The translations under genes and the position numbers were made by a program. Positions 1 through 64,000 of a stretch of 64,000 bases of DNA are shown piece by piece. Numbering within the stretch: position 1 is the stretch's first letter; every line of letters begins with the position of its first letter. Source of the stretch: Chitinophagaceae bacterium (GTDB lineage Bacteria; Bacteroidota; Bacteroidia; Chitinophagales; Chitinophagaceae); assembly GCA_014879565.1 (NCBI GenBank), contig JACSRW010000021.1, forward strand, positions 1 through 64,000, written 5' to 3'. Below the pieces are notes generated by a model. It had not been told where the DNA came from, made no database searches, and saw nothing but the letters and a program-made list of their open reading frames with translations.

Positions 1-1
1 C

Positions 2-61
2 TTCATCAAAGGAAAAAAAAGCAGAAAATATATCGAAAACCTGATTCGCAGCGCCGGCTAG
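2..61 (+). CDS. C-terminal end of a GIY-YIG-nuclease-like protein (partial)
   Basis: Only the last 19 codons and a TAG stop lie in the window. The peptide ends in KGKKSRKYIENLIRSAG, which resembles the C-terminal helix of small Bacteroidota GIY-YIG endonucleases (their usual tail is K-SRKYIE-LI). In those families the gene often runs directly into tRNA-derived sequence, and this one does: the stop codon is followed within a few bases by a tRNA 3'-half-like stretch. The assignment is from memory of the family tail, and the catalytic GIY and YIG motifs would lie upstream of the window. Confidence 0.4.
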   Translation, partial: FIKGKKSRKYIENLIRSAG

Positions 62-117
62 AGCGTCCCAGCATCAAGTCCGGGAAGGTCACGAGTTTGA
101 CTCTCGTATTCTCCACC
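62..117 (+). other. tRNA 3'-half-like sequence
   Basis: A perfect 5-bp T-stem (ACGAG 91-95 with CTCGT 103-107) encloses a 7-nt loop TTTGACT. It is followed by a 7-nt strand ATTCTCC and ACC, which mimics the acceptor strand, discriminator and CC. A D-arm-like TAGAGC lies at 59-64. No matching 5' acceptor strand (GGAGAAT) is visible upstream, where the nuclease-like reading frame sits, so this is not a complete tRNA. It is probably a tRNA fragment left by, or carried with, the upstream gene. Confidence 0.45.
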
Positions 118-187
118 TTTACCCACCGTAGTCTGACTGCCGTCAGGCAAGTTTCAGCGCAGGCGGGATTTTTGTTCCTTCTGTGAT

Positions 188-1657
188 TTACTTTTTCTGA
201 AACACTGCTTTGAATGTTCCATTGGGTTGTACAGAGATGAATTCCTTTGGCTGGTTACCGTTCATCTGAAAAGTAATGGTGTATCCCTGTTTCCCCTTTA
301 CTGTAAAAACGTTTTCCGAAAGCAGGAGTAGTTCATCATCGGGCTGGCCCGGTACTTTAGCCCAAAGTTTGCCCGATCGTATTTCCAATACAACCGGAAT
401 ATTGTACAATTCCAGGTTATATACGCCGCTATATCTGCTGAGGTCGGCAGATGTGATTTTTTCCCCTCCCCTTCCTGTCAAAGCAGCTATTCTGCTTTCG
501 ATAAGAGGACCGGCACCCAGCTGTTTGGCTTTTTGGTAACTGGCAAGCGCATTAGCTGTGTCTTTTACCACGACATAATAATCAGCGAAGGCACTGTAAA
601 CCTGATGACTTTCCGGGAACCAGGTGCTATTCAGCATAAACAGTTCTTTCGCTTTCCGGAAATGCTTTTTCTGCAACGCCTCATAAGCCAGATAATTGAC
701 AAGAGATTCCGGCGCGGTATTTTTATAACCCATCCTGTTACTCACTATAGTATAATGTGTTTTCATTTTATTAGCCAGCACCGCAGAGGTGTCAGCAAAA
801 TCCCTTTCGGAAATATCCGGTTCATAATAATCAAAAACAAACCGTAAACCATCATACATACTTAACAGGGGAACCGTATTGTGTTTTTCTTTTTCATAAT
901 ACTTATGGGAATAATACAAATCGTTTTTATTCACCCGCAGAAAACTATCCAGTTTGAAGATGGAACGTATATGCTGTGTTTCGGCTGAACGGTCCCCTCT
1001 GAGCTGCGAAAGATTCATCCCCGCAGGAAGGGTATTGGCGGTTCCGATAAATAATCTTCTCCCTTCCAGGTTTTGAGACGGCATTTGGCGGATAGCCCGT
1101 TTCAGAAATTTTTCGCTCAGATACCACATACTCGGGTCTATGGCAATACAGGCATTAAATAAGCGGGGCGATTGGGCAAGTATATCTATCACCGTTAGTC
1201 CCCCCAGGGAATGACCCACCAGCAAACGGTATGGAGCAGGTCTGTATTTTTCATTTATATAAGGTATTAACTCAGCAGACAGAAAGCGGGCAAAAGGGTT
1301 CGGCTGATTATTATCACCCGAAGGAACCAGGTCACGCAGACGGTCTGTATTTTCAATACCCACCACCATCATTTCAGGTAAAACCCCATTCCCGTTGGCC
1401 TGGCTGAGCTGCTGAATAATACCAACAACAGAGAAGAAATGTGCTTCCCCGTCCAGCACATACAAAACAGGATATTGTTTACCGGGATTAGCTGCCCGGG
1501 ACGTATAAGCAGGGGTGTAAATCCAGAAGGTCCTTTTTTCCTTTAAAACTTCCGAATAAATGGTTTCCTTTCTCCCGATAGAAATCTGTGTGCCATCCTG
1601 TCCGCCGGCATAATAAATAATCAATAAAAAAAGGGCGGTAAAAAAGCTTCTTTTCAT
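188..1657 (-). CDS. Secreted alpha/beta-hydrolase esterase (PF00756-like) with C-terminal repeat region
   Basis: A 489-aa protein with an N-terminal signal peptide (residues 1-19). Residues 30-290 look like the enterochelin esterase/S-formylglutathione hydrolase-like fold: YVLDGEAHFF near 66-75 and the nucleophile elbow GHSLGG with Ser150. Residues 310-390 resemble TPR-type helices (a YEALQKKHFRKAKELF pattern), and a small beta domain follows. Such esterases remove acyl or feruloyl groups, or simple esters, outside the cytoplasm. It faces away from the LacI gene and may be unrelated to the pectin locus. The substrate cannot be read from the sequence. Confidence 0.8.
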   Translation of the reverse strand: MKRSFFTALFLLIIYYAGGQDGTQISIGRKETIYSEVLKEKRTFWIYTPAYTSRAANPGKQYPVLYVLDGEAHFFSVVGIIQQLSQANGNGVLPEMMVVGIENTDRLRDLVPSGDNNQPNPFARFLSAELIPYINEKYRPAPYRLLVGHSLGGLTVIDILAQSPRLFNACIAIDPSMWYLSEKFLKRAIRQMPSQNLEGRRLFIGTANTLPAGMNLSQLRGDRSAETQHIRSIFKLDSFLRVNKNDLYYSHKYYEKEKHNTVPLLSMYDGLRFVFDYYEPDISERDFADTSAVLANKMKTHYTIVSNRMGYKNTAPESLVNYLAYEALQKKHFRKAKELFMLNSTWFPESHQVYSAFADYYVVVKDTANALASYQKAKQLGAGPLIESRIAALTGRGGEKITSADLSRYSGVYNLELYNIPVVLEIRSGKLWAKVPGQPDDELLLLSENVFTVKGKQGYTITFQMNGNQPKEFISVQPNGTFKAVFQKK

Positions 1658-1917
1658 ATATAAAACTGTTAGGATCCTCTTTCACCTATTCCATAAAAAT
1701 TGCCGGTTACACACACAACTCAGACGACATAGCGTATTATTAATACCGGCTTATGAGGATAATCAGAATCAAAAATAATAAATATTTATTGTTTATCAAT
1801 AATTTTATTTTGAAAAAAGGCTAATTTTAAAAATGTTTTAAAACCAGCTGCCTGCAGCCTGCGGAATTTGGCCGAAAATGGCGGCAATAAAAAGCTTTGT
1901 AATTATGGGAGGGGCGT
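1658..1917. other. AT-rich intergenic region
   Basis: 260 bp between the lacI-type stop and the esterase start. Around 1760-1830 it is very AT-rich and contains the palindrome AATAAATATTTATT. No ORF, tRNA or exact TAnnTTTG box was seen. The AT-rich part may hold the esterase promoter or end the regulator transcript. Confidence 0.4.
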
Positions 1918-2952
1918 TTAAATAACCGGAGGACAGGAGTCCCGTATAATGATTTCCGTTCCGAGTACCCTGGTCTGATAATCGGTCACTGGTCTCTTGC
2001 TTTCTATCAGTTCCAGTAAAAGATCCGTGGCGAGTTCACCCATTTCAAAAGCAGGCTGTTTGATCACCGACATGGCGGGATTCAGCAGGCCTGTCAGTTC
2101 ACTGTTGGAAAAACCAACCATCGCTACATCACCCGGTACAGACAAACCCCTGTTGCGGAGGGCCTGCAGACAGCCGGTTGTCAGTTTATCCGCCGCCGCA
2201 AAAATCGCATCCGGTGCAGGACTTGCTGCGAATAGAGATGCCACGGCTTCTTCCAGTTCACTGGCGAGCATGCCTCCGTGTTCACAGGTGCGAACCATTT
2301 CTTCTTTGTAATCCAGCCCTGCATCCTTCAGGGCTGCCTTATACCCGGCCAGCCTTTCTTTTCCTATAGAGAGCGTAATAGTATTACAGATGGCAGCAAT
2401 TCTTTTGTAGCCCATTTGTGCCAGGTGCTGTGTGGCATCGTAAGCCCCTTTAAAATTATCTGTAATGACTTTGTGTGTTTCAATGGCGTCCACAATCCGG
2501 TCAAAAAAAACAATTGGCATACCCCGGTCATGGAGTTCCTGCAGATAGGAAAAATCTTTTGTTTCTGAAGAAACGGATATGATCAGTCCATCTACCGAAC
2601 GGGAAGTCAGGTACTGCAGATTCTGTAATTCCCTCCCGGCAGAATCGCGGCTCTGAGAAATGATTACATTATACCCGTGAAGCTGAGCAATGGATTCGAT
2701 CCCGTTGATGACCTGAGAAAAATAGCTGTTCGCAATTTCACACACCATTACCCCGATGGTGCGGCTTCTTCTTTCTTTCAGACTGAGGGCAATGGGATTG
2801 GGGTGATAGTTGATCTTTTCTGCGTATTCCAGTACCAGTTTTTTTGTCTCCGGACTGATTTCATAACTGTCACGCAAAGCCCTTGATACAGTTGAGGTTG
2901 AAAGACCCAAGGCTTTGGCAATATCTTTTATCGTAACAGCTTCGAATTTCAT
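1918..2952 (-). CDS. LacI-family transcriptional regulator of the pectin locus
   Basis: A 344-aa protein of normal LacI length. The N-terminal helix-turn-helix begins at residue 6 (VTIKDIAKALGLSTSTVSRAL) and is followed by the hinge helix (YHPNPIALSLK) and a periplasmic-binding-protein-like effector domain (RTIGVMVCEIANSYFSQVINGIE, then the DAIFAAAD and VGFSN motifs). It is transcribed away from susC, next to the pectin genes. By analogy with hexuronate LacI regulators of Bacteroidota, it probably senses a pectin breakdown product such as galacturonate or KDG. Likely operators are the repeated 42-bp sequences at 3189-3230 and 17169-17210. The effector and the sign of regulation are inference. 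Confidence 0.9.
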   Translation of the reverse strand: MKFEAVTIKDIAKALGLSTSTVSRALRDSYEISPETKKLVLEYAEKINYHPNPIALSLKERRSRTIGVMVCEIANSYFSQVINGIESIAQLHGYNVIISQSRDSAGRELQNLQYLTSRSVDGLIISVSSETKDFSYLQELHDRGMPIVFFDRIVDAIETHKVITDNFKGAYDATQHLAQMGYKRIAAICNTITLSIGKERLAGYKAALKDAGLDYKEEMVRTCEHGGMLASELEEAVASLFAASPAPDAIFAAADKLTTGCLQALRNRGLSVPGDVAMVGFSNSELTGLLNPAMSVIKQPAFEMGELATDLLLELIESKRPVTDYQTRVLGTEIIIRDSCPPVI

Positions 2953-3082
2953 TCTGTTATACCCGGTTTTTGCAGTCGCTGCGAAGCAGCCCCGGTTTCC
3001 GCTTCAAACAGACCCGTAAATTACCGGTTTTGCTGCATATAACAAGCAAGTTGCCGGAAAACGATCAGGCCGGTATTTTATA

Positions 3083-3112
3083 TTGAAAGTCAAAGCATTG
3101 ACTATACTTTTT
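3083..3112 (+). promoter_or_regulatory. Candidate promoter upstream of the susC operator
   Basis: TTG at 3083-3085 is followed after 19 nt by TACTTTTT, seven of eight matches to the Bacteroidota -7 box TAnnTTTG. Transcription would start near 3119, about 70 bp before the shared operator, leaving a leader of about 380 nt. A promoter nearer to susC cannot be excluded. The rest of the 546-bp interval (2953-3498) shows no convincing ORF; the small frames there overlap each other on both strands. Confidence 0.35.
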
Positions 3113-3188
3113 TTCTGATCTATCGGACCCCTGGAAAAGGTAAAAAAACTGTTTATTTGGGGGATGAAAATCAAACCGGCAGTGCCAT

Positions 3189-3230
3189 CGTTGCCGGGAA
3201 CGTTTGCGTAAAAAATCTCCTCTTAATCAG
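3189..3230. promoter_or_regulatory. Putative LacI operator, copy 1 (before susC)
   Basis: This 42-bp stretch matches 17169-17210, upstream of GH28, at about 33 of 42 positions with no gap. Its left part is the inverted repeat CGTTnCCGGnAACG (3189-3202), and a TTGCGTAA element follows at 3204-3211. Conservation between two distant, otherwise dissimilar intergenic regions of one catabolic locus is what marks it as a binding site. The adjacent lacI-type gene is the natural candidate for the protein. Confidence 0.55.
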
Positions 3231-3498
3231 TAAGTTATACCTTATTTTCTGTGTAGCATTGTTGTACCGGACCGGAGTGCTGATCCGGAAACTGCTTGTC
3301 GTAACTGAAAAGAACTTCATGATCCCGATTGCCAATTTATCTTTTTTACCTGCGCCGGAATTCTCCGGAAATCTTTTCAAGCCATGGCATTCAGTTTCCC
3401 TGTTTCGCACTTCAGCCTGCTTTCAATGAACTTGCTGCTCAGAGAAAGCCTGGCAGGTAACCGGTATTAACCATTAGTGTTTACTCAAAAACTGCAGT

Positions 3499-6400
3499 AT
3501 GATCAGATTATTTAAAAAGGCAGCCCTGACAGGTCTTTTGCTTATGGCCCTGGCACCGCTGTACTCACTGCTTGCCCAGAACAGACAGATTACGGGCACG
3601 GTCACTTCTTCCGAAAACAAACAACCTCTTTCCGGTGTCACCGTCTCCGTGAAGGGCACCCGGGTGGCCACAACCACCGACGGACAGGGAAATTACCGGA
3701 TCAGCGTTGACAACAACGCGGCTGTCCTTGTTTTTACCAGTGCCGCTTTTCTGCCGGTTGAATCTCCGATCAACGGACGAAGCAGTATCAGTGTGGAAAT
3801 GACCCCTGAAGTCCGGGCAATGGAAGATGTGGTAGTGGTAGGCTACAGTACCGTGAAAAGAAAAGACCTGACCGGTTCCGTATCTTCCATCAATTCCAAA
3901 CAACTGAAAGACTTCCCGCTTTCTTCCGCTGCGGAAGCCCTCCAGGGAAAACTGGCCGGGGTACAACTGACAGCCACCGAGGGAGCTCCCGGAGCTGAAA
4001 TAATTGTACGCGTCAGGGGTGGCGGGTCAATTACACAGGACAATTCCCCCCTGTATATCGTTGACGGTGTTCAGGTGGAAAATGCCCTGTCGGTGATTTC
4101 TCCCCAGGATATCGCTTCTGTTGACGTACTGAAAGACGCTTCTACTACGGCAATTTACGGAGCCCGCGCGGCAAACGGAGTAGTCATCATCACTACCAAA
4201 TCCGGCCGTGCCGGCAAAACCCAGATCAGTTATAACGGTTCATTCGGCTATCGTCAGCTGCCAAAATTTATGGAAGTGATGAAGCCTTATGATTTTGTTA
4301 TGTGGCAGTATGAAAGAACCCGTGGCAGCGCCACCGACAGTTCCAGTTTTGCGCAGACCTATGGCACAACCTGGGATACACTGGAAAATTACAAGAATGT
4401 AAATTTCGTTAACTGGCAGGATCTTGTATTTGGCCGGAAAGCAGCTTTCAATACCCATAATGTTTCTGTAAGCGGTGGTAACCAGGCCACTACCTTCAAC
4501 CTGAGTCTTACGGCCAATAAGGAAGACGGGATCCAGATTGAATCCGGCTTTGACCGAAAAATGGTCAACTTCAAAATTGACCACAAAGCCACAGATAAAC
4601 TCCGGATCGGTTTTACCACCCGTTATCTTGATCAGCAGATCCAGGGTATTGGTACCACGAATAGTGGAACACGTACTACCAATCGCCTGCGCCATACAAT
4701 CAACTATCGTCCCTTCGAACTGTCCCGCGATGGATTTGGACTGGATGATTTTGATGAAGCCTATTACCTTTCCTCAGCCGGCGCTACCAACCCGGTGATT
4801 CTGACAGAAGCCGAATACCGCAGGCAATATACCCGCGCGGTTTATTTTACCGGTTACCTGAATTATACCATCCTGAAAAACCTGACCTTCCGTTCCACAG
4901 CCGGTTTTGATAATTCAAATGTGCGGAGTGATCTTTTCTACAGTAAGATCACTGGTACAGCCCGCAACTTTGCCTCCCTCCCGGTTGCTTCTATCGGTCA
5001 ACAAAACAACCACACGCTCAGCAATTCCAATACACTGCAGTATCAGTTGAATAACTTCAGGGATAAACATGATTTTACGGTGCTTGTGGGACAGGAAATT
5101 GTGGATGTCCGCTCAAAACAAAACACTTTTGAAACCCGTTATTTTCCTGCTGACATAACCCCGGAAAAAGCCCTGGCCAATATGGGACTGGGTTCTGCGC
5201 CAACCGGCTCAGCCCAGCCGCTGCCCACTTCTTTTGAAGAGCCCCCGGCCCGGATTGCTTCTTTCTTCGGAAGAGCCAGCTATGCTTTTATGGATAAATA
5301 CCTGGCCACGTTTAACGTACGGGCCGACCGTTCTTCCAAATTCAGTTCAGATAACGGGACACTGGTATTTCCCTCCGGGTCCCTGGCATGGCGTTTTTCC
5401 CGTGAAAAATTTATGGAAAAACTTACCTGGCTGAATGACGGGAAAATCCGTTTTGGGTATGGCTCTGTGGGTAATAACCGGATCGGCAACCTGCTGTACC
5501 GCCAGTTGTATGGAGTAACCGGCCAATATGCCTTTAATCACTCCATCCTTCCTGGTTTTGCTCCTTCCGCGCTGGCCAATCCGGATCTGCGCTGGGAAAA
5601 GAACACTACCCGCAACTATGGTATCGACCTTTCCCTGTTAAAAAACAGGCTCCAGATAACTGTTGATGTTTATAAGAACACCGCAGAAGATTTACTCCTG
5701 GCGGTGGCCATCCCTCCCACAACCGGCTATACCAGCCAGCTGCAGAATATCGGGGCCACTTCCAACCGGGGTGTGGAAATTCAACTGAATGCGACTCCGG
5801 TACAAAAGAAAATGTTCAGCTGGACCTCTAATTTCAATATTGCCTTTAATAAGAACCGCGTGGAAAGCCTGGGTGGTCTGCAGTTCCAGACCCGTAATTC
5901 AGGCTGGCAGGGTTCAGACGGTGTAGATGATTATATTGTACAGGTGGGCCAGCCCGTGGGCCTGATGTACGGATTTGACAGATGGTTTTTATAAAATTGA
6001 AGACTTTGATTATAACCCGGCTACACAGACCTATACTATCAAACCCGGTATTGCTGTAAACGGTGTATATGGCGCTCCTCAACCGGGATCCCTTAAATGG
6101 AAAGACGTTAACGGAGATGGCGTGATAACAGCAGACGGAGACCGTACCGTTATCGGCAATGCCAATCCTGACTTTATCGGTGGCTGGAATAACCAGTTTA
6201 CCTTCGGCAATTTTGACCTGTCGGTATTTGTCAACTTTGTGGTGGGCAATGATATTTACAATGCCAACAAGCTCGAATGGACCGATGGCGCTTTTCCGAA
6301 TCTCAATACCCTTGAGATCATGAAAGACCGTTTCACCTATATAAGCCCCTCAGGTATCCGTGTAACCGATCCTACTGAACTGGCCAAGCTGAATGCCAAT

Positions 6401-6709
6401 GCCAAAATCTGGACCCCGGTACGGGTACAGCGCTGGTGGCTGCATTCCTGGGCTGTTGAAGACGGATCCTATATGCGTATCAATAACCTGACCCTGGGCT
6501 ATACCCTGCCTAAAAAAGTAATGGACAAAATCAGAATTTCCAATCTTCGTGTTTACGGAACCGTGAATAACCTGGCCACCATTACCAATTACAGTGGCTA
6601 TGATCCGGATGTAACTTCCCGCCGTTCGGATCCGCTGACACCGGGTGTTGATTTTGCTGCTTACCCGCGCGCCAAGACCTGGTTACTGGGTGTAAACGTT
6701 ACTTTCTAA
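3499..6709 (+). pseudogene. SusC-like TonB-dependent transporter, reading frame broken near 5977
   Basis: The N-terminal frame (3499-5994, 831 aa) has a signal peptide (about 1-27), a carboxypeptidase-regulatory-like domain (QITGTVTSSENKQPLSGV), a TonB plug with the SusC signature YIVDGVQVE and GARAANGVVIITTKSG, and most of the barrel. The frame is lost after GLMYGF and resumes in another frame at TDGFYKIEDF, continuing to 6709 with the last barrel strands and a normal C-terminus (LLGVNVTF). The family consensus G-[FY]-V-T-D-G-F-Y implies loss of two bases, for example TTTGTGACA becoming TTTGACA. Together the parts give about 1070 aa, a normal SusC size. Outer-membrane uptake of pectin oligosaccharides is the expected role. 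It may be a true pseudogene or a sequencing error. Confidence 0.9.
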
Positions 6710-6728
6710 AAACAAAAAAATATTGGGT

Positions 6729-8573
6729 ATGAAACATACAACAATCAAAAAATTAGCCGGCGCCGGGGTGCTTCTTTTTACCCTCGCCCTCACCGGTTGT
6801 AAAAAATACACGGAAGTGGAACCTGTATCTCAGTACAGTGTACCCCAGGCGTTCTCGGATGTAGCCAATGCCACCAATGCGATCATCGGGGTTTATGACG
6901 AACTGCAGGGCGACAACGGCTATGGCATCCGTATCAGCATGTATTATCCGTATGATTCTGATGAAGGAATTGTGAGCGGAAATATTGACAACGGACGCCG
7001 TGGTATCGGCCGGTACCAGTTGCTGCTCACCAATGCAGAACTGGCCAACCCATTTCGCCAGCTCTACCGCGGAATTGAAAAAGCCAATCTCTGTATTGAA
7101 CAGATCCCTCTTATGCCCCAGTACGCATCGGGTACGGCCACTGAACAGGCAGCGCTGAAAAGGCTGCATGGGGAAGCCCTCACCCTTCGGGCTCAGTTTT
7201 TCTTTCAGCTGATACTCAACTGGGGAGATGTTCCTGCCCCGATGGTACCCGCTTATAAACAGCCCAACCTGTTTATACCAAAAATGAACCGGGATTCTAT
7301 CTATGATCTCCTTATTGAAGATCTGAAAACCGCCAAGGAACTGGTTCCCTGGCGTACCGAAGCCGGTCCGCGGAACGAACGTATCACGAAGGGAGCTGTA
7401 ATGGCCCTGCGGGCAAAGATGGCCCTTCACCGCGGTGGCTATTCACTGCGCAGTAATGGCCAGATGGAACGCCGGTCTGATTATCTGAATTTTTACAATA
7501 TTGCCAAACAGGAATGCGAAGAATTGATGGCCCGTCGGGATCAGCATACCCTGAACCCGAATTACGAAAATGTATGGCGGAGCGTCACTTCTTTTGTGTA
7601 TGACCCGCAGGGTGAAATCCTGTTTGAAGTGGGTGCCGGTGGTGGCAACAGCAACAGCGACAGCCGGATGGGCAACTATGATGGCCCGAACCTGAATAAC
7701 GCTTCCCGTTACGGAGCTGGTGGCGGTGGTATCCAGATGCTGCCGAATTATTTCTATGCCTTTGACTCGGTGGATACCCGCCGGGATGTAACGCTGACGC
7801 ACTACCAGGTAACCAATGCCACCAATATCAAGAGTCAGCGCCGCCTGGGTGAACTGAATACAGGGAAATACCGCCGTGACTGGCGTGTTCCCCTGTTGCC
7901 CGGCACGGTTTTAAATGTGGGCTATAACTGGGCGATGATCCGTTTCTCAGATGTATTACTGATGTATGCAGAAGCTGTGAATGAGATCAGCAACGGACCT
8001 TCGTCCCAGGCTATTTCAGCTTTTGAAGAAGTACGGAAACGTGGTTACAGGGGGAATACCGGGCTGATCGGAACCACCCCCACCGATAAAGCCGGATTTT
8101 TCAACGCGATTGTTAATGAACGCTGGCTTGAATTCGGTCATGAAGGCATTCGTAAGTATGACCTGATCCGATGGAATCTGCTGGCCAGCAAACTGGCTGA
8201 AACCCGTACAAAGATCCAGCAGATCCGTGATCGTGTAGCACCTTTCAATTTCGTTCCTGAGTATATATATTATAAGAATGTAGGTGAGGAAATTGTTTAC
8301 TATACTGCCGCAGACAGTACAGGGAATGGTAAACCTTTCTGGAGACCAACCCAGGTGCCCCCAAGTGGCACCACCGGCAGTTCCGGTGTGCCTGCCAATA
8401 AATGGGTACGGATTGACTGGGCCAGACATCTTACCGCCAATGTAATTGACGGTCGTCCTTTGTGGCAAGGGCTGGCTTATTACTTTGTACCGGGCAAAAG
8501 TGAACTGTTTCCTTTTGACCAATCAACCATTGCCTCTTACCAGGGGCTCCTGCAGCAGAATCCGGGTTACTAA
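6729..8573 (+). CDS. SusD/RagB-like glycan-binding lipoprotein
   Basis: A 614-aa protein that starts at the ATG at 6729 rather than the upstream TTG, because this gives a clean lipoprotein signal: MKHTTIKKLAG with lipobox LALTGC. The N-terminal region has SusD features (YTEVEPVSQYSV, then a TPR-like LYRGIEKANLCIEQIP and LHGEALTLRAQFFFQLILNWG). The C-terminal part has MIRFSDVLLMYAEAVNE and NERWLEFGHEG, typical of the SusD family. It forms the surface lid of the SusC transporter and binds the oligosaccharide. It lies 19 nt after the broken susC. Confidence 0.95.
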   Translation: MKHTTIKKLAGAGVLLFTLALTGCKKYTEVEPVSQYSVPQAFSDVANATNAIIGVYDELQGDNGYGIRISMYYPYDSDEGIVSGNIDNGRRGIGRYQLLLTNAELANPFRQLYRGIEKANLCIEQIPLMPQYASGTATEQAALKRLHGEALTLRAQFFFQLILNWGDVPAPMVPAYKQPNLFIPKMNRDSIYDLLIEDLKTAKELVPWRTEAGPRNERITKGAVMALRAKMALHRGGYSLRSNGQMERRSDYLNFYNIAKQECEELMARRDQHTLNPNYENVWRSVTSFVYDPQGEILFEVGAGGGNSNSDSRMGNYDGPNLNNASRYGAGGGGIQMLPNYFYAFDSVDTRRDVTLTHYQVTNATNIKSQRRLGELNTGKYRRDWRVPLLPGTVLNVGYNWAMIRFSDVLLMYAEAVNEISNGPSSQAISAFEEVRKRGYRGNTGLIGTTPTDKAGFFNAIVNERWLEFGHEGIRKYDLIRWNLLASKLAETRTKIQQIRDRVAPFNFVPEYIYYKNVGEEIVYYTAADSTGNGKPFWRPTQVPPSGTTGSSGVPANKWVRIDWARHLTANVIDGRPLWQGLAYYFVPGKSELFPFDQSTIASYQGLLQQNPGY

Positions 8574-8596
8574 ACCGGCTGCATAACCAGCAAACC

Positions 8597-8638
8597 ATAA
8601 GGCTGCAGCCCTTTACCAAAAGGATGCAGCCTTATTTT
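8597..8638 (+). terminator. Hairpin after susD, possible attenuator inside the operon
   Basis: A perfect 11-bp stem (ATAAGGCTGCA 8597-8607 with TGCAGCCTTAT 8625-8635) carries an inner 5-bp stem (CCTTT/AAAGG) and a short T run. Its place between susCD and the enzyme genes would lower expression of the enzymes relative to the transporter. The weak T tract suggests partial termination or RNA-end protection. Confidence 0.55.
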
Positions 8639-8660
8639 ACGTCTGAACATCTGTAATACA

Positions 8661-10085
8661 ATGAACAACAAACACTGGTCCTTTTTATCTGCATTCCTGC
8701 TGACATCACTTGTTTCCTGTGCACAGGGCATCAGTCCCCAAACCGGAAACGAAAAACCTGTTGCCTTTCCGGGTGCGGAAGGTTTTGGAAAATTTACCAC
8801 CGGTGGCCGCGGGGGTAAAGTATACATCGTATCCAATCTGAATGATAATGGACCGGGCAGCTTGCGGGAAGCAGCAGAAGCAAAAGGCAAACGTATTATT
8901 GTATTTGCCGTATCCGGCACCATACACCTGGAAAACAGGCTGGTTATTAACGGGGATGTTACGATCGCAGGACAAACAGCTCCGGGCGATGGCATCTGCC
9001 TCGCTGATCAGCCAGTACAACTGGGCGGTAACAATACTATAATCCGCTATATGCGGTTTAGGCTGGGCGACCGCTACCAAAGCCAGAAAGGAATGGTAGA
9101 CGGAAGCGGCGGAGATGATGCTTTTGGCGGGATGCGCCGGAATAATATCATTATTGACCACTGCAGTATGAGCTGGAGCACCGATGAGGTATTTTCTCTC
9201 TATGGAGGCGACAGCACCACCCTGCAATGGAACATTATTGCAGAACCGCTCAATTATTCGTATCATTTTGAAACAGGGGATAAAGACTGGGAACATCACG
9301 GTTATGGGGGTATCTGGGGCGGCAAACACCTGAGTGCCCACCATAATCTTTTTGCCCATTGCCTGAGCCGGAATCCGCGTTTCAACGGTACGCGCCTCGG
9401 GGCTGATACGGATTTTATTGATTTCCGGAACAATGTTATTTACAACTGGGGGCATAATAATATCTATGGAGGTGAAGGAGGACGGTATAACCTTGTCAAT
9501 AACTTATTTAAATACGGTCCTTCCACCAATAAAAATGTACGGTTCCGCATTGTTAACCCCGGTAAAAACGAAACCATGGGATTTGGCAAATACTATATAA
9601 AAGGAAACCTGGTTGACGGCTCACCCGAAAACACAGCCGATAATGCGAAAGGCGTGGACATGGGCAACGGAGGCACAGACGAAGATAAAATGAAAGCCCT
9701 TGTACATGAGCCTTTCCCGGTGATAGACCTTCCTGACTCGGATGCCAAATCCGCCTACTTTGCCATCCTGATGCAGGGCGGATGCAGCCTGCCCGCCCGG
9801 GATACTCTGGACCAGCGAATACTTCTGGATGTACGCGAAAGAAAAGGCCGTATCATTGATGTGCAGGGAGGGTATCCGCATGGTACTCCCTATGAAAGAA
9901 GCATGAATGCCTGGCCTGCACTGCGCAGCCTGCCGGCTCCGGCTGACAGCGATAAAGATGGCATACCTGATGACTGGGAGCGGGAAAGAGGACTGAATCC
10001 GCAGGACCCGTCTGATGCCCCCCGTATCAGCCTGCATTCTTTTTACAGCAATATTGAAGTGTATATCAACAGTCTGGTAAAATGA
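8661..10085 (+). CDS. Pectate lyase, PL1 family, lipoprotein
   Basis: 474 aa with a lipoprotein signal (LLTSLVSCAQG). The PL1 parallel beta-helix is recognised by AFPGAEGFGKFTTGGRGGKV near the N-terminus, IVFAVSGTIHLENRLVI, the Asp-rich calcium region (GSGGDDAF, DHCSMSWSTDEVFS) and HHNLFAHCLSRNPR. It cleaves de-esterified polygalacturonate by beta-elimination, giving the unsaturated ends that the GH105 and KduI enzymes of this locus use. The C-terminal DSDKDGIPDDWERERGLNP is a calcium-binding repeat common in Bacteroidota PL1 enzymes. The next gene overlaps by 4 nt. Confidence 0.92.
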   Translation: MNNKHWSFLSAFLLTSLVSCAQGISPQTGNEKPVAFPGAEGFGKFTTGGRGGKVYIVSNLNDNGPGSLREAAEAKGKRIIVFAVSGTIHLENRLVINGDVTIAGQTAPGDGICLADQPVQLGGNNTIIRYMRFRLGDRYQSQKGMVDGSGGDDAFGGMRRNNIIIDHCSMSWSTDEVFSLYGGDSTTLQWNIIAEPLNYSYHFETGDKDWEHHGYGGIWGGKHLSAHHNLFAHCLSRNPRFNGTRLGADTDFIDFRNNVIYNWGHNNIYGGEGGRYNLVNNLFKYGPSTNKNVRFRIVNPGKNETMGFGKYYIKGNLVDGSPENTADNAKGVDMGNGGTDEDKMKALVHEPFPVIDLPDSDAKSAYFAILMQGGCSLPARDTLDQRILLDVRERKGRIIDVQGGYPHGTPYERSMNAWPALRSLPAPADSDKDGIPDDWERERGLNPQDPSDAPRISLHSFYSNIEVYINSLVK

Positions 10086-10825
10086 AAAAACTTTTCCTCT
10101 TAATGCTTCCGGCATTGCTTGGTTCCTTTATGCTTCCGGAGAAGAAAATTAAAATTTTTCTGGCCGGCGATTCCACCATGAGTATAAAGGAAACCCGTTA
10201 TTATCCAGAAACCGGATGGGGCATGCCATTTGTGTATTTCTGGGACAGCAGTATAGCAGTTATCAACAAAGCCAAAAACGGACGCAGTACCTCCTCATTC
10301 AGAAACGAAGGTCTCTGGAAACAAATACTGGATGAAGGCAGTGAGGGAGATTATGTTTTTATCCAATTTGGCCATAACGACGAAGTGCCCACCAAAAAAA
10401 CATACACCACCGAATCCGAATTCAGGAACAATCTAACGCGCTTTGTGCAGGAAGCCCGAGAAAAAAAGCTGACACCGCTTTTGCTCACCCCGGTGGCGCG
10501 GAGAAAATTTGATTCTACCGGAAAAGTGGAAGGCACACACGAAGTGTACGCACAGATTGTCCGCGATGTGGCCAGGGAATTGCAGGTTTATCTCATTGAC
10601 CTTGACAGGAAAAGTCAGGAGCTGTACCAGGAAATGGGTGCAAAAAATTCCCGTTTACTTTTTGTACAACTGAAACCGGGCGAACATCCCAATTACCCCA
10701 ATGGAAAAGAGGACAATACCCATTTCAGTGAACTGGGTGCCAGGCTGATTGCGCAACTGGTTTTACAGGAACTGAAAGCCCTGAATACGGGGCTCAGTAA
10801 CCGGATTTATACCCCGAAAAAATGA
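10082..10825 (+). CDS. Rhamnogalacturonan acetylesterase (SGNH/GDSL, CE12-like)
   Basis: 247 aa with a signal peptide. The SGNH blocks are clear: IKIFLAGDST with nucleophile Ser31, NKAKNGRST (Gly block), FIQFGHNDE (Asn block) and the catalytic DNTHF near the C-terminus. Enzymes of this type remove O-acetyl groups from rhamnogalacturonan so that lyases and hydrolases can attack. It overlaps the genes on both sides by 4 nt, which suggests translational coupling. Confidence 0.9.
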   Translation: MKKLFLLMLPALLGSFMLPEKKIKIFLAGDSTMSIKETRYYPETGWGMPFVYFWDSSIAVINKAKNGRSTSSFRNEGLWKQILDEGSEGDYVFIQFGHNDEVPTKKTYTTESEFRNNLTRFVQEAREKKLTPLLLTPVARRKFDSTGKVEGTHEVYAQIVRDVARELQVYLIDLDRKSQELYQEMGAKNSRLLFVQLKPGEHPNYPNGKEDNTHFSELGARLIAQLVLQELKALNTGLSNRIYTPKK

Positions 10826-11817
10826 AACGGAAAGGAATTATATTGACCGGCTTACTCCTTTGCACGATGGCTGCTTTTTCCCAGTCAAGAGCCGGAATTA
10901 CCGGTATAAGGGACAGTTCCTACTCGCTGCAAAAAGAACTGGAAAAGCACCGGAAAAATCATCCCGGAATTCAACTGGTTAAAGAAGGGCAGCATAAGGA
11001 GGTTACGATTCTGAAGAATATTTTATTCTGTAAAACACCGGAACGGGAACTAAAACTGGATATCTATCTTCCGCCAAAGCAATCCGGCCGGAAGAAAACC
11101 GCCATCCTGTTTATACATGGAGGCGGATGGCGTTCGGGGGATAAAAACATGCATGCCGCCCTGCTGGAAAAACTGGCAGCTGACGGATATGTCTGTTTCA
11201 GCCCCGAATACCGGCTTTCCACTGAAGCCCTTTATCCGGCTGCTATACATGATATAAAATCTGCTATCCGCTGGATCAGGACCCACACAAAAAAATATGG
11301 CATTCATCCTGACCGCATCATTGCTGCTGGACATTCCGCCGGCGGCGAACTGGCGGCCTTTATGGGCAGTACCAACGGAAATTTGCTTTTTGAAGGAAAC
11401 GGATGTTATCCCGGTGTCTCCAGCAGGGTAAATGCCGTTATTGATCTGGATGGAACCCTGGCGTTTATACACCCTGAATCCGGAGAAGGGAACGACAGTC
11501 TGAAAACTTCAGCCGCCACTTATTGGTTTGGCTATTCAAAAAAAGAAAGACCGGATATCTGGAAAGAAGCCGCACCGCTGACCCATGCAGGTAACCATTG
11601 CCCCCCTACCCTTTTTATCAACAGCAGCGTGAACCGGATGCATGCCGGCCGCACGGATTATATCCGGATACTGGACTCCTGCGAAATTTATTCATCGGTT
11701 AAAACATTTGATAACTCACCGCACAGTTTCTGTTTTTTTGAACCCTGGTTTACCCCGACTATAACCGAAATGAAAAATTTCATAAACCGGGTATTTGTAC
11801 ACCGCCGGAAAAAATAG
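10822..11817 (+). CDS. Secreted alpha/beta-hydrolase, carbohydrate esterase-like
   Basis: 331 aa with a signal peptide (ends about AFSQ). The fold is the acetyl-hydrolase/BD-FAE type: oxyanion motif HGGGW near residue 95, nucleophile elbow GHSAGGE near 171, and a late SPHSFCFF with the likely catalytic His. It sits between a rhamnogalacturonan acetylesterase and a pectin methylesterase fusion, so a second deacetylase or deesterifying step on pectin is likely. The exact substrate is unknown. Confidence 0.8.
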   Translation: MKRKGIILTGLLLCTMAAFSQSRAGITGIRDSSYSLQKELEKHRKNHPGIQLVKEGQHKEVTILKNILFCKTPERELKLDIYLPPKQSGRKKTAILFIHGGGWRSGDKNMHAALLEKLAADGYVCFSPEYRLSTEALYPAAIHDIKSAIRWIRTHTKKYGIHPDRIIAAGHSAGGELAAFMGSTNGNLLFEGNGCYPGVSSRVNAVIDLDGTLAFIHPESGEGNDSLKTSAATYWFGYSKKERPDIWKEAAPLTHAGNHCPPTLFINSSVNRMHAGRTDYIRILDSCEIYSSVKTFDNSPHSFCFFEPWFTPTITEMKNFINRVFVHRRKK

Positions 11818-11820
11818 TAT

Positions 11821-13662
11821 ATGAAAAAAATATTTCTGCTTTCTGTGCTGATGATCCTGCTTATCTCTGCGTTCCCGCAAACCGGCAATCCGCAACAATA
11901 CAAATACGTCTTTACGGTAGCCAAAGACGGTTCCGGAGATTATTATACGATCCAGGATGCCATTGATGCCATGCGCGTTTACCCCCTGGCCCCGATCACT
12001 CTATTTATTAAAAATGGCACTTACAGGGAAAAAATTGAATTGCCGGCGACCAATACGGACGTGTCGTTTATCGGAGAAAATGCAGACAGCACCCTTATTG
12101 TGTTTGATGATTTTTCCGGGAAGGGGCGGCATAACACTTTCACGTCCTGGACTGCCAGAATATCCGGCAACCGGTTTTTCGCGGCCAATATCAGTTTTGT
12201 TAACAGCGCCGGTCCGGTAGGCCAGGCACTGGCACTCTATGTAGATGCCGACCAGGCTGTATTCCGCAACTGTAAATTTCTTGGCCACCAGGATACCATC
12301 TTTTCCGGAGGGGAAGATGCCCGTCAGTTATTTGACAACTGTTTTATTGAAGGCACGACCGACTTCATTTTCGGGCCGGGTACCGTGGTTTTTTCCCGAT
12401 GTACTATCCGCGCCAGGTCAAATTCCCATATTACGGCAGCAAGCACTCCCAAAGGAAAAAAATTCGGGCTGGTATTTCTGGATTGCCGTGTAATTGCCGA
12501 TAGCCAGGTTACCAATCTGTCCCTGGGTCGCCCCTGGAGAGCATTTGCCAAAACCGCTTTTCTTCGCTGCGCTTTGCCCGCCGCTGTCCGGCCCACAGGC
12601 TGGGATAACTGGGGGAATCCGGATAACGAAAAAACAGTATTGTATGCGGAATACAAAAACACCGGACCGGGCGCCGGTATAAGTAAACGGGCCCACTGGA
12701 GCCGACAGCTGACCGGTAAAGAAGCGGCTACCTATACTTTAAAAAACATTTTTGGCAGCGGAAACTGGTATACAGATGTACAGAAACCGGTATTTAATCC
12801 GCAGGCATTCGGGGTTAAAAAAGCTGAGGTCGTTCCCCTCTATACCGGGAAGGTTCCCAATAATAAAGAAACAGCTGAACAGGAACTCGCTATTACAAAG
12901 GATAATGTTACCCGCATTTCAAAAGTAAGTATACCGACACTGACCATTTACCGGCCGGATAAACCCAACGGACAGGCGGTAGTAATATGCCCGGGAGGCG
13001 GTTATTCCATCCTGGCTTTTGACAAGGAAGGAACCCGGGTGGCGGAAGAGCTGATCAAATGGGGTGTTACAGCCATTGTACTGAAATCAAGGTTGCCGGA
13101 TGACAAACTCCAGTTCGATCGCAGCCTGGCTCCCCTTCAGGATGCCCAGGAAGCTATTCGTTATGTACGTCGCCATTCAACTATTTGGAAAATAAATCCG
13201 AACCGGATCGGCATAATGGGATTCTCTGCCGGAGGACACCTGGCCTCCACCGCAGCTACTCATTTTAATTTCAGGTCCGATCCTTCCGGTACTGACACCC
13301 TATCCTGCAGGCCTGATTTTGCTATTCTGATTTATCCGGTAATCAGTTTTGACAGCAGCATTACTCATAAAGGTTCCCGGAATAATCTTGTGGGCGCTGA
13401 TGCATCTGAAGACCGCATCCGGTTTTTCAGTAATGAGCTGCAGGTGTCTCCGCAAACAGCTCCCGTCTTCCTGGTACATGCAGGTGATGACGGAGCTGTA
13501 CCGGCAGAAAACAGTATTCGTTTTTACCAGGCATGTATCAAAAATAAAGTCCCGGCAGCATTGCATCTCTACCCGAAAGGAGGACATGGATTCGGAATGT
13601 ATAATAAAACCACACAGGACAACTGGATGGAAAGACTGCGCAACTGGCTGCAGGGACTGTGA
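11821..13662 (+). CDS. Bifunctional pectin methylesterase (CE8) fused to an alpha/beta-hydrolase esterase
   Basis: 613 aa with a signal peptide. Residues 25-320 are a CE8 right-handed beta-helix: GSGDYYTIQDAIDA, then FLGHQDTIF (Gln-Asp pair), GTTDFIFGPG (catalytic Asp) and LGRPWR (Arg). Residues 360-613 are an alpha/beta-hydrolase: ICPGGGYSILAFDKEG, nucleophile GFSAGGHLAS, HAGDDGAVP (Asp) and KGGHGFGMY (His). Both catalytic sets look complete. The first domain removes methyl esters from homogalacturonan and the second probably removes acetyl groups, so one secreted protein would strip both decorations. Only 3 nt separate it from the gene before. Confidence 0.9.
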   Translation: MKKIFLLSVLMILLISAFPQTGNPQQYKYVFTVAKDGSGDYYTIQDAIDAMRVYPLAPITLFIKNGTYREKIELPATNTDVSFIGENADSTLIVFDDFSGKGRHNTFTSWTARISGNRFFAANISFVNSAGPVGQALALYVDADQAVFRNCKFLGHQDTIFSGGEDARQLFDNCFIEGTTDFIFGPGTVVFSRCTIRARSNSHITAASTPKGKKFGLVFLDCRVIADSQVTNLSLGRPWRAFAKTAFLRCALPAAVRPTGWDNWGNPDNEKTVLYAEYKNTGPGAGISKRAHWSRQLTGKEAATYTLKNIFGSGNWYTDVQKPVFNPQAFGVKKAEVVPLYTGKVPNNKETAEQELAITKDNVTRISKVSIPTLTIYRPDKPNGQAVVICPGGGYSILAFDKEGTRVAEELIKWGVTAIVLKSRLPDDKLQFDRSLAPLQDAQEAIRYVRRHSTIWKINPNRIGIMGFSAGGHLASTAATHFNFRSDPSGTDTLSCRPDFAILIYPVISFDSSITHKGSRNNLVGADASEDRIRFFSNELQVSPQTAPVFLVHAGDDGAVPAENSIRFYQACIKNKVPAALHLYPKGGHGFGMYNKTTQDNWMERLRNWLQGL

Positions 13663-13675
13663 TAAAAAATGGCGT

Positions 13676-15268
13676 ATGAAAAAAATTATTCTCCTGCTGT
13701 TCGCAGCAGGTTACCTGGAGAGTCATGCCCAGGTTTGGAAAGCTGACAACGGGGACGGAACCTACAGCAACCCGGTTATCCATGCTGACTACAGTGATCC
13801 CGATGCGATCCGGGTGGGTAATGATTTTTATATGATCGCCAGTAGTTTTACCCATGTACCCGGTCTGCCCATCCTTCATTCAAAAGATCTGGTGAACTGG
13901 GAACTGGCCGGTCATGTTCTTACAGTGCAGCCACCAGCGGAACATTACAACAGGGTACAGCATGGTGCTGGTGTGTGGGCGCCCAGTATCCGGTATCATA
14001 ACAATACTTTCTATATCTATTATCCGGACCCTGATTTCGGGATTTATCTGGTTACAGCTAAAAACATAAACGGCCCCTGGACAGCCCCCCGGCTGGTGGA
14101 AGCAGGAAAAGGCCTGATTGATCCCTGCCCGCTCTGGGATGACAATGGAAAAGTTTACCTGGCCCATGCTTATGCCGGCAGCCGGGCTGGTTTCAAATCC
14201 ATCCTGGTCATAAAGGAAATGAACCGCGAAGGCACAAAAACCATTTCGCCTCCCGTATTGGTTTTTGACGGGCATGAAGCCGATCCAACCGTCGAAGGGC
14301 CCAAATTGTATAAACGGAACGGATACTATTATCTGTTCGCTCCGGCCGGGGGAGTAAGTACGGGCTGGCAACTGGTATTACGTTCCAGGCATATTTATGG
14401 GCCCTATGAAAAAAAAGTGGTCATGACCCAGGGCTCCACCGCTGTAAATGGCCCTCACCAGGGAGCCTGGGTAAGCACATCATCCGGTGAAGACTGGTTT
14501 CTGCATTTCCAGGACAAAGAAGCCTATGGACGGATTGTACACCTGCAACCCATGAAATGGATAAATAACTGGCCGGTTATCGGGGAAGACCCGGATGGAG
14601 ACGGCACGGGACAGCCCGTATTACGGTATAAAAAACCCGGAACCGGAATCAGCGGCTCATTGCTGTCTATTCCGGACAGTGATGAATTCAACGAAGCCCG
14701 GCTCGGAAAACAATGGCAATGGCAGGCCAACCCGCAGGAAGGATGGGCCTTCCCCACTCCCTATGGTTACCTGCAACTGTTTTCTGTGCTGGCTGCCGAT
14801 ACATTGAAAAATGCCTGGAGTTATCCATTTATTCTTGCGCAGAAATTTCCGGCTGAAGCATTTACCGCCACTGCCCGTTTCAGCTTCCGGCCCCGCTGGG
14901 AAGGAGAAAAATTCGGCCTGCTGGTACACGGCGCCGACTATAGCTATATCGCTGTGGAAAAAACCCCCGAAGGGAACCGGCTCAAACAGGCTGTTTGCAG
15001 GGGGGCTGACCAGGAAAAAACCGAAACAGTGCAGGATGGAGAAATTATCACAAACGCAGAAATTTATTTCCGGTTGGAGGTTATGTCCGGAGCTGTATGC
15101 CGCTTTTCCTGGAGTACGGACGGAATACGTTTTCAGGATATGGGCGCCTCCTTTACCGCCAAACCGGGAAGATGGGTAGGCGCTAAAACTGGTTTTTTCT
15201 TTACCCGGAAAAACCGGACCAATGATGCCGGCCAGGTAAGGCTGGATTGGTTCAGAGTCACCAAATAA
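13676..15268 (+). CDS. Glycoside hydrolase family 43 (arabinofuranosidase/xylosidase-like)
   Basis: The start is the ATG at 13676, which gives a signal peptide (MKKIILLLFAAGYLESHAQ) and a 530-aa protein; the open frame upstream of it is a shadow of the previous gene. The five-bladed propeller is seen in NPVIHADYSDPDAIRVG (base Asp), LIDPCPLWDD (pKa-modulating Asp) and DPTVEGPKLYK (acid Glu). A C-terminal concanavalin-like domain starts near residue 320 (IPDSDEFNEARLGKQWQW), as in xylosidase-type GH43 members. It probably trims arabinose or xylose side chains from pectin. Confidence 0.88.
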   Translation: MKKIILLLFAAGYLESHAQVWKADNGDGTYSNPVIHADYSDPDAIRVGNDFYMIASSFTHVPGLPILHSKDLVNWELAGHVLTVQPPAEHYNRVQHGAGVWAPSIRYHNNTFYIYYPDPDFGIYLVTAKNINGPWTAPRLVEAGKGLIDPCPLWDDNGKVYLAHAYAGSRAGFKSILVIKEMNREGTKTISPPVLVFDGHEADPTVEGPKLYKRNGYYYLFAPAGGVSTGWQLVLRSRHIYGPYEKKVVMTQGSTAVNGPHQGAWVSTSSGEDWFLHFQDKEAYGRIVHLQPMKWINNWPVIGEDPDGDGTGQPVLRYKKPGTGISGSLLSIPDSDEFNEARLGKQWQWQANPQEGWAFPTPYGYLQLFSVLAADTLKNAWSYPFILAQKFPAEAFTATARFSFRPRWEGEKFGLLVHGADYSYIAVEKTPEGNRLKQAVCRGADQEKTETVQDGEIITNAEIYFRLEVMSGAVCRFSWSTDGIRFQDMGASFTAKPGRWVGAKTGFFFTRKNRTNDAGQVRLDWFRVTK

Positions 15269-15286
15269 AAAAATAAAAATCGCCAT

Positions 15287-16681
15287 ATGGAAAGAAGATC
15301 ATTTGTGAAATATACGGCTGCTGCGGGTGCCTCCCTGATGCTGCATCCTTTCAGCGCTTTTGCAACAGGTAACGGGACCAAGATCCGGCTGGCACTGGCA
15401 GGCACCGGTGTCCGGGGAATTGGTTTCTGGGGCAATGCCCTGCTGAAAGCGTTTAAAGACCAATGTGAGTTTACCGGTCTCATGGACATCAATCCCGGCC
15501 GCCTTGCCTATGCAAAGCAATTTATGAATGTTACCTGCCCCACATTTACCAATGTGGATGAAATGCTGCGGAGCGTGAAAGCTGATTATATCATTGTTAC
15601 CACTACCGACAGTGCCCATGATGAAATAATCATCAAATCACTAAAAGCCGGTTTTGATGTTATTACGGAGAAACCCATGACCACTGATGAAATCAAGTGC
15701 CGGAATATTCTGCAGGCGGAAAAGGAATCCGGAAAAAAAGTTACGGTAGCCTTTAATTACCGGCACAGTGTTCATGCCATGCAGCTAAAGGAATTACTGG
15801 CTGCAGAAAGAGTCGGTAAAATTACTTCGGTGGATTTCAACTGGTACCTGAATGTGCATCATGGGGCCGATTATTTCCGCCGCTGGCATGGCCGGATGGA
15901 TAAAGGCGGTTCTCTTTGGGTACATAAAGCCACCCACCATTTTGACCTCCTTAACTGGTGGCTGAACAGTGAACCCCTCGAGGTGATGGCCTATGGCAGC
16001 CTGGAACATTATGGGCGTAACAATTCATTCCGGGGCACCCGTTGCCGGGGATGTGAACACCGGGAAAAATGCAAATTTTTCTGGGACATGACGGGCAACA
16101 AACATCTCATGAACCTGTATGCGGAAAATGAGCAATACGACGGATATAACCGGGATGGCTGCGTATGGGCTAATGATATTGACATATTTGATAAAATGAG
16201 CGCGCAGATCCTCTATGCGAATGGTGTTCAGGTCAACTACTCCCTCACTACCTATTCACCCTATGAAGGCTGGCAGATCGCCTTTAATGGTATGAAAGGC
16301 CGGATGGAAACCTGGGAAGATATTCCTTACCTGCAGAAAACACCGGAGGACCAGGCAAAGCGGCATGCAATTGAAATGAGCAATGCCGATGATGCCATAC
16401 CGGGTGAGTACAGGGAAATCATCGCCTGGGACAATTTTGCCAAAAACTATGAAGTATATACCACCCCCAAAATAAGGGGCGGTCACGGTGGGGGAGATAT
16501 CCGTATGCAACGCCGTATGTTTATTGACAAAAACGATAATCCGCACCATATCATGGCCGGTACCCGGGACGGGGCCATGTCTATCCTGATTGGGATTGCG
16601 GCCCGGAAAAGTATCCGGGAAAAACGTCCTGTTAAAATCACCGAACTGACAGATCTCGTGCCGCTGGCAAAACGCTGGTAA
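15287..16681 (+). CDS. Gfo/Idh/MocA-family oxidoreductase with twin-arginine signal
   Basis: 464 aa. It starts MERRSFVKYTAAAGAS, a twin-arginine-like signal, so it is probably exported folded with its cofactor. A Rossmann motif follows (IRLALAGTGVRGIGFWG), then EKPMTTDE with the conserved EKP, and an MviM-type C-terminal domain. A Cys cluster, C-x2-C-x5-C (around residues 252-261), is unusual for a simple dehydrogenase. Its place between GH43 and GH28 suggests a role in sugar release, possibly NAD-dependent glycosidase-like chemistry as in GH109 relatives, but no substrate can be read. Confidence 0.82.
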   Translation: MERRSFVKYTAAAGASLMLHPFSAFATGNGTKIRLALAGTGVRGIGFWGNALLKAFKDQCEFTGLMDINPGRLAYAKQFMNVTCPTFTNVDEMLRSVKADYIIVTTTDSAHDEIIIKSLKAGFDVITEKPMTTDEIKCRNILQAEKESGKKVTVAFNYRHSVHAMQLKELLAAERVGKITSVDFNWYLNVHHGADYFRRWHGRMDKGGSLWVHKATHHFDLLNWWLNSEPLEVMAYGSLEHYGRNNSFRGTRCRGCEHREKCKFFWDMTGNKHLMNLYAENEQYDGYNRDGCVWANDIDIFDKMSAQILYANGVQVNYSLTTYSPYEGWQIAFNGMKGRMETWEDIPYLQKTPEDQAKRHAIEMSNADDAIPGEYREIIAWDNFAKNYEVYTTPKIRGGHGGGDIRMQRRMFIDKNDNPHHIMAGTRDGAMSILIGIAARKSIREKRPVKITELTDLVPLAKRW

Positions 16682-16692
16682 ACTGAAATTTC

Positions 16693-17127
16693 ATGAAAAG
16701 AATAATTGTTCTCGTAAGCTGCTGCCTGTGTCTGCTGACCCAGGTTTCCGCACAAACTTCAAAAGGTATAAAACTGAGGCTGGCCAATGAAGAACTGCGG
16801 CAGGCTATGATTGACGGTAACCGGGCCATGCTGGAAAAGCTGACCCACCGGGATCTGAGTTACGGACACAGCAGCGGGTATATTGAAGGCAAAGCCGAAT
16901 TTGTGGAAAAAATCGTGAGTGGCAAGTCTGATTTTGTCAGTATTGATCTGACAGAAGAAAGTTATGCCATCAGCGGCAAAACAGCCATCGTCCGCCATAT
17001 CCTGAAAGCAAAAACCAATGATGGGGGGAAACCCGGTGAGGTCAGTCTCCGGATCCTGCTGGTTTGGAAAAAACAGGGCGGAAAGTGGACATTACTCGCA
17101 CGCCAGGCTGTTAAAATCAATCCCTGA
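16693..17127 (+). CDS. Exported SnoaL/NTF2-like protein (DUF4440 type)
   Basis: 144 aa with a signal peptide (ends VSAQ). The pattern EELRQAMIDGNRAMLEKLTHRDLSY followed by G-E-FVEKI and beta strands ending in GKWTLLARQ fits the cone-shaped NTF2/DUF4440 fold. No catalytic role can be assigned. It lies 11 nt after the oxidoreductase and is the last gene before the GH28 promoter region, so it ends the first enzyme operon. Confidence 0.75.
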   Translation: MKRIIVLVSCCLCLLTQVSAQTSKGIKLRLANEELRQAMIDGNRAMLEKLTHRDLSYGHSSGYIEGKAEFVEKIVSGKSDFVSIDLTEESYAISGKTAIVRHILKAKTNDGGKPGEVSLRILLVWKKQGGKWTLLARQAVKINP

Positions 17128-17168
17128 GCCCATTCCGGATTCTTATTTTAAGAGCCGGAAACCGGTAC

Positions 17169-17210
17169 CGTTCCCGGTAACGATTGCGTAAATAATCACA
17201 TGCTAATCAA
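17169..17210. promoter_or_regulatory. Putative LacI operator, copy 2 (before GH28)
   Basis: This is the second copy of the 42-bp element found before susC. It has CGTTnCCGGnAACG at 17169-17182, TTGCGTAA at 17184-17191 and TAATCA at 17204-17209. It lies about 60 bp before the GH28 start, with possible -7 boxes GAACTTTG (17222-17229) and TAGACTTG (17233-17240) just downstream. A repressor bound here could block transcription of the second part of the locus. The leader TTTACTCAAAA at 17251-17261 also occurs before susC at the same 19-nt distance from the start codon. Confidence 0.55.
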
Positions 17211-17269
17211 CGATTAACAAAGAACTTTGGGTTAGACTTGTATCGTAAAATTTACTCAAAACGGTGAAA

Positions 17270-18922
17270 ATGTTGCCAATGAAAAAAAGCCTGCTTTCCT
17301 TCATCTTACTGATAACTGTTACAGCCTATTCTCAAAACTGGAAACTGCCGGTTGTCAGCAGTCCGAAGTTTAAAAAAGACACAGTGAATATTGCCCGGGC
17401 CGGTGCCGTACCGGACGGTTTTACCCTCAATACAACCGTCATCAACAAAGCGATCAGTGAGCTGAGTAAAAAAGGTGGCGGGGTGGTGCTGGTTCCCAAA
17501 GGACTCTGGCTTACCGGACCGGTTGTATTACAATCCAATATCAACCTGCACCTGGCCAATGGAGCCACGTTGCTTTTTACAGCAGATAAATCCCAATATC
17601 CGCTGGTGGAAGCCAACTGGGAAGGTTTGCCCCAATGGCGGAACCAGTCACCGGTTTCTGCCAGCAATGCCCGCAATATTGCCATCACCGGCAAGGGAAT
17701 CATTGATGGAAACGGAGATATATGGAGAGCCGTAAAAAAAGACAAACTCACCGAAAGCCAATGGAAAAAACTGCTGGCCTCCGGGGGAGTGCTGAGTGAG
17801 GACAAAAAAACATGGTACCCGTCTGCCGGATTTATGAAGGGTTCCAAGATGCCCGCCAATCCGGGTTTGATACGCCCCGATAAAGACCGGGCATTTTATG
17901 ACAGCATCAAGGATTTTTTGCGCCCGAACCTGGTTTTATTTACCCGTTGTAAAAACATTTTGCTGGAAGGTATCATCTTTCAGAACTCACCTGCCTGGTG
18001 CCTGCACCCGCTGATGTGTGAAGATCTCACTGTCAGAAACATTTTTGTAAAAAATCCCTGGTATGCGCAGAACGGTGATGGCATTGATGTGGAGAGCTGT
18101 AAAAATGTGCTGATTGAAAATTCGGTATTTGATGTGGGAGATGATGCCCTCTGCATGAAAAGCGGCCGGGATGCGGAAGGTAGAAAAAGAGGAATGCCCA
18201 CAGAAAACGTGATCATCCGCGGATGCACTGTGTATGCGGCACATGGCGGTTTTGTCATTGGCAGTGAAATGAGCGGCGGTGCCCGGAACATTTATGTAAG
18301 CAACTGTACATTTATCGGAACGGATATCGGGCTTCGGTTTAAAACCACCAGGGGCCGTGGCGGGGTTGTGGAAAATATCTTCATTAAGGATATATACATG
18401 AAGAATATTCCTGCTGAAGCAATCCTCTTTGACATGTACTATATGGCTAAAGACCCGGTGGCCCTGGCCGGCGAAAAAAGGGAATTACCCAAAGTAGAAA
18501 AGAAACCGGTGGATGAAACCACTCCTTCCTTCCGGAATTTTCATATCAGCCATGTTTATTGCAACGGGGCAGAAAAAGGAATCTTTGTCAGGGGATTGCC
18601 GGAAATGCATGTAGAAAATATTGTACTGGAGAATATGGTACTGCAGGCGGATAAAGGCATTGATGTGCAGGAAGCCACCAATATTGTTTTCCGGAAAATC
18701 CACCTCGAGACAAATGACACCAACCCGGTGGCGGACGTTACCCAGAGCGACAACCTCGTGTTTGAAAAAATCACAGCCCGCGAAGGAGCCGAACTTTTTT
18801 TCCGTTTCAACGGCGACCGGGTAAAAAATATCCTGCTGAAAAAGACGGATACAAGTAAGACAAAGAAAGCCATCAGTTTTGAACTGGGGGCCGAAGAGAA
18901 ACAACTGACGATTCAACAATAA
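17270..18922 (+). CDS. Glycoside hydrolase family 28 polygalacturonase-like enzyme
   Basis: About 550 aa, with signal peptide MKKSLLSFILLITVTAYSQ. The ATG at 17270 is chosen because its distance to the TTTACTCAAAA leader equals that of susC; ATG 17279 is also possible. GH28 catalytic motifs are complete: NGDGID, VGDDALCMKSG (Asp pair), AAHGGFVIGSEMSGG and RFKTTRGRGG. It hydrolyses galacturonic acid linkages, in Bacteroidota often as an exo-enzyme on oligosaccharides. It opens the second transcription unit, which continues through the catabolic genes. Confidence 0.93.
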   Translation: MLPMKKSLLSFILLITVTAYSQNWKLPVVSSPKFKKDTVNIARAGAVPDGFTLNTTVINKAISELSKKGGGVVLVPKGLWLTGPVVLQSNINLHLANGATLLFTADKSQYPLVEANWEGLPQWRNQSPVSASNARNIAITGKGIIDGNGDIWRAVKKDKLTESQWKKLLASGGVLSEDKKTWYPSAGFMKGSKMPANPGLIRPDKDRAFYDSIKDFLRPNLVLFTRCKNILLEGIIFQNSPAWCLHPLMCEDLTVRNIFVKNPWYAQNGDGIDVESCKNVLIENSVFDVGDDALCMKSGRDAEGRKRGMPTENVIIRGCTVYAAHGGFVIGSEMSGGARNIYVSNCTFIGTDIGLRFKTTRGRGGVVENIFIKDIYMKNIPAEAILFDMYYMAKDPVALAGEKRELPKVEKKPVDETTPSFRNFHISHVYCNGAEKGIFVRGLPEMHVENIVLENMVLQADKGIDVQEATNIVFRKIHLETNDTNPVADVTQSDNLVFEKITAREGAELFFRFNGDRVKNILLKKTDTSKTKKAISFELGAEEKQLTIQQ

Positions 18923-18953
18923 AATCATCCGGAACATCACCAAACGTGGCTAT

Positions 18954-20837
18954 ATGAAAAAAATCCTTCTCGCCTTACTGGTACTGGCTTCCGTGCACAC
19001 AACCGCGCAATCCCCCGGAGAACGCTTGTCGGAAACCGTACTGAAAATCTGGAAAGATTCCCTGCCCATCGGCAGCCAGCGTACCTGGAGTTATGATATG
19101 GGTGTGGTATTAAAGGGATTTGAAGGCCGCTGGATGAATACCGGAAATGTGCGCTGGTTTAATGCCATACAAGCCAAAATAGACTGGTTTGTTCAGCCCG
19201 ATGGCAGTATAAAAAACTATGAACTGGAAGAGTACAATATTGACCATGTCAATAACGGCAAACTGGTATTACTGTTATACAGGGTAACCGGTAAAGAAAA
19301 ATACAAAAAAGCCGCCGATCATCTCCGGGACCAGTTACGCACCCACCCCCGCACCAAAGAGGGTGGCTTCTGGCATAAAAAAGTTTACCCCTGGCAGATG
19401 TGGCTCGACGGGCTGTATATGGGCGCACCCTTTTATGCCGAATACGCCATGCTTTTTCATGAAGACAGCGCCTTTACAGATATTGCCAACCAGTTTATCT
19501 GGATGGAAAAACATGCCCGTGATCCGAAATCCGGCCTGCTTTACCATGCGTGGGACGAGAGCAAAGAACAACTGTGGGCCAATAAAAAAACCGGTACGTC
19601 CCCTCATTTCTGGTCAAGAGCCATGGGCTGGTATGCCAACGGTATCGTGGATGCCCTGGATTTTTTCCCGGCTAACCACCCTAAAAGGAAGGACCTCATT
19701 GGCATTCTTGGCCGGCTGGTTAATGCCGTAGAAAAAACGCAGGACAAAACCACCGGTCTCTGGTATGATATTCAACTGTACAACGGACCGGGAAAAGAGA
19801 AAAACTATTTTGAAGCATCTGCCAGTTCCCAGTTTGTATACGCGATTGCAAAAGGTGTGCGCAAAGGATACCTGCCCGCAGCTAAAATCGGCATTGCCAA
19901 AAAAGGCTATGAAGGCCTGGTTCGCCAGTTCATAAAAGAAGAAAACGGGCAGACAAATCTCCACGGAACGGTAAAAGTTAGTGGCCTGGGCGGCAAACCT
20001 TACAGGGATGGCAGTTTTGAATATTATATGAGCGAACCTGTGATTGTGAACGACCCTAAAGGGGTGGGCGCATTTCTGCTGGCCAGCAATGAAATGGAAA
20101 TGCTGGAAACACTGGCTAACGGACAGGGCAAAAAAGTCTTACTTGACCGCTGGTTCAACAGTGAAAAAAGAAAAGATGCTACCGGCCGGGACCAATACTG
20201 GCATTATACCTGGGAAGAAAGAAGTCACCCCGGATTTTATACGCTGGGAAAAATCATAGAAAAGAACGGAGCGCGTATTGCCTCGCTGGATGCAGCCCCC
20301 ACGGCGTTGAATCTGAAAGGAGCATCCGTTTACATCATTGTAGACCCTGATCACAGGAAAGATAATCCTGCCCCCCGTTTCGTTCAGTCCAGAGATATCA
20401 AAGCGATCAGTGACTGGGTAAAGAGCGGCGGAACTCTTTTTCTGATGGCCAATGACAGCAGTAACTGCGAGCTGGAACAGTTTAATAAACTGGCCGGTGT
20501 TTTTGGCCTGCGGTATGAATACAAGAACCTGAATATGGTAAAAAATGACAACTATGAACAGGGAGAAGTATTTCCTGAAGGCTCCGACGTATTTAAGAAT
20601 AACTACCGGCTGTTTCTGAAGGAACTGAGTCCGCTTTCTGTTAAAGCCCCTGCCAGGGCCGATGTGAAAAAAGGCGAGGACATAATAATTGCCACCGCTG
20701 TATACGGGAAAGGAAGGGTCATTGCCGTAGGAGATCCCTGGCTGTATAATGAATATGTAGATGGCCGGAAATTACCGGCCCTGTATGAAAATTTCCGGGC
20801 AGCGGAAGACCTGGTAAAATGGCTGTTGGGGAAATAA
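18954..20837 (+). CDS. GH105 unsaturated rhamnogalacturonyl hydrolase with C-terminal DUF4350-like domain
   Basis: 627 aa with a signal peptide (ends TTAQ). Residues 20-370 form the (alpha/alpha)6 barrel of GH105/GH88: YELEEYNIDHVNNGKLVLLL, QMWLDGLYMGAPFYAEYA (with the key Asp) and PHFWSRAMGWYANGIVDAL. Residues about 430-627 resemble a ThuA/DUF4350-type domain (YIIVDPDH, DWVKSGGTLFLMANDSSN, GKGRVIAVGDPWLYNEY). The enzyme removes the 4,5-unsaturated uronic acid produced by pectate lyase, feeding KduI. The role of the extra domain is unknown, perhaps galactose-site binding. Confidence 0.9.
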   Translation: MKKILLALLVLASVHTTAQSPGERLSETVLKIWKDSLPIGSQRTWSYDMGVVLKGFEGRWMNTGNVRWFNAIQAKIDWFVQPDGSIKNYELEEYNIDHVNNGKLVLLLYRVTGKEKYKKAADHLRDQLRTHPRTKEGGFWHKKVYPWQMWLDGLYMGAPFYAEYAMLFHEDSAFTDIANQFIWMEKHARDPKSGLLYHAWDESKEQLWANKKTGTSPHFWSRAMGWYANGIVDALDFFPANHPKRKDLIGILGRLVNAVEKTQDKTTGLWYDIQLYNGPGKEKNYFEASASSQFVYAIAKGVRKGYLPAAKIGIAKKGYEGLVRQFIKEENGQTNLHGTVKVSGLGGKPYRDGSFEYYMSEPVIVNDPKGVGAFLLASNEMEMLETLANGQGKKVLLDRWFNSEKRKDATGRDQYWHYTWEERSHPGFYTLGKIIEKNGARIASLDAAPTALNLKGASVYIIVDPDHRKDNPAPRFVQSRDIKAISDWVKSGGTLFLMANDSSNCELEQFNKLAGVFGLRYEYKNLNMVKNDNYEQGEVFPEGSDVFKNNYRLFLKELSPLSVKAPARADVKKGEDIIIATAVYGKGRVIAVGDPWLYNEYVDGRKLPALYENFRAAEDLVKWLLGK

Positions 20838-20841
20838 TAAA

Positions 20842-21864
20842 ATGAAGGCCCTGTACCACGATATCATCCTGATCATGGCATGCCTGCTTATACTACCCGT
20901 CTGCAGTTCCGGACAGGATAAACTGGTGGTGGATATAAACGGGAATGGCCATTACCGCTCAGTTCAGGAAGCCCTGAACAGTCTGCCGGATTCTGCTCCC
21001 CTGCCACGGACCATCTTCATCCGTAAGGGGATTTATAAAGAGAAAATATTTATTAAAAAAGCCAACCTTATCCTGGAAGGAGAAGACAGGGCTGGCACCC
21101 TGCTCATTTTTTCCATTGCCCGTGACGAATGGCGTTGTGACCATCCGGATGACTGGGGCGTTGCCACCCTGAATATCATTGCCAGTGATATCACTCTGAA
21201 AAATCTGACCATCACTAACAATTTTGGATTTGATTTCAGTCCGCGTACGATAGTCTGTACCGGTGATACAGCCAATAAACAAAAAATTTTACGCAAAGAC
21301 GGTCACCAGATGGCCCTTCGCACCATGCCCCCTGCCACCCGTCTCAAAGCGGTGAACTGTCATTTCAGGGCTTATGGCGGGGATACCGTCAGCCCCTGGG
21401 AAGTATTCAACGGCTTATGGTATTTCAAAGATTGTATCATGGAAGGGGGAGTGGATTTTTATTGCCCCAGGGGTTGGGCCTGGGCGGAAAACTGTGAATT
21501 TATCAGCCATACGGGAACGGCTGCCATCTGGCATGATGGTTCAGCCCATAAGGATTCAAAAACCGTACTTGTTAACTGCCGTTTTAAAGGGTATGACGGA
21601 TTTCCATTGGGCCGTTACCATCGGGATGCCCAGTTTTATCTGGTCAATTGCCGCTTTGCCGCCAATATGCGGGATACCCCAATTTACCGGGTACCGACGG
21701 GCAATATCTTTCAATGGGGAGAACGGGTATATTACTTTAACTGCCACCGGGAGGGCGGATCGGATTACAAGTGGTACGCCGATAACCTGCCGGATGGTTT
21801 AACCGCCAATGACATTACACCCCAATGGGTTTTCGGTGACCGCTGGAAACCCTGGATAAACTGA
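20842..21864 (+). CDS. Divergent pectinesterase-like protein (CE8)
   Basis: 340 aa with a signal peptide (ends SSGQ). The CE8 beta-helix start is clear (GHYRSVQEALNSLP, RKGIYKEKIFI). The active-site segments differ from the family: the usual Y-Q-D-T is replaced by YGGDTVSPW and V-D-F-I-F-G by GGVDFYCPRG. Both Asp positions and a downstream Arg (LGRYHRD) appear kept, while the Gln is missing. It may act on an unusual substrate or have lost activity. It is 4 nt after the GH105 gene and 14 nt before uxaB. Confidence 0.78.
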   Translation: MKALYHDIILIMACLLILPVCSSGQDKLVVDINGNGHYRSVQEALNSLPDSAPLPRTIFIRKGIYKEKIFIKKANLILEGEDRAGTLLIFSIARDEWRCDHPDDWGVATLNIIASDITLKNLTITNNFGFDFSPRTIVCTGDTANKQKILRKDGHQMALRTMPPATRLKAVNCHFRAYGGDTVSPWEVFNGLWYFKDCIMEGGVDFYCPRGWAWAENCEFISHTGTAAIWHDGSAHKDSKTVLVNCRFKGYDGFPLGRYHRDAQFYLVNCRFAANMRDTPIYRVPTGNIFQWGERVYYFNCHREGGSDYKWYADNLPDGLTANDITPQWVFGDRWKPWIN

Positions 21865-21878
21865 ATAAAAAAACCAAG

Positions 21879-23336
21879 ATGATAAAAGCATTGAATGCAA
21901 CCACTGCTGAAAAACCTGAATGGCCTGTAAAGATTCTCCAGTTCGGGGAAGGTAATTTTTTGCGGGCATTTGTGGACTGGATGATCCATAAAGCCAATGA
22001 AGCCGGTATCATGAAACATGGCGTTGCCATTGTACAGCCCATTGCAGGTGGTGACTATGTGCGCGGACTATTTCAAAAACAGGACAACCTGTATCATGTA
22101 TACCTGGAAGGAATTAAGGACAAACAACCGGTAAAAGAAGTTACGCTGGTAAATTGTATTACGACAGTCAATAATCCCTATTCTGATTATAGCAGTTATG
22201 CGTCACTCTTCCTGAGCGAATCGCTGGAAATGATTATATCTAATACCACGGAAGCCGGAATCCGTTATGAAGAGGGAGATGATTTGCATGCAGAACCTCC
22301 TGCCTCCTTTCCGGCAAAGATGACAGCCCTTTTGTATAAACGTTTTCAAAAGTTTAATGGAGATCCGGCCAGAGGGCTGTCGGTCATTTGCTGCGAACTG
22401 ATTGAGGATAACGGATCCACCTTGCGGCAATATGTGCTGCAGCATGCCGCAGCCAACAAACTGGGAGCGGATTTTGAAAACTGGGTACAAACAAGCTGCC
22501 ATTTTTATGACACCCTGGTGGACAGGATTGTTCCCGGATTCCCGAAAGAAACCATTGATGAAATTAAAACCGAAATCGGCTTTGATGATAACCTGGTTGT
22601 TAAAGGAGAATACTTCCATGTATGGGCCATTGGCGGAGACAGCAGCATAAAAGAGTTATTGCCCCTTGACAAAGCAGGACTGAATGTACTTTTCATGGAT
22701 GACATCCGGGAATTCAGGGCAAAAAAGGTACGGATCCTGAATGGCTCCCATACAGGAATGGTGCCGGTGGCTTTACAACTTGGGTGTGAAACCGTAATGG
22801 ATGCATTTAACACCCCTGAAGTGGAACAGTTCATCAACCGGATGGTGGCGGAAGAAACACTCCCTGTTATAAAAGAAGAACCGGAAGAACTGAAAAAATT
22901 TGCCGGAAAAATCCTGGAACGTTTTTATAACCCGTTCCTGAAACATTATCTCAAGGATATTTCCCTCAATTCCCTGTCCAAATGGGAAACCCGGAACTTT
23001 CCCACCGTAAAAGACAATTTTACGCAACTGAATAAAAATGCAAGACTCAATTCCTTCTCTTTTGCAGCGCTGCTCGTATTGTACAGCGGGAAATCAGCCG
23101 TGAACTTTACACCGAATGACACACCGGAGTTTGTGGAATTTATCCGTTCCGGTTTTGATGCAGGCAATATAAAAGGATGGGTGGAAAGCATAGTGAAAAA
23201 CAGAAAAATCTGGAAAGAAGATTTTTCATTATCCCCGTATTTTATTGATGAGGTAGCTGCCGGCGCCACGGCTATCCTGCAGAAAGGGATGAAAAACGCC
23301 CTTTCTGAATTATTAATTTCTGAAAAACAACAATAA
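21879..23336 (+). CDS. uxaB: Tagaturonate reductase (altronate oxidoreductase)
   Basis: 485 aa, cytoplasmic, mannitol-dehydrogenase family. It begins with the NAD-binding LQFGEGNFLRAFVDWMIHKANE and contains VRILNGSHTGMVPVALQLG, which is typical of UxaB. It reduces D-tagaturonate to D-altronate with NADH, the second step of galacturonate breakdown, between UxaC and UxaA. UxaA follows 7 nt downstream. Confidence 0.94.
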   Translation: MIKALNATTAEKPEWPVKILQFGEGNFLRAFVDWMIHKANEAGIMKHGVAIVQPIAGGDYVRGLFQKQDNLYHVYLEGIKDKQPVKEVTLVNCITTVNNPYSDYSSYASLFLSESLEMIISNTTEAGIRYEEGDDLHAEPPASFPAKMTALLYKRFQKFNGDPARGLSVICCELIEDNGSTLRQYVLQHAAANKLGADFENWVQTSCHFYDTLVDRIVPGFPKETIDEIKTEIGFDDNLVVKGEYFHVWAIGGDSSIKELLPLDKAGLNVLFMDDIREFRAKKVRILNGSHTGMVPVALQLGCETVMDAFNTPEVEQFINRMVAEETLPVIKEEPEELKKFAGKILERFYNPFLKHYLKDISLNSLSKWETRNFPTVKDNFTQLNKNARLNSFSFAALLVLYSGKSAVNFTPNDTPEFVEFIRSGFDAGNIKGWVESIVKNRKIWKEDFSLSPYFIDEVAAGATAILQKGMKNALSELLISEKQQ

Positions 23337-23343
23337 CCAGCAT

Positions 23344-24990
23344 ATGTCCCAGATCGTTCTGAAAGTTCACCCGAAAGACAATGTAATTGTTGCACTGAAA
23401 GACCTCAGGAAAGGTCAGACTGTGCAGTATGAAGGCATCAATTATGAAATGCAGGAGGATATCCCCGCAAAACACAAGTTTTTCATGCAGGATATGCAGA
23501 AGGGCGGAGAAATTATCATGTACGGTGTGCTGGTTGGAAAGGCCCAGGCGGATATTACCTGCGGCAGCCGGATGTCAACCGAAAATACCAAACACGCGGC
23601 GGAGCCCTACACGTACCGGAAAACGGAATACCGCTGGCAGGCACCGGATGTATCAAAGTTTAAAGGCAGAACCTTTAATGGCTACCACCGGAAAGACGGA
23701 CGGGTAGGTACGGCCAATTACTGGTTATTTATTCCAACCGTTTTTTGTGAGAACCGTAACCTTGATGTGATCCGGGAAGCTATGCACAATGAACTGGGTT
23801 ATGCGGTAACGGATAAATACAAAACTTATACCCACTTGCTGCTGGAAGCCTACCAGAAAGGAGAAGAACTTTCTTCTGTGAGCCTTGCTCCGGCCGGCGC
23901 CGGCAGCCACACAGTCAGCCGGCCATTCAAAAATATTGATGGAATTAAATTCCTGAACCACCAGGGTGGCTGCGGAGGGATCCGGCAGGACGCCGCTGTA
24001 CTGAGCAAATTGCTGGCCGCTTATGCAGACCATCCGAATGTGGCCGGAGTAACCGTACTGAGCCTGGGTTGCCAGAATCTGCAGACACAGGATTTTCTCA
24101 ACGATTTAAAAGCCCTGAATCCGGATTTTGACAAACCGATGTTCATTTTTGAGCAGCAACAATCGCAGAGTGAAGAACAACTGATTGCCGATGCCATCCG
24201 AAAAACATTTGAAGGACTGGTGGAAGCCAATAAAATTGAAAGAAAACCGGCTCCCCTGGATAAAATGTGCCTGGGGGTGAAGTGTGGCGGCAGTGACGGA
24301 TTCAGCGGCATCTCCGCCAATCCGGCAGTGGGCTATGCCTCTGATTTACTGGTAGCACTGGGAGGCAAAGTATTACTGGCTGAATTTCCGGAATTGTGCG
24401 GGGCAGAACAGAACCTCATTGACAGAACCCCTGATGAAGAAGCCGCCAGAAAATTCATTAAATTGATGACGGCCTACAGTGATTCAGCCGAAAAGGCCGG
24501 TAGTGGTTTTCATATGAACCCATCCCCGGGTAATATCAAAGACGGGCTGATTACGGATGCCATCAAAAGTAATGGTGCTGCGCTGAAAGGCGGCACTTCT
24601 CCGGTAGTGGATGTGCTGGATTATACGGAGCCGGCAAAAAAACCGGGACTCAGCCTGGTCTGTACACCCGGCAATGATGTGGAAGCCACAACGGGTAAGG
24701 CGGCCAGTGGTGCCACGTTGATTCTGTTTACCACCGGACTGGGTACCCCTACGGGAAACCCGGTTTGTCCGACGATCAAGGTTTCTACCAACAGTAACCT
24801 GACCAAACGGATGAATGATATTATAGATATTGACTGCGGACCGGTTATTGACGGGGAAAAAACCATCCCCCAGATGGGAGAGGATATCCTGGAATATTGT
24901 ATTAAAGCAGCCAGCGGGGAAGTGATTCCGAAAGCCGTCTTACTGAACCAGGATGATTTTATACCCTGGAAAAGAGGGGTCTCTTTATAA
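23344..24990 (+). CDS. uxaA: Altronate dehydratase
   Basis: 548 aa. The N-terminal SAF domain (about 1-95) is followed by the large UxaA/GarD catalytic part with GYHRKDGRVGTANYW, HQGGCGGIRQDA, LGVKCGGSDGFSG, PTGNPVCPTIKVSTN and a Cys-rich metal-binding set. It converts D-altronate to 2-keto-3-deoxy-D-gluconate, an iron- or manganese-dependent dehydration. The length is slightly above the E. coli enzyme. It lies between uxaB and the SDR gene in one operon. Confidence 0.95.
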   Translation: MSQIVLKVHPKDNVIVALKDLRKGQTVQYEGINYEMQEDIPAKHKFFMQDMQKGGEIIMYGVLVGKAQADITCGSRMSTENTKHAAEPYTYRKTEYRWQAPDVSKFKGRTFNGYHRKDGRVGTANYWLFIPTVFCENRNLDVIREAMHNELGYAVTDKYKTYTHLLLEAYQKGEELSSVSLAPAGAGSHTVSRPFKNIDGIKFLNHQGGCGGIRQDAAVLSKLLAAYADHPNVAGVTVLSLGCQNLQTQDFLNDLKALNPDFDKPMFIFEQQQSQSEEQLIADAIRKTFEGLVEANKIERKPAPLDKMCLGVKCGGSDGFSGISANPAVGYASDLLVALGGKVLLAEFPELCGAEQNLIDRTPDEEAARKFIKLMTAYSDSAEKAGSGFHMNPSPGNIKDGLITDAIKSNGAALKGGTSPVVDVLDYTEPAKKPGLSLVCTPGNDVEATTGKAASGATLILFTTGLGTPTGNPVCPTIKVSTNSNLTKRMNDIIDIDCGPVIDGEKTIPQMGEDILEYCIKAASGEVIPKAVLLNQDDFIPWKRGVSL

Positions 24991-25005
24991 AAAACAGGCA
25001 GGATT

Positions 25006-25821
25006 ATGCATGAAATGTTTTCACTTAAAGGCAAGGTAATCGTTGTCACCGGCGCCACCGGCGTGCTGGGTCATGCTTTTATAAAAGCATTGTCGGCTGC
25101 CGGAGCAACAGTAGGTGTACTGGGGCGTAATGAAAAAGTAGCGGATGAAAGAGTGGCAGAGCTAAAAGCAGCCGGAGGAGAAGCCATCAAGCTGATCGCG
25201 GATGTACAGCATGAAGCCCAGTTGCATGCCTGCCGGAAAACAATACTTGAACAGTATGGCCGTATAGACGGACTGGTTAACGGGGCTGGCGGCAATGTGC
25301 CGGAAGGTATCCTGCAACCGGGTGCTGATATATTTTCCATTTCCGTTGAAGGCATGAAAAAAGCCCTGGATATGAATGTATGGGGCAGTGTGCTGCCCAC
25401 ACTTGTATTTGGTAAGGCTATTGCGGATAGCGGCGGTGGGAGTATTGTCAATATTTCATCAGTCAGCGTTGACCGTACGCTTACCAGGGTAATGGGCTAC
25501 AGTATGGGCAAAGCCGCCATTGAAATGTTCAACAAGTGGTTTGCAGTAGAACTCGCCAACCGGTATGGCGACCGGATACGGATGAATGCCATCATACCCG
25601 GGTTCTTCCTGACGGAACAAAACAGGCTGCTGCTTACCGATGGACACGGCAATCTGTCTGAACGGGGACAGGCGATCCATAGCCACACGCCGTTTAAAAA
25701 ATTCGGCGACCCCGGGGATCTTGGCGGAGCCCTTGTATACCTGATGAGTGATGCGTCGGCTTTTGTCACCGGTACCACCCTGAAAGTGGATGGCGGCTTT
25801 ACGGCCAGCAGTGGTGTATAA
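25006..25821 (+). CDS. SDR oxidoreductase, fructuronate reductase-like
   Basis: 271 aa. Classical SDR motifs: TGATGVLGHAF (cofactor), NGAGGN (a variant of NNAG), the catalytic Ser in ISSVSVD, and Y-x3-K in GYSMGKAA. The insertion around 95-110 (GGNVPEGILQPGADIF) resembles the SDR-type D-mannonate oxidoreductases found in Bacteroidota uronate loci, which reduce fructuronate. The mannonate dehydratase UxuA that would follow is not in the window, so the in vivo substrate is uncertain. The start could also be the second Met at 25015. Confidence 0.8.
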   Translation: MHEMFSLKGKVIVVTGATGVLGHAFIKALSAAGATVGVLGRNEKVADERVAELKAAGGEAIKLIADVQHEAQLHACRKTILEQYGRIDGLVNGAGGNVPEGILQPGADIFSISVEGMKKALDMNVWGSVLPTLVFGKAIADSGGGSIVNISSVSVDRTLTRVMGYSMGKAAIEMFNKWFAVELANRYGDRIRMNAIIPGFFLTEQNRLLLTDGHGNLSERGQAIHSHTPFKKFGDPGDLGGALVYLMSDASAFVTGTTLKVDGGFTASSGV

Positions 25822-25864
25822 ACCAGCTTAGTGCAGCAATGCACCCCAAATAAAATATAACAGA

Positions 25865-27310
25865 ATGAAACCCTTCCTCGATGAACATTTCCTGCTGCAT
25901 AATAAAACAGCGCAGGAACTCTACCATGGCTATGCCAAGGATATGCCGGTGATAGATTATCATAATCATCTTCCGCCGAACGAAATGGCTGAGGACAAAC
26001 AATTTGAAAATATCACCCGGGTATGGCTGAACGGTGATCATTACAAATGGAGAGCCATGCGTACCAACGGAGTGGAAGAAGCTTATATCACCGGCGATAA
26101 ATCTGACTGGGAGAAATTCCGGGCCTGGGCCGCAACGGTTCCCTATACCCTGCGCAACCCGCTTTATCACTGGACCCACCTGGAACTGCAGCGTTATTTC
26201 GGCATCACTGATATCCTGAACGCAGATTCGGCCCGGGCAATATACGACAGAACTTCTGCCCTGCTTCAGCAAAAGGAATTCAGCGTACGGGGATTACTGG
26301 AGCAGATGAATGTAAAGCTACTTTGCACCACAGATGATCCGGTGGACAATCTGGCCTACCATCGCCAGATCCGGGAGGATGGCTGGAAAATAAAAGTCTT
26401 ACCTGCTTTCCGGCCTGACAAAGCCATGAATGTGGATCATGTAAACGGCTTTAACAATTATCTCACCCAGCTTGAAAAAGCTGCGGATATCTCAATCAGC
26501 ACCTACAATGACTATCTGGCGGCTCTGAAAAAGCGGCATGATTTCTTTGCTGAAAATTATTGCGGGGTCAGTGACCACGGACTGGAAGAGGTATATGCGG
26601 AAGAATATACACAAACAGAAATCGCCGGCATTTTTGCCAAAATACGTTCCGGTGGCGAGCTCAGTCTTACAGAAAACAGAAAGTTCAAGTCGGCCATGCT
26701 GGTAACTTTTGCCGAATGGGACTGGGAAAAAGGATTTGTACAGCAATATCATCTGGGGGCCTTAAGGAACAATAACAGCCGGATGTTGTCACAACTGGGC
26801 CCTGATACCGGATGGGACAGTATTGGCGACTTTTCACAGGCGAGGGCGCTGGCAAAATTCCTGGACCGGCTGGACCGGAACAATACCCTGGCCAAAACAA
26901 TTATTTATAACCTGAACCCCGCCGATAACGAATTATTCGCCACCATGATCGGTAATTTCAATGATGGTTCGGCAGCCGGAAAAATTCAATGGGGTTCAGC
27001 CTGGTGGTTCCTGGATCAGAAAGATGGCATGACCAAACAACTGAATGCCCTCAGTAATATGGGTCTGGTCAGCAAGATGGTGGGCATGCTGACTGACAGC
27101 CGCAGTTTTCTGTCTTTTCCGCGTCATGAATATTTCAGACGACTGTTGTGCAATCTTTTCGGGGAAGAAGTGGAAAACGGAGAACTCCCGGGCGATATCC
27201 CCTGGATCGGGAAGATCATACAGGATATATGTTATAACAACGCGAAAAATTATTTTAACTGGCAAAGTCTTGACAAAACTGAGCCCGCTTTAGCAGAAAC
27301 TTCAAATTAA
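25865..27310 (+). CDS. uxaC: Uronate isomerase (glucuronate/galacturonate isomerase)
   Basis: 481 aa, amidohydrolase-fold isomerase. The metal-binding VIDYHNHLPPNE lies near residue 31 and RAMRTNGVEE further on; the C-terminal half has NNNSRMLSQLGPDTGWDSIGD and MLTDSRSFLSFPRHEYFRR, as in UxaC. It converts D-galacturonate to D-tagaturonate (and glucuronate to fructuronate), the first intracellular step for saturated uronic acid released by GH28. Confidence 0.95.
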   Translation: MKPFLDEHFLLHNKTAQELYHGYAKDMPVIDYHNHLPPNEMAEDKQFENITRVWLNGDHYKWRAMRTNGVEEAYITGDKSDWEKFRAWAATVPYTLRNPLYHWTHLELQRYFGITDILNADSARAIYDRTSALLQQKEFSVRGLLEQMNVKLLCTTDDPVDNLAYHRQIREDGWKIKVLPAFRPDKAMNVDHVNGFNNYLTQLEKAADISISTYNDYLAALKKRHDFFAENYCGVSDHGLEEVYAEEYTQTEIAGIFAKIRSGGELSLTENRKFKSAMLVTFAEWDWEKGFVQQYHLGALRNNNSRMLSQLGPDTGWDSIGDFSQARALAKFLDRLDRNNTLAKTIIYNLNPADNELFATMIGNFNDGSAAGKIQWGSAWWFLDQKDGMTKQLNALSNMGLVSKMVGMLTDSRSFLSFPRHEYFRRLLCNLFGEEVENGELPGDIPWIGKIIQDICYNNAKNYFNWQSLDKTEPALAETSN

Positions 27311-27318
27311 CTGACAGT

Positions 27319-28080
27319 ATGCAAACTTTAGATTTATTTAGCCTCTCAGGTAAGACAGCACTTGTAACCGGATGTGATACCGGTCTTGGCCAGGGAATGG
27401 CTATTGCCCTGGCAGAAGCAGGAGCGGATATTGTGGGTGCTTCCATTGTAGACGACTATAGTGTCACTAAAAATGCGGTGGAAGCCACCGGGCGCCGTTT
27501 CACTTACCATAAAGTGGATATTGGCAACCGGGAAGAGTTATATGCCTTTATCAATAAGGTAAAAAGCGAAAACCGGATTGACATCCTTGTCAACAATGCC
27601 GGTATAATCATGCGCAAGCCCGCCGCTGAGCACCCGGATGAGTACTGGGACAAAGTGATTGCCATCAACCTGGATGCCCAGTTTATTATAGGGCGGGAGT
27701 TTGGCAAGCATATGATTGAAAACGGCGGAGGAAAGATCATATTTACCTGTTCCCTGCTCAGTTTCCAGGGAGGCATTAATGTACCGGGTTATACCGCCAG
27801 TAAATCGGCAGTGGCCGGACTGGTCCGTGCTTTTGGCAATGAATGGGGCAGCAAAGGAGTTTGTGTAAATGGAATCGCCCCGGGTTATATTGCCACCAAC
27901 AATACACAGGCACTCCGGGAAGACCCTGAAAGAAGCAAATCCATTCTTGACCGCATTCCGGTTGGACGCTGGGGTGTTCCGGCTGATTTTAAAGGCCCGG
28001 TCGTATTTCTGGCTTCGGCCGCATCGGATTATGTAAACGGTGCCATACTATTTGTTGATGGAGGCTGGATGGCCCGATAA
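27319..28080 (+). CDS. kduD: 2-dehydro-3-deoxy-D-gluconate 5-dehydrogenase
   Basis: 253 aa SDR. It begins LFSLSGKTALVTGCDTGLGQGMA, has VNNAGIIMRKPAAEHPDEYWDKVI, which is characteristic of KduD, and Y-x3-K as YTASKSA. It reduces 2,5-diketo-3-deoxygluconate to 2-keto-3-deoxygluconate with NAD(P)H. Together with KduI it handles the unsaturated uronate made by the lyase and GH105. Confidence 0.93.
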   Translation: MQTLDLFSLSGKTALVTGCDTGLGQGMAIALAEAGADIVGASIVDDYSVTKNAVEATGRRFTYHKVDIGNREELYAFINKVKSENRIDILVNNAGIIMRKPAAEHPDEYWDKVIAINLDAQFIIGREFGKHMIENGGGKIIFTCSLLSFQGGINVPGYTASKSAVAGLVRAFGNEWGSKGVCVNGIAPGYIATNNTQALREDPERSKSILDRIPVGRWGVPADFKGPVVFLASAASDYVNGAILFVDGGWMAR

Positions 28081-28091
28081 ATTAAAAAAGA

Positions 28092-28994
28092 ATGAAAAAA
28101 AAGTCAACCAATACGGTTCCACAGTTGAAGGATTATTGCAGGAATACCTTCACAGACGGTAATATGGAAATACGCTTTGCTATTGGACCGGAGGAAACCA
28201 AACAGCTGGATACGGCAAAACTGGCTGAGAATTACCTGGTGAAAGAACTTATGACCCCGGATAAAATAAAGCTTGTGTACAGTCATTATGACCGGGTCAT
28301 CATCGGAGGTGTAAAGCCAGTTAGCCGTGCTGTAGCCCTTCCCAATCATCCGGAGTTAAGAGCGGAATATTTTCTTGAAAGAAGAGAGCTTGGCATCATC
28401 AATGTGGGAGGAAGCGGCACCGTGACAGCGGATGGGAAAAAATACAGACTGGATACTTTATCCTGCCTGTACCTCGGCAAAGGCACCCAATCCGTCAGTT
28501 TTGCTTCTGTCAGCAAAAAAACACCGGCTTTGTTTTACCTGCTTTCGGCTCCGGCGCATGCCGTATATCCGGCTACCCTTTTCACCAAGGAACAGGCATC
28601 ACCTGTTGAACTTGGCGCACCGGAAACAGCCAATAAAAGAACGGTTTACAAATACATTCACCTGGAAGGCATCAAAAGCTGCCAGCTGGTAATGGGACTT
28701 ACCGTACTGGCATCCGGCAGTGTCTGGAATTCCATTCCTCCGCATACGCATACGCGCCGGATGGAAGTCTATTTTTATTTCAACCTGCCGGAAGAACACC
28801 GCATTATGCACTTTATGGGCAATCCCCGGGAAACCCGTCACCTGGTTATGGCCAACAACGAAGCCGTCATCTCACCCCCCTGGAGTACGCATTATGGATG
28901 CGGTACAACCAATTATGGTTTTATCTGGGGTATGGCCGGAGAAAACCTGGTTTACACGGATATGGATCCGGCACCCGTGCCCTCTTTATTATAA
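28092..28994 (+). CDS. kduI: 5-dehydro-4-deoxy-D-glucuronate isomerase
   Basis: 300 aa, cupin fold, slightly longer than the usual 278-280 aa because of an N-terminal extension. The zinc-binding region is seen in IPPHTHTRRMEVYFYFNLPE and the later ISPPWSTHYGCGTTNYGFIWG. It converts 5-keto-4-deoxyuronate to 2,5-diketo-3-deoxygluconate. Its TAA stop overlaps the next possible ATG by one base (TAATG), suggesting coupled translation with the kinase gene. Confidence 0.94.
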   Translation: MKKKSTNTVPQLKDYCRNTFTDGNMEIRFAIGPEETKQLDTAKLAENYLVKELMTPDKIKLVYSHYDRVIIGGVKPVSRAVALPNHPELRAEYFLERRELGIINVGGSGTVTADGKKYRLDTLSCLYLGKGTQSVSFASVSKKTPALFYLLSAPAHAVYPATLFTKEQASPVELGAPETANKRTVYKYIHLEGIKSCQLVMGLTVLASGSVWNSIPPHTHTRRMEVYFYFNLPEEHRIMHFMGNPRETRHLVMANNEAVISPPWSTHYGCGTTNYGFIWGMAGENLVYTDMDPAPVPSLL

Positions 28995-30034
28995 TGACAA
29001 TGAAAAAGGTATGCTGTTTTGGTGAACTCCTGCTTCGGCTGCCCCCCGCAAATGGCGGGGAATGGCTGCGCCATAATCAGCTGCCTGTATTTGTCGGCGG
29101 GGCGGAGCTGAATGTGGCTACGGCGCTGGCTGCCTGGGATGTACCGGTAAAATACTGTACAGCCTTACCGGATAATATTATATCCCGGGATATCCGGGAT
29201 TACCTGGAACAGAAAAATATTGACACGGGTTCGGTGATTCTTTCCGGAGAAAGGATCGGCCTTTATTATCTGAAAGAAGGAGCCGATATGAAAAGCGGGG
29301 AGAATGTATTTGACCGCAAGTACTCTTCCTTTTCCACCCTCAGTACCGGGATCGCAGACTGGGACAGGATTCTGGAAGACGCGGACTGGTTTCATTTCAG
29401 TGCCATTGCGCCGGCGGTCAGTGTTTCAGCAGCAGCACTTGTAAAAGAAGCGCTGGAAGCAGCCAGCAAAAAAAATATTCCGGTATCCCTTGACCTGAAT
29501 TACCGGTCCCTGTTATGGAAATACGGCAAACAACCCCTGGAAGTTATGCCTGATCTGGCCGGCTATTGTGATGTCATAATGGGGAATATTTGGGCAGCGA
29601 ATACCCTGCTTGGAATACCCCTCAATGAGGAGCTTATTGACAGGAAGCATTTTTCAGCACATGCAACAGAAACGGCTCAGGAAATATTCAGCCGTTTTCC
29701 GAAATGCAGGTGGAATGCCAATACCTTTCGTTTTGACAGAGAAACAGAGGATATTCATTACTTCGCCACACTTGATAACCGGGAACAACAGGCCATTTCG
29801 CCCCATTTTCATACCACAACAATTGTTGATAAAGTGGGCAGCGGTGATTGTTTTATGGCCGGACTCATATACGGGCTCCGCGCTGGTCATCCGATGGATA
29901 CCGTAATCAGTTATGCCGCGGCAGCCGCTTTTGCAAAATTGCAGGAAAAGGGGGATTCAACCCGGCACAGTACGGGTGAAGTAATGACCTTTCTTGAAAA
30001 ATACAGCACAGGTAAAACCAACAATTTTAAATAA
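28994..30034 (+). CDS. pfkB-family sugar kinase, KDG kinase-like (first of two)
   Basis: 346 aa from ATG 28994 (ATG 29000 gives 344). The open frame before 28994 overlaps kduI and is not used. Ribokinase-fold features: FGELLLRLPP at the start, VGGAELNVATALAAW (substrate binding), SLDLNYRSLLW, and the anion-hole motif KVGSGDCFMAGL with the catalytic Asp. It is similar in layout to the next gene, which looks more like a canonical KdgK. It could phosphorylate KDG too, or a related keto-deoxy sugar. Confidence 0.88.
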   Translation: MTMKKVCCFGELLLRLPPANGGEWLRHNQLPVFVGGAELNVATALAAWDVPVKYCTALPDNIISRDIRDYLEQKNIDTGSVILSGERIGLYYLKEGADMKSGENVFDRKYSSFSTLSTGIADWDRILEDADWFHFSAIAPAVSVSAAALVKEALEAASKKNIPVSLDLNYRSLLWKYGKQPLEVMPDLAGYCDVIMGNIWAANTLLGIPLNEELIDRKHFSAHATETAQEIFSRFPKCRWNANTFRFDRETEDIHYFATLDNREQQAISPHFHTTTIVDKVGSGDCFMAGLIYGLRAGHPMDTVISYAAAAAFAKLQEKGDSTRHSTGEVMTFLEKYSTGKTNNFK

Positions 30035-30048
30035 TAAAACACGACACT

Positions 30049-31074
30049 ATGAGCAAAAAAGTAGTAACCCTCGGAGAAATCATGCTCCGCTTATCCACGC
30101 CCGATTACAAGCGCTTTGTGCAGGCTGATACTTTTGATGTGACCTATGGCGGTGGGGAGGCCAATGTGGCTGCTGCCCTTTGCAATTACGGTCTGAACGG
30201 AACCTTTGTGACCAAAGTACCGAATAATCCTATCGGTCAAAGCGCCATCAACCACCTTCGCCGGTACGGGGTGGATACCCGGTTTATTGCCAGGGGCGGT
30301 GACCGCCTGGGAATTTATTTCCTGGAAACAGGCGCTTCCATGCGGGCCTCGCAGGTAGTGTATGACAGGGCCGGTGCCTCCATTGCCGATGTGAATCTCG
30401 ATGAATTTGACTGGGATAAAATATTTGAAGGCGCCGATTGGTTCCATACCACCGGTATCACTCCAGCCCTCAGCGATAAAGCCGCAGCCCTGGCCGAAGC
30501 TGCTTTGAAAGCCGCTAAAGCGAAGGGCATCACCACGAGTATAGACCTGAACTACCGAAAAAAATTGTGGAGTAAGGAAAAAGCCCGTGAAGTAATGACG
30601 AAACTCTGTCATTATGTGGATGTGTGTATCGGTAACGAAGAAGACGCCGATACCACATTAGGTTTCAAAGCCGGAGAAACCGATGTAACCAAAGGAGAAC
30701 TTCACCTGGATGGGTATAAAGACGTTTTCCAGCAAATGAAAGCGAAATTCGGTTTCAAATTCATCGCCTCTTCGCTTCGGGAAAGCCACAGCGCCAGCGA
30801 TAATGGCTGGAGCGCCCTGGTGTACGATGGTTCGGAATTCTATCATACCAAAAAATACCAGGTGCGTATTATTGACCGGGTGGGCAGTGGCGACAGTTTT
30901 GCCAGTGGGCTGATCTACGGTCTGGTAACCGGTATGACCATGCCGGAAGCAGCCGAGTTTGGCGTGGCCGCCTCCGCGTTGAAACACACGATTCCGGGCG
31001 ACCTGAACCATGCCACCCTGGGTGAAGTGAAGGATTTGATGAAGGGAGATGGCAGTGGAAGAGTACAGAGATAG
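30049..31074 (+). CDS. kdgK: 2-dehydro-3-deoxygluconokinase
   Basis: 341 aa pfkB kinase. KdgK features: VVTLGEIMLRLSTP, YGGGEANVAAALCNYG, SIDLNYRKKLW and the catalytic DRVGSGDSFASGLIYG. It phosphorylates 2-keto-3-deoxygluconate to KDPG, the substrate of KdgA downstream. A purine-rich degenerate repeat follows its stop codon. Confidence 0.93.
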   Translation: MSKKVVTLGEIMLRLSTPDYKRFVQADTFDVTYGGGEANVAAALCNYGLNGTFVTKVPNNPIGQSAINHLRRYGVDTRFIARGGDRLGIYFLETGASMRASQVVYDRAGASIADVNLDEFDWDKIFEGADWFHTTGITPALSDKAAALAEAALKAAKAKGITTSIDLNYRKKLWSKEKAREVMTKLCHYVDVCIGNEEDADTTLGFKAGETDVTKGELHLDGYKDVFQQMKAKFGFKFIASSLRESHSASDNGWSALVYDGSEFYHTKKYQVRIIDRVGSGDSFASGLIYGLVTGMTMPEAAEFGVAASALKHTIPGDLNHATLGEVKDLMKGDGSGRVQR

Positions 31075-31112
31075 TTAGTAGCCAGCAGATGGTAGTTAGT
31101 AGTCCATCCTAA
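31075..31112 (+). repeat. Degenerate purine-rich repeat after kdgK
   Basis: AGTTAGTAG occurs twice (31073-31081 and 31093-31101) with related spacer units GCCAGCAGATG. It belongs to the group of short quasi-periodic repeats that follow stop codons in this window. Confidence 0.45.
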
Positions 31113-31235
31113 GAAAGCCATGTTATTACTAGCATATCAGCTTTTTTAGCATGATACGCTGATCTGAGGTTACGTTTCCAGACTTTCAATTCTTTTCAGA
31201 AGATGATTTTTGACTTTTGACTTAAATACGTTTTT

Positions 31236-31691
31236 ATGATTATTGATACATTAGCAAACGCCCCGAAATACTTCTCCGTTCACCCCCTTTTTGAACAAGC
31301 CTTCGACTTCATCAGCAGTACTGACCTGGCGAATGCGCCTGATGCAAAGCAGGAGATCGGTGAAGGACTGAAAGCTATCTTCAGCAATGCGCAGGGAAAG
31401 ACTGCGGAAGCCAGTCTCGCAAAATTTGAATGCCATAATAAAAATATTGACATCCAGGTTTGTATCAGTGGAAAAGAGACCATTGGCTGGACTCCCAGGG
31501 AGAAATGTGTAAGCCCGAACGGTGATTACAATGATGAAAAAGATGTACAGTTATACCACGATCCTGCTGACACTTTTTTCCAGCTGACTGATGGGCAGTT
31601 TGCCATTTTCTTCCCCGAGGATGTGCACGCACCTATGATCAGCGAGGGAGTGGTGAAGAAGCTGGTGATTAAAGTAAAGTTGACAAGTTAG
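31236..31691 (+). CDS. YhcH/YjgK/YiaL family protein (DUF386)
   Basis: 151 aa, cupin-like EbgC/YhcH fold. The metal-site pattern is seen in FECHNKNIDIQVCISGKE, DEKDVQLYHDP and FAIFFPEDVHAPMI with late Glu, Asp and His ligands. Members are often found in uronate, sialate and beta-glucuronide loci and are thought to act as sugar mutarotases or anomerases. Here it lies between the KDG kinase and KDPG aldolase genes, so it likely acts on a uronate or keto-deoxy sugar. Confidence 0.85.
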   Translation: MIIDTLANAPKYFSVHPLFEQAFDFISSTDLANAPDAKQEIGEGLKAIFSNAQGKTAEASLAKFECHNKNIDIQVCISGKETIGWTPREKCVSPNGDYNDEKDVQLYHDPADTFFQLTDGQFAIFFPEDVHAPMISEGVVKKLVIKVKLTS

Positions 31692-31751
31692 CAGGTTAAC
31701 AGGTTGATAAGACGGGTCTCTCAGCAGGTTCCCGGTCAACTTGTAAACCTG
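31692..31751 (+). repeat. Imperfect inverted repeat after the yhcH-like gene
   Basis: CAGGTTAACAGGTTGA (31692-31707) pairs with TCAACTTGTAAACCTG (31736-31751) at 14 of 16 positions across a 28-nt loop. It starts right after the stop codon and could be a processing or weak termination hairpin. The same GGTTGA/TCAACC vocabulary recurs near 43411-43500. Confidence 0.5.
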
Positions 31752-31803
31752 TACCTCTTTTAACTGACAGGATTTTAATACAATTAAACCGTTATAACAA
31801 ACC

Positions 31804-32466
31804 ATGACTCATACGAAAAAAATAACCGACGCCATCATCGCCCAGGGTATTCTCCCTCTCTACTTTAATCCCAGCGAGGAAGTGAGCCTGAATACGTTGA
31901 AGGCCATCTACAAAGCAGGAATCAAAGCGGTAGAGTATACTAACCGCGGAGAAGCTGCCCTTAGTAATTTTAAAAAAATGGCGGAACTGCGTAATGCTGA
32001 AATGCCCGGATTATTATTGGGAGTAGGTACTATCAAGAATATGCAGCATGCCACTGATTATATCGCGGCTGGTGCTGATTTCCTGGTAAGTCCGGGTTTC
32101 GTACCGGACGTAGCAGCCTATTGCGTGGCCAATGATATTTTCTATGCGCCGGGGTGCATGACTCCTTCAGAAATCATTGCTGCGGAGAATGCAGGCATCG
32201 GATTTATCAAATTGTTTCCCGGAAATATCCTGGGTACTGAGTTTTTAACCACGATAAAAGATATCTTTCCCAAACTGCTGTTTATGCCTACCGGCGGAGT
32301 GGATACCACCAAAGAGAGTATTGAAAGCTGGTACAAAGCCGGTGTATGTGCGGTGGGGATGGGCAGCAAGCTGATCAGTAAAAAGCTGATGGAAGCAAAG
32401 GATTATGCAGCCATTGAATCGGAAACCAAAAAGGTGCTGGAAGTAATTGCCAGTGTAAAAAAATAA
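31804..32466 (+). CDS. kdgA: KDPG/KHG aldolase
   Basis: 220 aa, class I aldolase barrel. The Schiff-base Lys is in GIGFIKLFPGN; AGADFLVSPGF and FMPTGGVDTT are the other family signatures. It splits 2-keto-3-deoxy-6-phosphogluconate into pyruvate and glyceraldehyde 3-phosphate, ending both branches of the pathway encoded here. Confidence 0.94.
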   Translation: MTHTKKITDAIIAQGILPLYFNPSEEVSLNTLKAIYKAGIKAVEYTNRGEAALSNFKKMAELRNAEMPGLLLGVGTIKNMQHATDYIAAGADFLVSPGFVPDVAAYCVANDIFYAPGCMTPSEIIAAENAGIGFIKLFPGNILGTEFLTTIKDIFPKLLFMPTGGVDTTKESIESWYKAGVCAVGMGSKLISKKLMEAKDYAAIESETKKVLEVIASVKK

Positions 32467-32497
32467 ACAACCGGATTAATTCCCGAAAACCATAAAT

Positions 32498-34069
32498 ATG
32501 AATAATGCCATAGGAAAATACAGGTGGACTATTTGCGCCTTATTGTTTTTTGCCACAACCGTTAACTACCTTGACCGGCAGGTACTGAGTTTATTACAGA
32601 CGGACCTGGCTGAACGATTTGGCTGGACAAACAGTAATTATGCGGATATCACAGCTGTATTCCAGTTCGGGTATGCCATCAGTATGTTATTTGCCGGCCG
32701 GATCATTGACAAAATGGGAACCAGGAGCGGATATACCTGGGCCATCGTCATATGGAGCATCGGGGCCATCATCCATGCACTGGCTATACCGATCGGGGAA
32801 GGAGTAACTGCCGTACTGGGAATCTTTGGAGTTTCTGCCCTCAGCGTTTCGGTAGTCGGTTTTATGGTCAGCCGGCTGGTTCTTGCTTTCGGGGAAGCCG
32901 GTAACTTTCCGGCTGCCATCAAGGCAACCGCTGAATACTTTCCCAAAAAAGAAAGATCATTTGCCACGGGTATTTTTAACTCCGGGGCCAATGTGGGAGC
33001 GATCCTTGCCCCGCTTACAGTTCCCTGGATAGGTAAACACTGGGGCTGGGAAGCCGCTTTTATACTGGTGGGCGCTACCGGGTTTCTCTGGCTGATCTTC
33101 TGGTTGTTTTTTTATGAAAAACCGGAAAAGCAGAAACGTTTATCTGCGACGGAGCTTGAATACATCAATTCCGACAAAGAAGAACCCGCTCCGGTGCAGG
33201 CCGCAGAAAAAGTTTCCTGGGTTAAATTACTCGGCTACAAACAAACCTGGTCATTTGCATTTGGAAAATTCATGACTGATGGCGTATGGTGGTTTTTCCT
33301 TTTCTGGCTGCCAGCTTATCTGAAAGCTCAGTATGGTATGAGCAAAACGGATGTGGCTTTCCCGATCGCCATTTTGTATACGATGACGATGGTAGGCAGT
33401 ATCGGTGGCGGCTGGTTTCCGGTGTATTTTTTCAAAAAAGGGTATTCCCCGTATGACGGTCGTATGAAAGCCATGCTGATGATTGCCCTGATCCCCCTGG
33501 TGGTGCTGCTGGCACAGCCGCTTGGGGGGTATAGCTACTGGGTACCCGTCATTCTGATCGGTATCGGGGCATCTGCACACCAGGCCTGGAGCGCGAATAT
33601 TTTTACCACGGTCAGTGATATGTTTCCTAAAAAGGCCATCGCCTCCGTAGTAGGTATCGGTGGTATGGCAGGTGGTTTTGGCGGGGTGGTGATCTCCAAA
33701 CTGGGGGGCTGGTTATTTGATTCCTACAAAGCGGCCGGCATTGCAGAATCCTGGGTAAAAGCAAAAGCGCAGGGATTGGGTGGTTATCTGGATCAGATTC
33801 TTTCGCTGAAACTCAGCACGAAATACGGTGATCCCGTTGATCTTAACGCCATTGATCTCGGCGGGGTGTCAAAAGAAGTGGCTGATCAGCTAAAAAATAT
33901 TGATCCCTCTGCTTTTGAGCAACTGGCAGCCCTCCAAAAACCACTGGTACACGCACAGATGTCCAGTTCCTATACCATCATGTTTGCCATTTGCGCAGTT
34001 GCCTATCTCATTGCCTGGATGGTCATGAAGAGTCTGGTGCCAAAATACAAAGTGATTAATGACCTCTGA
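32498..34069 (+). CDS. MFS hexuronate transporter, ExuT-like, with large extra loop
   Basis: 523 aa with 12 predicted membrane helices. It belongs to the anion:cation symporter group: YLDRQVLSLLQTDLAERFGW in helix 1 region, GRIIDKMGTRSGY between helices 2 and 3, and LVLAFGEAGNFPAAIKATAEYFP, typical of ExuT. The usual length is about 430 aa; the extra part is a hydrophilic segment of about 75 aa between helices 11 and 12 (near 410-485), predicted periplasmic. It would import galacturonate or unsaturated uronate released in the periplasm. It is the last gene of the locus and is followed by two terminators. Confidence 0.92.
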   Translation: MNNAIGKYRWTICALLFFATTVNYLDRQVLSLLQTDLAERFGWTNSNYADITAVFQFGYAISMLFAGRIIDKMGTRSGYTWAIVIWSIGAIIHALAIPIGEGVTAVLGIFGVSALSVSVVGFMVSRLVLAFGEAGNFPAAIKATAEYFPKKERSFATGIFNSGANVGAILAPLTVPWIGKHWGWEAAFILVGATGFLWLIFWLFFYEKPEKQKRLSATELEYINSDKEEPAPVQAAEKVSWVKLLGYKQTWSFAFGKFMTDGVWWFFLFWLPAYLKAQYGMSKTDVAFPIAILYTMTMVGSIGGGWFPVYFFKKGYSPYDGRMKAMLMIALIPLVVLLAQPLGGYSYWVPVILIGIGASAHQAWSANIFTTVSDMFPKKAIASVVGIGGMAGGFGGVVISKLGGWLFDSYKAAGIAESWVKAKAQGLGGYLDQILSLKLSTKYGDPVDLNAIDLGGVSKEVADQLKNIDPSAFEQLAALQKPLVHAQMSSSYTIMFAICAVAYLIAWMVMKSLVPKYKVINDL

Positions 34070-34080
34070 TAGTATAGCTA

Positions 34081-34111
34081 AAAAAATCTGGCATACCTGC
34101 CAGATTTTTTT
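34081..34111 (+). terminator. Strong rho-independent terminator of the pectin locus
   Basis: A perfect 13-bp stem (AAAAAATCTGGCA 34081-34093 with TGCCAGATTTTTT 34098-34110) has a 4-nt loop and a T run. The symmetric A and T arms let it work in both directions. It lies 12 nt after the exuT-like stop. Confidence 0.88.
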
Positions 34112-34141
34112 AGCATATGCCTATCTGTAAGTGAAATAAAA

Positions 34142-34163
34142 AAAGCTTCCTTCCGGAAGCTTT
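34142..34163. terminator. Second hairpin between exuT-like gene and gltA
   Basis: AAAGCTTCC (34142-34150) pairs with GGAAGCTTT (34155-34163) around a TTCC loop, followed by AACTTTTT. It probably ends transcription of either convergent unit. Confidence 0.7.
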
Positions 34164-34211
34164 AACTTTTTATGAAAAACAGGCAGCCCATGTTTTTTCC
34201 CTTCATTATGA

Positions 34212-34273
34212 CCTGCTAACTATTAACTCCTGTCTCCCGACTCCCGTCTCCCAACTCCCGACTCCTATCTCCC
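34212..34273 (-). repeat. Purine-rich degenerate repeat after gltA
   Basis: Read on the minus strand, units such as GGGAGTC, GGGAGAC and GGGAGTT recur at 7-8 nt steps immediately after the gltA stop codon. A very similar tract follows the thioredoxin gene at 63428-63485. Confidence 0.6.
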
Positions 34274-35599
34274 CTACTCTCCCCAGATATTATCCTTTCC
34301 GTCCAGCCAAAGTTTCACAAGGTCAGTTGTCACCGATTTCGGTCTTTCCAGCGGGAAGCCGAGGGCGCGGTCCCAGCAAAGGGAAGCCAGTACGCCCAGG
34401 GCGCGGCTAACGGCAAATAATACAGTATAGAATTCATATTCCACCATCCCGTAATGCACCAGCAGTGCCCCGCTATGCGCATCCACATTGGGCCAGGGAT
34501 TTTTGATTTTACCCAGCGTTTGCAGGATCGGGGGAACTGTTTCATAGATATTCCAGATGGTTTGCACCAGTTTGTCATCCGGCATATGTTTTTTGCCGAA
34601 TTCCATCTGGGCCGTAAAGCGGGGATCCGTTTTGCGCAATACGGCATGACCATAACCCGGTACCACTTTCCCTTCGCTCAGGGTCTTCTTCACATAATCG
34701 GCGATCTGCTCTTTGGAAGGCAGGTCGGTATTCAGTTCCTCCTGCATATCAAAGACCCATTTGATCACTTCCTGGTTGGCCAGTCCGTGCAGGGGGCCAG
34801 CCAGGCCATTCATACCGGCCGCATAGGCCAGGTAAGGATCGCTCAGCGCGGACCCCACCAGGTGGGTGGTATGGGCCGATACGTTGCCCCCCTCATGGTC
34901 GGCATGGATGGTCATATAAAGCCGCATCAGTTCGCGGAAACTTTCGTCCTCATAACCCAGCATATGGGCCAGGTTACCGGCCCAGTCAAGCAGGCCGTTC
35001 GGCTGGATATGGTCTCCGTTCTTGTATTTACGACGGTAGATATAGGCGGCAATACGGGGCAGACGGGCGAGTAAGACGATGCTGTCATCGAATACCGGCA
35101 GCCAGTAATCCTTTTTATTGATGCCTTCGGCGTATTTTTTCTGGAAATAACTTTCCGTTTGCAGGGCCATGACGCCCACAACAAACATCGTCATAGGATG
35201 CGCAGTGATCGGCAAGGCATCAATGGCTTCAAAAACGTGAGTGGGAACGTGGCTTCGCCGCTGAAGAATATTCGTTACATGGCCTGCTTCTTCGTCTGTG
35301 GGCAGCTCCCCGATCAGCATCAGGTAAAAAAGGCCTTCCGGCAAGGGTTCATTGCCCCCCGGTGCCTTGGGCAATTTCGCCTGCAGGTCGGGAATGGAAT
35401 AACCCCGGAAGCGGATTCCTTCCTGAGCATCCAGCAGGGAAGTCTCGGTAACCAGGCCGGTCATTCCGCGCATCCCCTGATAAATCTGGGACAGGGTTAC
35501 TTCTCCGATTTTTTTATTCCCATGTTCTTTAAGGATTTCTTTAATCTCGGCGCCAACGCTGTCGGCTTTGGCCCTGAAACGGTCTTTAATGATTCCCAT
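34274..35599 (-). CDS. gltA: Citrate synthase, mitochondrial-like type
   Basis: 441 aa. Active-site regions are HADHEGGNVSAHT, GLAGPLHGLANQEV (with the catalytic His) and GKVVPGYGHAVLRKTDPR, and the catalytic Asp region PWPNVDAHSG. These match mitochondrial citrate synthases almost word for word and differ from the allosteric E. coli type. It condenses oxaloacetate and acetyl-CoA at the entry of the TCA cycle. A GACCTTTG box on the minus strand (35668-35675), one mismatch from consensus, may be its promoter. Confidence 0.95.
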   Translation of the reverse strand: MGIIKDRFRAKADSVGAEIKEILKEHGNKKIGEVTLSQIYQGMRGMTGLVTETSLLDAQEGIRFRGYSIPDLQAKLPKAPGGNEPLPEGLFYLMLIGELPTDEEAGHVTNILQRRSHVPTHVFEAIDALPITAHPMTMFVVGVMALQTESYFQKKYAEGINKKDYWLPVFDDSIVLLARLPRIAAYIYRRKYKNGDHIQPNGLLDWAGNLAHMLGYEDESFRELMRLYMTIHADHEGGNVSAHTTHLVGSALSDPYLAYAAGMNGLAGPLHGLANQEVIKWVFDMQEELNTDLPSKEQIADYVKKTLSEGKVVPGYGHAVLRKTDPRFTAQMEFGKKHMPDDKLVQTIWNIYETVPPILQTLGKIKNPWPNVDAHSGALLVHYGMVEYEFYTVLFAVSRALGVLASLCWDRALGFPLERPKSVTTDLVKLWLDGKDNIWGE

Positions 35600-35707
35600 A
35601 CGTCCTTGGTTTTCGGGGGAGTGATAGATAAATTTCGAGGGCTAAAAGTACTGAATGCCCATCTGGATAACAAAAACAAAGGTCGAAAGTTTAACCGTTT
35701 CTGCAGG

Positions 35708-35758
35708 GTGACTTATCGCACTTTCAACCCTTTCCCGACTCTTGTCTCCGGAGCCCTT
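35708..35758 (-). repeat. Short purine-rich tract after the LptF/G permease gene
   Basis: On the minus strand, GGAGACAAGAGTCGGGAAAGG follows the permease stop codon closely. It is a shorter and weaker member of the post-stop purine repeat group. Confidence 0.35.
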
Positions 35759-35760
35759 TC

Positions 35761-36858
35761 TTATTTCGGTGTTTTCCGGTAGAGCCAGAACGCCACAAAC
35801 GTGAATACTATATTGGGCAGCCAGGCGGCCAGGAATGGAGGAAAACTGCCCTTGGTGGCAAATACGGTGGAGAACCGGTCAGATATTATAAAAATGGCTG
35901 CTATGATGATCCCCAGAGCCAGGTGCATTCCGCTTCCGCCCCTGGTTTTCCGGCTGGCAATGACCGCACCGATCATGGTCAGGAGCAATACCGTGGCAGA
36001 TACTGCTGTCCGGCGATACCATTCTACCTGCAACACGTTCAATCCTTCTGTTCCCCTGAGTTTCTCCCGCCGGATATAGCTGGCCAGTTCCCGGGAAGTG
36101 AGTTTATCTTTCAGGTAATCATCCTTCCGTAATTCTTCCGGCCGGAGATTGAGCCGCAACAGCAGCGTATCATGATTTACCATTCTCTCCCCGGCGCTGT
36201 CAATAAACCGTTCGGCAGCCCGGATCAGTTTCCATTTTTTGGTGAGGGTATCCCAGCCAATTGATTCTGACCGGAGGTTATACACCACTTTATTCTCCTT
36301 TATCCTTTCCAGAAAAAAGCCCCGGGCATATTTGGTGCTGGTATCAAAGTCACGGATGCCCACAAACGTATTGGTATCAATCCGGAGATAAAAACAACGG
36401 GTACAGGTGCCATAGGTTCGGTTTTTGGAGGGATCCTTGATATCTATATACCGGGATTGAAAATCTGCCTTGATGGCATTGGCTTTTGGAATCCAGAAAC
36501 TATTGCCCAGCCAAAGCACAAATGCCAGGAATATTCCCCCGACAAAATAGGGACGTAAAAACCGGTTATAGCTGGTACCGCTGGCCTGGATGGCTATAAC
36601 TTCTGACCGGGTAGCCATCCGGCTTGTAAAAAAAATAACTGCTATAAAAACAAAGAGGGGAAAAAGAAGACTCCATATCCAGGGCACAAAACCCAGGTAG
36701 TATTTATGGATGATTTCCCGGGTGGAAAAACCTGCCGTAACAAAATCATCCGCTTTTTCGCTGCTGTCAACCGCTACGGCTATGACCGTAAACAGGAGCA
36801 TGCAGAACACAAAAGTGACCAGGAATTTTTTCAGTATGTACCAGTCGAGTCGGCGCAT
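35761..36858 (-). CDS. LptF/LptG family permease (YjgP/YjgQ)
   Basis: 365 aa with a first membrane helix (LDWYILKKFLVTFVFCMLLFTVIAVAVD) and helices near 60-80 and three at the C-terminus, with a large periplasmic domain between. This is the LptF/LptG layout: an inner-membrane permease that, with LptB, extracts lipopolysaccharide. Only one such gene is in the window; which of the two subunits it is cannot be decided. It begins 48 nt from the tgt stop. Confidence 0.9.
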   Translation of the reverse strand: MRRLDWYILKKFLVTFVFCMLLFTVIAVAVDSSEKADDFVTAGFSTREIIHKYYLGFVPWIWSLLFPLFVFIAVIFFTSRMATRSEVIAIQASGTSYNRFLRPYFVGGIFLAFVLWLGNSFWIPKANAIKADFQSRYIDIKDPSKNRTYGTCTRCFYLRIDTNTFVGIRDFDTSTKYARGFFLERIKENKVVYNLRSESIGWDTLTKKWKLIRAAERFIDSAGERMVNHDTLLLRLNLRPEELRKDDYLKDKLTSRELASYIRREKLRGTEGLNVLQVEWYRRTAVSATVLLLTMIGAVIASRKTRGGSGMHLALGIIIAAIFIISDRFSTVFATKGSFPPFLAAWLPNIVFTFVAFWLYRKTPK

Positions 36859-36906
36859 GAACGTGCGAAATTACGGGATAATACTGTTGCGGCTTTGTGA
36901 AAGAAA

Positions 36907-38046
36907 TTAGCGTTTTTGTTTCAGCCTTGGTATCATTTGCTCTTTCCAGGCTTTATAGTCGCCCTCTTGTATATGTTTCCGGGCTTCCCCTACCAGCCAG
37001 AGATAAAACGCGAGATTGTGTACACTGGCAATGGTCAGCCCCAGGATTTCCTTCGCTTTCATCAGGTGCCGGAGATAGGCTTTACTGTAATAGGCGCTGC
37101 TGGCGCAGCCGATTCCCTCATCTATCGGTGAATAGTCAAACTCCCACTTTTTATTGTCAATATTGATCACCCCTTCGGAGGTAAAGAGCATGGCGTTCCG
37201 GCCGTTTCGGGTAGGCATCACACAGTCAAACATATCCACTCCCATCCCGATGCATTCCAGGATATTCCAGGGTGTGCCGACTCCCATCAGGTAACGGGGG
37301 CGGTCGGCCGGCAGATGATCACAGCACCAGTCGCAGATCTCATACATTACCGGTTCGGGTTCGCCCACACTGAGGCCGCCGATGGCATGACCGGTTGCGC
37401 CCTTACTGCTGATATATTCACAGGACTCCTTACGCAGGTCGCGGAAAGTCCCCCCCTGCACAATCGGAAAAAGGTTTTGCGTATACCCATATCTGGGCTC
37501 CGTAGCGGTAAACTGTTCCCAGCAGCGGTCCAGCCAGCGATGGGTGAGCTGCATGGATTGCCGGGCGTATTTATATTCACTGCCTCCCGGCGGACATTCA
37601 TCAAAAGCCATGATAATATCTCCCCCGATTGACCGCTGGATATCCATTACTTTCTCCGGAGAAAACAGATGACGGGACCCGTCAATATGAGATTGAAAAG
37701 TGACTCCTTCTTCCTTGATTTTCCGGGTACCGGCCAGTGAAAAGACCTGGTAACCACCACTATCAGTAAGGATGGGATGATTCCAGCCGTTAAACCGGTG
37801 CAATCCGCCGGCTTTTTCCAGGACCTCCAGCCCGGGACGCAGGTACAGGTGATAGGTATTGCCCAGAATTATCTGCGCTTTTACCTCATTTTCCAGCTGG
37901 CCTTGTGTAACCGCTTTCACGCTTCCTACTGTTCCTACCGGCATAAAAATGGGGGTCAGAATCTCCCCGTGATCGGTAGTTATCTTACCCGCCCGGGCCT
38001 TGCTGCCCGTATCCCGGTGTTGCAGTTCAAATGAAAGTGCTGGCAT
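36907..38046 (-). CDS. tgt: tRNA-guanine(34) transglycosylase with altered zinc site
   Basis: 379 aa from the ATG at 38046; an upstream TTG frame is less likely. Catalytic segments are present: LTDSGGYQVFSLAG, the Asp-rich AFDECPPGG, AIGGLSVGEP and MGVGTPWNI. It exchanges guanine for the queuine precursor at tRNA position 34. The usual C-x-C-x2-C zinc cysteines are not conserved: the region reads EGIGCASSAYYSKAYLRHL, with one Cys, while the His of SVHNLAFY is kept. I recall the same loss in other Bacteroidota. Confidence 0.95.
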   Translation of the reverse strand: MPALSFELQHRDTGSKARAGKITTDHGEILTPIFMPVGTVGSVKAVTQGQLENEVKAQIILGNTYHLYLRPGLEVLEKAGGLHRFNGWNHPILTDSGGYQVFSLAGTRKIKEEGVTFQSHIDGSRHLFSPEKVMDIQRSIGGDIIMAFDECPPGGSEYKYARQSMQLTHRWLDRCWEQFTATEPRYGYTQNLFPIVQGGTFRDLRKESCEYISSKGATGHAIGGLSVGEPEPVMYEICDWCCDHLPADRPRYLMGVGTPWNILECIGMGVDMFDCVMPTRNGRNAMLFTSEGVINIDNKKWEFDYSPIDEGIGCASSAYYSKAYLRHLMKAKEILGLTIASVHNLAFYLWLVGEARKHIQEGDYKAWKEQMIPRLKQKR

Positions 38047-38133
38047 AGGGCGCAAGATACTCCGAATCTGTTTTCCACAACCTGTGAAATACCCTTACCG
38101 GCGGGAAATCAGCCGCTTCTTACCTTCGCCGCT

Positions 38134-39255
38134 ATGCCACCAATTAACTGGGAAGAAATCCTTTTCTTTTTTTTTGTACTGCTGACCATTGTCCAGCTTT
38201 TCTATTATGGCTGGTATTACAGCCGGGTGGCTTTTTACAAACAGAAACCACGGAGCCGGAATCTTCAGCATCCCGTGTCTGTGATTATTTGCGCCCGGGA
38301 TGAGGATGAAAACCTGGCCCGGAATCTGCCGGGTGTACTGGTACAGCAATACCCCAGCAGCTGGGAAACGGTGGTAATTAATGATAATTCACTGGACGAC
38401 TCAAAGTACATTCTGCAGGAACTCAAGAAAACATTTAAGTCGCTCAATGTGGTAGAACTTACACAGGAAGCCAAACTGATTTCCGGGAAAAAATACCCTC
38501 TGTCCATCGGTATCCGGGAGGCCCGCCATGAAGTATTACTGCTTACAGATGCGGATTGTGTACCCTCCAGCGAATACTGGATTGAAAAGATGCAGGCTGC
38601 TTATGCAGAAGGAACTGAAATTGTGCTGGGATATGGCGCTTATCACCGGAAAAAGGGATTACTCAACAAGCTGATCCGGTTTGAAACCTTTCATACCGCC
38701 CTTCAATACCTGTCCTATGCGCTGGCTGGTATTCCCTATATGGGTGTGGGCCGTAATCTTTCCTATAAAAAAGGGCTCTTTCTGCGTAACAAGGGTTTCT
38801 CGTCAATCAATCATATCCCCAGCGGAGATGACGACCTGTTTATCAATAAAGTCGCCACCCGGGAGAATACTGCTGTGGTTTTAGATCCGGACGCCATCAC
38901 CCGGTCGGTACCCAAGACCACCTGGGGCGGGTGGCTGAGGCAGAAATCCAGGCATTATACCACCGCCAAATATTATAAACCTGTCCATAAATTTCTCCTG
39001 GGATTATACTTCATTACCCAGTTTCTCTATTATCCGGCTTTTGTCACTTCGCTCATTTTTTTCGACTGGCGCTGGGTACTGCCTGTTTTTGGGCTGCGTT
39101 TCCTGTTACAGGCTGTCGTGCTGTATAAGTCCATGAAAAAACTCGGAGAAGGAGATCTGTGGCCCTGGTTTCTTGTACTCGACCTCTGGATGTTCTTTTA
39201 TTATCTCATCTTTGCACCGGCTTTATGGCGCAAACCGCGTCACAGCTGGAACTGA
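38134..39255 (+). CDS. Membrane-anchored family 2 glycosyltransferase
   Basis: 373 aa. One N-terminal membrane helix (about 9-28) precedes the GT-A domain: VSVIICARDEDENLARNLPGVL, VINDNSLDD, LLLTDADCVPS (DxD-like) and the acceptor region SGDDDLFINKV. QKSRHYTTAKYYK is a Q-x-R-W-like motif, followed by three C-terminal helices. It probably transfers a sugar to a lipid or polysaccharide at the inner membrane; the product is unknown. A TACCTTCG box at 38121-38128, one mismatch from consensus, lies only 6 nt before the start. Confidence 0.85.
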   Translation: MPPINWEEILFFFFVLLTIVQLFYYGWYYSRVAFYKQKPRSRNLQHPVSVIICARDEDENLARNLPGVLVQQYPSSWETVVINDNSLDDSKYILQELKKTFKSLNVVELTQEAKLISGKKYPLSIGIREARHEVLLLTDADCVPSSEYWIEKMQAAYAEGTEIVLGYGAYHRKKGLLNKLIRFETFHTALQYLSYALAGIPYMGVGRNLSYKKGLFLRNKGFSSINHIPSGDDDLFINKVATRENTAVVLDPDAITRSVPKTTWGGWLRQKSRHYTTAKYYKPVHKFLLGLYFITQFLYYPAFVTSLIFFDWRWVLPVFGLRFLLQAVVLYKSMKKLGEGDLWPWFLVLDLWMFFYYLIFAPALWRKPRHSWN

Positions 39256-39259
39256 ACTC

Positions 39260-39907
39260 ATGACAGATAAAGGCATCACATTACTCAGTCGTTATTTTAC
39301 GGACTTTACGGATACACAGACCGCCCAGTGGGAGGCAATGGAGCATCTGTACCGGGAATGGAATGAAAAAATCAATGTTATTTCCAGAAAGGATATTGAC
39401 AGCCTTTATGAAAAGCATGTTTTACATTCATTGAGTATTGCAGCATCTTTCTCCTTTGAACCGGGAACTGAAATTATTGACCTCGGTACAGGCGGCGGTT
39501 TTCCGGGTATTCCCCTGGCTGTCTTCTTTCCGGAAGTGAAATTTTTACTGGTTGACAGTATCGCAAAAAAACTTAAAGTGGTGGAAGCCGTCGCCGAAGG
39601 AATCGGATTGAAAAATGTAACTACCCTGCACAGCCGTGCAGAGGAAATCAAGAACAGGCAATTTGACTTTGTCGTATCCCGGGCGGTGGCTCCCCTGAAA
39701 GATCTCTGGAGCTGGAGTAAACCTTTACTGAAAAAAAAGCCGGTTTCCGTTGCCGCCGCCTATTCACCGGGGCTGATTTGCCTGAAAGGCGGGGATCTGG
39801 CAAAAGAAATACAGGAAAGCGGCACCCGGCCGCGTATGATGGAAATACATGAAATGTTTCCGGAAGATTTTTTCCGGGAGAAATACCTTCTTTATGTTAC
39901 CCGGTGA
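39260..39907 (+). CDS. rsmG: 16S rRNA (guanine527-N7)-methyltransferase
   Basis: 215 aa from the ATG at 39260; the longer open frame overlaps the glycosyltransferase. SAM-binding motif IIDLGTGGGFPGIPLAVFFP, LLVDSIAKKLKVVEAVAEGIGL and the conserved VSRAVAPL identify RsmG (GidB). Start of the gene is 4 nt after the glycosyltransferase stop. Confidence 0.94.
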   Translation: MTDKGITLLSRYFTDFTDTQTAQWEAMEHLYREWNEKINVISRKDIDSLYEKHVLHSLSIAASFSFEPGTEIIDLGTGGGFPGIPLAVFFPEVKFLLVDSIAKKLKVVEAVAEGIGLKNVTTLHSRAEEIKNRQFDFVVSRAVAPLKDLWSWSKPLLKKKPVSVAAAYSPGLICLKGGDLAKEIQESGTRPRMMEIHEMFPEDFFREKYLLYVTR

Positions 39908-39912
39908 AAAAA

Positions 39913-39927
39913 TACCATTAAGTGGTA
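39913..39927. promoter_or_regulatory. NarL-like inverted repeat before the response regulator gene
   Basis: TACCATTAAGTGGTA, with flanking AA and TT. Compared with the perfect copy at 40657-40672 it lacks one base. It abuts a TTG at 39928 and lies 36 nt before the regulator start codon, so it may mediate autoregulation. Confidence 0.5.
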
Positions 39928-39958
39928 TTGACTCTTCTCCGTTTATTACAGAACTTTA
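39928..39958 (+). promoter_or_regulatory. Weak candidate promoter of the response regulator gene
   Basis: TTG (39928-39930) and GAACTTTA (39951-39958) are spaced by 20 nt; the -7 box has two mismatches to TAnnTTTG. The start of transcription would fall at or next to the ATG at 39963, giving a leaderless or nearly leaderless mRNA. Confidence 0.35.
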
Positions 39959-39962
39959 ACCC

Positions 39963-40610
39963 ATGCGACAGATCACTGTTTTTATTGTGGACGATAACCG
40001 GGAACTGCGGAATGCCCTGGAAGAGATTGTTTCCATGTCGGAAGGCTACCGCTGTACCGGAACGGCCAGTTCTGCAGAAGAAGCAGTGGACCGGATCCCT
40101 ATTTGCCGGCCGGATGTGGTGCTGATGGATATTAATCTCGGAACGGAAGAAAGCGGGATAGATGTGGTGCGTATGCTGAAACCCAGGGTGCCGGACACCA
40201 ATTTTATGATCTGTACGGTCTATGAAGAGGATGAAAAAATCTTTGAAGCGCTGAGCGCCGGCGCCAGCGGCTATATTCTTAAAAAGACGCCCCCCGGCCG
40301 GATGCTGGAAGCGATCCGGGAATTGTATGAAGGGGGCGCCCCCATGAGCAGTCAGATTGCCCGGAAAGTGGTTGCGGCCTTCCAACAACAGCAAAACCAG
40401 GCGCCAGCCGGTGATGCGGAAAAACTCAATGTATTAACAGCCCGGGAAATGGAAATCCTGGAACTGCTGTCAAAGGGCTTAATGTATAAGGAAATTGCCT
40501 CCCAGACTTTTCTCAGCCCGGAAACAGTACGCAAACATGTATACCATATATATGAAAAGTTACACGTAACCAACCGGGTAGCCGCTGTCAATAAGTTCTA
40601 CGGGCGTTGA
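39963..40610 (+). CDS. Orphan NarL/FixJ-type response regulator
   Basis: 215 aa. The receiver domain (1-120) has the acid pair D10-D11, phospho-acceptor D56 (VVLMDINLG), T85 and K107. The LuxR-type helix-turn-helix (about 150-215) has LTAREMEILELLSKGLMYKEIASQTFLSPETVRKHVYHIYEKL. No histidine kinase lies nearby, so the partner is elsewhere. Inverted repeats resembling the NarL 7-2-7 site (TACCACn/nGTGGTA) flank the gene at 39913 and 40657, and the second sits on a promoter for a likely small RNA. These are the natural targets of this protein. Confidence 0.92.
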   Translation: MRQITVFIVDDNRELRNALEEIVSMSEGYRCTGTASSAEEAVDRIPICRPDVVLMDINLGTEESGIDVVRMLKPRVPDTNFMICTVYEEDEKIFEALSAGASGYILKKTPPGRMLEAIRELYEGGAPMSSQIARKVVAAFQQQQNQAPAGDAEKLNVLTAREMEILELLSKGLMYKEIASQTFLSPETVRKHVYHIYEKLHVTNRVAAVNKFYGR

Positions 40611-40656
40611 CTTTTTGCAGGTTTTTGCGGGTTATTTTCAGAAAGGGCAAAAAAAA

Positions 40657-40672
40657 TACCACGAAAGTGGTA
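40657..40672. promoter_or_regulatory. Perfect NarL-like 7-2-7 inverted repeat before the putative sRNA
   Basis: TACCACGAAAGTGGTA, extended by AAA and TTT to a 22-bp palindrome (40654-40675). Its centre lies about 45 bp before the predicted transcription start and it touches the TTTG of the -33 box, the usual place for an activator contacting sigma. It can also be read as an RNA hairpin with a GAAA loop ending the regulator mRNA. Confidence 0.6.
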
Positions 40673-40703
40673 TTTGATGGCTTATGGGCTAATCCTATTT
40701 TTG
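40673..40703 (+). promoter_or_regulatory. Consensus promoter of the putative sRNA
   Basis: TTTG (40673-40676), 19 nt, then TATTTTTG (40696-40703): exact matches to the Bacteroidota -33 and -7 elements, with the same spacing as the promoter before the DUF2795 gene. Transcription should start near 40710. Confidence 0.65.
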
Positions 40704-40709
40704 ACTAAG

Positions 40710-40818
40710 TAAAAAACACTAAAAAGCCCTTAACCTTAAAACTTATCCTATTCCCTATAAAGGGCCCTGGTGCAAACCATTAACCCGCCCCTGCATTCCG
40801 GCAGGGGCGCCTTTTTTT
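40710..40818 (+). ncRNA. Putative small RNA between the response regulator and M1 peptidase genes
   Basis: About 109 nt lies between a consensus promoter and a strong terminator. It contains no ATG-started ORF. GCCCTT (40726-40731) can pair with AAGGGC (40760-40765), and the 3' terminator hairpin forms a second stem, leaving an A- and U-rich 5' region that could base-pair with mRNAs. The 5' end and expression are inferred only; the region could instead be a long 3' UTR. Confidence 0.45.
40786..40818 (+). terminator. Rho-independent terminator of the putative sRNA
   Basis: CGCCCCTGC (40786-40794) pairs with GCAGGGGCG (40801-40809) around a 6-nt loop, followed by CC and seven T. The T run is on the plus strand, so it ends transcription coming from the regulator or sRNA side, not the M1 gene. 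Confidence 0.85.
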
Positions 40819-40828
40819 GTAAAATCAC

Positions 40829-42670
40829 CTACCACTTCAATTCTAACTTATTGTTTTTCCGGTCAATATCTGCCATACGCTGGGAGGCATCAATTTCAGC
40901 CACCTGAATATCGGTCAGCCTGCGGGAGGTTTCTATCGTATAGGTCGGATGTGTCCATTTCCAGGGAGTATAGCTGATCCGGGGTATGGTACTGTCTTCC
41001 ACGGGTTTTGAGCCATACATCAGGTTCATCGGTATATAATGCAGTTCTTTGCTGCCGTCCCGGAAACTGAGTTGCAGGTCAACAGGCATCGGCATCAAGC
41101 CGATTCGCTGCAGCCTGATTTTCGTTTTTCCGCCTTCTTCCCAGAGACTGTCAATGGCATAATCAATTGTCTTGGTGGTATGAATCCAGTATTCCTTATA
41201 CCAGTCTAGTTTCATGCCACTGGTTTTCTCCGCCACCCGGATAAAGTCAGTCGCATTGGGATGCTTGAATTTCCATTGTTGATAATAATTCAGGAGTATC
41301 TGGTCTCTGACCCCGGCACCGGTTATATAACCCAGTTGTTCCACAAATACACCGCCCTTTGAATAAACAGCCGCTCCGTATGCCGCATTGGTATTAAAAT
41401 GATCTGCATGGGTGCTGAGGGGCTCTTCCCGTCCGCTTTTGGCCAGTGACTGGTAGCCGCGATAGGTGCCTTCCATTGCGAATCCGGGATTATTTTCCAG
41501 GAATGCCATTACTTTATCTTCCGCATAGGTAGTAAACCCTTCATCCATCCAGCCATAAAGAGATTCATTGGTACCGAGAATGCCGTAATACCAGTTATGC
41601 AGCCATTCATGCAACCAGGCCCCGGGGCCGATGAGCAGGGTTGACATCGGGTATTCCATGCCTCCATCACCCCCATGTATAAACGAAAATTGCTTGTACG
41701 GGTAAGGGCCAAAATTCTTTTCAATAAAAGGCAGGGCCCTTTCAGCATCATCCAGTACTTTTTCCCATTCCGCTGCGGATGCATTGGTGGGTTTGTATAA
41801 TAAATGCAGGGTGAGACTGTCCCTGACCTTTCGTGTTTTGTGAATATAGTCCGGATCAGCCGCCCACATAAAGTCGTGTACATTGGGAGCGAGAAAACGC
41901 CAGGTTAGTTTATCCCCGGCCGGGCGGGTAACTTTTGTACCGGGCTGCTCGTACCCGTAACCGATCTGGGCTGCATTCTGTAAATACCCGGTACCGCCAA
42001 GTATATAATTTTTATCAATACGGATACTGACATCAAAATCGCCCCAGACTCCATAAAACTCCCTGCCTACATAAGGGGTAGGGTGCCAGCCTTCGTAATC
42101 ATATTCACAAATCTTGGGATACCACTGGCTCATAGAATAACGTACACGGGATGAAGGATTATCCCGTCCGCTTCGCCGGATCTGGAGGGGTACCTGTGCT
42201 TCAAATTCCATTTCAAATACCACTTTTGTTCTCGGCAGGATGGGTCTGGAAAGTCTGACTTCCAGGATGGTTTCATCCATCGTGAATTCCTGTGGTTTCC
42301 CGTTCATCCTGAGCGCAAGTATTTTCTGGTAGCCAGTTTCTTCCGGTTTCAGTTTCTGTATCCGGTCACGCACACGCATATCCCAGTCTGCCCCCCGGCC
42401 AACTGTTATGGTTCCCTGCCGGCGGCTGCGGGTATCCATCATACTACCGGGCTGAAAGGCATTAAAATAAAGATGATAAAATACCCGGTCCAGTGTATCC
42501 GGAGAATTGTTCCAGTATTCCAGTTTTTGCTTACCGGTAAACCGGTTTGTCTGAACATTCATATCCACCTGCATGGTGTACTTCACTTTTTGCTGCCAAC
42601 GGTCCGGCTGGGAGTTAGCGCCGAAAGAACATATCAACAACAAAGCCAGGGAAAACAATCTCTTGTGCAT
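40829..42670 (-). CDS. M1-family metallopeptidase, secreted
   Basis: 613 aa with a signal peptide (ends GANS). The zinc site HEWLHN with the third ligand Glu exactly 18 residues further on (GWMDEGFTTYAED) is the gluzincin pattern, and GGMEYP replaces the usual GAMEN exopeptidase motif. A beta-rich N-terminal domain begins at about residue 25. It is an aminopeptidase-type enzyme in the periplasm or outside. It is shorter than PepN, like many Bacteroidota M1 enzymes. Confidence 0.92.
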   Translation of the reverse strand: MHKRLFSLALLLICSFGANSQPDRWQQKVKYTMQVDMNVQTNRFTGKQKLEYWNNSPDTLDRVFYHLYFNAFQPGSMMDTRSRRQGTITVGRGADWDMRVRDRIQKLKPEETGYQKILALRMNGKPQEFTMDETILEVRLSRPILPRTKVVFEMEFEAQVPLQIRRSGRDNPSSRVRYSMSQWYPKICEYDYEGWHPTPYVGREFYGVWGDFDVSIRIDKNYILGGTGYLQNAAQIGYGYEQPGTKVTRPAGDKLTWRFLAPNVHDFMWAADPDYIHKTRKVRDSLTLHLLYKPTNASAAEWEKVLDDAERALPFIEKNFGPYPYKQFSFIHGGDGGMEYPMSTLLIGPGAWLHEWLHNWYYGILGTNESLYGWMDEGFTTYAEDKVMAFLENNPGFAMEGTYRGYQSLAKSGREEPLSTHADHFNTNAAYGAAVYSKGGVFVEQLGYITGAGVRDQILLNYYQQWKFKHPNATDFIRVAEKTSGMKLDWYKEYWIHTTKTIDYAIDSLWEEGGKTKIRLQRIGLMPMPVDLQLSFRDGSKELHYIPMNLMYGSKPVEDSTIPRISYTPWKWTHPTYTIETSRRLTDIQVAEIDASQRMADIDRKNNKLELKW

Positions 42671-42744
42671 TGGAATAAATTTCTGTTTAGACGATAAATA
42701 TCGGGAAAAGCTGTTTGCGGAATTACAAAAATTGATGGCCGGGC

Positions 42745-43410
42745 TTATTCCGTGCCCTGTACAACAAGGACAATTTCCCCTTTTACGGATCCGTTCCGGA
42801 AATAATCCGCCAGTTCCTGCAAACTGCCTCTTTTATTTTCTTCAAAGAGTTTGGTCAGTTCGCGGCTTACGGCAGCAGGCCGGTCTGGTCCGAAAAACTG
42901 AACCAGGTCATCAAGGGTTTTAACCAGCCGCAGGGGTGATTCATAAAAAATCATGGTTCGCTCTTCGGTCGCCAGCTTCCGGAGCAAGGTCTGTCGTCCT
43001 TTTTTTTGCGGCAAAAATCCTTCAAAACAAAACCGGTTACAGGGAATCCCGCTGTTTACGAGTGCCGGAACAAAAGCGGTGGCTCCGGGCAGCGATTCCA
43101 CCCTTACCCCCGCCCGGATACATTCTCTGACCAGCAGGAAGGCAGGATCCGAGATTCCCGGTGTACCCGCATCCGTTATAAGGGCCATTTTTTTGCCTGC
43201 CTGCAACTGGTCTACCAGGTGTTGCAGCACTTTATGTTCATTATGCTGGTGATAGGGGGTAAGGGGTTTCGTTATCCCATAATGATTCAGCAGATGTGAA
43301 CTGGTACGGGTGTCCTCCGCCAGAATAAGATCCGCTTCTTTAAGCACATCAAGCGACCGAAGGGTAATATCCCTGAGATTACCGATGGGTGTGGGAACGA
43401 GGTAGAGCAA
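42745..43410 (-). CDS. rsmI: 16S rRNA (cytidine1402-2'-O)-methyltransferase
   Basis: 221 aa. The family begins LYLVPTPIGNLRDITLRSL; here the best start is the TTG at 43410 directly before it, since there is no ATG and the upstream frame codes for degenerate repeat sequence. Other motifs are AEDTRTSSHLLNHYGI, LITDAGTPGISDP, FEGFLPQKKG and FYESPLRL. It methylates the ribose of C1402 in 16S rRNA. Confidence 0.92.
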   Translation of the reverse strand: MLYLVPTPIGNLRDITLRSLDVLKEADLILAEDTRTSSHLLNHYGITKPLTPYHQHNEHKVLQHLVDQLQAGKKMALITDAGTPGISDPAFLLVRECIRAGVRVESLPGATAFVPALVNSGIPCNRFCFEGFLPQKKGRQTLLRKLATEERTMIFYESPLRLVKTLDDLVQFFGPDRPAAVSRELTKLFEENKRGSLQELADYFRNGSVKGEIVLVVQGTE

Positions 43411-43502
43411 GGTTGATAGGTTGAAATGCTGGAAAGTTGAAAAGTTGAACAAGTTAACTTGCAATTGTTGTTTGGAGTTCCTTGTTACCCTTTCAACCTG
43501 TA
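43411..43502 (-). repeat. Degenerate repeat between purS and rsmI
   Basis: On the minus strand the tract has GGTTGAAAGGG early and then CAACTTTTCAACTTTCC and TTTCAACC, so the two halves are partly complementary. It lies between the purS stop and the rsmI start and lengthens the rsmI frame artificially. Confidence 0.5.
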
Positions 43503-43504
43503 AA

Positions 43505-43750
43505 CTAGTCAACTGTTATCTCAAAATACTCCATCACCGGATTGCTCAGCAACTTTTTACTGGCTTCTTCGGCAATGGATCTGGCCTGTTCAGGAGTGCC
43601 AGCCTTTACCTGCAGGGAAATATGTTTGCCCACGCGTACATCCTCCACTCCTTCCAGCCCCAGATTAGCCAATCCGCCCATCACGGCTTTTCCCTGGGGA
43701 TCCAGCAGTTCTTTAAGCGGCATCACTTTGATCTGTACAGTATAGGTCAT
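43505..43750 (-). CDS. purS: Phosphoribosylformylglycinamidine synthase subunit PurS
   Basis: 81 aa, the normal size of PurS. The pattern YTVQIKVMPLKELLDPQGKAV, then LGLEGVEDVRVGKHISLQV and LLSNPVMEYFEI is typical. It forms a complex with PurL and PurQ in purine synthesis; neither of these is nearby. The start overlaps the pssA stop by 4 nt. Confidence 0.93.
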   Translation of the reverse strand: MTYTVQIKVMPLKELLDPQGKAVMGGLANLGLEGVEDVRVGKHISLQVKAGTPEQARSIAEEASKKLLSNPVMEYFEITVD

Positions 43751-44511
43751 GTAACTTTATTTTTGAAAAGCAAAGATAAGAGAACATAGGCCAAAATAAC
43801 GACCGGTACTGCCATCCATTTCAGCAGTAAAAAACCGACCAGGGCCAGTACCAGCAACAGGTACCGGGGAAAATTATCCTGTAACCTGAAATTCTTAAAT
43901 TTCATGGCCATCAGGGGCAGGGTGGAAACCATCAACCAGGAAAGCAACAAGGTAAGCCCATATATCAGCCATTTACTGGTCAGCAGATCTGCTACTACCT
44001 GCGACTGGTTGTAAAAATAAATCAGCGGCAGGGAGGCAACCAGTATTCCGGCGGCCGGTACCGGCATGCCTTTGAAGTAAAAGGTTTGCTCTTTATCGAG
44101 ATTAAATCTTGCCAGCCGGTAAGCTGCTGCACAGGGTAATAGAAACACAGGCAACAGCCAGAGCATGGATACCTCTACACCATCGGGTTCATTGGCATAA
44201 CTTAACCGCAAAAACTGATAAAGGATCAGAGCGGGGGCCACGCCAAAACTCACCAGGTCTGCCAGTGAATCAAGCTGTTTCCCCATTTCTGAAGAGGCAC
44301 CGAAAAGTCTTGCCACAAAACCGTCCAGAAAATCCACAATGGCAGCCAGCCCGATAAAAAGGGAGGCCATCCACACTTTTTCCGGGATATCCAGCAGTTC
44401 AGTGCCTTCCGCATTCACCAGGATAATAATTCCGTTTTGCAGAATAAATACGATTGCAATACAACCAAAGAGAAGGTTGAGCAGGGTAAAAAGGTTGGGA
44501 ATATGCTTCAT
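43747..44511 (-). CDS. pssA: CDP-diacylglycerol-serine O-phosphatidyltransferase
   Basis: 254 aa with about eight membrane helices. The CDP-alcohol phosphotransferase motif is complete: DGFVARLFGASSEMGKQLDS followed by LAD (D-G-x2-A-R-x8-G-x3-D-x3-D). It makes phosphatidylserine, the precursor of phosphatidylethanolamine, in the inner membrane. It begins KHIPNLFTLLNLLFGC, as in the family. Confidence 0.94.
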   Translation of the reverse strand: MKHIPNLFTLLNLLFGCIAIVFILQNGIIILVNAEGTELLDIPEKVWMASLFIGLAAIVDFLDGFVARLFGASSEMGKQLDSLADLVSFGVAPALILYQFLRLSYANEPDGVEVSMLWLLPVFLLPCAAAYRLARFNLDKEQTFYFKGMPVPAAGILVASLPLIYFYNQSQVVADLLTSKWLIYGLTLLLSWLMVSTLPLMAMKFKNFRLQDNFPRYLLLVLALVGFLLLKWMAVPVVILAYVLLSLLFKNKVT

Positions 44512-44696
44512 GTGGGTTGAGGGGTTGAGAAGTTGAGGAGTTGAGAGGTTTGCCTGCCCGCTGTAGCCTTAGCAGCATAGGGAGGGATTGAGGGATCAAA
44601 TAAAATGAATAAAAAGCAGATGTAAGTTTCCATTCCCCACTTTCCACTTTCCACTTCCCACTTTCTATTTTCCACTCCCCGTTCTCCTCCCGGCAC
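44512..44696 (-). repeat. Degenerate repeat region between pepP-like gene and pssA
   Basis: Just after the aminopeptidase stop (44628-44696, minus strand) there are units such as GTGGGAA and GTGGAAA at about 7-nt steps. The far end (44512-44560) has TTGAGGAG-type units on the other strand. There is no ORF or RNA gene. Confidence 0.5.
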
Positions 44697-45986
44697 TCAC
44701 TTTTTCATCAGTGCTTCAATCTCATCTGTTGTTATCGGAATATTTTTCATCAGGTCAATGCTTCCGCTTTTGGTGATCCAGAAATTATTTTCTATCCGCA
44801 CTCCCATCTGCTCTTCTTCAATATAAATACCCGGCTCAATAGTAAAGACCATACCGGCTTTTACCGGTTCGGTACGGGTACCCAGATCATGTACATCTAT
44901 ACCCAGGTGGTGTGAAATTCCATGATACAGATACTTCCGATAGGCACGGTTGGCCGGATCCTCGTTTTTTACCTCCTGTTTGCTGAGCAGCCCGATTTTT
45001 ACAAACTGCTTAGTGGCTTCCTCACCTACTTTATCTGTATAGGCAACAATGCTGATCCCTGGCTTCAGAATGGATTTTGCATAGTTGTGAAGATGCAGAC
45101 AGGCGTTGTATACTTCTTTTTGCCTTTTTGTAAATTTTCCGTTAACCGGAACCGTTCTGGTCAGATCCGCACAATAACCGCCGTACTCCGCCCCAAAATC
45201 CATCAGTACCAGTTCCCCGTCCTTACATTCCTGATCATTGCTGACATAATGAAGCGTACGGGCCCTGTCGCCACTGGCAATAATACTTCCATAGGCCGGT
45301 CCGGTTGCCCGCTGACTAAGGAAAGAATGGAATATTTCCGCCTCAATTTCATATTCCATCACCCCAGGCCGGATAAACTTCAGGAGCCGGCGAAATGTCC
45401 GATCCGTAATGTCTATAGCCTGCTGCATTACTTCCACTTCGTGAGCTGTTTTCACCGCCCTTAACTCCTTCATGATTTTCGCCGCCCGGAGAAAATTATG
45501 AAGGGGATAGCGGGCTTTCATTTCATCTATAAACCGGTATTCCCGGGAACGGAGTTGCACGGACCGCCGGTCGTTTTCATTACTGTCAAGATAGATATTG
45601 TCTGCCAGGTGTACCCAGGGCTGCAGCAACCCCTCAAGACTGTCGAGCCAGACAATCGTTTTTATGCCGCTGATTTCCTGGGCTTCTTTAACGCGCAGCC
45701 TTTTACCATCCCATTTTTCCTTTAGCTCATTGGGCCTTACCAGCACCAGTACTTCCCTGTACAACGGATCCGGGTTGTCAGGAAAAAGGATGACCATACT
45801 GTCTTCCTGTGTTATTCCGCTCAGCCAGAACAGGTCGCTGTTTTGTTTAAAACTGTAAATCGCATCCCCGTTGCTGGGCACTTCATCATTGCTGACAAAC
45901 AGGGCGATGGAACCGGGTTGCATCTGCCGGACAAACCGTTTCCGGTTCTGAACAAAAATTTGCGGGTTTAACGGGAGGTATTTCAT
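44697..45986 (-). CDS. Aminopeptidase P family protein (M24B)
   Basis: 429 aa. The N-terminal creatinase-like domain (1-170) is followed by the pita-bread catalytic domain with the metal ligands in LMDFGAEYGGYCADLTRTVP (two Asp), GISHHLGIDVHD (His), VFTIEPGIYIE (Glu) and GVRIEN (Glu). It removes N-terminal residues preceding proline from peptides in the cytoplasm. Confidence 0.93.
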   Translation of the reverse strand: MKYLPLNPQIFVQNRKRFVRQMQPGSIALFVSNDEVPSNGDAIYSFKQNSDLFWLSGITQEDSMVILFPDNPDPLYREVLVLVRPNELKEKWDGKRLRVKEAQEISGIKTIVWLDSLEGLLQPWVHLADNIYLDSNENDRRSVQLRSREYRFIDEMKARYPLHNFLRAAKIMKELRAVKTAHEVEVMQQAIDITDRTFRRLLKFIRPGVMEYEIEAEIFHSFLSQRATGPAYGSIIASGDRARTLHYVSNDQECKDGELVLMDFGAEYGGYCADLTRTVPVNGKFTKRQKEVYNACLHLHNYAKSILKPGISIVAYTDKVGEEATKQFVKIGLLSKQEVKNEDPANRAYRKYLYHGISHHLGIDVHDLGTRTEPVKAGMVFTIEPGIYIEEEQMGVRIENNFWITKSGSIDLMKNIPITTDEIEALMKK

Positions 45987-46229
45987 TTTCTTTGATTAAT
46001 GGCCCGGGGCCGGTGTTAAAGATAAGCTGCTGGTGCTGAACCGGGCCGGTCTTCCTGCCGGAAGGGCATAACCCTGGTTTCGCCTTCTTGCTCAACTTTT
46101 CAGTAATGATGGCGAAATTTATGAGAATTTCCCGGATTTCTGACTGATAAATATATAACTGACAATCTTTTAGACTAAAAAAAGCCAGACAAAAACTAAC
46201 ACTCGTATGCAAAATACGGTTTTTGCTGT

Positions 46230-46237
46230 TACCTTTG
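46230..46237 (+). promoter_or_regulatory. -7 box of pckA
   Basis: TACCTTTG is an exact TAnnTTTG match. Transcription would start near 46244, which excludes the upstream in-frame ATG at 46207 and supports the start at 46264. No clear -33 box was seen. Confidence 0.6.
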
Positions 46238-46263
46238 TCGCTTCACCAACGATGCTTGCTTTT

Positions 46264-47868
46264 ATGTCAGTACCTGTAATGAATTTCAAGGCCCCGCAAT
46301 TGCTGCGTATCGGGCTTCAGCACACCGACTCTATCCGTTACCAGCTCAGTCCGGATGAACTGATACGCGACACAATCCGGCTTGGGGAAGGAGAACTCAA
46401 CGATACCGGTGCCCTGGTTATTCGCACCGGTGAGTTTACCGGCCGGTCGCCGAAAGATAAATATACCGTACGGGATGAAATAACTACTGAAACAGTTCAC
46501 TGGAATGAGTTCAATATTCCAATGGATGAAAAATATTTTGACAGCATCTTTGACAGGGTCACCCGCTATCTTAACCAGTTACCTGAAATATGGGTAAGAG
46601 ATTGTTATGCCTGCGCTGACCCCCGTTATCGTTTATCCGTTCGTGTGGTCAACGAAAAACCCTGGACCAATCTTTTTGTTTACAACATGTTTCTCCGTCC
46701 GGCTGAAGAAGAGCTGCCGGACTTTTCTCCCGATTGGCATGTACTCTCCGCTCCCGGGCTTCGGTTGAATCCGGACGAGTGCGGAACCCGGCAGCATAAC
46801 GCCGCTGTTGTATCCTTTAAACATAAAATGATCCTGATTGCCGGCACGGGCTATACCGGAGAAACCAAAAAAGGGATTTTCACCATTCTGAATTATATAC
46901 TGGCACAGGAAAAAGGAGTATTGCCTATGCATTGCAGTGCCAATATGGGACCAGCCGGTGATACCGCCATATTTTTTGGGCTGAGCGGGACCGGTAAAAC
47001 CACCCTCAGCGCTGATCCGGAACGGATGCTGATCGGAGATGATGAACATGGCTGGACGACCGACAGCATTTTTAACTTTGAAGGAGGCTGTTATGCAAAG
47101 ACAATTAATCTGACCGAAGAAAAAGAACCGGAGATTTTCCGGGCGATACGACCGGGCGCCCTGGTGGAAAACATCCTTTTTTATCCGGACAGTAACCGGA
47201 TCAATTTTGATGATGCGACGATTACGGAAAACACCCGTGTATCTTATCCGCTGCATTTTATCAGCAATGCCAAAGAACCTTCTGTGGCGGGTTTGCCGAA
47301 AAATATTTTCTTCCTTACCTGTGATGCTTTTGGAGTGTTACCACCGGTTTCCCGGCTGAGTACCGGGCAGGCTATGTACCAGTTTATTTCCGGTTATACT
47401 GCAAAAGTTGCCGGAACTGAAGCCGGTGTTACAGAACCCAAACCGACTTTCAGTGCCTGTTTTGGCGCCCCCTTCCTTCCGCTTCATCCGGGTAAATATG
47501 CCGGAATGCTGGGCCAAAAAATGCAGGAAAATCAGGTGAACGTATGGATGATCAATACAGGCTGGACCGGCGGACCCTATGGTACCGGCCGGCGAATGAA
47601 ACTGTCTTATACCCGGGCCATGATCACTGCCGCCCTGGAAGGCAAACTGGATAACGCAGAATTTGTATACGACCCGGTGTTCGGGCTGGCTATTCCGCTC
47701 TCCTGCCCCGGGGTACCGGATGAATTGCTGCAACCCCGTAATACCTGGGCTGATCCGGCTGCCTATGATGAAAAAGCCAGGTACCTTGCCGGACTGTTTA
47801 TCCGAAATTTTGAAAAATATAAAGAGGGAGTCAGTGCGGAGACCCTGGCTGCCGCACCAAAAATCTGA
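46264..47868 (+). CDS. pckA: Phosphoenolpyruvate carboxykinase (ATP)
   Basis: 534 aa from ATG 46264, the normal length; the longer frame from 46207 would start before the predicted transcription start. Motifs are RTGEFTGRSPKDKY, HCSANMG, the P-loop FGLSGTGKTTLSAD, IGDDEHGW and NTGWTGGPYGTGRRMKL. It turns oxaloacetate into phosphoenolpyruvate for gluconeogenesis, which fits growth on pectin where KDPG aldolase produces pyruvate. ATG 46279 is a possible alternative start. Confidence 0.95.
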   Translation: MSVPVMNFKAPQLLRIGLQHTDSIRYQLSPDELIRDTIRLGEGELNDTGALVIRTGEFTGRSPKDKYTVRDEITTETVHWNEFNIPMDEKYFDSIFDRVTRYLNQLPEIWVRDCYACADPRYRLSVRVVNEKPWTNLFVYNMFLRPAEEELPDFSPDWHVLSAPGLRLNPDECGTRQHNAAVVSFKHKMILIAGTGYTGETKKGIFTILNYILAQEKGVLPMHCSANMGPAGDTAIFFGLSGTGKTTLSADPERMLIGDDEHGWTTDSIFNFEGGCYAKTINLTEEKEPEIFRAIRPGALVENILFYPDSNRINFDDATITENTRVSYPLHFISNAKEPSVAGLPKNIFFLTCDAFGVLPPVSRLSTGQAMYQFISGYTAKVAGTEAGVTEPKPTFSACFGAPFLPLHPGKYAGMLGQKMQENQVNVWMINTGWTGGPYGTGRRMKLSYTRAMITAALEGKLDNAEFVYDPVFGLAIPLSCPGVPDELLQPRNTWADPAAYDEKARYLAGLFIRNFEKYKEGVSAETLAAAPKI

Positions 47869-47889
47869 AACCGGGTTATGACCCGGTAA

Positions 47890-47930
47890 AAAGCAGAAGC
47901 CTGTCTGCATTTCAGACAGGCTTCTGCTTT
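47890..47930 (+). terminator. Terminator after pckA
   Basis: A perfect 17-bp stem (AAGCAGAAGCCTGTCTG 47891-47907 with 47913-47929), extended by A47890-T47930, with a 5-nt loop. The T run is short, but the stem is very stable. Confidence 0.8.
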
Positions 47931-48001
47931 CCGTTATATAAGTTGTTCTTTTCCCCTTTCGGCACCCGGGGCTGTCGCCGGGAAAATGATACAGCAGTAA
48001 A

Positions 48002-48637
48002 TCAGAACAATCCGTACAGTTCAGCATCCACTTTCCGGATAATGTCTCCGAAATCCTCCTCTTTCTCCGCAAACTTGTTCTTATCCACATCAATAACCAG
48101 TAGTTTCCCTTCTTTATATTCCCCGATCCATTTATTGTAATACTCATTCAGTTTTTTCAGGTAATCCAGCCGGATATTCTCTTCGTACTCCCTTCCCCGC
48201 TTCTGGATCTGACCCACCAGGGTAGGCACAGAAGCACTGAGATAAATCAGCAGATCGGGTGGCTGTACCAGTGTTTTAAGTGTCTGAAAAAAATGATAAT
48301 AGTTGTCAAAGTCCCGTTTGCTCATCAGCCCCATTTCATGGAGGTTGGGGGCAAAAATATTAGCGTCCTCATAAATCGTACGGTCCTGGATAACGGTTTC
48401 AGTACCCTGCTGTATTTCCACCAGCTGGCGCAAACGGCTGTTCAGAAAATAAATCTGCAGGTTAAAGCTCCAGCGGGGCATGTCCTCATAAAAATCCATC
48501 AGGTACGGATTATGATCCACATCCTCAAAATTGGGAATCCACTTATAATGCTTGCTCAGCATTTCCGTAAGGGTGGTTTTACCGGCACCTATATTGCCGG
48601 CCACAGCAATGTGTTTTGGTTTTTTTGCTTTTGCCAT
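48002..48637 (-). CDS. Deoxynucleoside kinase
   Basis: 211 aa. P-loop IAVAGNIGAGKTTL, then the family signatures QDRTIYEDANIF (ERS-like), SFNLQIYFLNSRL and a lid region QKRGREYEENI. It phosphorylates deoxyadenosine, deoxyguanosine or deoxycytidine for salvage. It converges with pckA across the terminator at 47890. Confidence 0.92.
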   Translation of the reverse strand: MAKAKKPKHIAVAGNIGAGKTTLTEMLSKHYKWIPNFEDVDHNPYLMDFYEDMPRWSFNLQIYFLNSRLRQLVEIQQGTETVIQDRTIYEDANIFAPNLHEMGLMSKRDFDNYYHFFQTLKTLVQPPDLLIYLSASVPTLVGQIQKRGREYEENIRLDYLKKLNEYYNKWIGEYKEGKLLVIDVDKNKFAEKEEDFGDIIRKVDAELYGLF

Positions 48638-48733
48638 AACTGGATAATTCCGAATAACGTATTAACAGCTCCCTTTGGGAGGGCTTCAAAGTAAGCCCTT
48701 TTTCGGATATTGGGACCCGCTCCTGTCTGTTTT

Positions 48734-49750
48734 TTAAAAATATTTCAGCCCCATGGATTCCCGGACGATCTCCATGGTAGCACGGGCGCTTTTACGGGCT
48801 TTCTCCGCTCCTTTTTCCATGACTTCCCGCAGGTAGGTTTCGTTGTTCCGGATGGCTTCGGCTTTTTCGCGGATGGGACGGATAAAGCTGACCATATCTT
48901 CGGCCAGCTGCTTTTTCAGGTCACCATAACGGATGGTACAATTATCATAATCGGCTGAAAACTTACTGATCACCTCCTCCCCGCAAACCAGCTTCATCAG
49001 CAGAAATATATTTTCAATATAATCCGGTTTGGGACTGTTGGGAGCAGCCGGTCCGCTGTCGGTTTTGGCCTTCATTACTTTTTTCCGGATCAGGTCATCG
49101 TCATCCGAAAGGTACAGGGTAGCCAGCTGGTTTTCACTTTTACTCATTTTCCCGGCTCCGTCAAGGCTGGGCACTTTTACCAGTTCCTCCCCGAAATTGA
49201 AGGCTACGGGTTCAGGGAATACATCCCCGTACCGGTGATTAAAGCGGTTGACATAATTCCGGGCCATTTCCAGGTGTTGCTCCTGGTCTTTACCTACTGG
49301 TACAAACCGGGCCCGGTGAAGAATGATATCGGCTGCCTGCAGGACCGGATAGGTCAGCAGACCCGCATTGATATTCTGCGGCTGCAGACGAATCTTATCC
49401 TTGAAGGTGGTGGTTTTTTCCAGCTCCCCCACATAGGCCAGCATATTGAGATAGAGATATAACTCAGCGGTCTCAAAAATATGGCTCTGGCAATAAAGCG
49501 CCACTTTATCCGGGTCCAGACCACAGGCTATATTTTCCGCCAGCACCCTTTGCACATTTGCCTTCAGTTCTTTGGTATCCGGGTGGGTGGTCAGCGAATG
49601 TAAATCGGCCACCATAAAATAACATTCGTATTCATCCTGCATCCGCACATAATTCTTTACGGCCCCGAAAAAATTGCCCAGGTGCAGAAACCCGGTGGGG
49701 CGGATGCCACTCATTACTATCTGCCGGCTGGCGGACAGGTTGTCATTCAT
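48734..49750 (-). CDS. trpS: Tryptophanyl-tRNA synthetase
   Basis: 338 aa from ATG 49750 (ATG 49759 also possible). The longer open frame starts before the likely promoter and is not used. Class I motifs: MSGIRPTGFLHLGNFFGAVKN (HIGH-like) and KMSKSENQL (KMSKS). A TATATTTG box on the minus strand ends 8 nt before 49759, placing transcription at the start codon. Confidence 0.95.
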   Translation of the reverse strand: MNDNLSASRQIVMSGIRPTGFLHLGNFFGAVKNYVRMQDEYECYFMVADLHSLTTHPDTKELKANVQRVLAENIACGLDPDKVALYCQSHIFETAELYLYLNMLAYVGELEKTTTFKDKIRLQPQNINAGLLTYPVLQAADIILHRARFVPVGKDQEQHLEMARNYVNRFNHRYGDVFPEPVAFNFGEELVKVPSLDGAGKMSKSENQLATLYLSDDDDLIRKKVMKAKTDSGPAAPNSPKPDYIENIFLLMKLVCGEEVISKFSADYDNCTIRYGDLKKQLAEDMVSFIRPIREKAEAIRNNETYLREVMEKGAEKARKSARATMEIVRESMGLKYF

Positions 49751-49766
49751 TGCTGCCATAGGGCGG

Positions 49767-49774
49767 CAAATATA
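49767..49774 (-). promoter_or_regulatory. -7 box of trpS
   Basis: TATATTTG on the minus strand is an exact TAnnTTTG match. Transcription would begin near 49760, leaving almost no leader. Confidence 0.6.
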
Positions 49775-49811
49775 AAGAATTGATAGCTTGGCAGAATAAA
49801 GAACTCGCTCA

Positions 49812-50447
49812 TTACAGGAATCTGAATTGCCCGCTGATTTCAGGGTTTCCGCTGAAAAAACTTTCATATTCGAGCCGGCCCTCTGTTATAACCGGCTCAG
49901 TCATCATCCGGAATTCCTTGCCCGGCAAATGCAGGTAACTGATCGCCCCGCACCGGAATTCCGGCCCCAGCAGTAAACCCGGGCTGATAAACCAGGGATA
50001 CCGGCTGTCAAACTGAAGATCCGCTTTGCGTTTTTTGGGTAATAACAGTCCGCTGAACAGGCTGTCTGTACGGCATGGCCGGTTCAGACTGTATACTTCT
50101 ACTTTTTCATATTTTGCTTCATCCGGGAAAAAAGCGATCATCCGGCGCAGGTCAATGATCACCCGTTCCTTTGCGGTATTGACATTCACTTCCGCGCCAC
50201 CCTTCATATGACTGCCAATAAGGGTACCGGTAATTTCCAGGAAAAAAGAATCTGCCTGCACTTCATAACGGGCAAATGCCGTCACCGGCATACTGCCCAT
50301 ACTGGTTTTTTCACCCGTACTGTCCTTTTCTTCCCGGATTGGAACGGAAGCTGCAGATACAGCATCAAACTGAACCCTGTAAATCTGGCTGTTGCCGGAT
50401 AATACGAATAAGAACAAACAGGCTAAAGCGGAAATAATCTTTCTCAT
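49812..50447 (-). CDS. Exported protein of unknown function
   Basis: 211 aa with a signal peptide (MRKIISALACLFLFVLSGNSQ). The rest is predicted beta-rich (FDAVSAASVPI, ITGTLIGSHMKGGAEVNVNT, VIDLRRMIAFFPDEAKYEKVEVYS). The overall layout resembles GLPGLI-like or DUF3108-like periplasmic proteins, but I cannot assign it. It is next to another exported unknown (50553-51020) in the same orientation. Confidence 0.7.
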   Translation of the reverse strand: MRKIISALACLFLFVLSGNSQIYRVQFDAVSAASVPIREEKDSTGEKTSMGSMPVTAFARYEVQADSFFLEITGTLIGSHMKGGAEVNVNTAKERVIIDLRRMIAFFPDEAKYEKVEVYSLNRPCRTDSLFSGLLLPKKRKADLQFDSRYPWFISPGLLLGPEFRCGAISYLHLPGKEFRMMTEPVITEGRLEYESFFSGNPEISGQFRFL

Positions 50448-50552
50448 GTCAGGTATTTAGGGGTTAAGAAATATACAAAAACCCGGGGAACGGATATCCG
50501 CTCCCGGGTCAACATAAAACAACTGCAAACAACAGAAGAAAAGGGACTATGC

Positions 50553-51020
50553 TTACTGGATATCGGCATTGGTACAAATTCCTTTTTTCATTTCCTGCAC
50601 CAGCGCATTGCTGACACCGGTATCATTGAGCAGTGCGGACAAGTTTTTATCTGCAGGGAACCATTTCACGGTGTTAACTGAACAGAGTTCCGGTCTGTCC
50701 GTAAACATGCCCGCATATCCCGGCGCCACATTTCTTGCCGCATAACTGACTGTCAGTGTGGTGTTCGGGCAGGATCCCGGCCCGCTTAAAATAATCTGCC
50801 CTGTAAACCCGGTTATATTAAAACCAAGCAGGGTATAACTTAGCGTTCCCCGAAACCGGACGGTACATCCTTCGTTTGTATGCAGGGTCAGGTCAATAAA
50901 TTTTTCCCGGGCCAGCCGGTCCGGACCCTGCGGCTTTGCTGCGGGCATGGCCGACGGCTCAGGTAAGGCAAAACTCATGAGAATGCTGGCCAGCAGGGCC
51001 ACGAACAAAAATCTTTTCAT
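50553..51020 (-). CDS. Small exported protein of unknown function
   Basis: 155 aa with a signal peptide (MKRFLFVALLASILMSFALP). After a linker rich in Pro and Ala, a beta-rich domain with four Cys (near residues 58, 84, 113 and 148) suggests two disulfides. No family is recognised. Transcribed toward the preceding unknown gene, it may share its promoter. The 243-bp upstream interval to gatC holds no ORF. Confidence 0.7.
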   Translation of the reverse strand: MKRFLFVALLASILMSFALPEPSAMPAAKPQGPDRLAREKFIDLTLHTNEGCTVRFRGTLSYTLLGFNITGFTGQIILSGPGSCPNTTLTVSYAARNVAPGYAGMFTDRPELCSVNTVKWFPADKNLSALLNDTGVSNALVQEMKKGICTNADIQ

Positions 51021-51251
51021 ATTATAAGGTTTGGTTTGCCTACTCTGTTCAATACCCGGTTTTCGGCTTCCCCGTGTTTGCCGGCCTTATGGTCAGCCGG
51101 TTAACAGGATGAAAGTAAAACCACGACCGGGGGTGGCAAGGGGAAAATCACCGCCATTTTCTGTTTTTTTTCCCGCTATACCTCTCCCTTTCCTGTAGCA
51201 ACCGGATTTAACCTTCCGTCACAGATTCCCGTCCTGAACCGGGGCTTTGAC

Positions 51252-51259
51252 TATCTTTG
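51252..51259 (+). promoter_or_regulatory. -7 box overlapping the gatC start region
   Basis: TATCTTTG, an exact match, ends 4 nt before the gatC ATG at 51264. If used, the mRNA starts at or inside the first codons, so it is leaderless. Confidence 0.5.
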
Positions 51260-51263
51260 CCGG

Positions 51264-51554
51264 ATGGAAGTCAATGACGAAATGATTGACAAACTCAGCC
51301 ATCTTTCCAGGCTGGAATTTTCAGACACCGAAAAACAATCGATCCGCCAGGACCTGGAGCGGATGATCGGCTTCGTGGAGAAACTGAATGAACTGAACCT
51401 GGAGAATGTGGAGCCGCTCCTGCATATGAGCGGAGAGGTAAATGTGTTCCGGGAAGACAAGGTCCATGGTTCAGTAAGCCGGGCAGAAGCGCTGCAGAAT
51501 GCACCTCTTCACGATACGCAGTTTTTCCAGGTCCCTAAAGTGATAAAGAAATAA
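51264..51554 (+). CDS. gatC: Asp-tRNA(Asn)/Glu-tRNA(Gln) amidotransferase subunit C
   Basis: 96 aa. The GatC pattern [32 protein letters not shown] and [19 protein letters not shown] is clear. It links GatA and GatB for transamidation of mischarged tRNA; these partners are not in the window. It is 1 nt before the ABC ATPase gene. Confidence 0.94.
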
Positions 51555-51555
51555 T

Positions 51556-52269
51556 ATGACACAGGGTATTATTCATCTTGAACAGATTGAAAAAAGTTAT
51601 TTCATGGGAAAACAGGCCCTCCCGGTGCTAAAAGGAATTTCCCTGGATATTTTCAAAAATGAATACGTGGCGCTCATGGGCCCTTCCGGTTCCGGTAAGA
51701 GTACCCTGATGAATATTCTCGGGTGCCTGGATACCCCCACTGCTGGCCGTTATGTACTGAACGGAAATGATGTCAGCAAAATGGAGGACAATGCACTGGC
51801 AGAAGTAAGGAATAAAGAAATCGGCTTCGTTTTCCAGCAATTCAATCTTCTGCCCCGCCTGAGCGCCGCTGAGAATGTTGCGTTGCCCCTTGTATATGCC
51901 GGTTTCAGTAAAAAACAGCGCACCGACAAGGCCATGCAGGTGCTGGAAATGGTAGGACTTACAGACAGAAGTCATCACAAACCCAATGAACTGTCGGGAG
52001 GTCAATGCCAGCGGGTGGCCATTGCCCGGGCTCTGGTAAACGACCCTTCCATTATCCTCGCGGATGAGCCAACGGGAAACCTGGATACAAAAACATCCTA
52101 TGAGATCATGGAGATCTTTAACCAGATTCACAGCAATGGCAATACGATTGTGCTGGTTACACACGAAGAAGATATCGCCAATCACGCCCACCGGATCGTC
52201 CGTTTACGGGATGGTGTGGTGGAAACCGACCGGAAAAATGAACATGCCGGTGAATACCAGCATCATTAA
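51556..52269 (+). CDS. ABC transporter ATP-binding protein, MacB/LolD type
   Basis: 237 aa. Walker [12 protein letters not shown]-loop [10 protein letters not shown], signature [15 protein letters not shown], Walker [13 protein letters not shown] and the H-loop VTHEED. This is the MacB/LolD/FtsE subgroup, which drives periplasmic extrusion or lipoprotein release with FtsX-like permeases. No permease gene is adjacent. Confidence 0.92.
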
Positions 52270-52337
52270 TGTTGAAAAAAAGGTTTCTCCCCAAACCATT
52301 TGCCGGTGAACTTTGTTAGTCCCGAGAATACCCCAAC

Positions 52338-52898
52338 ATGGCATTAAAGATTTATACGAAAACCGGCGACGACGGCACCACTTCCCTGATCGGAGGAACC
52401 AAAGTTCCCAAATCACATTTACGGATAGAAGCCTATGGCACGATAGATGAACTGAATGCCCATATCGGTCTTTGCCGGGATCAGTCGGCAGATGAGCCCA
52501 CGCGAAATAATTTACTTGAGATACAGGACCGGCTTTTTACCATCGGTTCCTCCCTGGCCTGCGACCCGGTTAAAGAGCCGAAAATGAGGCTTCCCGACCT
52601 GACCGAAGCGGATGTACAATTGCTGGAAAAGGAAATGGACCGGATGAGTGAACAGCTTCCCGAAATGAAAAATTTTATACTCCCGGGTGGCCATCCGGTC
52701 GTAGCCCAGCTGCATATTGCCCGTTGTGTGGCACGGCGCGCAGAGCGCTGTTGTGTAAGGCTTGAACTGGAAAGCCTGGAAGTAGAGCCGATCATACTCC
52801 GCTACCTGAACCGGCTGAGCGATTACCTGTTTGTTCTGAGCCGGTTTACCGGCATGCAGTTGTCAGTGTCTGAAATTCCCTGGAAGCCCCGTATCTGA
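52338..52898 (+). CDS. Cob(I)alamin adenosyltransferase, PduO type
   Basis: 186 aa. The N-terminal YTKTGDDGTTSLIGG and the DELNAHIGLCR and FILPGGHP regions are diagnostic, and ARCVARRAERC completes the ATP/cobalamin site. It adenosylates cob(I)alamin. A GAACTTTG box at 52308-52315, one mismatch from consensus, is a possible promoter. Its TGA stop abuts the stop of the convergent gene in the palindrome TGATCA. Confidence 0.94.
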   Translation: MALKIYTKTGDDGTTSLIGGTKVPKSHLRIEAYGTIDELNAHIGLCRDQSADEPTRNNLLEIQDRLFTIGSSLACDPVKEPKMRLPDLTEADVQLLEKEMDRMSEQLPEMKNFILPGGHPVVAQLHIARCVARRAERCCVRLELESLEVEPIILRYLNRLSDYLFVLSRFTGMQLSVSEIPWKPRI

Positions 52899-53552
52899 TC
52901 AGGATACCAGCCGGCCATCCTGCATTCGCAGGATACGGTCGCTTTGTAAAGCGAGCTCATCATTGTGTGTAACGATCAGGAAAGTCTGCCTGAACTCATC
53001 CCGCAAACGGAAAAAAAGCTGGTGCAGTTCCCTTGCATTGGCGGTATCAAGATTGCCTGTAGGTTCATCCGCAAATATGATATCGGGTTTATTGATAAGC
53101 GCCCGGGCCACCGCCACCCGCTGCTGCTCTCCGCCGGAAAGCTGATTGGGTTTATTACCGGTACGGGCGGAGAGACCCAGCATTTCCAGCAATTGCGCGG
53201 CTTCTTTTCTGACTTCGTTTTTTTTCCTTCCGGCCAGCCAGCCCGGTATACAGACATTCTCAAGGGCGCTGAATTCGGGTAACAAATGGTGAAACTGAAA
53301 TACAAATCCGATATGGCGGTTCCTGAATTCTGCAAGTTTTTTTCCCTTCAGGCTGTTTAAAAGGGTATCATTCATCCAAACTTCCCCCCGGTCAGCATTG
53401 TCCAGCGTACCCAGGATATGCAGCAATGTACTTTTACCCGAACCTGAGGGGCCCGCAATGGACACCACTTCTCCCCTGTTCACGGTCAGGCTGACTCCTT
53501 TCAGCACTTCCACGGAACCATAACGTTTGTAAATATCCTTTCCGCTGATCAT
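52899..53552 (-). CDS. Lipoprotein-release ABC ATPase, LolD-like
   Basis: 217 aa. Walker [31 protein letters not shown] (LolD-like), signature LSGGEQQRVAVARAL, Walker [14 protein letters not shown] and the VTHNDE loop. The FHHLLPEF segment favours LolD, the motor that sends lipoproteins to the outer membrane. The permeases are not here. Confidence 0.92.
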   Translation of the reverse strand: MISGKDIYKRYGSVEVLKGVSLTVNRGEVVSIAGPSGSGKSTLLHILGTLDNADRGEVWMNDTLLNSLKGKKLAEFRNRHIGFVFQFHHLLPEFSALENVCIPGWLAGRKKNEVRKEAAQLLEMLGLSARTGNKPNQLSGGEQQRVAVARALINKPDIIFADEPTGNLDTANARELHQLFFRLRDEFRQTFLIVTHNDELALQSDRILRMQDGRLVS

Positions 53553-53643
53553 TTTTCAAATATCGCACTATTGAACCGGTGAAATCAGCCTCCGGCCGGT
53601 ATTATTTTTAAGAATTCTTTGAAATGCCGTGTACAACTAAGGA

Positions 53644-53674
53644 TTTGGAAAATTCGCCAATACAACTACTTTTG
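53644..53674 (+). promoter_or_regulatory. Consensus promoter of the DUF2795 gene
   Basis: TTTG (53644-53647), 19 nt, then TACTTTTG (53667-53674): both elements are exact. Transcription starts near 53681, leaving a leader of about 67 nt. It excludes the upstream alternative start at 53619. Confidence 0.7.
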
Positions 53675-53747
53675 CGAAAAATTAAGGAGAAGGCCCCACC
53701 CGGAACCGGGTACCCGGGCCTGCTCCGGAATCAAAAACCCTGATAAG

Positions 53748-53969
53748 ATGTTTTGGACTTTAGAACTGGCCTCGTACCTTGAAGATGCGCCCTGGCCGGC
53801 AACCAAAGATGAGCTGATTGATTATTCCATCCGTTCCGGTGCCCCTATTGAAGTAGTGGAAAATCTCCAGGAACTGGAAGATGAGGGGGATGTGTATGAA
53901 ACTATTGAGGATATCTGGCCGGATTATCCCACCCAGGATGATTTTCTCTTCAACGAAGACGAGTATTAA
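53748..53969 (+). CDS. DUF2795 family small acidic protein
   Basis: 73 aa from ATG 53748 (MFWTLELASYLEDAPWPATK). The pattern ASYLEDAPWPATKDELIDYS with GAP-EVVENLQEL matches DUF2795, a small conserved Bacteroidota family. The protein is strongly acidic, ending in DDFLFNEDEY. The longer open frame lies before the promoter and is not translated. The function is unknown. Confidence 0.88.
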   Translation: MFWTLELASYLEDAPWPATKDELIDYSIRSGAPIEVVENLQELEDEGDVYETIEDIWPDYPTQDDFLFNEDEY

Positions 53970-53989
53970 ACAAGAAAATGTATAAAAAG

Positions 53990-54017
53990 GCCCCCTCACA
54001 GTGAGGGGGCTTTTTTT
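53990..54017. terminator. Bidirectional terminator
   Basis: GCCCCCTC (53990-53997) pairs with GAGGGGGC (54003-54010) around ACAGT, followed by seven T; five A precede it for the other direction. It separates the convergent DUF2795 and acyl-CoA dehydrogenase genes. Confidence 0.92.
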
Positions 54018-54020
54018 GGC

Positions 54021-55721
54021 TCAATCCAGCCTGTATTTACCCAGGTCAGCGGGATTACTGATCGTTATAAACTCCTTTTTACCCCGGTTTTCACCCCGGG
54101 CAATTTTCAGGAATATATCCAGTGATTTCCAGTAGATATGGTCCCGGTCGGTATCCAGCACCAGCAGATGAGCCATAATGATATTTCCGGCCATTTCAAC
54201 CAGCCGCCGGGCATGAAAGTCCATATATTCATTATTATTCACTTCGGTCACCATTTTCACGGCCTCTTCGTACTCATCCGTCATTTCTTTGATATAGTTC
54301 CGGTAGCCCAGCAGTTCGGGCCTGACCTCTCTTTGTTCATAGGCCCTCATCTGTGACAGGTAAGTACCCGTGGTTACTCCCCGGATGGCAGCTACCACCT
54401 GTAACTGGGTGGTTCCTTCATAAATACTGGTAATCCGTGCATCCCGGTAAATTCTTTCCACCGGATAATCTTTCATAAATCCGGAACCGCCATGAATCTG
54501 GAGGGCATCATAGGCCACCTGATTACAGATCTCAGAAGAAAGACCCTTTGACAGCGGGGTATATACATCTGCCAGTTTCTGGTACATTTTGCTTTCAGCT
54601 CTTTCTTCGGGTGTCAGACTGCGTTCTTTCGCAATATGTTCATAGGCTTTGTATACATCCACAAAACGGGCCGTTTCATACAGCAGGCTGCGAATGGCAT
54701 CCACTTTCGCCTTCATTCTTGAAATCATTTCATATACGGCGGGAAACCGGTTGATAGAACTGCCAAACTGCACCCTTTCCCTGGCATAATTCACCGCTTC
54801 CCTCCAGGCTGCATCCGCCACTCCTACTGACTGGGCGGCAATGCCCAGCCGGGCCCCGTTCATCAGGGCCATTACATATTTTATCAACCCGAATTTTCGC
54901 TGACCCACCAGTTCAGCCGGAGCATTCCGGAATACAAGTTCGCAGGTTGGCGACCCGATAATACCCAGTTTATGTTCAATCCGGCGTACAGTAACGGCAT
55001 TACTGTTCCGGTCATAAATGAACATGGAAAGTCCCCTGCCATCCGCAGTACCCTCTTCCGACCGGGCCAGGACCAGGGAAATATTTCCATCCCCGTTTGT
55101 AATAAATCGTTTCACCCCGTTGAGCAACCATTTTCCGTCTACCAGGGTGGCTTTCAGCTGCACCGCCTGGAGATCACTTCCGGCATCAGGTTCCGTGAGG
55201 TCCATGGCAGCTGTTTCCCCTGCGGCTATTCTCGGCAGGTAACGTTGCTGCTGGTCTTCATCCGCAAATTCATGAATGGTTTCCGCACAGTCCTGCAGGC
55301 CCCAGATATTGACAAATCCCGCATCAGCCCGGGAAACCATGTCAGCGGCTATGATATAGGGCACGATGGGAAAATTCAGTCCGTTGAATTTACGGGGAAG
55401 GGTAATTCCCATCAGACCTGCTTTTACAATCGCGTCGAGGTTTTTCTTTGTGCCTTCTGCGTATTCCACATGGCCGTCCACCAAACGGGGCCCTTCCGCA
55501 TCCACACTTTCCGCATGGGGAGCAATGGTATTAGCGCAGATATCGCCGACTATCTCCAGTACTTTATCGTAACTGTCCATGGCGTCTTCAAAATCAACGG
55601 GGGCGTAATCATATAACTCCCTTTCCGTAAAATTTCTTTCTTTCAGCGCTACGATTTTCTGCATGAGGGGATGCGAGAGATGAAATTTCAGCTCAGCGGT
55701 GTCCAGATAAAAATTACCCAT
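54021..55721 (-). CDS. Acyl-CoA dehydrogenase
   Basis: 566 aa, longer than the standard 380-aa enzymes, like the Bacteroidota family that has a C-terminal extension. FAD-binding MDLTEPDAGSDLQ, the ITNGDGNISLVLAR region and IHGGSGFMKDYPVERIYRDA are clear, with the catalytic Glu in IYEGTTQLQ. It oxidises acyl-CoA and passes electrons to the ETF encoded just upstream (34 nt gap). Confidence 0.93.
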   Translation of the reverse strand: MGNFYLDTAELKFHLSHPLMQKIVALKERNFTERELYDYAPVDFEDAMDSYDKVLEIVGDICANTIAPHAESVDAEGPRLVDGHVEYAEGTKKNLDAIVKAGLMGITLPRKFNGLNFPIVPYIIAADMVSRADAGFVNIWGLQDCAETIHEFADEDQQQRYLPRIAAGETAAMDLTEPDAGSDLQAVQLKATLVDGKWLLNGVKRFITNGDGNISLVLARSEEGTADGRGLSMFIYDRNSNAVTVRRIEHKLGIIGSPTCELVFRNAPAELVGQRKFGLIKYVMALMNGARLGIAAQSVGVADAAWREAVNYARERVQFGSSINRFPAVYEMISRMKAKVDAIRSLLYETARFVDVYKAYEHIAKERSLTPEERAESKMYQKLADVYTPLSKGLSSEICNQVAYDALQIHGGSGFMKDYPVERIYRDARITSIYEGTTQLQVVAAIRGVTTGTYLSQMRAYEQREVRPELLGYRNYIKEMTDEYEEAVKMVTEVNNNEYMDFHARRLVEMAGNIIMAHLLVLDTDRDHIYWKSLDIFLKIARGENRGKKEFITISNPADLGKYRLD

Positions 55722-55755
55722 ATCAGAAGTTTAAAAAATGAGTCAGCGGTTTTCT

Positions 55756-56775
55756 TTACTTTACATTTTTCCGGTAATACCGGATCATCCTGGGGATGAT
55801 GTTTTCCAGGTTCCCCTGAATCACATAGTCCGCCAGTTTATTAATTGGCGCAGCGGGATCATTGTTGATAGAGATAACCATGGCCGCATCCTGCATCCCC
55901 GCTATATGCTGGATTTGGCCTGAAATACCGCAGGCGATATACAATTTGGGCCTGACGGTTATACCGGTCTGTCCGATCTGTCGTTCCTTATCCGCATACC
56001 CCGCATCAACGGCCGCCCGGGAAGCGCCCACTTCAGCTCCGATGGCATGGGCCAGTTCAAAAAGCAGGTTAAAGTTTTCCCTTGACCCCACCCCATATCC
56101 TCCGGCAATTACAATGGAGGAATTCTTGAGATTGATTTTTGAAGACTCAATCTGACGTTCAAGAATTCTGACGACCAGGTCTTCTTCCCGCAGGTATTTT
56201 CCGGCATCTACCCGTATCAGTTCAGCCTGGTGTGTTTCTGATACAATTTCTTTTTTCATCACCCCTTCCCTGACCGTAGCCATCTGTGGCCGGTTATCGG
56301 GGTTAACGATGGTGGCGACGATATTCCCCCCGAAGGCGGGCCGGATCTGATAAAGCAGGTTGTCATACCTTTTCCCCGCTTTTTTATCCTCGTATTCACC
56401 GATTTCCAGGTTGGTGCAATCTGCTGTGAGGCCACTGCCCAGAGAAGAAGAAATGCGGGGACCGAGGTCCCTGCCTATTGATGTGGCCCCCATCAGTACT
56501 ATCTGGGGCTGTGTTTCCCGGAAAAGTCCGGTAGCTACAGCCGTATGCGGCAGTGTGGTATAGGGATAAAGTCTTTTGTCATCGGCGATATAGAGCATAT
56601 CAACCCCATACCTGCTGATTTCTTTTTCCAGGCCGTCCAGCCCTGATCCCAGCACAAGGGCTTCCAGTTTACATCCCAGCTGATTGGCGAGAGAACGTCC
56701 CTTGGTTAGCAACTCAAAACTCACATCCTGGATGCTGCCTTCTTCAAATTCGCAGTATACGCAAACATTGTTCAT
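55756..56775 (-). CDS. etfA: Electron transfer flavoprotein subunit alpha
   Basis: 339 aa. The FAD-binding C-terminal half is clear: VIAGGYGVGSRENF, LAHAIGAEVGASRAAVDAGY, RQIGQTGITVRPKLYIACG, GISGQIQHIAGM and INNDPAAPI. Receives electrons from acyl-CoA dehydrogenase. It lies between etfB and the dehydrogenase gene in one operon. Confidence 0.94.
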   Translation of the reverse strand: MNNVCVYCEFEEGSIQDVSFELLTKGRSLANQLGCKLEALVLGSGLDGLEKEISRYGVDMLYIADDKRLYPYTTLPHTAVATGLFRETQPQIVLMGATSIGRDLGPRISSSLGSGLTADCTNLEIGEYEDKKAGKRYDNLLYQIRPAFGGNIVATIVNPDNRPQMATVREGVMKKEIVSETHQAELIRVDAGKYLREEDLVVRILERQIESSKINLKNSSIVIAGGYGVGSRENFNLLFELAHAIGAEVGASRAAVDAGYADKERQIGQTGITVRPKLYIACGISGQIQHIAGMQDAAMVISINNDPAAPINKLADYVIQGNLENIIPRMIRYYRKNVK

Positions 56776-56802
56776 AAAGCGTTAATTTATCCGGTTAGAA
56801 GG

Positions 56803-57672
56803 TTATCCGATAGTATGCTGACTGATCAGTTCCTGAATCAGCCATTCAATATCATCATCGGCTGCGCTGAGCACTTTGGATTCCTTGGCCTGGAAAACGA
56901 TATTCTCCACCTGGCGGACTTTTGTGGGAGACCCTCCCAGCCCCAGTTGCAGCAGATCACTGTTTACATCTTTGGCACACCACTCTGTCAGCACGGGCTC
57001 CGTGCTGTGCGTTTGTGCAGCCAGGTAATCATCGGCGCTGTGGTGTCTTTCCGAAAGGGTGGTGGCTCTTTTAAACTGCATCAGCCGACGGGCATTACGG
57101 GGTCTGCATTCCGGAGCAGTGCTGTGGGCGGTTACCAGTACAGGTAAAACAGATTCCACCAGTTCAAATCCCCGTTCCAGCCTTCTTTTAACACGTACAG
57201 TCCGGTTATCAACTGACAGAATATCCTCTGCATAGGTTATTTGCGGAATACCCAGTTTTTCTGCCACCTGAGGTCCCACCTGTGCCGTATCGCCATCAAT
57301 TGCCTGGCGGCCGGCGAGGATAATATCGGGTAATCCGATTTTCCGGATTGCGCAGGATAAAGCATAGGACGTGGCCAGGGTATCCGAGCCGGCAAAAGCT
57401 TTGTCTGTCAGTAAAAAACCCGCATCCGCACCCCGGTATAGTCCTTCACGTAAGATTTCTGCGGCCCTGACCGGTCCCATCGTGAGTAAAACGATGGTTG
57501 TACCCGGGTAACGGTCCTTTATCAGCAGGGCCAGCTCAAGGGCATTGAGATCTTCCGGGTTAAAAATGGCCGGCAGCGCGGCGCGGTTGACAGTTCCGTC
57601 GGCCTTCATGGCATCTTTACCAACATTCCGGGTGTCCGGAACCTGTTTGGCCAATACGATGATCTTGTACAT
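56803..57672 (-). CDS. etfB: Electron transfer flavoprotein subunit beta
   Basis: 289 aa from ATG 57672 (MYKIIVLAKQVPDTRNVG); the few extra upstream codons are not needed. Beta-subunit features are FNPEDLNALELAL, DIILAGRQAIDGDTAQVGPQVAEKLG and VKRRLERGFELVE. It binds AMP and pairs with EtfA. First gene of the etfB-etfA-acyl-CoA dehydrogenase operon. Confidence 0.93.
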   Translation of the reverse strand: MYKIIVLAKQVPDTRNVGKDAMKADGTVNRAALPAIFNPEDLNALELALLIKDRYPGTTIVLLTMGPVRAAEILREGLYRGADAGFLLTDKAFAGSDTLATSYALSCAIRKIGLPDIILAGRQAIDGDTAQVGPQVAEKLGIPQITYAEDILSVDNRTVRVKRRLERGFELVESVLPVLVTAHSTAPECRPRNARRLMQFKRATTLSERHHSADDYLAAQTHSTEPVLTEWCAKDVNSDLLQLGLGGSPTKVRQVENIVFQAKESKVLSAADDDIEWLIQELISQHTIG

Positions 57673-57808
57673 GTGCCTTTGGTTGTTGAGGAGGCACAAA
57701 CCTTGCAAAACCAGCCGGGAGAAAAACTGACAAAAATCAGGCGGGTGAATGTTTTAGCCCCGGCGGAGCCGGAGCGGCAGGATTCCGGCAAATGAAAATA
57801 CCATAAAT

Positions 57809-57855
57809 AAGAAAGAGGCCTCCGGGGGTAAGCCATTACGGAGTGCCTCTTTCTT
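57809..57855 (-). terminator. Terminator-like hairpin after fabI
   Basis: AAGAAAGAGGC (57809-57819) pairs with GCCTCTTTCTT (57845-57855), and the inner CTCCG/CGGAG extends the stem. It lies 37 nt after the fabI stop on the minus strand. The T run is interrupted. Confidence 0.6.
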
Positions 57856-57891
57856 TGAACACTAACTTATACCATTTAAACTGCTGATTTC

Positions 57892-58704
57892 TCAGGCCAT
57901 TTTATCCACCACACCCTGTGTCACACCGGTAAAACTGAATCCGCCGTCGTGAAATAAATTTTGCATGGTTACATAGCGGGTCAGGTCGCTGAAAAGTGTT
58001 ACACAATAGTTGGCACAATCCTCCGCGGGAGCATTTCCGAGAGGGCTCATATTCTCGGCAAATGAAATAAATCCGTCAAATCCTTTAACCCCGCTGCCCG
58101 CAGTGGTGCGGGTGGGTGACTGAGAAACGGTATTAATACGCACCTTGTTTCTTACCCCGTAGTGGTAGCCGAAATTGCGGGAAATACTTTCCAGCAGGGC
58201 CTTGGCATCCGCCATTTCATTATAATCAGGGAATACCCGCTGGGCGGCAATATAGGTAAGGGCCACCACACTGCCCCAGTCGGCAATGGCATCCATATTC
58301 CAGGCGGTATGCAGCAGCTTATGCAGGCTGATGGCGGAGATATCAAGGGTTTTATGATTATGGGTGTAACTGATTTCCGTGTAGTGATGTCCTTTGCGCA
58401 TATTGATACTCATTCCCACGGAGTGCAGGATAAAATCAATCTTACCGCCGAAATGTTTCATAGAGTCCTGCAGCAGATGTTTCAGGTCGTCCAGATGTGT
58501 AACATCGGCCCCGATCACCGGTGCATTGCCGCATAATTCAGAAAGCCTGTTAATCTCTCCCATGCGGAGGGCCACAGGCGCATTCGTCAATACCAGCTGT
58601 GCGCCCTGCTCATAACATTTCAGGGCTGTTTTCCAGGCAATGGATTTTTCATCCAGCGCCCCGAAAATGATTCCTTTTTTACCTTTCAGTAATTTTGTTG
58701 ACAT
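57892..58704 (-). CDS. fabI: Enoyl-ACP reductase (NADH)
   Basis: 270 aa SDR of the FabI type. It begins LKGKKGIIFGALDEKSIAW, has the NAD motif region FILHSVGMS, the catalytic pair Y-x6-K as YNEMADAK, and TRTTAGSGVKGFDGF near the C-terminus. It does the last reduction of fatty-acid elongation and is the target of triclosan-type inhibitors. It diverges from the KASIII gene, 109 bp away. Confidence 0.93.
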   Translation of the reverse strand: MSTKLLKGKKGIIFGALDEKSIAWKTALKCYEQGAQLVLTNAPVALRMGEINRLSELCGNAPVIGADVTHLDDLKHLLQDSMKHFGGKIDFILHSVGMSINMRKGHHYTEISYTHNHKTLDISAISLHKLLHTAWNMDAIADWGSVVALTYIAAQRVFPDYNEMADAKALLESISRNFGYHYGVRNKVRINTVSQSPTRTTAGSGVKGFDGFISFAENMSPLGNAPAEDCANYCVTLFSDLTRYVTMQNLFHDGGFSFTGVTQGVVDKMA

Positions 58705-58813
58705 GCTTGTTGGTTTTGAGCGGTAAAAATACGGACTTCGCCCGATTAGCGGTCAATATTCAATAAGTAATGGTATATTAGTCCCCTGACAAAAACTTTA
58801 ATTCATTCTACCG

Positions 58814-59884
58814 ATGCGTACACTGATTACCGGAACCGGCTGTTATATTCCGACAGTTGTAAAAACCAACCAGGATTTTGCGATACAGACCTTTTACAAC
58901 GAAGATGGCAGCCGGATTGAGTCGAAGTCTGAAGAAGTAATCCGGAAATTCCAGGAAATCACCGGCATTGAAGAAAGGCGCTATGCCTCCGAAGAACTGA
59001 ACTCTTCTGATATGGCCACACTCGCGGCCCGGCTGGCTATTGCCGACAGCGGGGTGGATCCCGAGGAACTGGATCAGATTATTGTGGCCCAGAATTTCGG
59101 AAATGTTATCAAACACACTATTCAGACCGATGTACTGCCGGCGCTGGCTTCCCGGGTAAAGCATGATCTGGGTATCCGGAATCCTTCCTGTGTGGCCTAT
59201 GATATCCTTTTTGGCTGCCCGGGCTGGGTACAGGGTGTGATTCAGGCCGACACCTATTTTAAAGCGGGCATTGCCCGTAAAGCCCTCGTCATCGGGACCG
59301 AAACCCTGAGCCGCGTAATAGATGCCTATGACCGTGACAGCATGATTTTTTCAGACGGCGCGGGGGCCACGGTTCTGGAAGCCCTGCCTGCTAATCAGAC
59401 CGACAGCGGAATTCTTTCCTGGAGTGTGCAAAGCCACTGTATGGATGAAGCGTATTACCTGTACCTGGGAAAAAGTTTTTTCCCGGGCAGTGATCCCCGT
59501 ATCCGGTATATAAAAATGAAAGGCCGAAAGGTTTATGAATATGCCATGCAGTATGTGCCGGCTGCCATGAAAGACTGCCTTGACAAAGCCGGCATACCGG
59601 TTACCGCGGTGAAAAAAGTGTTTATTCACCAGGCCAATGAAAAGATGGATGAAGGTATTATCCGCCGCTTATTCAAACTCTGCGGGCAAAAAGATATTCC
59701 GGAACATATTATGCCCATGAACATTCACAAACTCGGCAACAGCTCCGTGGCCACCATTCCCACCCTGTTTGACATGGTTAAAAAGGGAGTTTGGGATATA
59801 CATGATCTGCAACAGGGGGATATCGTTTTATTTGCCTCTGTCGGAGCCGGCATGAATATTAACGCGATCTGTTACCGGATGTAA
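58814..59884 (+). CDS. 3-oxoacyl-ACP synthase III-like (KASIII)
   Basis: 356 aa. The catalytic triad is visible: Cys135 (LFGCPGW), His272 (IHQAN) and Asn309 (LGNSS), in a thiolase fold. The C-P-G-W context differs from the usual A-C-A-G-F of FabH, so it may be one of the Bacteroidota KASIII variants with its own starter unit rather than the main FabH. It lies opposite fabI. Confidence 0.9.
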   Translation: MRTLITGTGCYIPTVVKTNQDFAIQTFYNEDGSRIESKSEEVIRKFQEITGIEERRYASEELNSSDMATLAARLAIADSGVDPEELDQIIVAQNFGNVIKHTIQTDVLPALASRVKHDLGIRNPSCVAYDILFGCPGWVQGVIQADTYFKAGIARKALVIGTETLSRVIDAYDRDSMIFSDGAGATVLEALPANQTDSGILSWSVQSHCMDEAYYLYLGKSFFPGSDPRIRYIKMKGRKVYEYAMQYVPAAMKDCLDKAGIPVTAVKKVFIHQANEKMDEGIIRRLFKLCGQKDIPEHIMPMNIHKLGNSSVATIPTLFDMVKKGVWDIHDLQQGDIVLFASVGAGMNINAICYRM

Positions 59885-59945
59885 GGGACCTCCCGCACTT
59901 GCCCTCTTTCCTTTATCTTCGCAGCTGAAAAAAGAGCCTGCGCTT

Positions 59946-62372
59946 ATGACGATTTCCTATAAATGGCTGAGTGAATATCTGCCCGTGACCGTGGACCCTG
60001 AACGCCTGAGCCGCATCCTGACCTCTATCGGGCTGGAAGTGGAAAGTATGACCCCCTATGAAGAAGTGAAAGGGGGGCTAAAAGGACTGGTCATCGGGGA
60101 AGTGCTGCATACAGAAAAACATCCCAATGCTGATAAACTCACACTGACCCGTGTTTCCCTGGGAAGCGGTGAACCCCTGCAGATTGTTTGCGGCGCCCCC
60201 AATGTAGCTGCCGGACAGAAAGTGGTTGTTGCCCCGGTGGGTGCCACGATTTACCCGGTCACAGGGGATCCGCTTACTATGAAAGTGGCCAAAATCAGAA
60301 GTGTGGAAAGCCAGGGTATGATCTGTGCGGAAGATGAGATCGGGCTGGGCACTTCGCATGACGGGATTCTTGTTTTACCGGCAGACGCCGTTCCCGGCAC
60401 CTCCGCAGCGGATTATTTCCGGCCTTACTCGGATATTGTTTATGAAATCGGACTCACCCCCAACCGGATGGATGCCATGAGCCATTGGGGGGTGGCCCGG
60501 GATGTATGCGCCTACCTGAGCCACCATGATAAAAAAGATATCCGGCCCAAACTGCCTGTTATCAACGGACTGAAGCCGGAAAGTCTTTCCTTTCCGATTG
60601 AAGTAAAAATTGAAAATGAAAATGCCTGTCCCCGTTATTCCGGTGTGAGTATTGACAATGTCCGGATCGGGGAATCCCCCCTCTGGCTCCGGCAGCGGCT
60701 GAAAGCCATCGGGGTACGTCCGATCAACAATATTGTGGACATCACGAATTTTATCCAGCATGAAACCGGCCAGCCATTGCATGCTTTTGATGCTGATCTG
60801 ATCACCGGAAGGAAAGTGGTGGTCAAAAATCTGCCGGAAGGAACCCGCTTTGTTACCCTGGATGAAAAAGAAAGATCCCTCCACGCCGAAGACCTGATGA
60901 TCTGTGACGAAAAAGAAGGAATGTGTATTGCCGGTGTATTTGGGGGCTTACACAGCGGGGTGACAGAAAAAACCAAGACCGTTTTCCTGGAAAGTGCTTT
61001 TTTTGAAGGGATAGGTATCCGCAAAACTTCCTTCCGGCATAACCTGCGCACGGATGCCGCCAGCCGGTTTGAAAAAGGAACAGATATTTCTGCAACAGTA
61101 CAGGTTCTCAAAAGAGCTGCCACCCTGATAAAGGATATCTGCGGCGGGGAAATCTCCTCAGAAATTGTGGATGTATATCCGAAAAAGAAAGAGAAGACAG
61201 AAGTTGTTATCAAATGGCACTATATTAAAAAACTGAGCGGGAAAAATTATCATCCGGATTCCGTAAAAGATATTCTGCGAAGCCTGGGTTTTGAGATCAT
61301 CAAGGAAGGGATTGATGAATTGCGGCTGGCAGTACCCTTTCATAAACCGGATATCAGCCTCCCTGCCGATATCGTGGAGGAGATTGTACGTATTGACGGA
61401 TTGGACAATATTGAAATCCCCGATTCGATCACGATTACACCGGCTGTTGATGAAAACTTTACCCTGGAGACCATCCGCGAGAAAACAGCCGGCCTGCTTG
61501 CCGGACTTGGGTTTCATGAGATGATGACGAATTCAATTACCAATGCCGCTTATTTTTCTGATGCGGAAAAGGCCACTATGGTCACCATGAAGAACAGCCT
61601 GAGCGCAGAACTGAATATCCTGCGCAGTTCCCTCCTGGAAACTGCCCTGGAGGTTGCTGCCCATAATCTGAATCACAAGAACAATCACCTGCGGCTATTT
61701 GAATTCGGTAAGGCTTATAGCAACAGCGGACCCGGCAAATACCAGGAAACCGAACAGCTCTGCCTGCTGCTGAGCGGGAACAGCCGGGATGACAGCTGGA
61801 AACAAAAAGCCACTGCAACTGATTTTTACGAACTGAAAGGGGCTGTGGAAACCGTTTTGCGTTCAATCGGTATCCGCGCAGAAAAACAGGAAGAGGAAAC
61901 GGCGGAAAAACTGGAGACAAGGCTGGTCTGGAAAATCAATAACCAGGCAGTAGCTGAAGCCGGGATCGTGAAAAAAAATCGGCTGGAAAAATTCGGTATC
62001 AAACAACCTGTTTTTTTTGCCGGCCTTAACTGGGAATTACTGAGCAGGCTTTCCGCCACACAACGGGTTCAGATTCGTGAAATTCCGCGTTACCCGGCTG
62101 TACAGCGTGACCTGGCACTTGTAGTTGATAAAAAGTTGTCATGGGCGTCTATTGAATCGGCTGTGCAAAACATACGGCTCAATAATCTCCGGGAGATTAA
62201 ACTCTTTGATATATTCGAGAGTGAAAAATTAGGAACCGGTAAAAAATCTGTCGCCGTTAATTTCACTTTCCAGGATCCGGAAAAAACACTGACAGACAAA
62301 GAGATTGATAACTGGATGCATAAAATCATGCAAACCCTGGAAAAAGAGACAGGGGCTGAGATCAGGAAATGA
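59946..62372 (+). CDS. pheT: Phenylalanyl-tRNA synthetase beta chain
   Basis: 808 aa, the bacterial PheT length. N-terminal tRNA-binding domain (GLVIGEVLHTEKHPNADKL), B3/B4 editing domain, the ISYKWLSEYLPV start, the conserved GVRPINNIVDITNFIQHETG and the C-terminal anticodon-binding domain (FPRYPAVQRDLALVV-like). It couples with PheS, which is elsewhere. A TATCTTCG box at 59914, one mismatch, is a possible promoter. Confidence 0.95.
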   Translation: MTISYKWLSEYLPVTVDPERLSRILTSIGLEVESMTPYEEVKGGLKGLVIGEVLHTEKHPNADKLTLTRVSLGSGEPLQIVCGAPNVAAGQKVVVAPVGATIYPVTGDPLTMKVAKIRSVESQGMICAEDEIGLGTSHDGILVLPADAVPGTSAADYFRPYSDIVYEIGLTPNRMDAMSHWGVARDVCAYLSHHDKKDIRPKLPVINGLKPESLSFPIEVKIENENACPRYSGVSIDNVRIGESPLWLRQRLKAIGVRPINNIVDITNFIQHETGQPLHAFDADLITGRKVVVKNLPEGTRFVTLDEKERSLHAEDLMICDEKEGMCIAGVFGGLHSGVTEKTKTVFLESAFFEGIGIRKTSFRHNLRTDAASRFEKGTDISATVQVLKRAATLIKDICGGEISSEIVDVYPKKKEKTEVVIKWHYIKKLSGKNYHPDSVKDILRSLGFEIIKEGIDELRLAVPFHKPDISLPADIVEEIVRIDGLDNIEIPDSITITPAVDENFTLETIREKTAGLLAGLGFHEMMTNSITNAAYFSDAEKATMVTMKNSLSAELNILRSSLLETALEVAAHNLNHKNNHLRLFEFGKAYSNSGPGKYQETEQLCLLLSGNSRDDSWKQKATATDFYELKGAVETVLRSIGIRAEKQEEETAEKLETRLVWKINNQAVAEAGIVKKNRLEKFGIKQPVFFAGLNWELLSRLSATQRVQIREIPRYPAVQRDLALVVDKKLSWASIESAVQNIRLNNLREIKLFDIFESEKLGTGKKSVAVNFTFQDPEKTLTDKEIDNWMHKIMQTLEKETGAEIRK

Positions 62373-62656
62373 CCCGCAACGAAGAACAACTCAACAGAAT
62401 ACAGGAAAAACTTCAGCAGTTACTGAAGCAGTACAGTTATGTACGAAAAGAAAATGACAGGCTGAAAGAAGAACTGAGCGAGACAAAAGAAAAGCTTTCC
62501 CGGAACGAAAAAATGACAGAAGAACTGAGCCAGCAGGTGGCTGTGCTGAAAATGAATGCAGGAGGGCTGGCCGAGCAGGACAAAAAAGAACTGGAAAAAA
62601 AGATCAATCATTACCTCCGGGAAATTGACCGCTGTATCGCCCTGCTGGGGGAATGA
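62369..62656 (+). CDS. Small coiled-coil protein next to pheT
   Basis: 95 aa, almost wholly coiled coil with heptads of Leu, Lys and Glu (LNRIQEKLQQLLKQYSYVRKEN, DRLKEELSETKEKL). It overlaps pheT by 4 nt. Its length, composition and place before zapA resemble the small coiled-coil partners of the division ring, but no homolog is named with certainty. Confidence 0.8.
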   Translation: MTRNEEQLNRIQEKLQQLLKQYSYVRKENDRLKEELSETKEKLSRNEKMTEELSQQVAVLKMNAGGLAEQDKKELEKKINHYLREIDRCIALLGE

Positions 62657-62947
62657 TCAGATCCGCTTTACCAGGTTCATTTTCATTTCATCTCCCCCGT
62701 GTGAAAGTTCAAGGGTATACCGGCCATAGGGCAGATCATTCAGCCCCGCCCAGGTTAGTTCCTGAACATCTGAAGGGATTTTCCGTTCGATGGTACGGCA
62801 AACACAGCCGTTATCATCTTTCAATACACCGCGAAGGGGGTGATAGCCCTTGAGTGCGGTAAATTTCAATTGTACTGCATCAATAAAAATTGATGACCTG
62901 AGTTTGGCAAACATGAGGGAAAGTTTTGGTTCGTTATCATTTCCCAC
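62657..62947 (-). CDS. Small conserved protein of unknown function
   Basis: 96 aa from a GTG start. The C-terminal TWAGLNDLPYGRYTLELS with GGDEMKM has a repeat-like beta pattern similar to that of secretion-tail or Ig-like modules, but there is no signal peptide. It converges stop-to-stop with the coiled-coil gene with no gap. The reading frame has the codon preferences of its neighbours, but no better support is seen. Confidence 0.55.
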   Translation of the reverse strand: MGNDNEPKLSLMFAKLRSSIFIDAVQLKFTALKGYHPLRGVLKDDNGCVCRTIERKIPSDVQELTWAGLNDLPYGRYTLELSHGGDEMKMNLVKRI

Positions 62948-63016
62948 AGTAAATCTTAACCTCTTAGTTTTCAGGCGGGTATCAGTGGCATTGAAGCGGG
63001 ACCGAATCTAATAAAA

Positions 63017-63024
63017 GAAATTTG
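63017..63024 (+). promoter_or_regulatory. Candidate -7 box of zapA
   Basis: GAAATTTG, one mismatch to TAnnTTTG, 13 nt before the zapA start codon. Confidence 0.35.
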
Positions 63025-63037
63025 AAATTGCAAGACC

Positions 63038-63325
63038 ATGGAGCATTTAATTCCCATCTCCGCCCTGATCGGCGACCGGACCTACCGGATAAAAATTGAA
63101 CCGAAAGACGAGGAAATGGTCCGCCGGACGCTTAAAACCGTCAATGAAAAGATCCTGGAATTCAAAACCCAGTTTGCCGGCAAAGACATGCAGGACTATA
63201 TTGCGATGGTGATGATCTGGTTCGCGACTGAAATTGAATCCGGTCAGGCCGAACTCTTGCGTCTGGAATCCTTTTCCGGTCAGCTCAATCAGATTGAACA
63301 GTTGATAGACGGTCAGCTGGGATAA
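63038..63325 (+). CDS. zapA: Cell division protein ZapA
   Basis: 95 aa. A short beta hairpin (ISALIGDRTYRIKIEP) is followed by a long helix with DEEMVRRTLKTVNEKILEF and a coiled-coil tail, as in ZapA. It binds and bundles FtsZ filaments at the division site. The preceding small coiled-coil gene may encode a partner. Confidence 0.9.
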   Translation: MEHLIPISALIGDRTYRIKIEPKDEEMVRRTLKTVNEKILEFKTQFAGKDMQDYIAMVMIWFATEIESGQAELLRLESFSGQLNQIEQLIDGQLG

Positions 63326-63427
63326 TACCGGCCAGTCAGCTGTGTTAAACGAACAGACCGGGTTAAATTGATTTTCCCTGGGTTTGGCGTTTATCAGAAC
63401 TTATTATCCTATACCCCAATTCAATCC

Positions 63428-63485
63428 CCTATTAACCTACTAACTCCTGACTCCCGACTCCAGTCTCGCGTCTCCAGTCTCCCGT
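63428..63485 (-). repeat. Purine-rich degenerate repeat after the thioredoxin gene
   Basis: On the minus strand, units GGGAGAC, TGGAGAC, GGGAGTC and AGGAGTT follow the stop codon at 63486. The tract closely resembles the one after gltA (34212-34273). Confidence 0.6.
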
Positions 63486-64000
63486 CTACTTAATCAACTC
63501 TCCCAGTTTCTTCCCCAGTTCCTCACCCCGGATATTTTTCGCGATAATTTTCCCTTCCGGATTCAGCAGCAGGTTCTGCGGGATCGCCCGGATACCGTAT
63601 TGTTTGGCCACCTCATTATCCCAGAATTTCAGATCACTCACATGGGTCCAGTCCAGTTTGTCGTCGTGTATTGCTTTCATCCATTTTTCCTTCTGACCGG
63701 GTCTGTCCAGTGATACGCCCAGTACGGTGAAATTGCGGTCCTTATACTGTTGAAAGTTTTTCACCACATTGGGGTTTTCCGCGCGGCAGGGACCACACCA
63801 GCTTGCCCAGAAATCAATGAGTACATATTTCCCCCGCAGCGAAGAAAGTGATACCGGACGGTCCAGGGTGTCATTCTGGGTGAAATCAGGAGCCGTTTTA
63901 CCAATCCCGGTTTTTTTAGCCGCTTCCAGGTTTTCCCGGAAAGCCGTAGCGGAAGGATAATTCCGGTTGGCTTCGGAGAGCTGCAGAAAAAGGGGTTCCA
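63486..64000 (-). CDS. TlpA-type thioredoxin-like protein (partial, C-terminal part)
   Basis: The last 171 codons are in the window; the gene continues past 64000 toward its N-terminus. The redox motif WCGPC is in YVLIDFWASWCGPCRAE near 63795-63840, preceded by a TAPDFTQNDTLDRPVSLSSL segment typical of AhpC/TSA-Redoxin domains, and followed by IRAIPQNLLLNPEGKIIAKN with the cis-Pro. Such proteins act in the periplasm in disulfide reduction or respiration-linked cytochrome assembly. The missing N-terminal part likely carries a signal peptide and a DUF4369-like domain. Confidence 0.9.
   Translation of the reverse strand, partial: EPLFLQLSEANRNYPSATAFRENLEAAKKTGIGKTAPDFTQNDTLDRPVSLSSLRGKYVLIDFWASWCGPCRAENPNVVKNFQQYKDRNFTVLGVSLDRPGQKEKWMKAIHDDKLDWTHVSDLKFWDNEVAKQYGIRAIPQNLLLNPEGKIIAKNIRGEELGKKLGELIK

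Follow-up and report, generated by a model that had tools for sequence, protein, structure and literature searches.

The response regulator gene and its flanking palindromes

The 64,000-nt window (the whole stretch of DNA analyzed here, to which all positions refer) contains a gene for a NarL/FixJ-type response regulator (39963..40610, + strand; hereafter RR), an ORF that an earlier note on this sequence had delimited correctly. On the same strand it is preceded by a glycosyltransferase family 2 gene (38134..39255; ORF call, Pfam PF00535) and by rsmG, encoding the 16S rRNA m7G527 methyltransferase (39260..39907; PF02527, and TIGR00138 above its cut-off; the profile matches are on a longer ORF, 39173-39904, and the start was assigned to the ATG at 39260). 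A gene encoding an M1-family peptidase (40829..42670, - strand; PF01433) converges on it from the other side, and no cognate kinase was recognized by eye among the ORFs at 34000-47000. The RR consists of a REC domain (PF00072, 80.8 bits) and a GerE HTH (PF00196, 65.2 bits), both above the cut-off. It scores 123.6 bits against the NarL equivalog NF007935 (cut-off 250), and among the best 25 of 75 NCBIfam matches no family passes its own cut-off. The solved relatives DevR/DosR, VraR, and NarL share this REC + GerE HTH architecture, and their operators are inverted repeats.

The two palindromes described in the earlier note are both present: TACCATTAAGTGGTA upstream of the RR (39913..39927, + strand, 15 bp; operator 1, a putative autoregulatory site) and TACCACGAAAGTGGTA downstream (40657..40672, + strand, 16 bp; operator 2). 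NarL operators are inverted TACYYMT heptamers with a spacing of 2, and the likeness to this 7-2-7 form, also proposed earlier, is loose: operator 2 (TACCACG-AA-AGTGGTA) has the 16-bp geometry, while TACYYMT fits it partly and operator 1 is 1 bp shorter. Our comparison of the putative RR operator, TACCAC-N3/4-GTGGTA, with those of the solved relatives was made by eye and covered the NarL heptamer. Directly behind operator 2 is a promoter (40673..40703, + strand) consisting of TTTG (40673-40676), 19 nt, and TATTTTTG (40696-40703), exactly as first noticed, and it agrees with the sigma-ABfr consensus of TAnnTTTG at -7 and TTTG near -33 given in PMC7366714. Operator 1 is followed after 23 nt by a weak TAnnTTTG box, GAACTTTA (39951..39958, + strand), from which an RR mRNA with no leader or a very short one is predicted (for the position of the -7 box relative to the transcription start, see PMC9723704).

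The 3.43-Mb genome contains a single perfect TACCACNNNNGTGGTA. When one mismatch is allowed, TACCANNNNNNTGGTA has five matches in the window where 1.44 would be expected, so a single loose palindrome is weak evidence, and it is conservation among relatives that makes the predicted operators a real finding. The composite TACC-N6-8-GGTATT-N21-TAnnTTTG is present in 19/19 genomes of the same genus whose RR orthologue is at least 72% identical (for G044 through a site elsewhere, since the one at the RR locus reads TATC...) and in 1/23 others (G020); the reversed pattern gave 0 in all 42. Ten composite sites are located outside the RR locus, all of them in the 19 close-RR genomes and none in the other 23, and three of these precede one 183-aa secreted protein (G039, G044, and G049). 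Operator 1 is found before the RR in 18 of the 19 close orthologues (it is missing in L056).

In a wider set of 60 RR orthologues, 39 show the same succession behind the gene: the palindrome is followed after 22-23 nt by a -7 box of the sigma-ABfr type and then by a predicted non-coding RNA. The palindrome-promoter-terminator order expected by the earlier note is kept in relatives. The spacing from the downstream palindrome to the -7 box is 23 nt in 36 of these loci and 22 nt in three, and the box starts with TA in 38/39 and ends with TTTG in 29/39. The upstream site could be scored in 55/60 orthologues (38 of them at loci bearing the RNA), and in 54 of them it lies 22-23 nt from the weaker -7 box at the RR start, the remaining one having 21 nt. 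Both operators thus have in common the right half GTGGTATTG and the distance to the -7 box, as would be expected if a single factor controlled the two promoters, the simplest candidate being the neighboring RR through putative binding. The conserved block and the matching right half and spacing support the original proposal of an autoregulated regulator that switches on an RNA of about 110 nt.

In the terminator scan, operator 2 is also recognized as an intrinsic terminator of the minus strand that faces the peptidase gene (40654-40675, plus a T-run), with a 9-bp stem, and the second palindrome could in principle be only the terminator of that gene, with the block behind it a shared 3' region. 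We consider this very improbable, since the same element recurs upstream of the RR, at a position where there is no end of a convergent gene, and since ten other sites with this spacing are outside the locus. Further, the 6-bp arms are broken in 10/39 downstream and 25/38 upstream sites, yet these keep the right half and the spacing of 22-23 nt; together with the twin before the RR, this led us to reject a main role of the palindrome as terminator or RNA hairpin. A side role as peptidase terminator may nevertheless exist.

The predicted RNA-A

The RNA predicted behind operator 2, tentatively referred to as RNA-A (40708..40818, + strand; about 110 nt), has an inferred transcription start at about 40708-40710 and ends in an intrinsic terminator, also foreseen by the earlier note (40786..40818, + strand; stem 40786-40809, T-run to 40818). 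As had been claimed, there is no plus-strand ORF of at least 60 aa between promoter and terminator. No reading frame of at least six codons is listed in RNA-A before the terminator, and a small protein was rejected as no ORF recurs among the 10 RNA-A read. RNA-A is mostly 95-163 nt long across relatives, and 38/40 of those scanned have the terminator. By eye, the peptidase 3' end follows RNA-A in most close relatives, and in G020 it does so as an ORF. A search of the whole window against Rfam at gathering score found no family for RNA-A (only DUF805b, elsewhere in the window), and nothing plausible appeared for it in six loci at E up to 1.

The terminator at 40786 is the sole plus-strand terminator-like site that the terminator scan found between the RR and the peptidase gene. 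Read-through from the RR is therefore likely, in which case it would also terminate the RR mRNA, and RNA-A might be nothing but the 3' UTR of this mRNA, made from no promoter of its own. This reading is quite improbable, because the -7 box is at a fixed spacing in 39/39 loci (with TTTG exact in 29), and because G020 and G018 have RNA-A and its promoter without a close RR. In these two genomes, either another factor drives RNA-A or RNA-A is decaying; in G018, only the second of its two motifs, described next, is clear.

Two motifs stand out in RNA-A: M1, GCCCTTAACCTTAAAACTTATCC (40726..40748, + strand), and M2, AAGGGCCCTGGTGCAAACCATTAACC (40760..40785, + strand). RNA-A also has conserved short repeats of the motif CCRTTAACC. 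In the predicted fold, GCCCTT of M1 pairs with 40760-40765 to form a helix (H1, CCC(C)/GGG(G)), which might make some of the pairing region discussed below inaccessible. The pairing energy of H1 beats that of swapped partners (0/20000 permutations); the helix is only suggestive, as relatedness was not removed and 7/22 are no stronger than -6.1 kcal/mol.

RNA-B and its complementarity to RNA-A

M1 and M2 are complementary to GGATAAGGTTTAATGG and GGTTAATGGTTTTTGATTAGGGC, respectively, of a second predicted small RNA, an ultraconserved RNA of about 70 nt (referred to as RNA-B) that is located near ubiX in this genome. This pairing goes beyond what the earlier note proposed. At up to three mismatches, RNA-B is present in 72/244 genomes of the family (reversed control, 0); it is far more conserved than RNA-A and is multicopy in some, large genomes. 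All 66 distinct copies have a terminator directly after the seed, its stem occurring in 44 different sequences, and in 46/66 the best-scoring -7-like octamer is 10 nt upstream of GGATAAGG (6/6 positions match in 16 of these octamers, 5 in eight, and 4 in 22). RNA-B came to light through a check of CCATTAACC sites. The idea that CCATTAACC generally marks 5' leaders in this genome was rejected, with 36 exact sites against 51 in the reversed control and 24 of the 30 sites fetched inside ORFs.

Pairing with RNA-B was matched by no more than 5/100 dinucleotide shuffles in 39/42 RNA-A (mean z -4.3; the 42 rows include near-copies such as L003/L004, L052/L053, and L121/L156), and by 1/100 for the pair from this genome, pointing to an extended complementarity to the seed as would be expected of a sponge. 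The three failures are L009 (83/100 shuffles as good), L124 (43), and L127 (7). L149, which lacks RNA-B and has its operator-promoter block off, is doubtful as an RNA-A. Three of the five best RNA-B-pairing windows are RNA-A among the 3196 80-nt windows of the 64-kb sequence, in which two other windows, 59281 and 63041, equal RNA-A in their pairing with RNA-B.

RNA-B is present in 40/42 genomes with RNA-A versus 3/19 genomes that have the RR and are RNA-A-negative (Fisher p 6e-10, which overstates independence because the genomes are related). Both RNAs are carried, for example, by the culturable relatives Niastella yeongjuensis and N. caeni (L129 and L128; G308 and G307). Sequence and comparative evidence thus supports the anatomy, its conservation, the complementarity, and the co-occurrence. 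RNA-B also occurs in 14/16 genomes of the genus without an RR orthologue, in which no RNA-A was seen, suggesting that RNA-B works without RNA-A.

The sequence variation lends partial support to compensatory change between the two RNAs. Where RNA-B carries an A variant, the matching T is found in 6/6 RNA-A that keep the motif TCAAAN, versus 1/20 in the T-variant clade. In the latter, however, the motif rows have the matching A in 9/20 (three in a different context), C in seven, G in three, and T in one, and the motif is absent in 11/31 T-variant and 5/11 A-variant rows. This stricter count fits one clade only, which weakens the claim.

Possible targets of RNA-B were sought with CCATTAACCATTAAACC, which at up to two mismatches gave 176 matches in 26 genomes versus 53 in the reversed control (summed by hand, and including copies of RNA-B and RNA-A). 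Roughly a dozen of the sites read precede a start codon, and a similar number come immediately before a terminator, as judged by eye on 40 chosen sites and L095, a choice that favored the best matches and so gives no rate. Complements of RNA-B are thus found, target-like, in leaders close to start codons.

Likeness to FopS and the preferred reading

Post-transcriptional control in the Bacteroidota is known mainly from Bacteroides, through GibS, FopS, and RbpB (PMC11697453). In both searches with RNA-B only, FopS (RF04319) was the best of 4227 Rfam families and matched at full length (UUUUCAU.GGAU.AG.UUUAA.GGUUAAU..GAUU), with scores of 32.1 bits (L321) and 25.5 bits (this genome) that do not reach the gathering score of 56. 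Searches of whole loci did not list FopS for four T-variant loci, and in L329 STnc100 overlaps RNA-B with a lower E-value than FopS (0.037 vs. 0.07). The design of RNA-B, a 5' seed followed by a terminator, is that of FopS. According to PMC11697453, FopS/GibS of Bacteroides thetaiotaomicron are likewise RNAs of about 70 nt with an unpaired 5' seed and a terminator, have TAnnTTTG-like promoters, and are multicopy in some genomes; FopS is described there as highly conserved within Bacteroidaceae, whereas RNA-B belongs to Chitinophagaceae. The same text presents FopS as a direct repressor of mRNA and the FopS RNAs as ligands of RbpB, and the word "sponge" does not occur in its main text.

That FopS RNAs bind RbpB, together with the repeated CCRTTAACC motifs, suggests another explanation, namely that a common RNA-binding protein (e.g., an RRM-1 protein such as RbpB) binds RNA-A and the motifs in leaders and 3' UTRs, the complementarity to RNA-B being secondary. 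The weaker following of the RNA-B variant base in the T-variant clade would agree with this. However, two segments, including the non-repeated GGGCCYTRATCAAA, match the complement of RNA-B, and a protein motif would have no need to follow the variant base as RNA-A does in the A-variant clade; we regard this explanation as unlikely.

Alternatively, RNA-A may be the acting regulator, on mRNAs or a protein, and RNA-B its titrating antagonist or antisense brake. The complementarity is symmetric, and the M2-M1-terminator design is shared by further RNAs, RNA-C and others (it was seen in L389, L392, L402, L403, L408, L410, and L423), as it would be in a family of effectors. Against this stand the far stronger conservation and multiple copies of RNA-B, its presence in most genus genomes without the RR or a visible RNA-A, its target-like complements near start codons, and the direct repression of mRNA by its lookalike FopS, and we therefore hold this arrangement to be doubtful, if still worth weighing.

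The best reading, to which we give a probability of roughly 60%, is that RNA-A is a two-component-controlled sponge of the FopS-like RNA-B. The RR, activated by phosphorylation, would bind the TACCAC-N3/4-GTGGTA operators just upstream of, and touching, the -33 region: operator 1 at its own promoter, for autoregulation via a weak GAnnTTTR box, and operator 2 at the strong TAnnTTTG promoter behind the gene, yielding the terminator-ended RNA-A, which is perhaps also made as the 3' UTR of the RR mRNA. RNA-A would then base-pair through its two segments with RNA-B; as M1 and M2 together cover most of the unpaired region of RNA-B, RNA-A is most likely a sponge or target mimic that inactivates it, which would relieve mRNAs with CCATTAACCATTAAACC-like leader sites. 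Here we infer binding and activation by the RR, transcription, pairing in vivo, and the direction of RNA-A against RNA-B.

Direct activation of a small RNA gene by a response regulator is known from RcsB-RprA, GacA/UvrY-RsmY/CsrB, and CiaR-csRNAs. RsmY/CsrB titrate a protein, whereas the proposed partner of RNA-A is an RNA; unlike in these systems, RNA-A is directly behind the gene of its own presumed regulator, with an operator common to both. The nearest precedent is QrrT-QrrX of Vibrio cholerae, in which, according to PMC9732341, a transcription factor gene immediately precedes the sponge gene that it activates, and this sponge binds a multicopy small RNA family at its conserved pairing domain, as RNA-A would bind RNA-B. 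That system (likened here by its arrangement) has a LysR-type factor, is Hfq-dependent, and is gammaproteobacterial, whereas the present one has a NarL/FixJ-type RR whose own promoter carries the operator too and is found in several genera of Bacteroidota.

More broadly, and with slightly less than even odds, RNA-B may be a FopS-type hub of the Chitinophagaceae, whose activity is set by several dedicated sponges, among them RNA-A (as the main conserved two-component output) and RNA-C (with its own promoter elsewhere), and by 3' UTR decoys, gating many mRNAs with leader sites in a signal-controlled circuit older than the genera. A sponge of a FopS-like small RNA found no mention in our literature search, in which most papers were judged from their listing. 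If true, our reading would place a FopS-like small RNA far outside Bacteroidaceae, provide it with a sponge, and describe a two-component system that has its own promoter and that sponge as its best-conserved outputs. The conserved seed, the sponges, and the leader sites would then be open to direct compensatory-mutation tests.

The response regulator and its operator-promoter block

The gene at 39963-40610 (+) encodes a response regulator (RR) with REC and GerE domains by profile search; DevR/DosR, VraR, and NarL are its nearest solved relatives, and none of the best 25 of 75 NCBIfam families scored above its cut-off. It lies in the order glycosyltransferase, rsmG, RR, RNA-A (a predicted sRNA of ~110 nt), and then a convergent M1 peptidase. 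The two palindromes, the RR reading frame, the promoter, and the terminator described in the earlier note are all present where it had placed them. As a loose form of the palindrome, with one mismatch allowed, is not rare (5 found vs. 1.44 expected), conservation was used as the deciding evidence.

An RR match at E <= 1e-60 was found in 24 of 42 same-genus genomes, 19 of them at least 72% identical (referred to as close orthologues). Behind the RR gene, all 19 close orthologues keep the palindrome-promoter-terminator order of the earlier note, consisting of a palindrome, 23 nt, a TAnnTTTG box (the sigma-ABfr-type -7 element), and a terminator-ended intergenic RNA. A palindrome also precedes the RR gene in 18/19, L056 being without it. 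This conservation supports the proposal, made from the sequence, that the RR may be autoregulated and may control a small RNA. The block extends to named GTDB loci of Niastella, Flavihumibacter, Puia, and Pinibacter and to many MAGs, and is absent behind the RR in 21 of the 60 orthologues scanned after removal of 4 duplicates (L149 is included among the 21).

The downstream palindromes (n = 39) are 16 bp long in 33 and 15 bp in 6 cases, and stand 23 nt (36) or 22 nt (3) from a -7 box that starts with TA in 38 and ends with TTTG in 29. At RNA-A-bearing loci all 38 upstream palindromes are 15 bp long, with a distance of 23 nt in 28 and 22 nt in 10, and a box starting with GA in 29; in 17 orthologues without RNA-A the upstream distance is 23 nt in 10, 22 nt in 6, and 21 nt in 1. 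The best conserved part of the palindrome is its right half, GTGGTA-TTG. With this half kept while the left half drifts, the palindrome resembles a DNA operator having a half-site close to the promoter, and an RNA hairpin is disfavoured. Because the RR's own -7 box ends 4-7 nt before its ATG (14/19 close orthologues measured), the predicted RR mRNA has little or no leader; the position of the box relative to the transcription start and the promoter consensus were taken from PMC9723704 and PMC7366714, respectively.

The composite operator-promoter pattern occurs in 19/19 close-RR genomes vs. 1/23 others, and its reversed control in none of the 42. The match is the RR locus itself in 18 of the 19, and lies elsewhere in G044. 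Ten further matches outside the RR locus are all in close-RR genomes, and three of these (L097 in G044, L108 in G039, and L111 in G049) precede the same 183-aa secreted protein, whose ATG follows the -7 box by 4 nt. The perfect form TACCAC-N3/4-GTGGTA, searched in 11 genomes, occurs twice in the own genome (G000), at the RR locus and at C1:137060 near radC. At L080 (G009:C215:10543) an RR-type palindrome stands before a different response-regulator-like gene, for which this placement makes cross-regulation possible.

Two side observations concern the window. The hairpin of the downstream operator, followed by a T-run (40654-40675, -), may also terminate the convergent peptidase mRNA, in which case the peptidase 3' UTR would be antisense to RNA-A. 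A DUF805b RNA (RF02914) was matched at 51037-51076 (-) with 36.1 bits, barely over the gathering score.

RNA-A and a complementary FopS-like RNA

A terminator was found in 38 of 40 RNA-As scanned, and none by the criteria used in L132 and L147. The distance from -7 box to terminator end is 95-163 nt in 36 of the 38, 200 nt in L124, and 242 nt in L145. Two motifs recur, M1 (CCRTTAACC...CCTTA) and M2 (GGGGCCTTGATCAAA / GGGGCCTAATCAAA), and in many RNA-As CCCC upstream of M1 pairs with GGGG of M2 in a predicted helix (H1). This pairing beats between-species partner swaps (0/20000 permutations reach it, relatedness not removed, and 7/22 are weak). There is no recurring ORF among 10 sequences read, and no plausible Rfam match for RNA-A.

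Two genomes without an RR match at E <= 1e-60, G020 and G018, have palindrome, promoter, RNA-A (with M2 alone clear in G018), and terminator directly after rsmG; RNA-A can thus persist where the regulator gene is gone. Neither RR nor RNA-A is present in ten small-genome loci (L239, L241, and L243-L250), in which the rsmG stop leads through a short spacer to the peptidase end (identified by eye). On a 58-row RR tree, RNA-A presence takes 4 changes vs. a shuffled mean of 16.2 (L149 counted as lacking), a distribution that fits losses in two clades, one Ferruginibacter-like and one reduced, with the root placed at the midpoint only.

A frequency check of CCATTAACC in the own genome exposed RNA-B, an ultraconserved putative sRNA of ~70 nt complementary to RNA-A. 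It lies outside the window at G000:C1:371985-372021 (+; about 2285-2357 of L227), flanked by an S9 peptidase gene and ubiX (gene names by eye), and reads GGATAAGGTTTAATGGTTAATGGTTTTTGATTAGGGC with a terminator directly after. It is upstream of ubiX in 11/12 loci of the genus (L231 ends at a contig edge); no ubiX was found beside it in G004. With up to 3 mismatches, RNA-B is present in 72/244 family genomes and 35/101 genera, large Chitinophagaceae genomes carrying as many as 5 copies; the reversed control gave no matches in the 244. All 66 distinct copies fetched have a terminator, with 44 different stems, and in 46 of them the best -7-like octamer stands 10 nt before GGATAAGG, though 22 of the 46 match only 4/6 positions. 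The two main variants are GGTTTTTGAT and GGTATTTGAT.

Searched alone against Rfam, the RNA-B stretch of L321 has FopS (RF04319) as its best match, over the whole model, with 32.1 bits (E 0.0013), and so does that of the own genome with 25.5 bits (E 0.023), both below the gathering score of 56. Whole-locus searches give weaker evidence: FopS was among the matches listed at 3/3 A-variant loci (at L329 an overlapping STnc100 has the lower E-value), and four T-variant loci had no FopS match at E <= 1. Given these sub-gathering scores and uneven matches, RNA-B is called here FopS-like and not a FopS member.

Predicted pairing and co-occurrence of RNA-A and RNA-B

Each RNA-A, minus its terminator, was paired in silico with its clade's RNA-B variant and compared with 100 of its own dinucleotide shuffles. 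At most 5/100 shuffles were as good in 39/42 RNA-As (mean z -4.3; 1/100 for the own genome); the exceptions were L009 (83/100), L124 (43), and L127 (7). Of 3196 80-nt windows in the 64 kb, 5 reach the pairing energy of the own RNA-A, three overlapping RNA-A and the others at 59281 and 63041. At the variable base of RNA-B, RNA-As with TCAAAN in the A-variant clade carry the matching T in 6/6 (motif missing in 5/11, strict count). In the T-variant clade the matching A is found in 9/20 (for three of these the context differs), C in 7, G in 3, and T in 1, the motif missing in 11/31. The expected difference between the clades thus shows on one side alone.

RNA-B was found in 40/42 RNA-A genomes, in 3/19 that have the RR and lack RNA-A (of these three, two matched at 3 mismatches), as well as in 14/16 genus genomes without RR orthologue and without RNA-A seen, where several rsmG loci were unreadable; copies diverged by >3 mismatches would escape these counts. 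The two exceptions among RNA-A genomes are G012, where the contig stops next to ubiX, and G317 (L149), whose operator-promoter block is doubtful. Comparing 40/42 with 3/19 gives a Fisher p of 6e-10; because the genomes are related, we take the co-occurrence to reflect correlated loss in roughly two clades.

Wider RNA-B sites and a putative sponge

At up to 2 mismatches CCATTAACCATTAAACC has 176 matches in 26 genomes vs. 53 for the reversed control, summed by hand and including RNA-B and RNA-A copies. Among the sites read (40, comprising the best matches and six further own-genome ones, plus L095), about a dozen lie 9-67 nt upstream of a start codon. In L095 (G008:C722) such a site and an RR-type operator-promoter stand before the start codon of an ORF that runs off the contig, and in L387 (own genome C11, about 71451, -) such a site is accompanied by an RR-like palindrome and a poor -7 box. 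Bacteroides FopS acts close to the start codon to repress SusC translation (PMC11697453), and the leader sites would fit repression of this type by RNA-B.

Other sites form M2-M1-terminator units, either in an intergenic family (RNA-C) or at gene 3' ends. RNA-C, represented in the own genome by C30:16991 (L389) and elsewhere by L392, L402, L403, L408, L410, and L423, carries its RNA-B-complementary module directly before the terminator. A TAnnTTTG-like box precedes some of the copies, and inspection by eye showed no RR palindrome at RNA-C. Sites in gene 3' regions occur in L388 (own genome C13), L401 (G050), L393 (G040), and elsewhere; the genes in these three encode a protein ending in NRVKTGGDN or similar, and a YajQ-like gene adjoins the site in L388 and L401. 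This arrangement suggests that RNA-B may serve as a hub on which several decoys act.

In the most likely mechanism, phosphorylation would let the RR activate its own gene and that of RNA-A, which would then sequester RNA-B. The precedent is QrrT/QrrX (PMC9732341), in which the regulator gene lies immediately upstream of the sponge gene and the sponge targets a multicopy sRNA at that sRNA's conserved pairing domain. A limited literature survey met no sponge of this kind in Bacteroidota. RNA-A is probably a sponge of a FopS-like sRNA under response-regulator control, a function that would go further than the autoregulated small-RNA switch of the earlier note.
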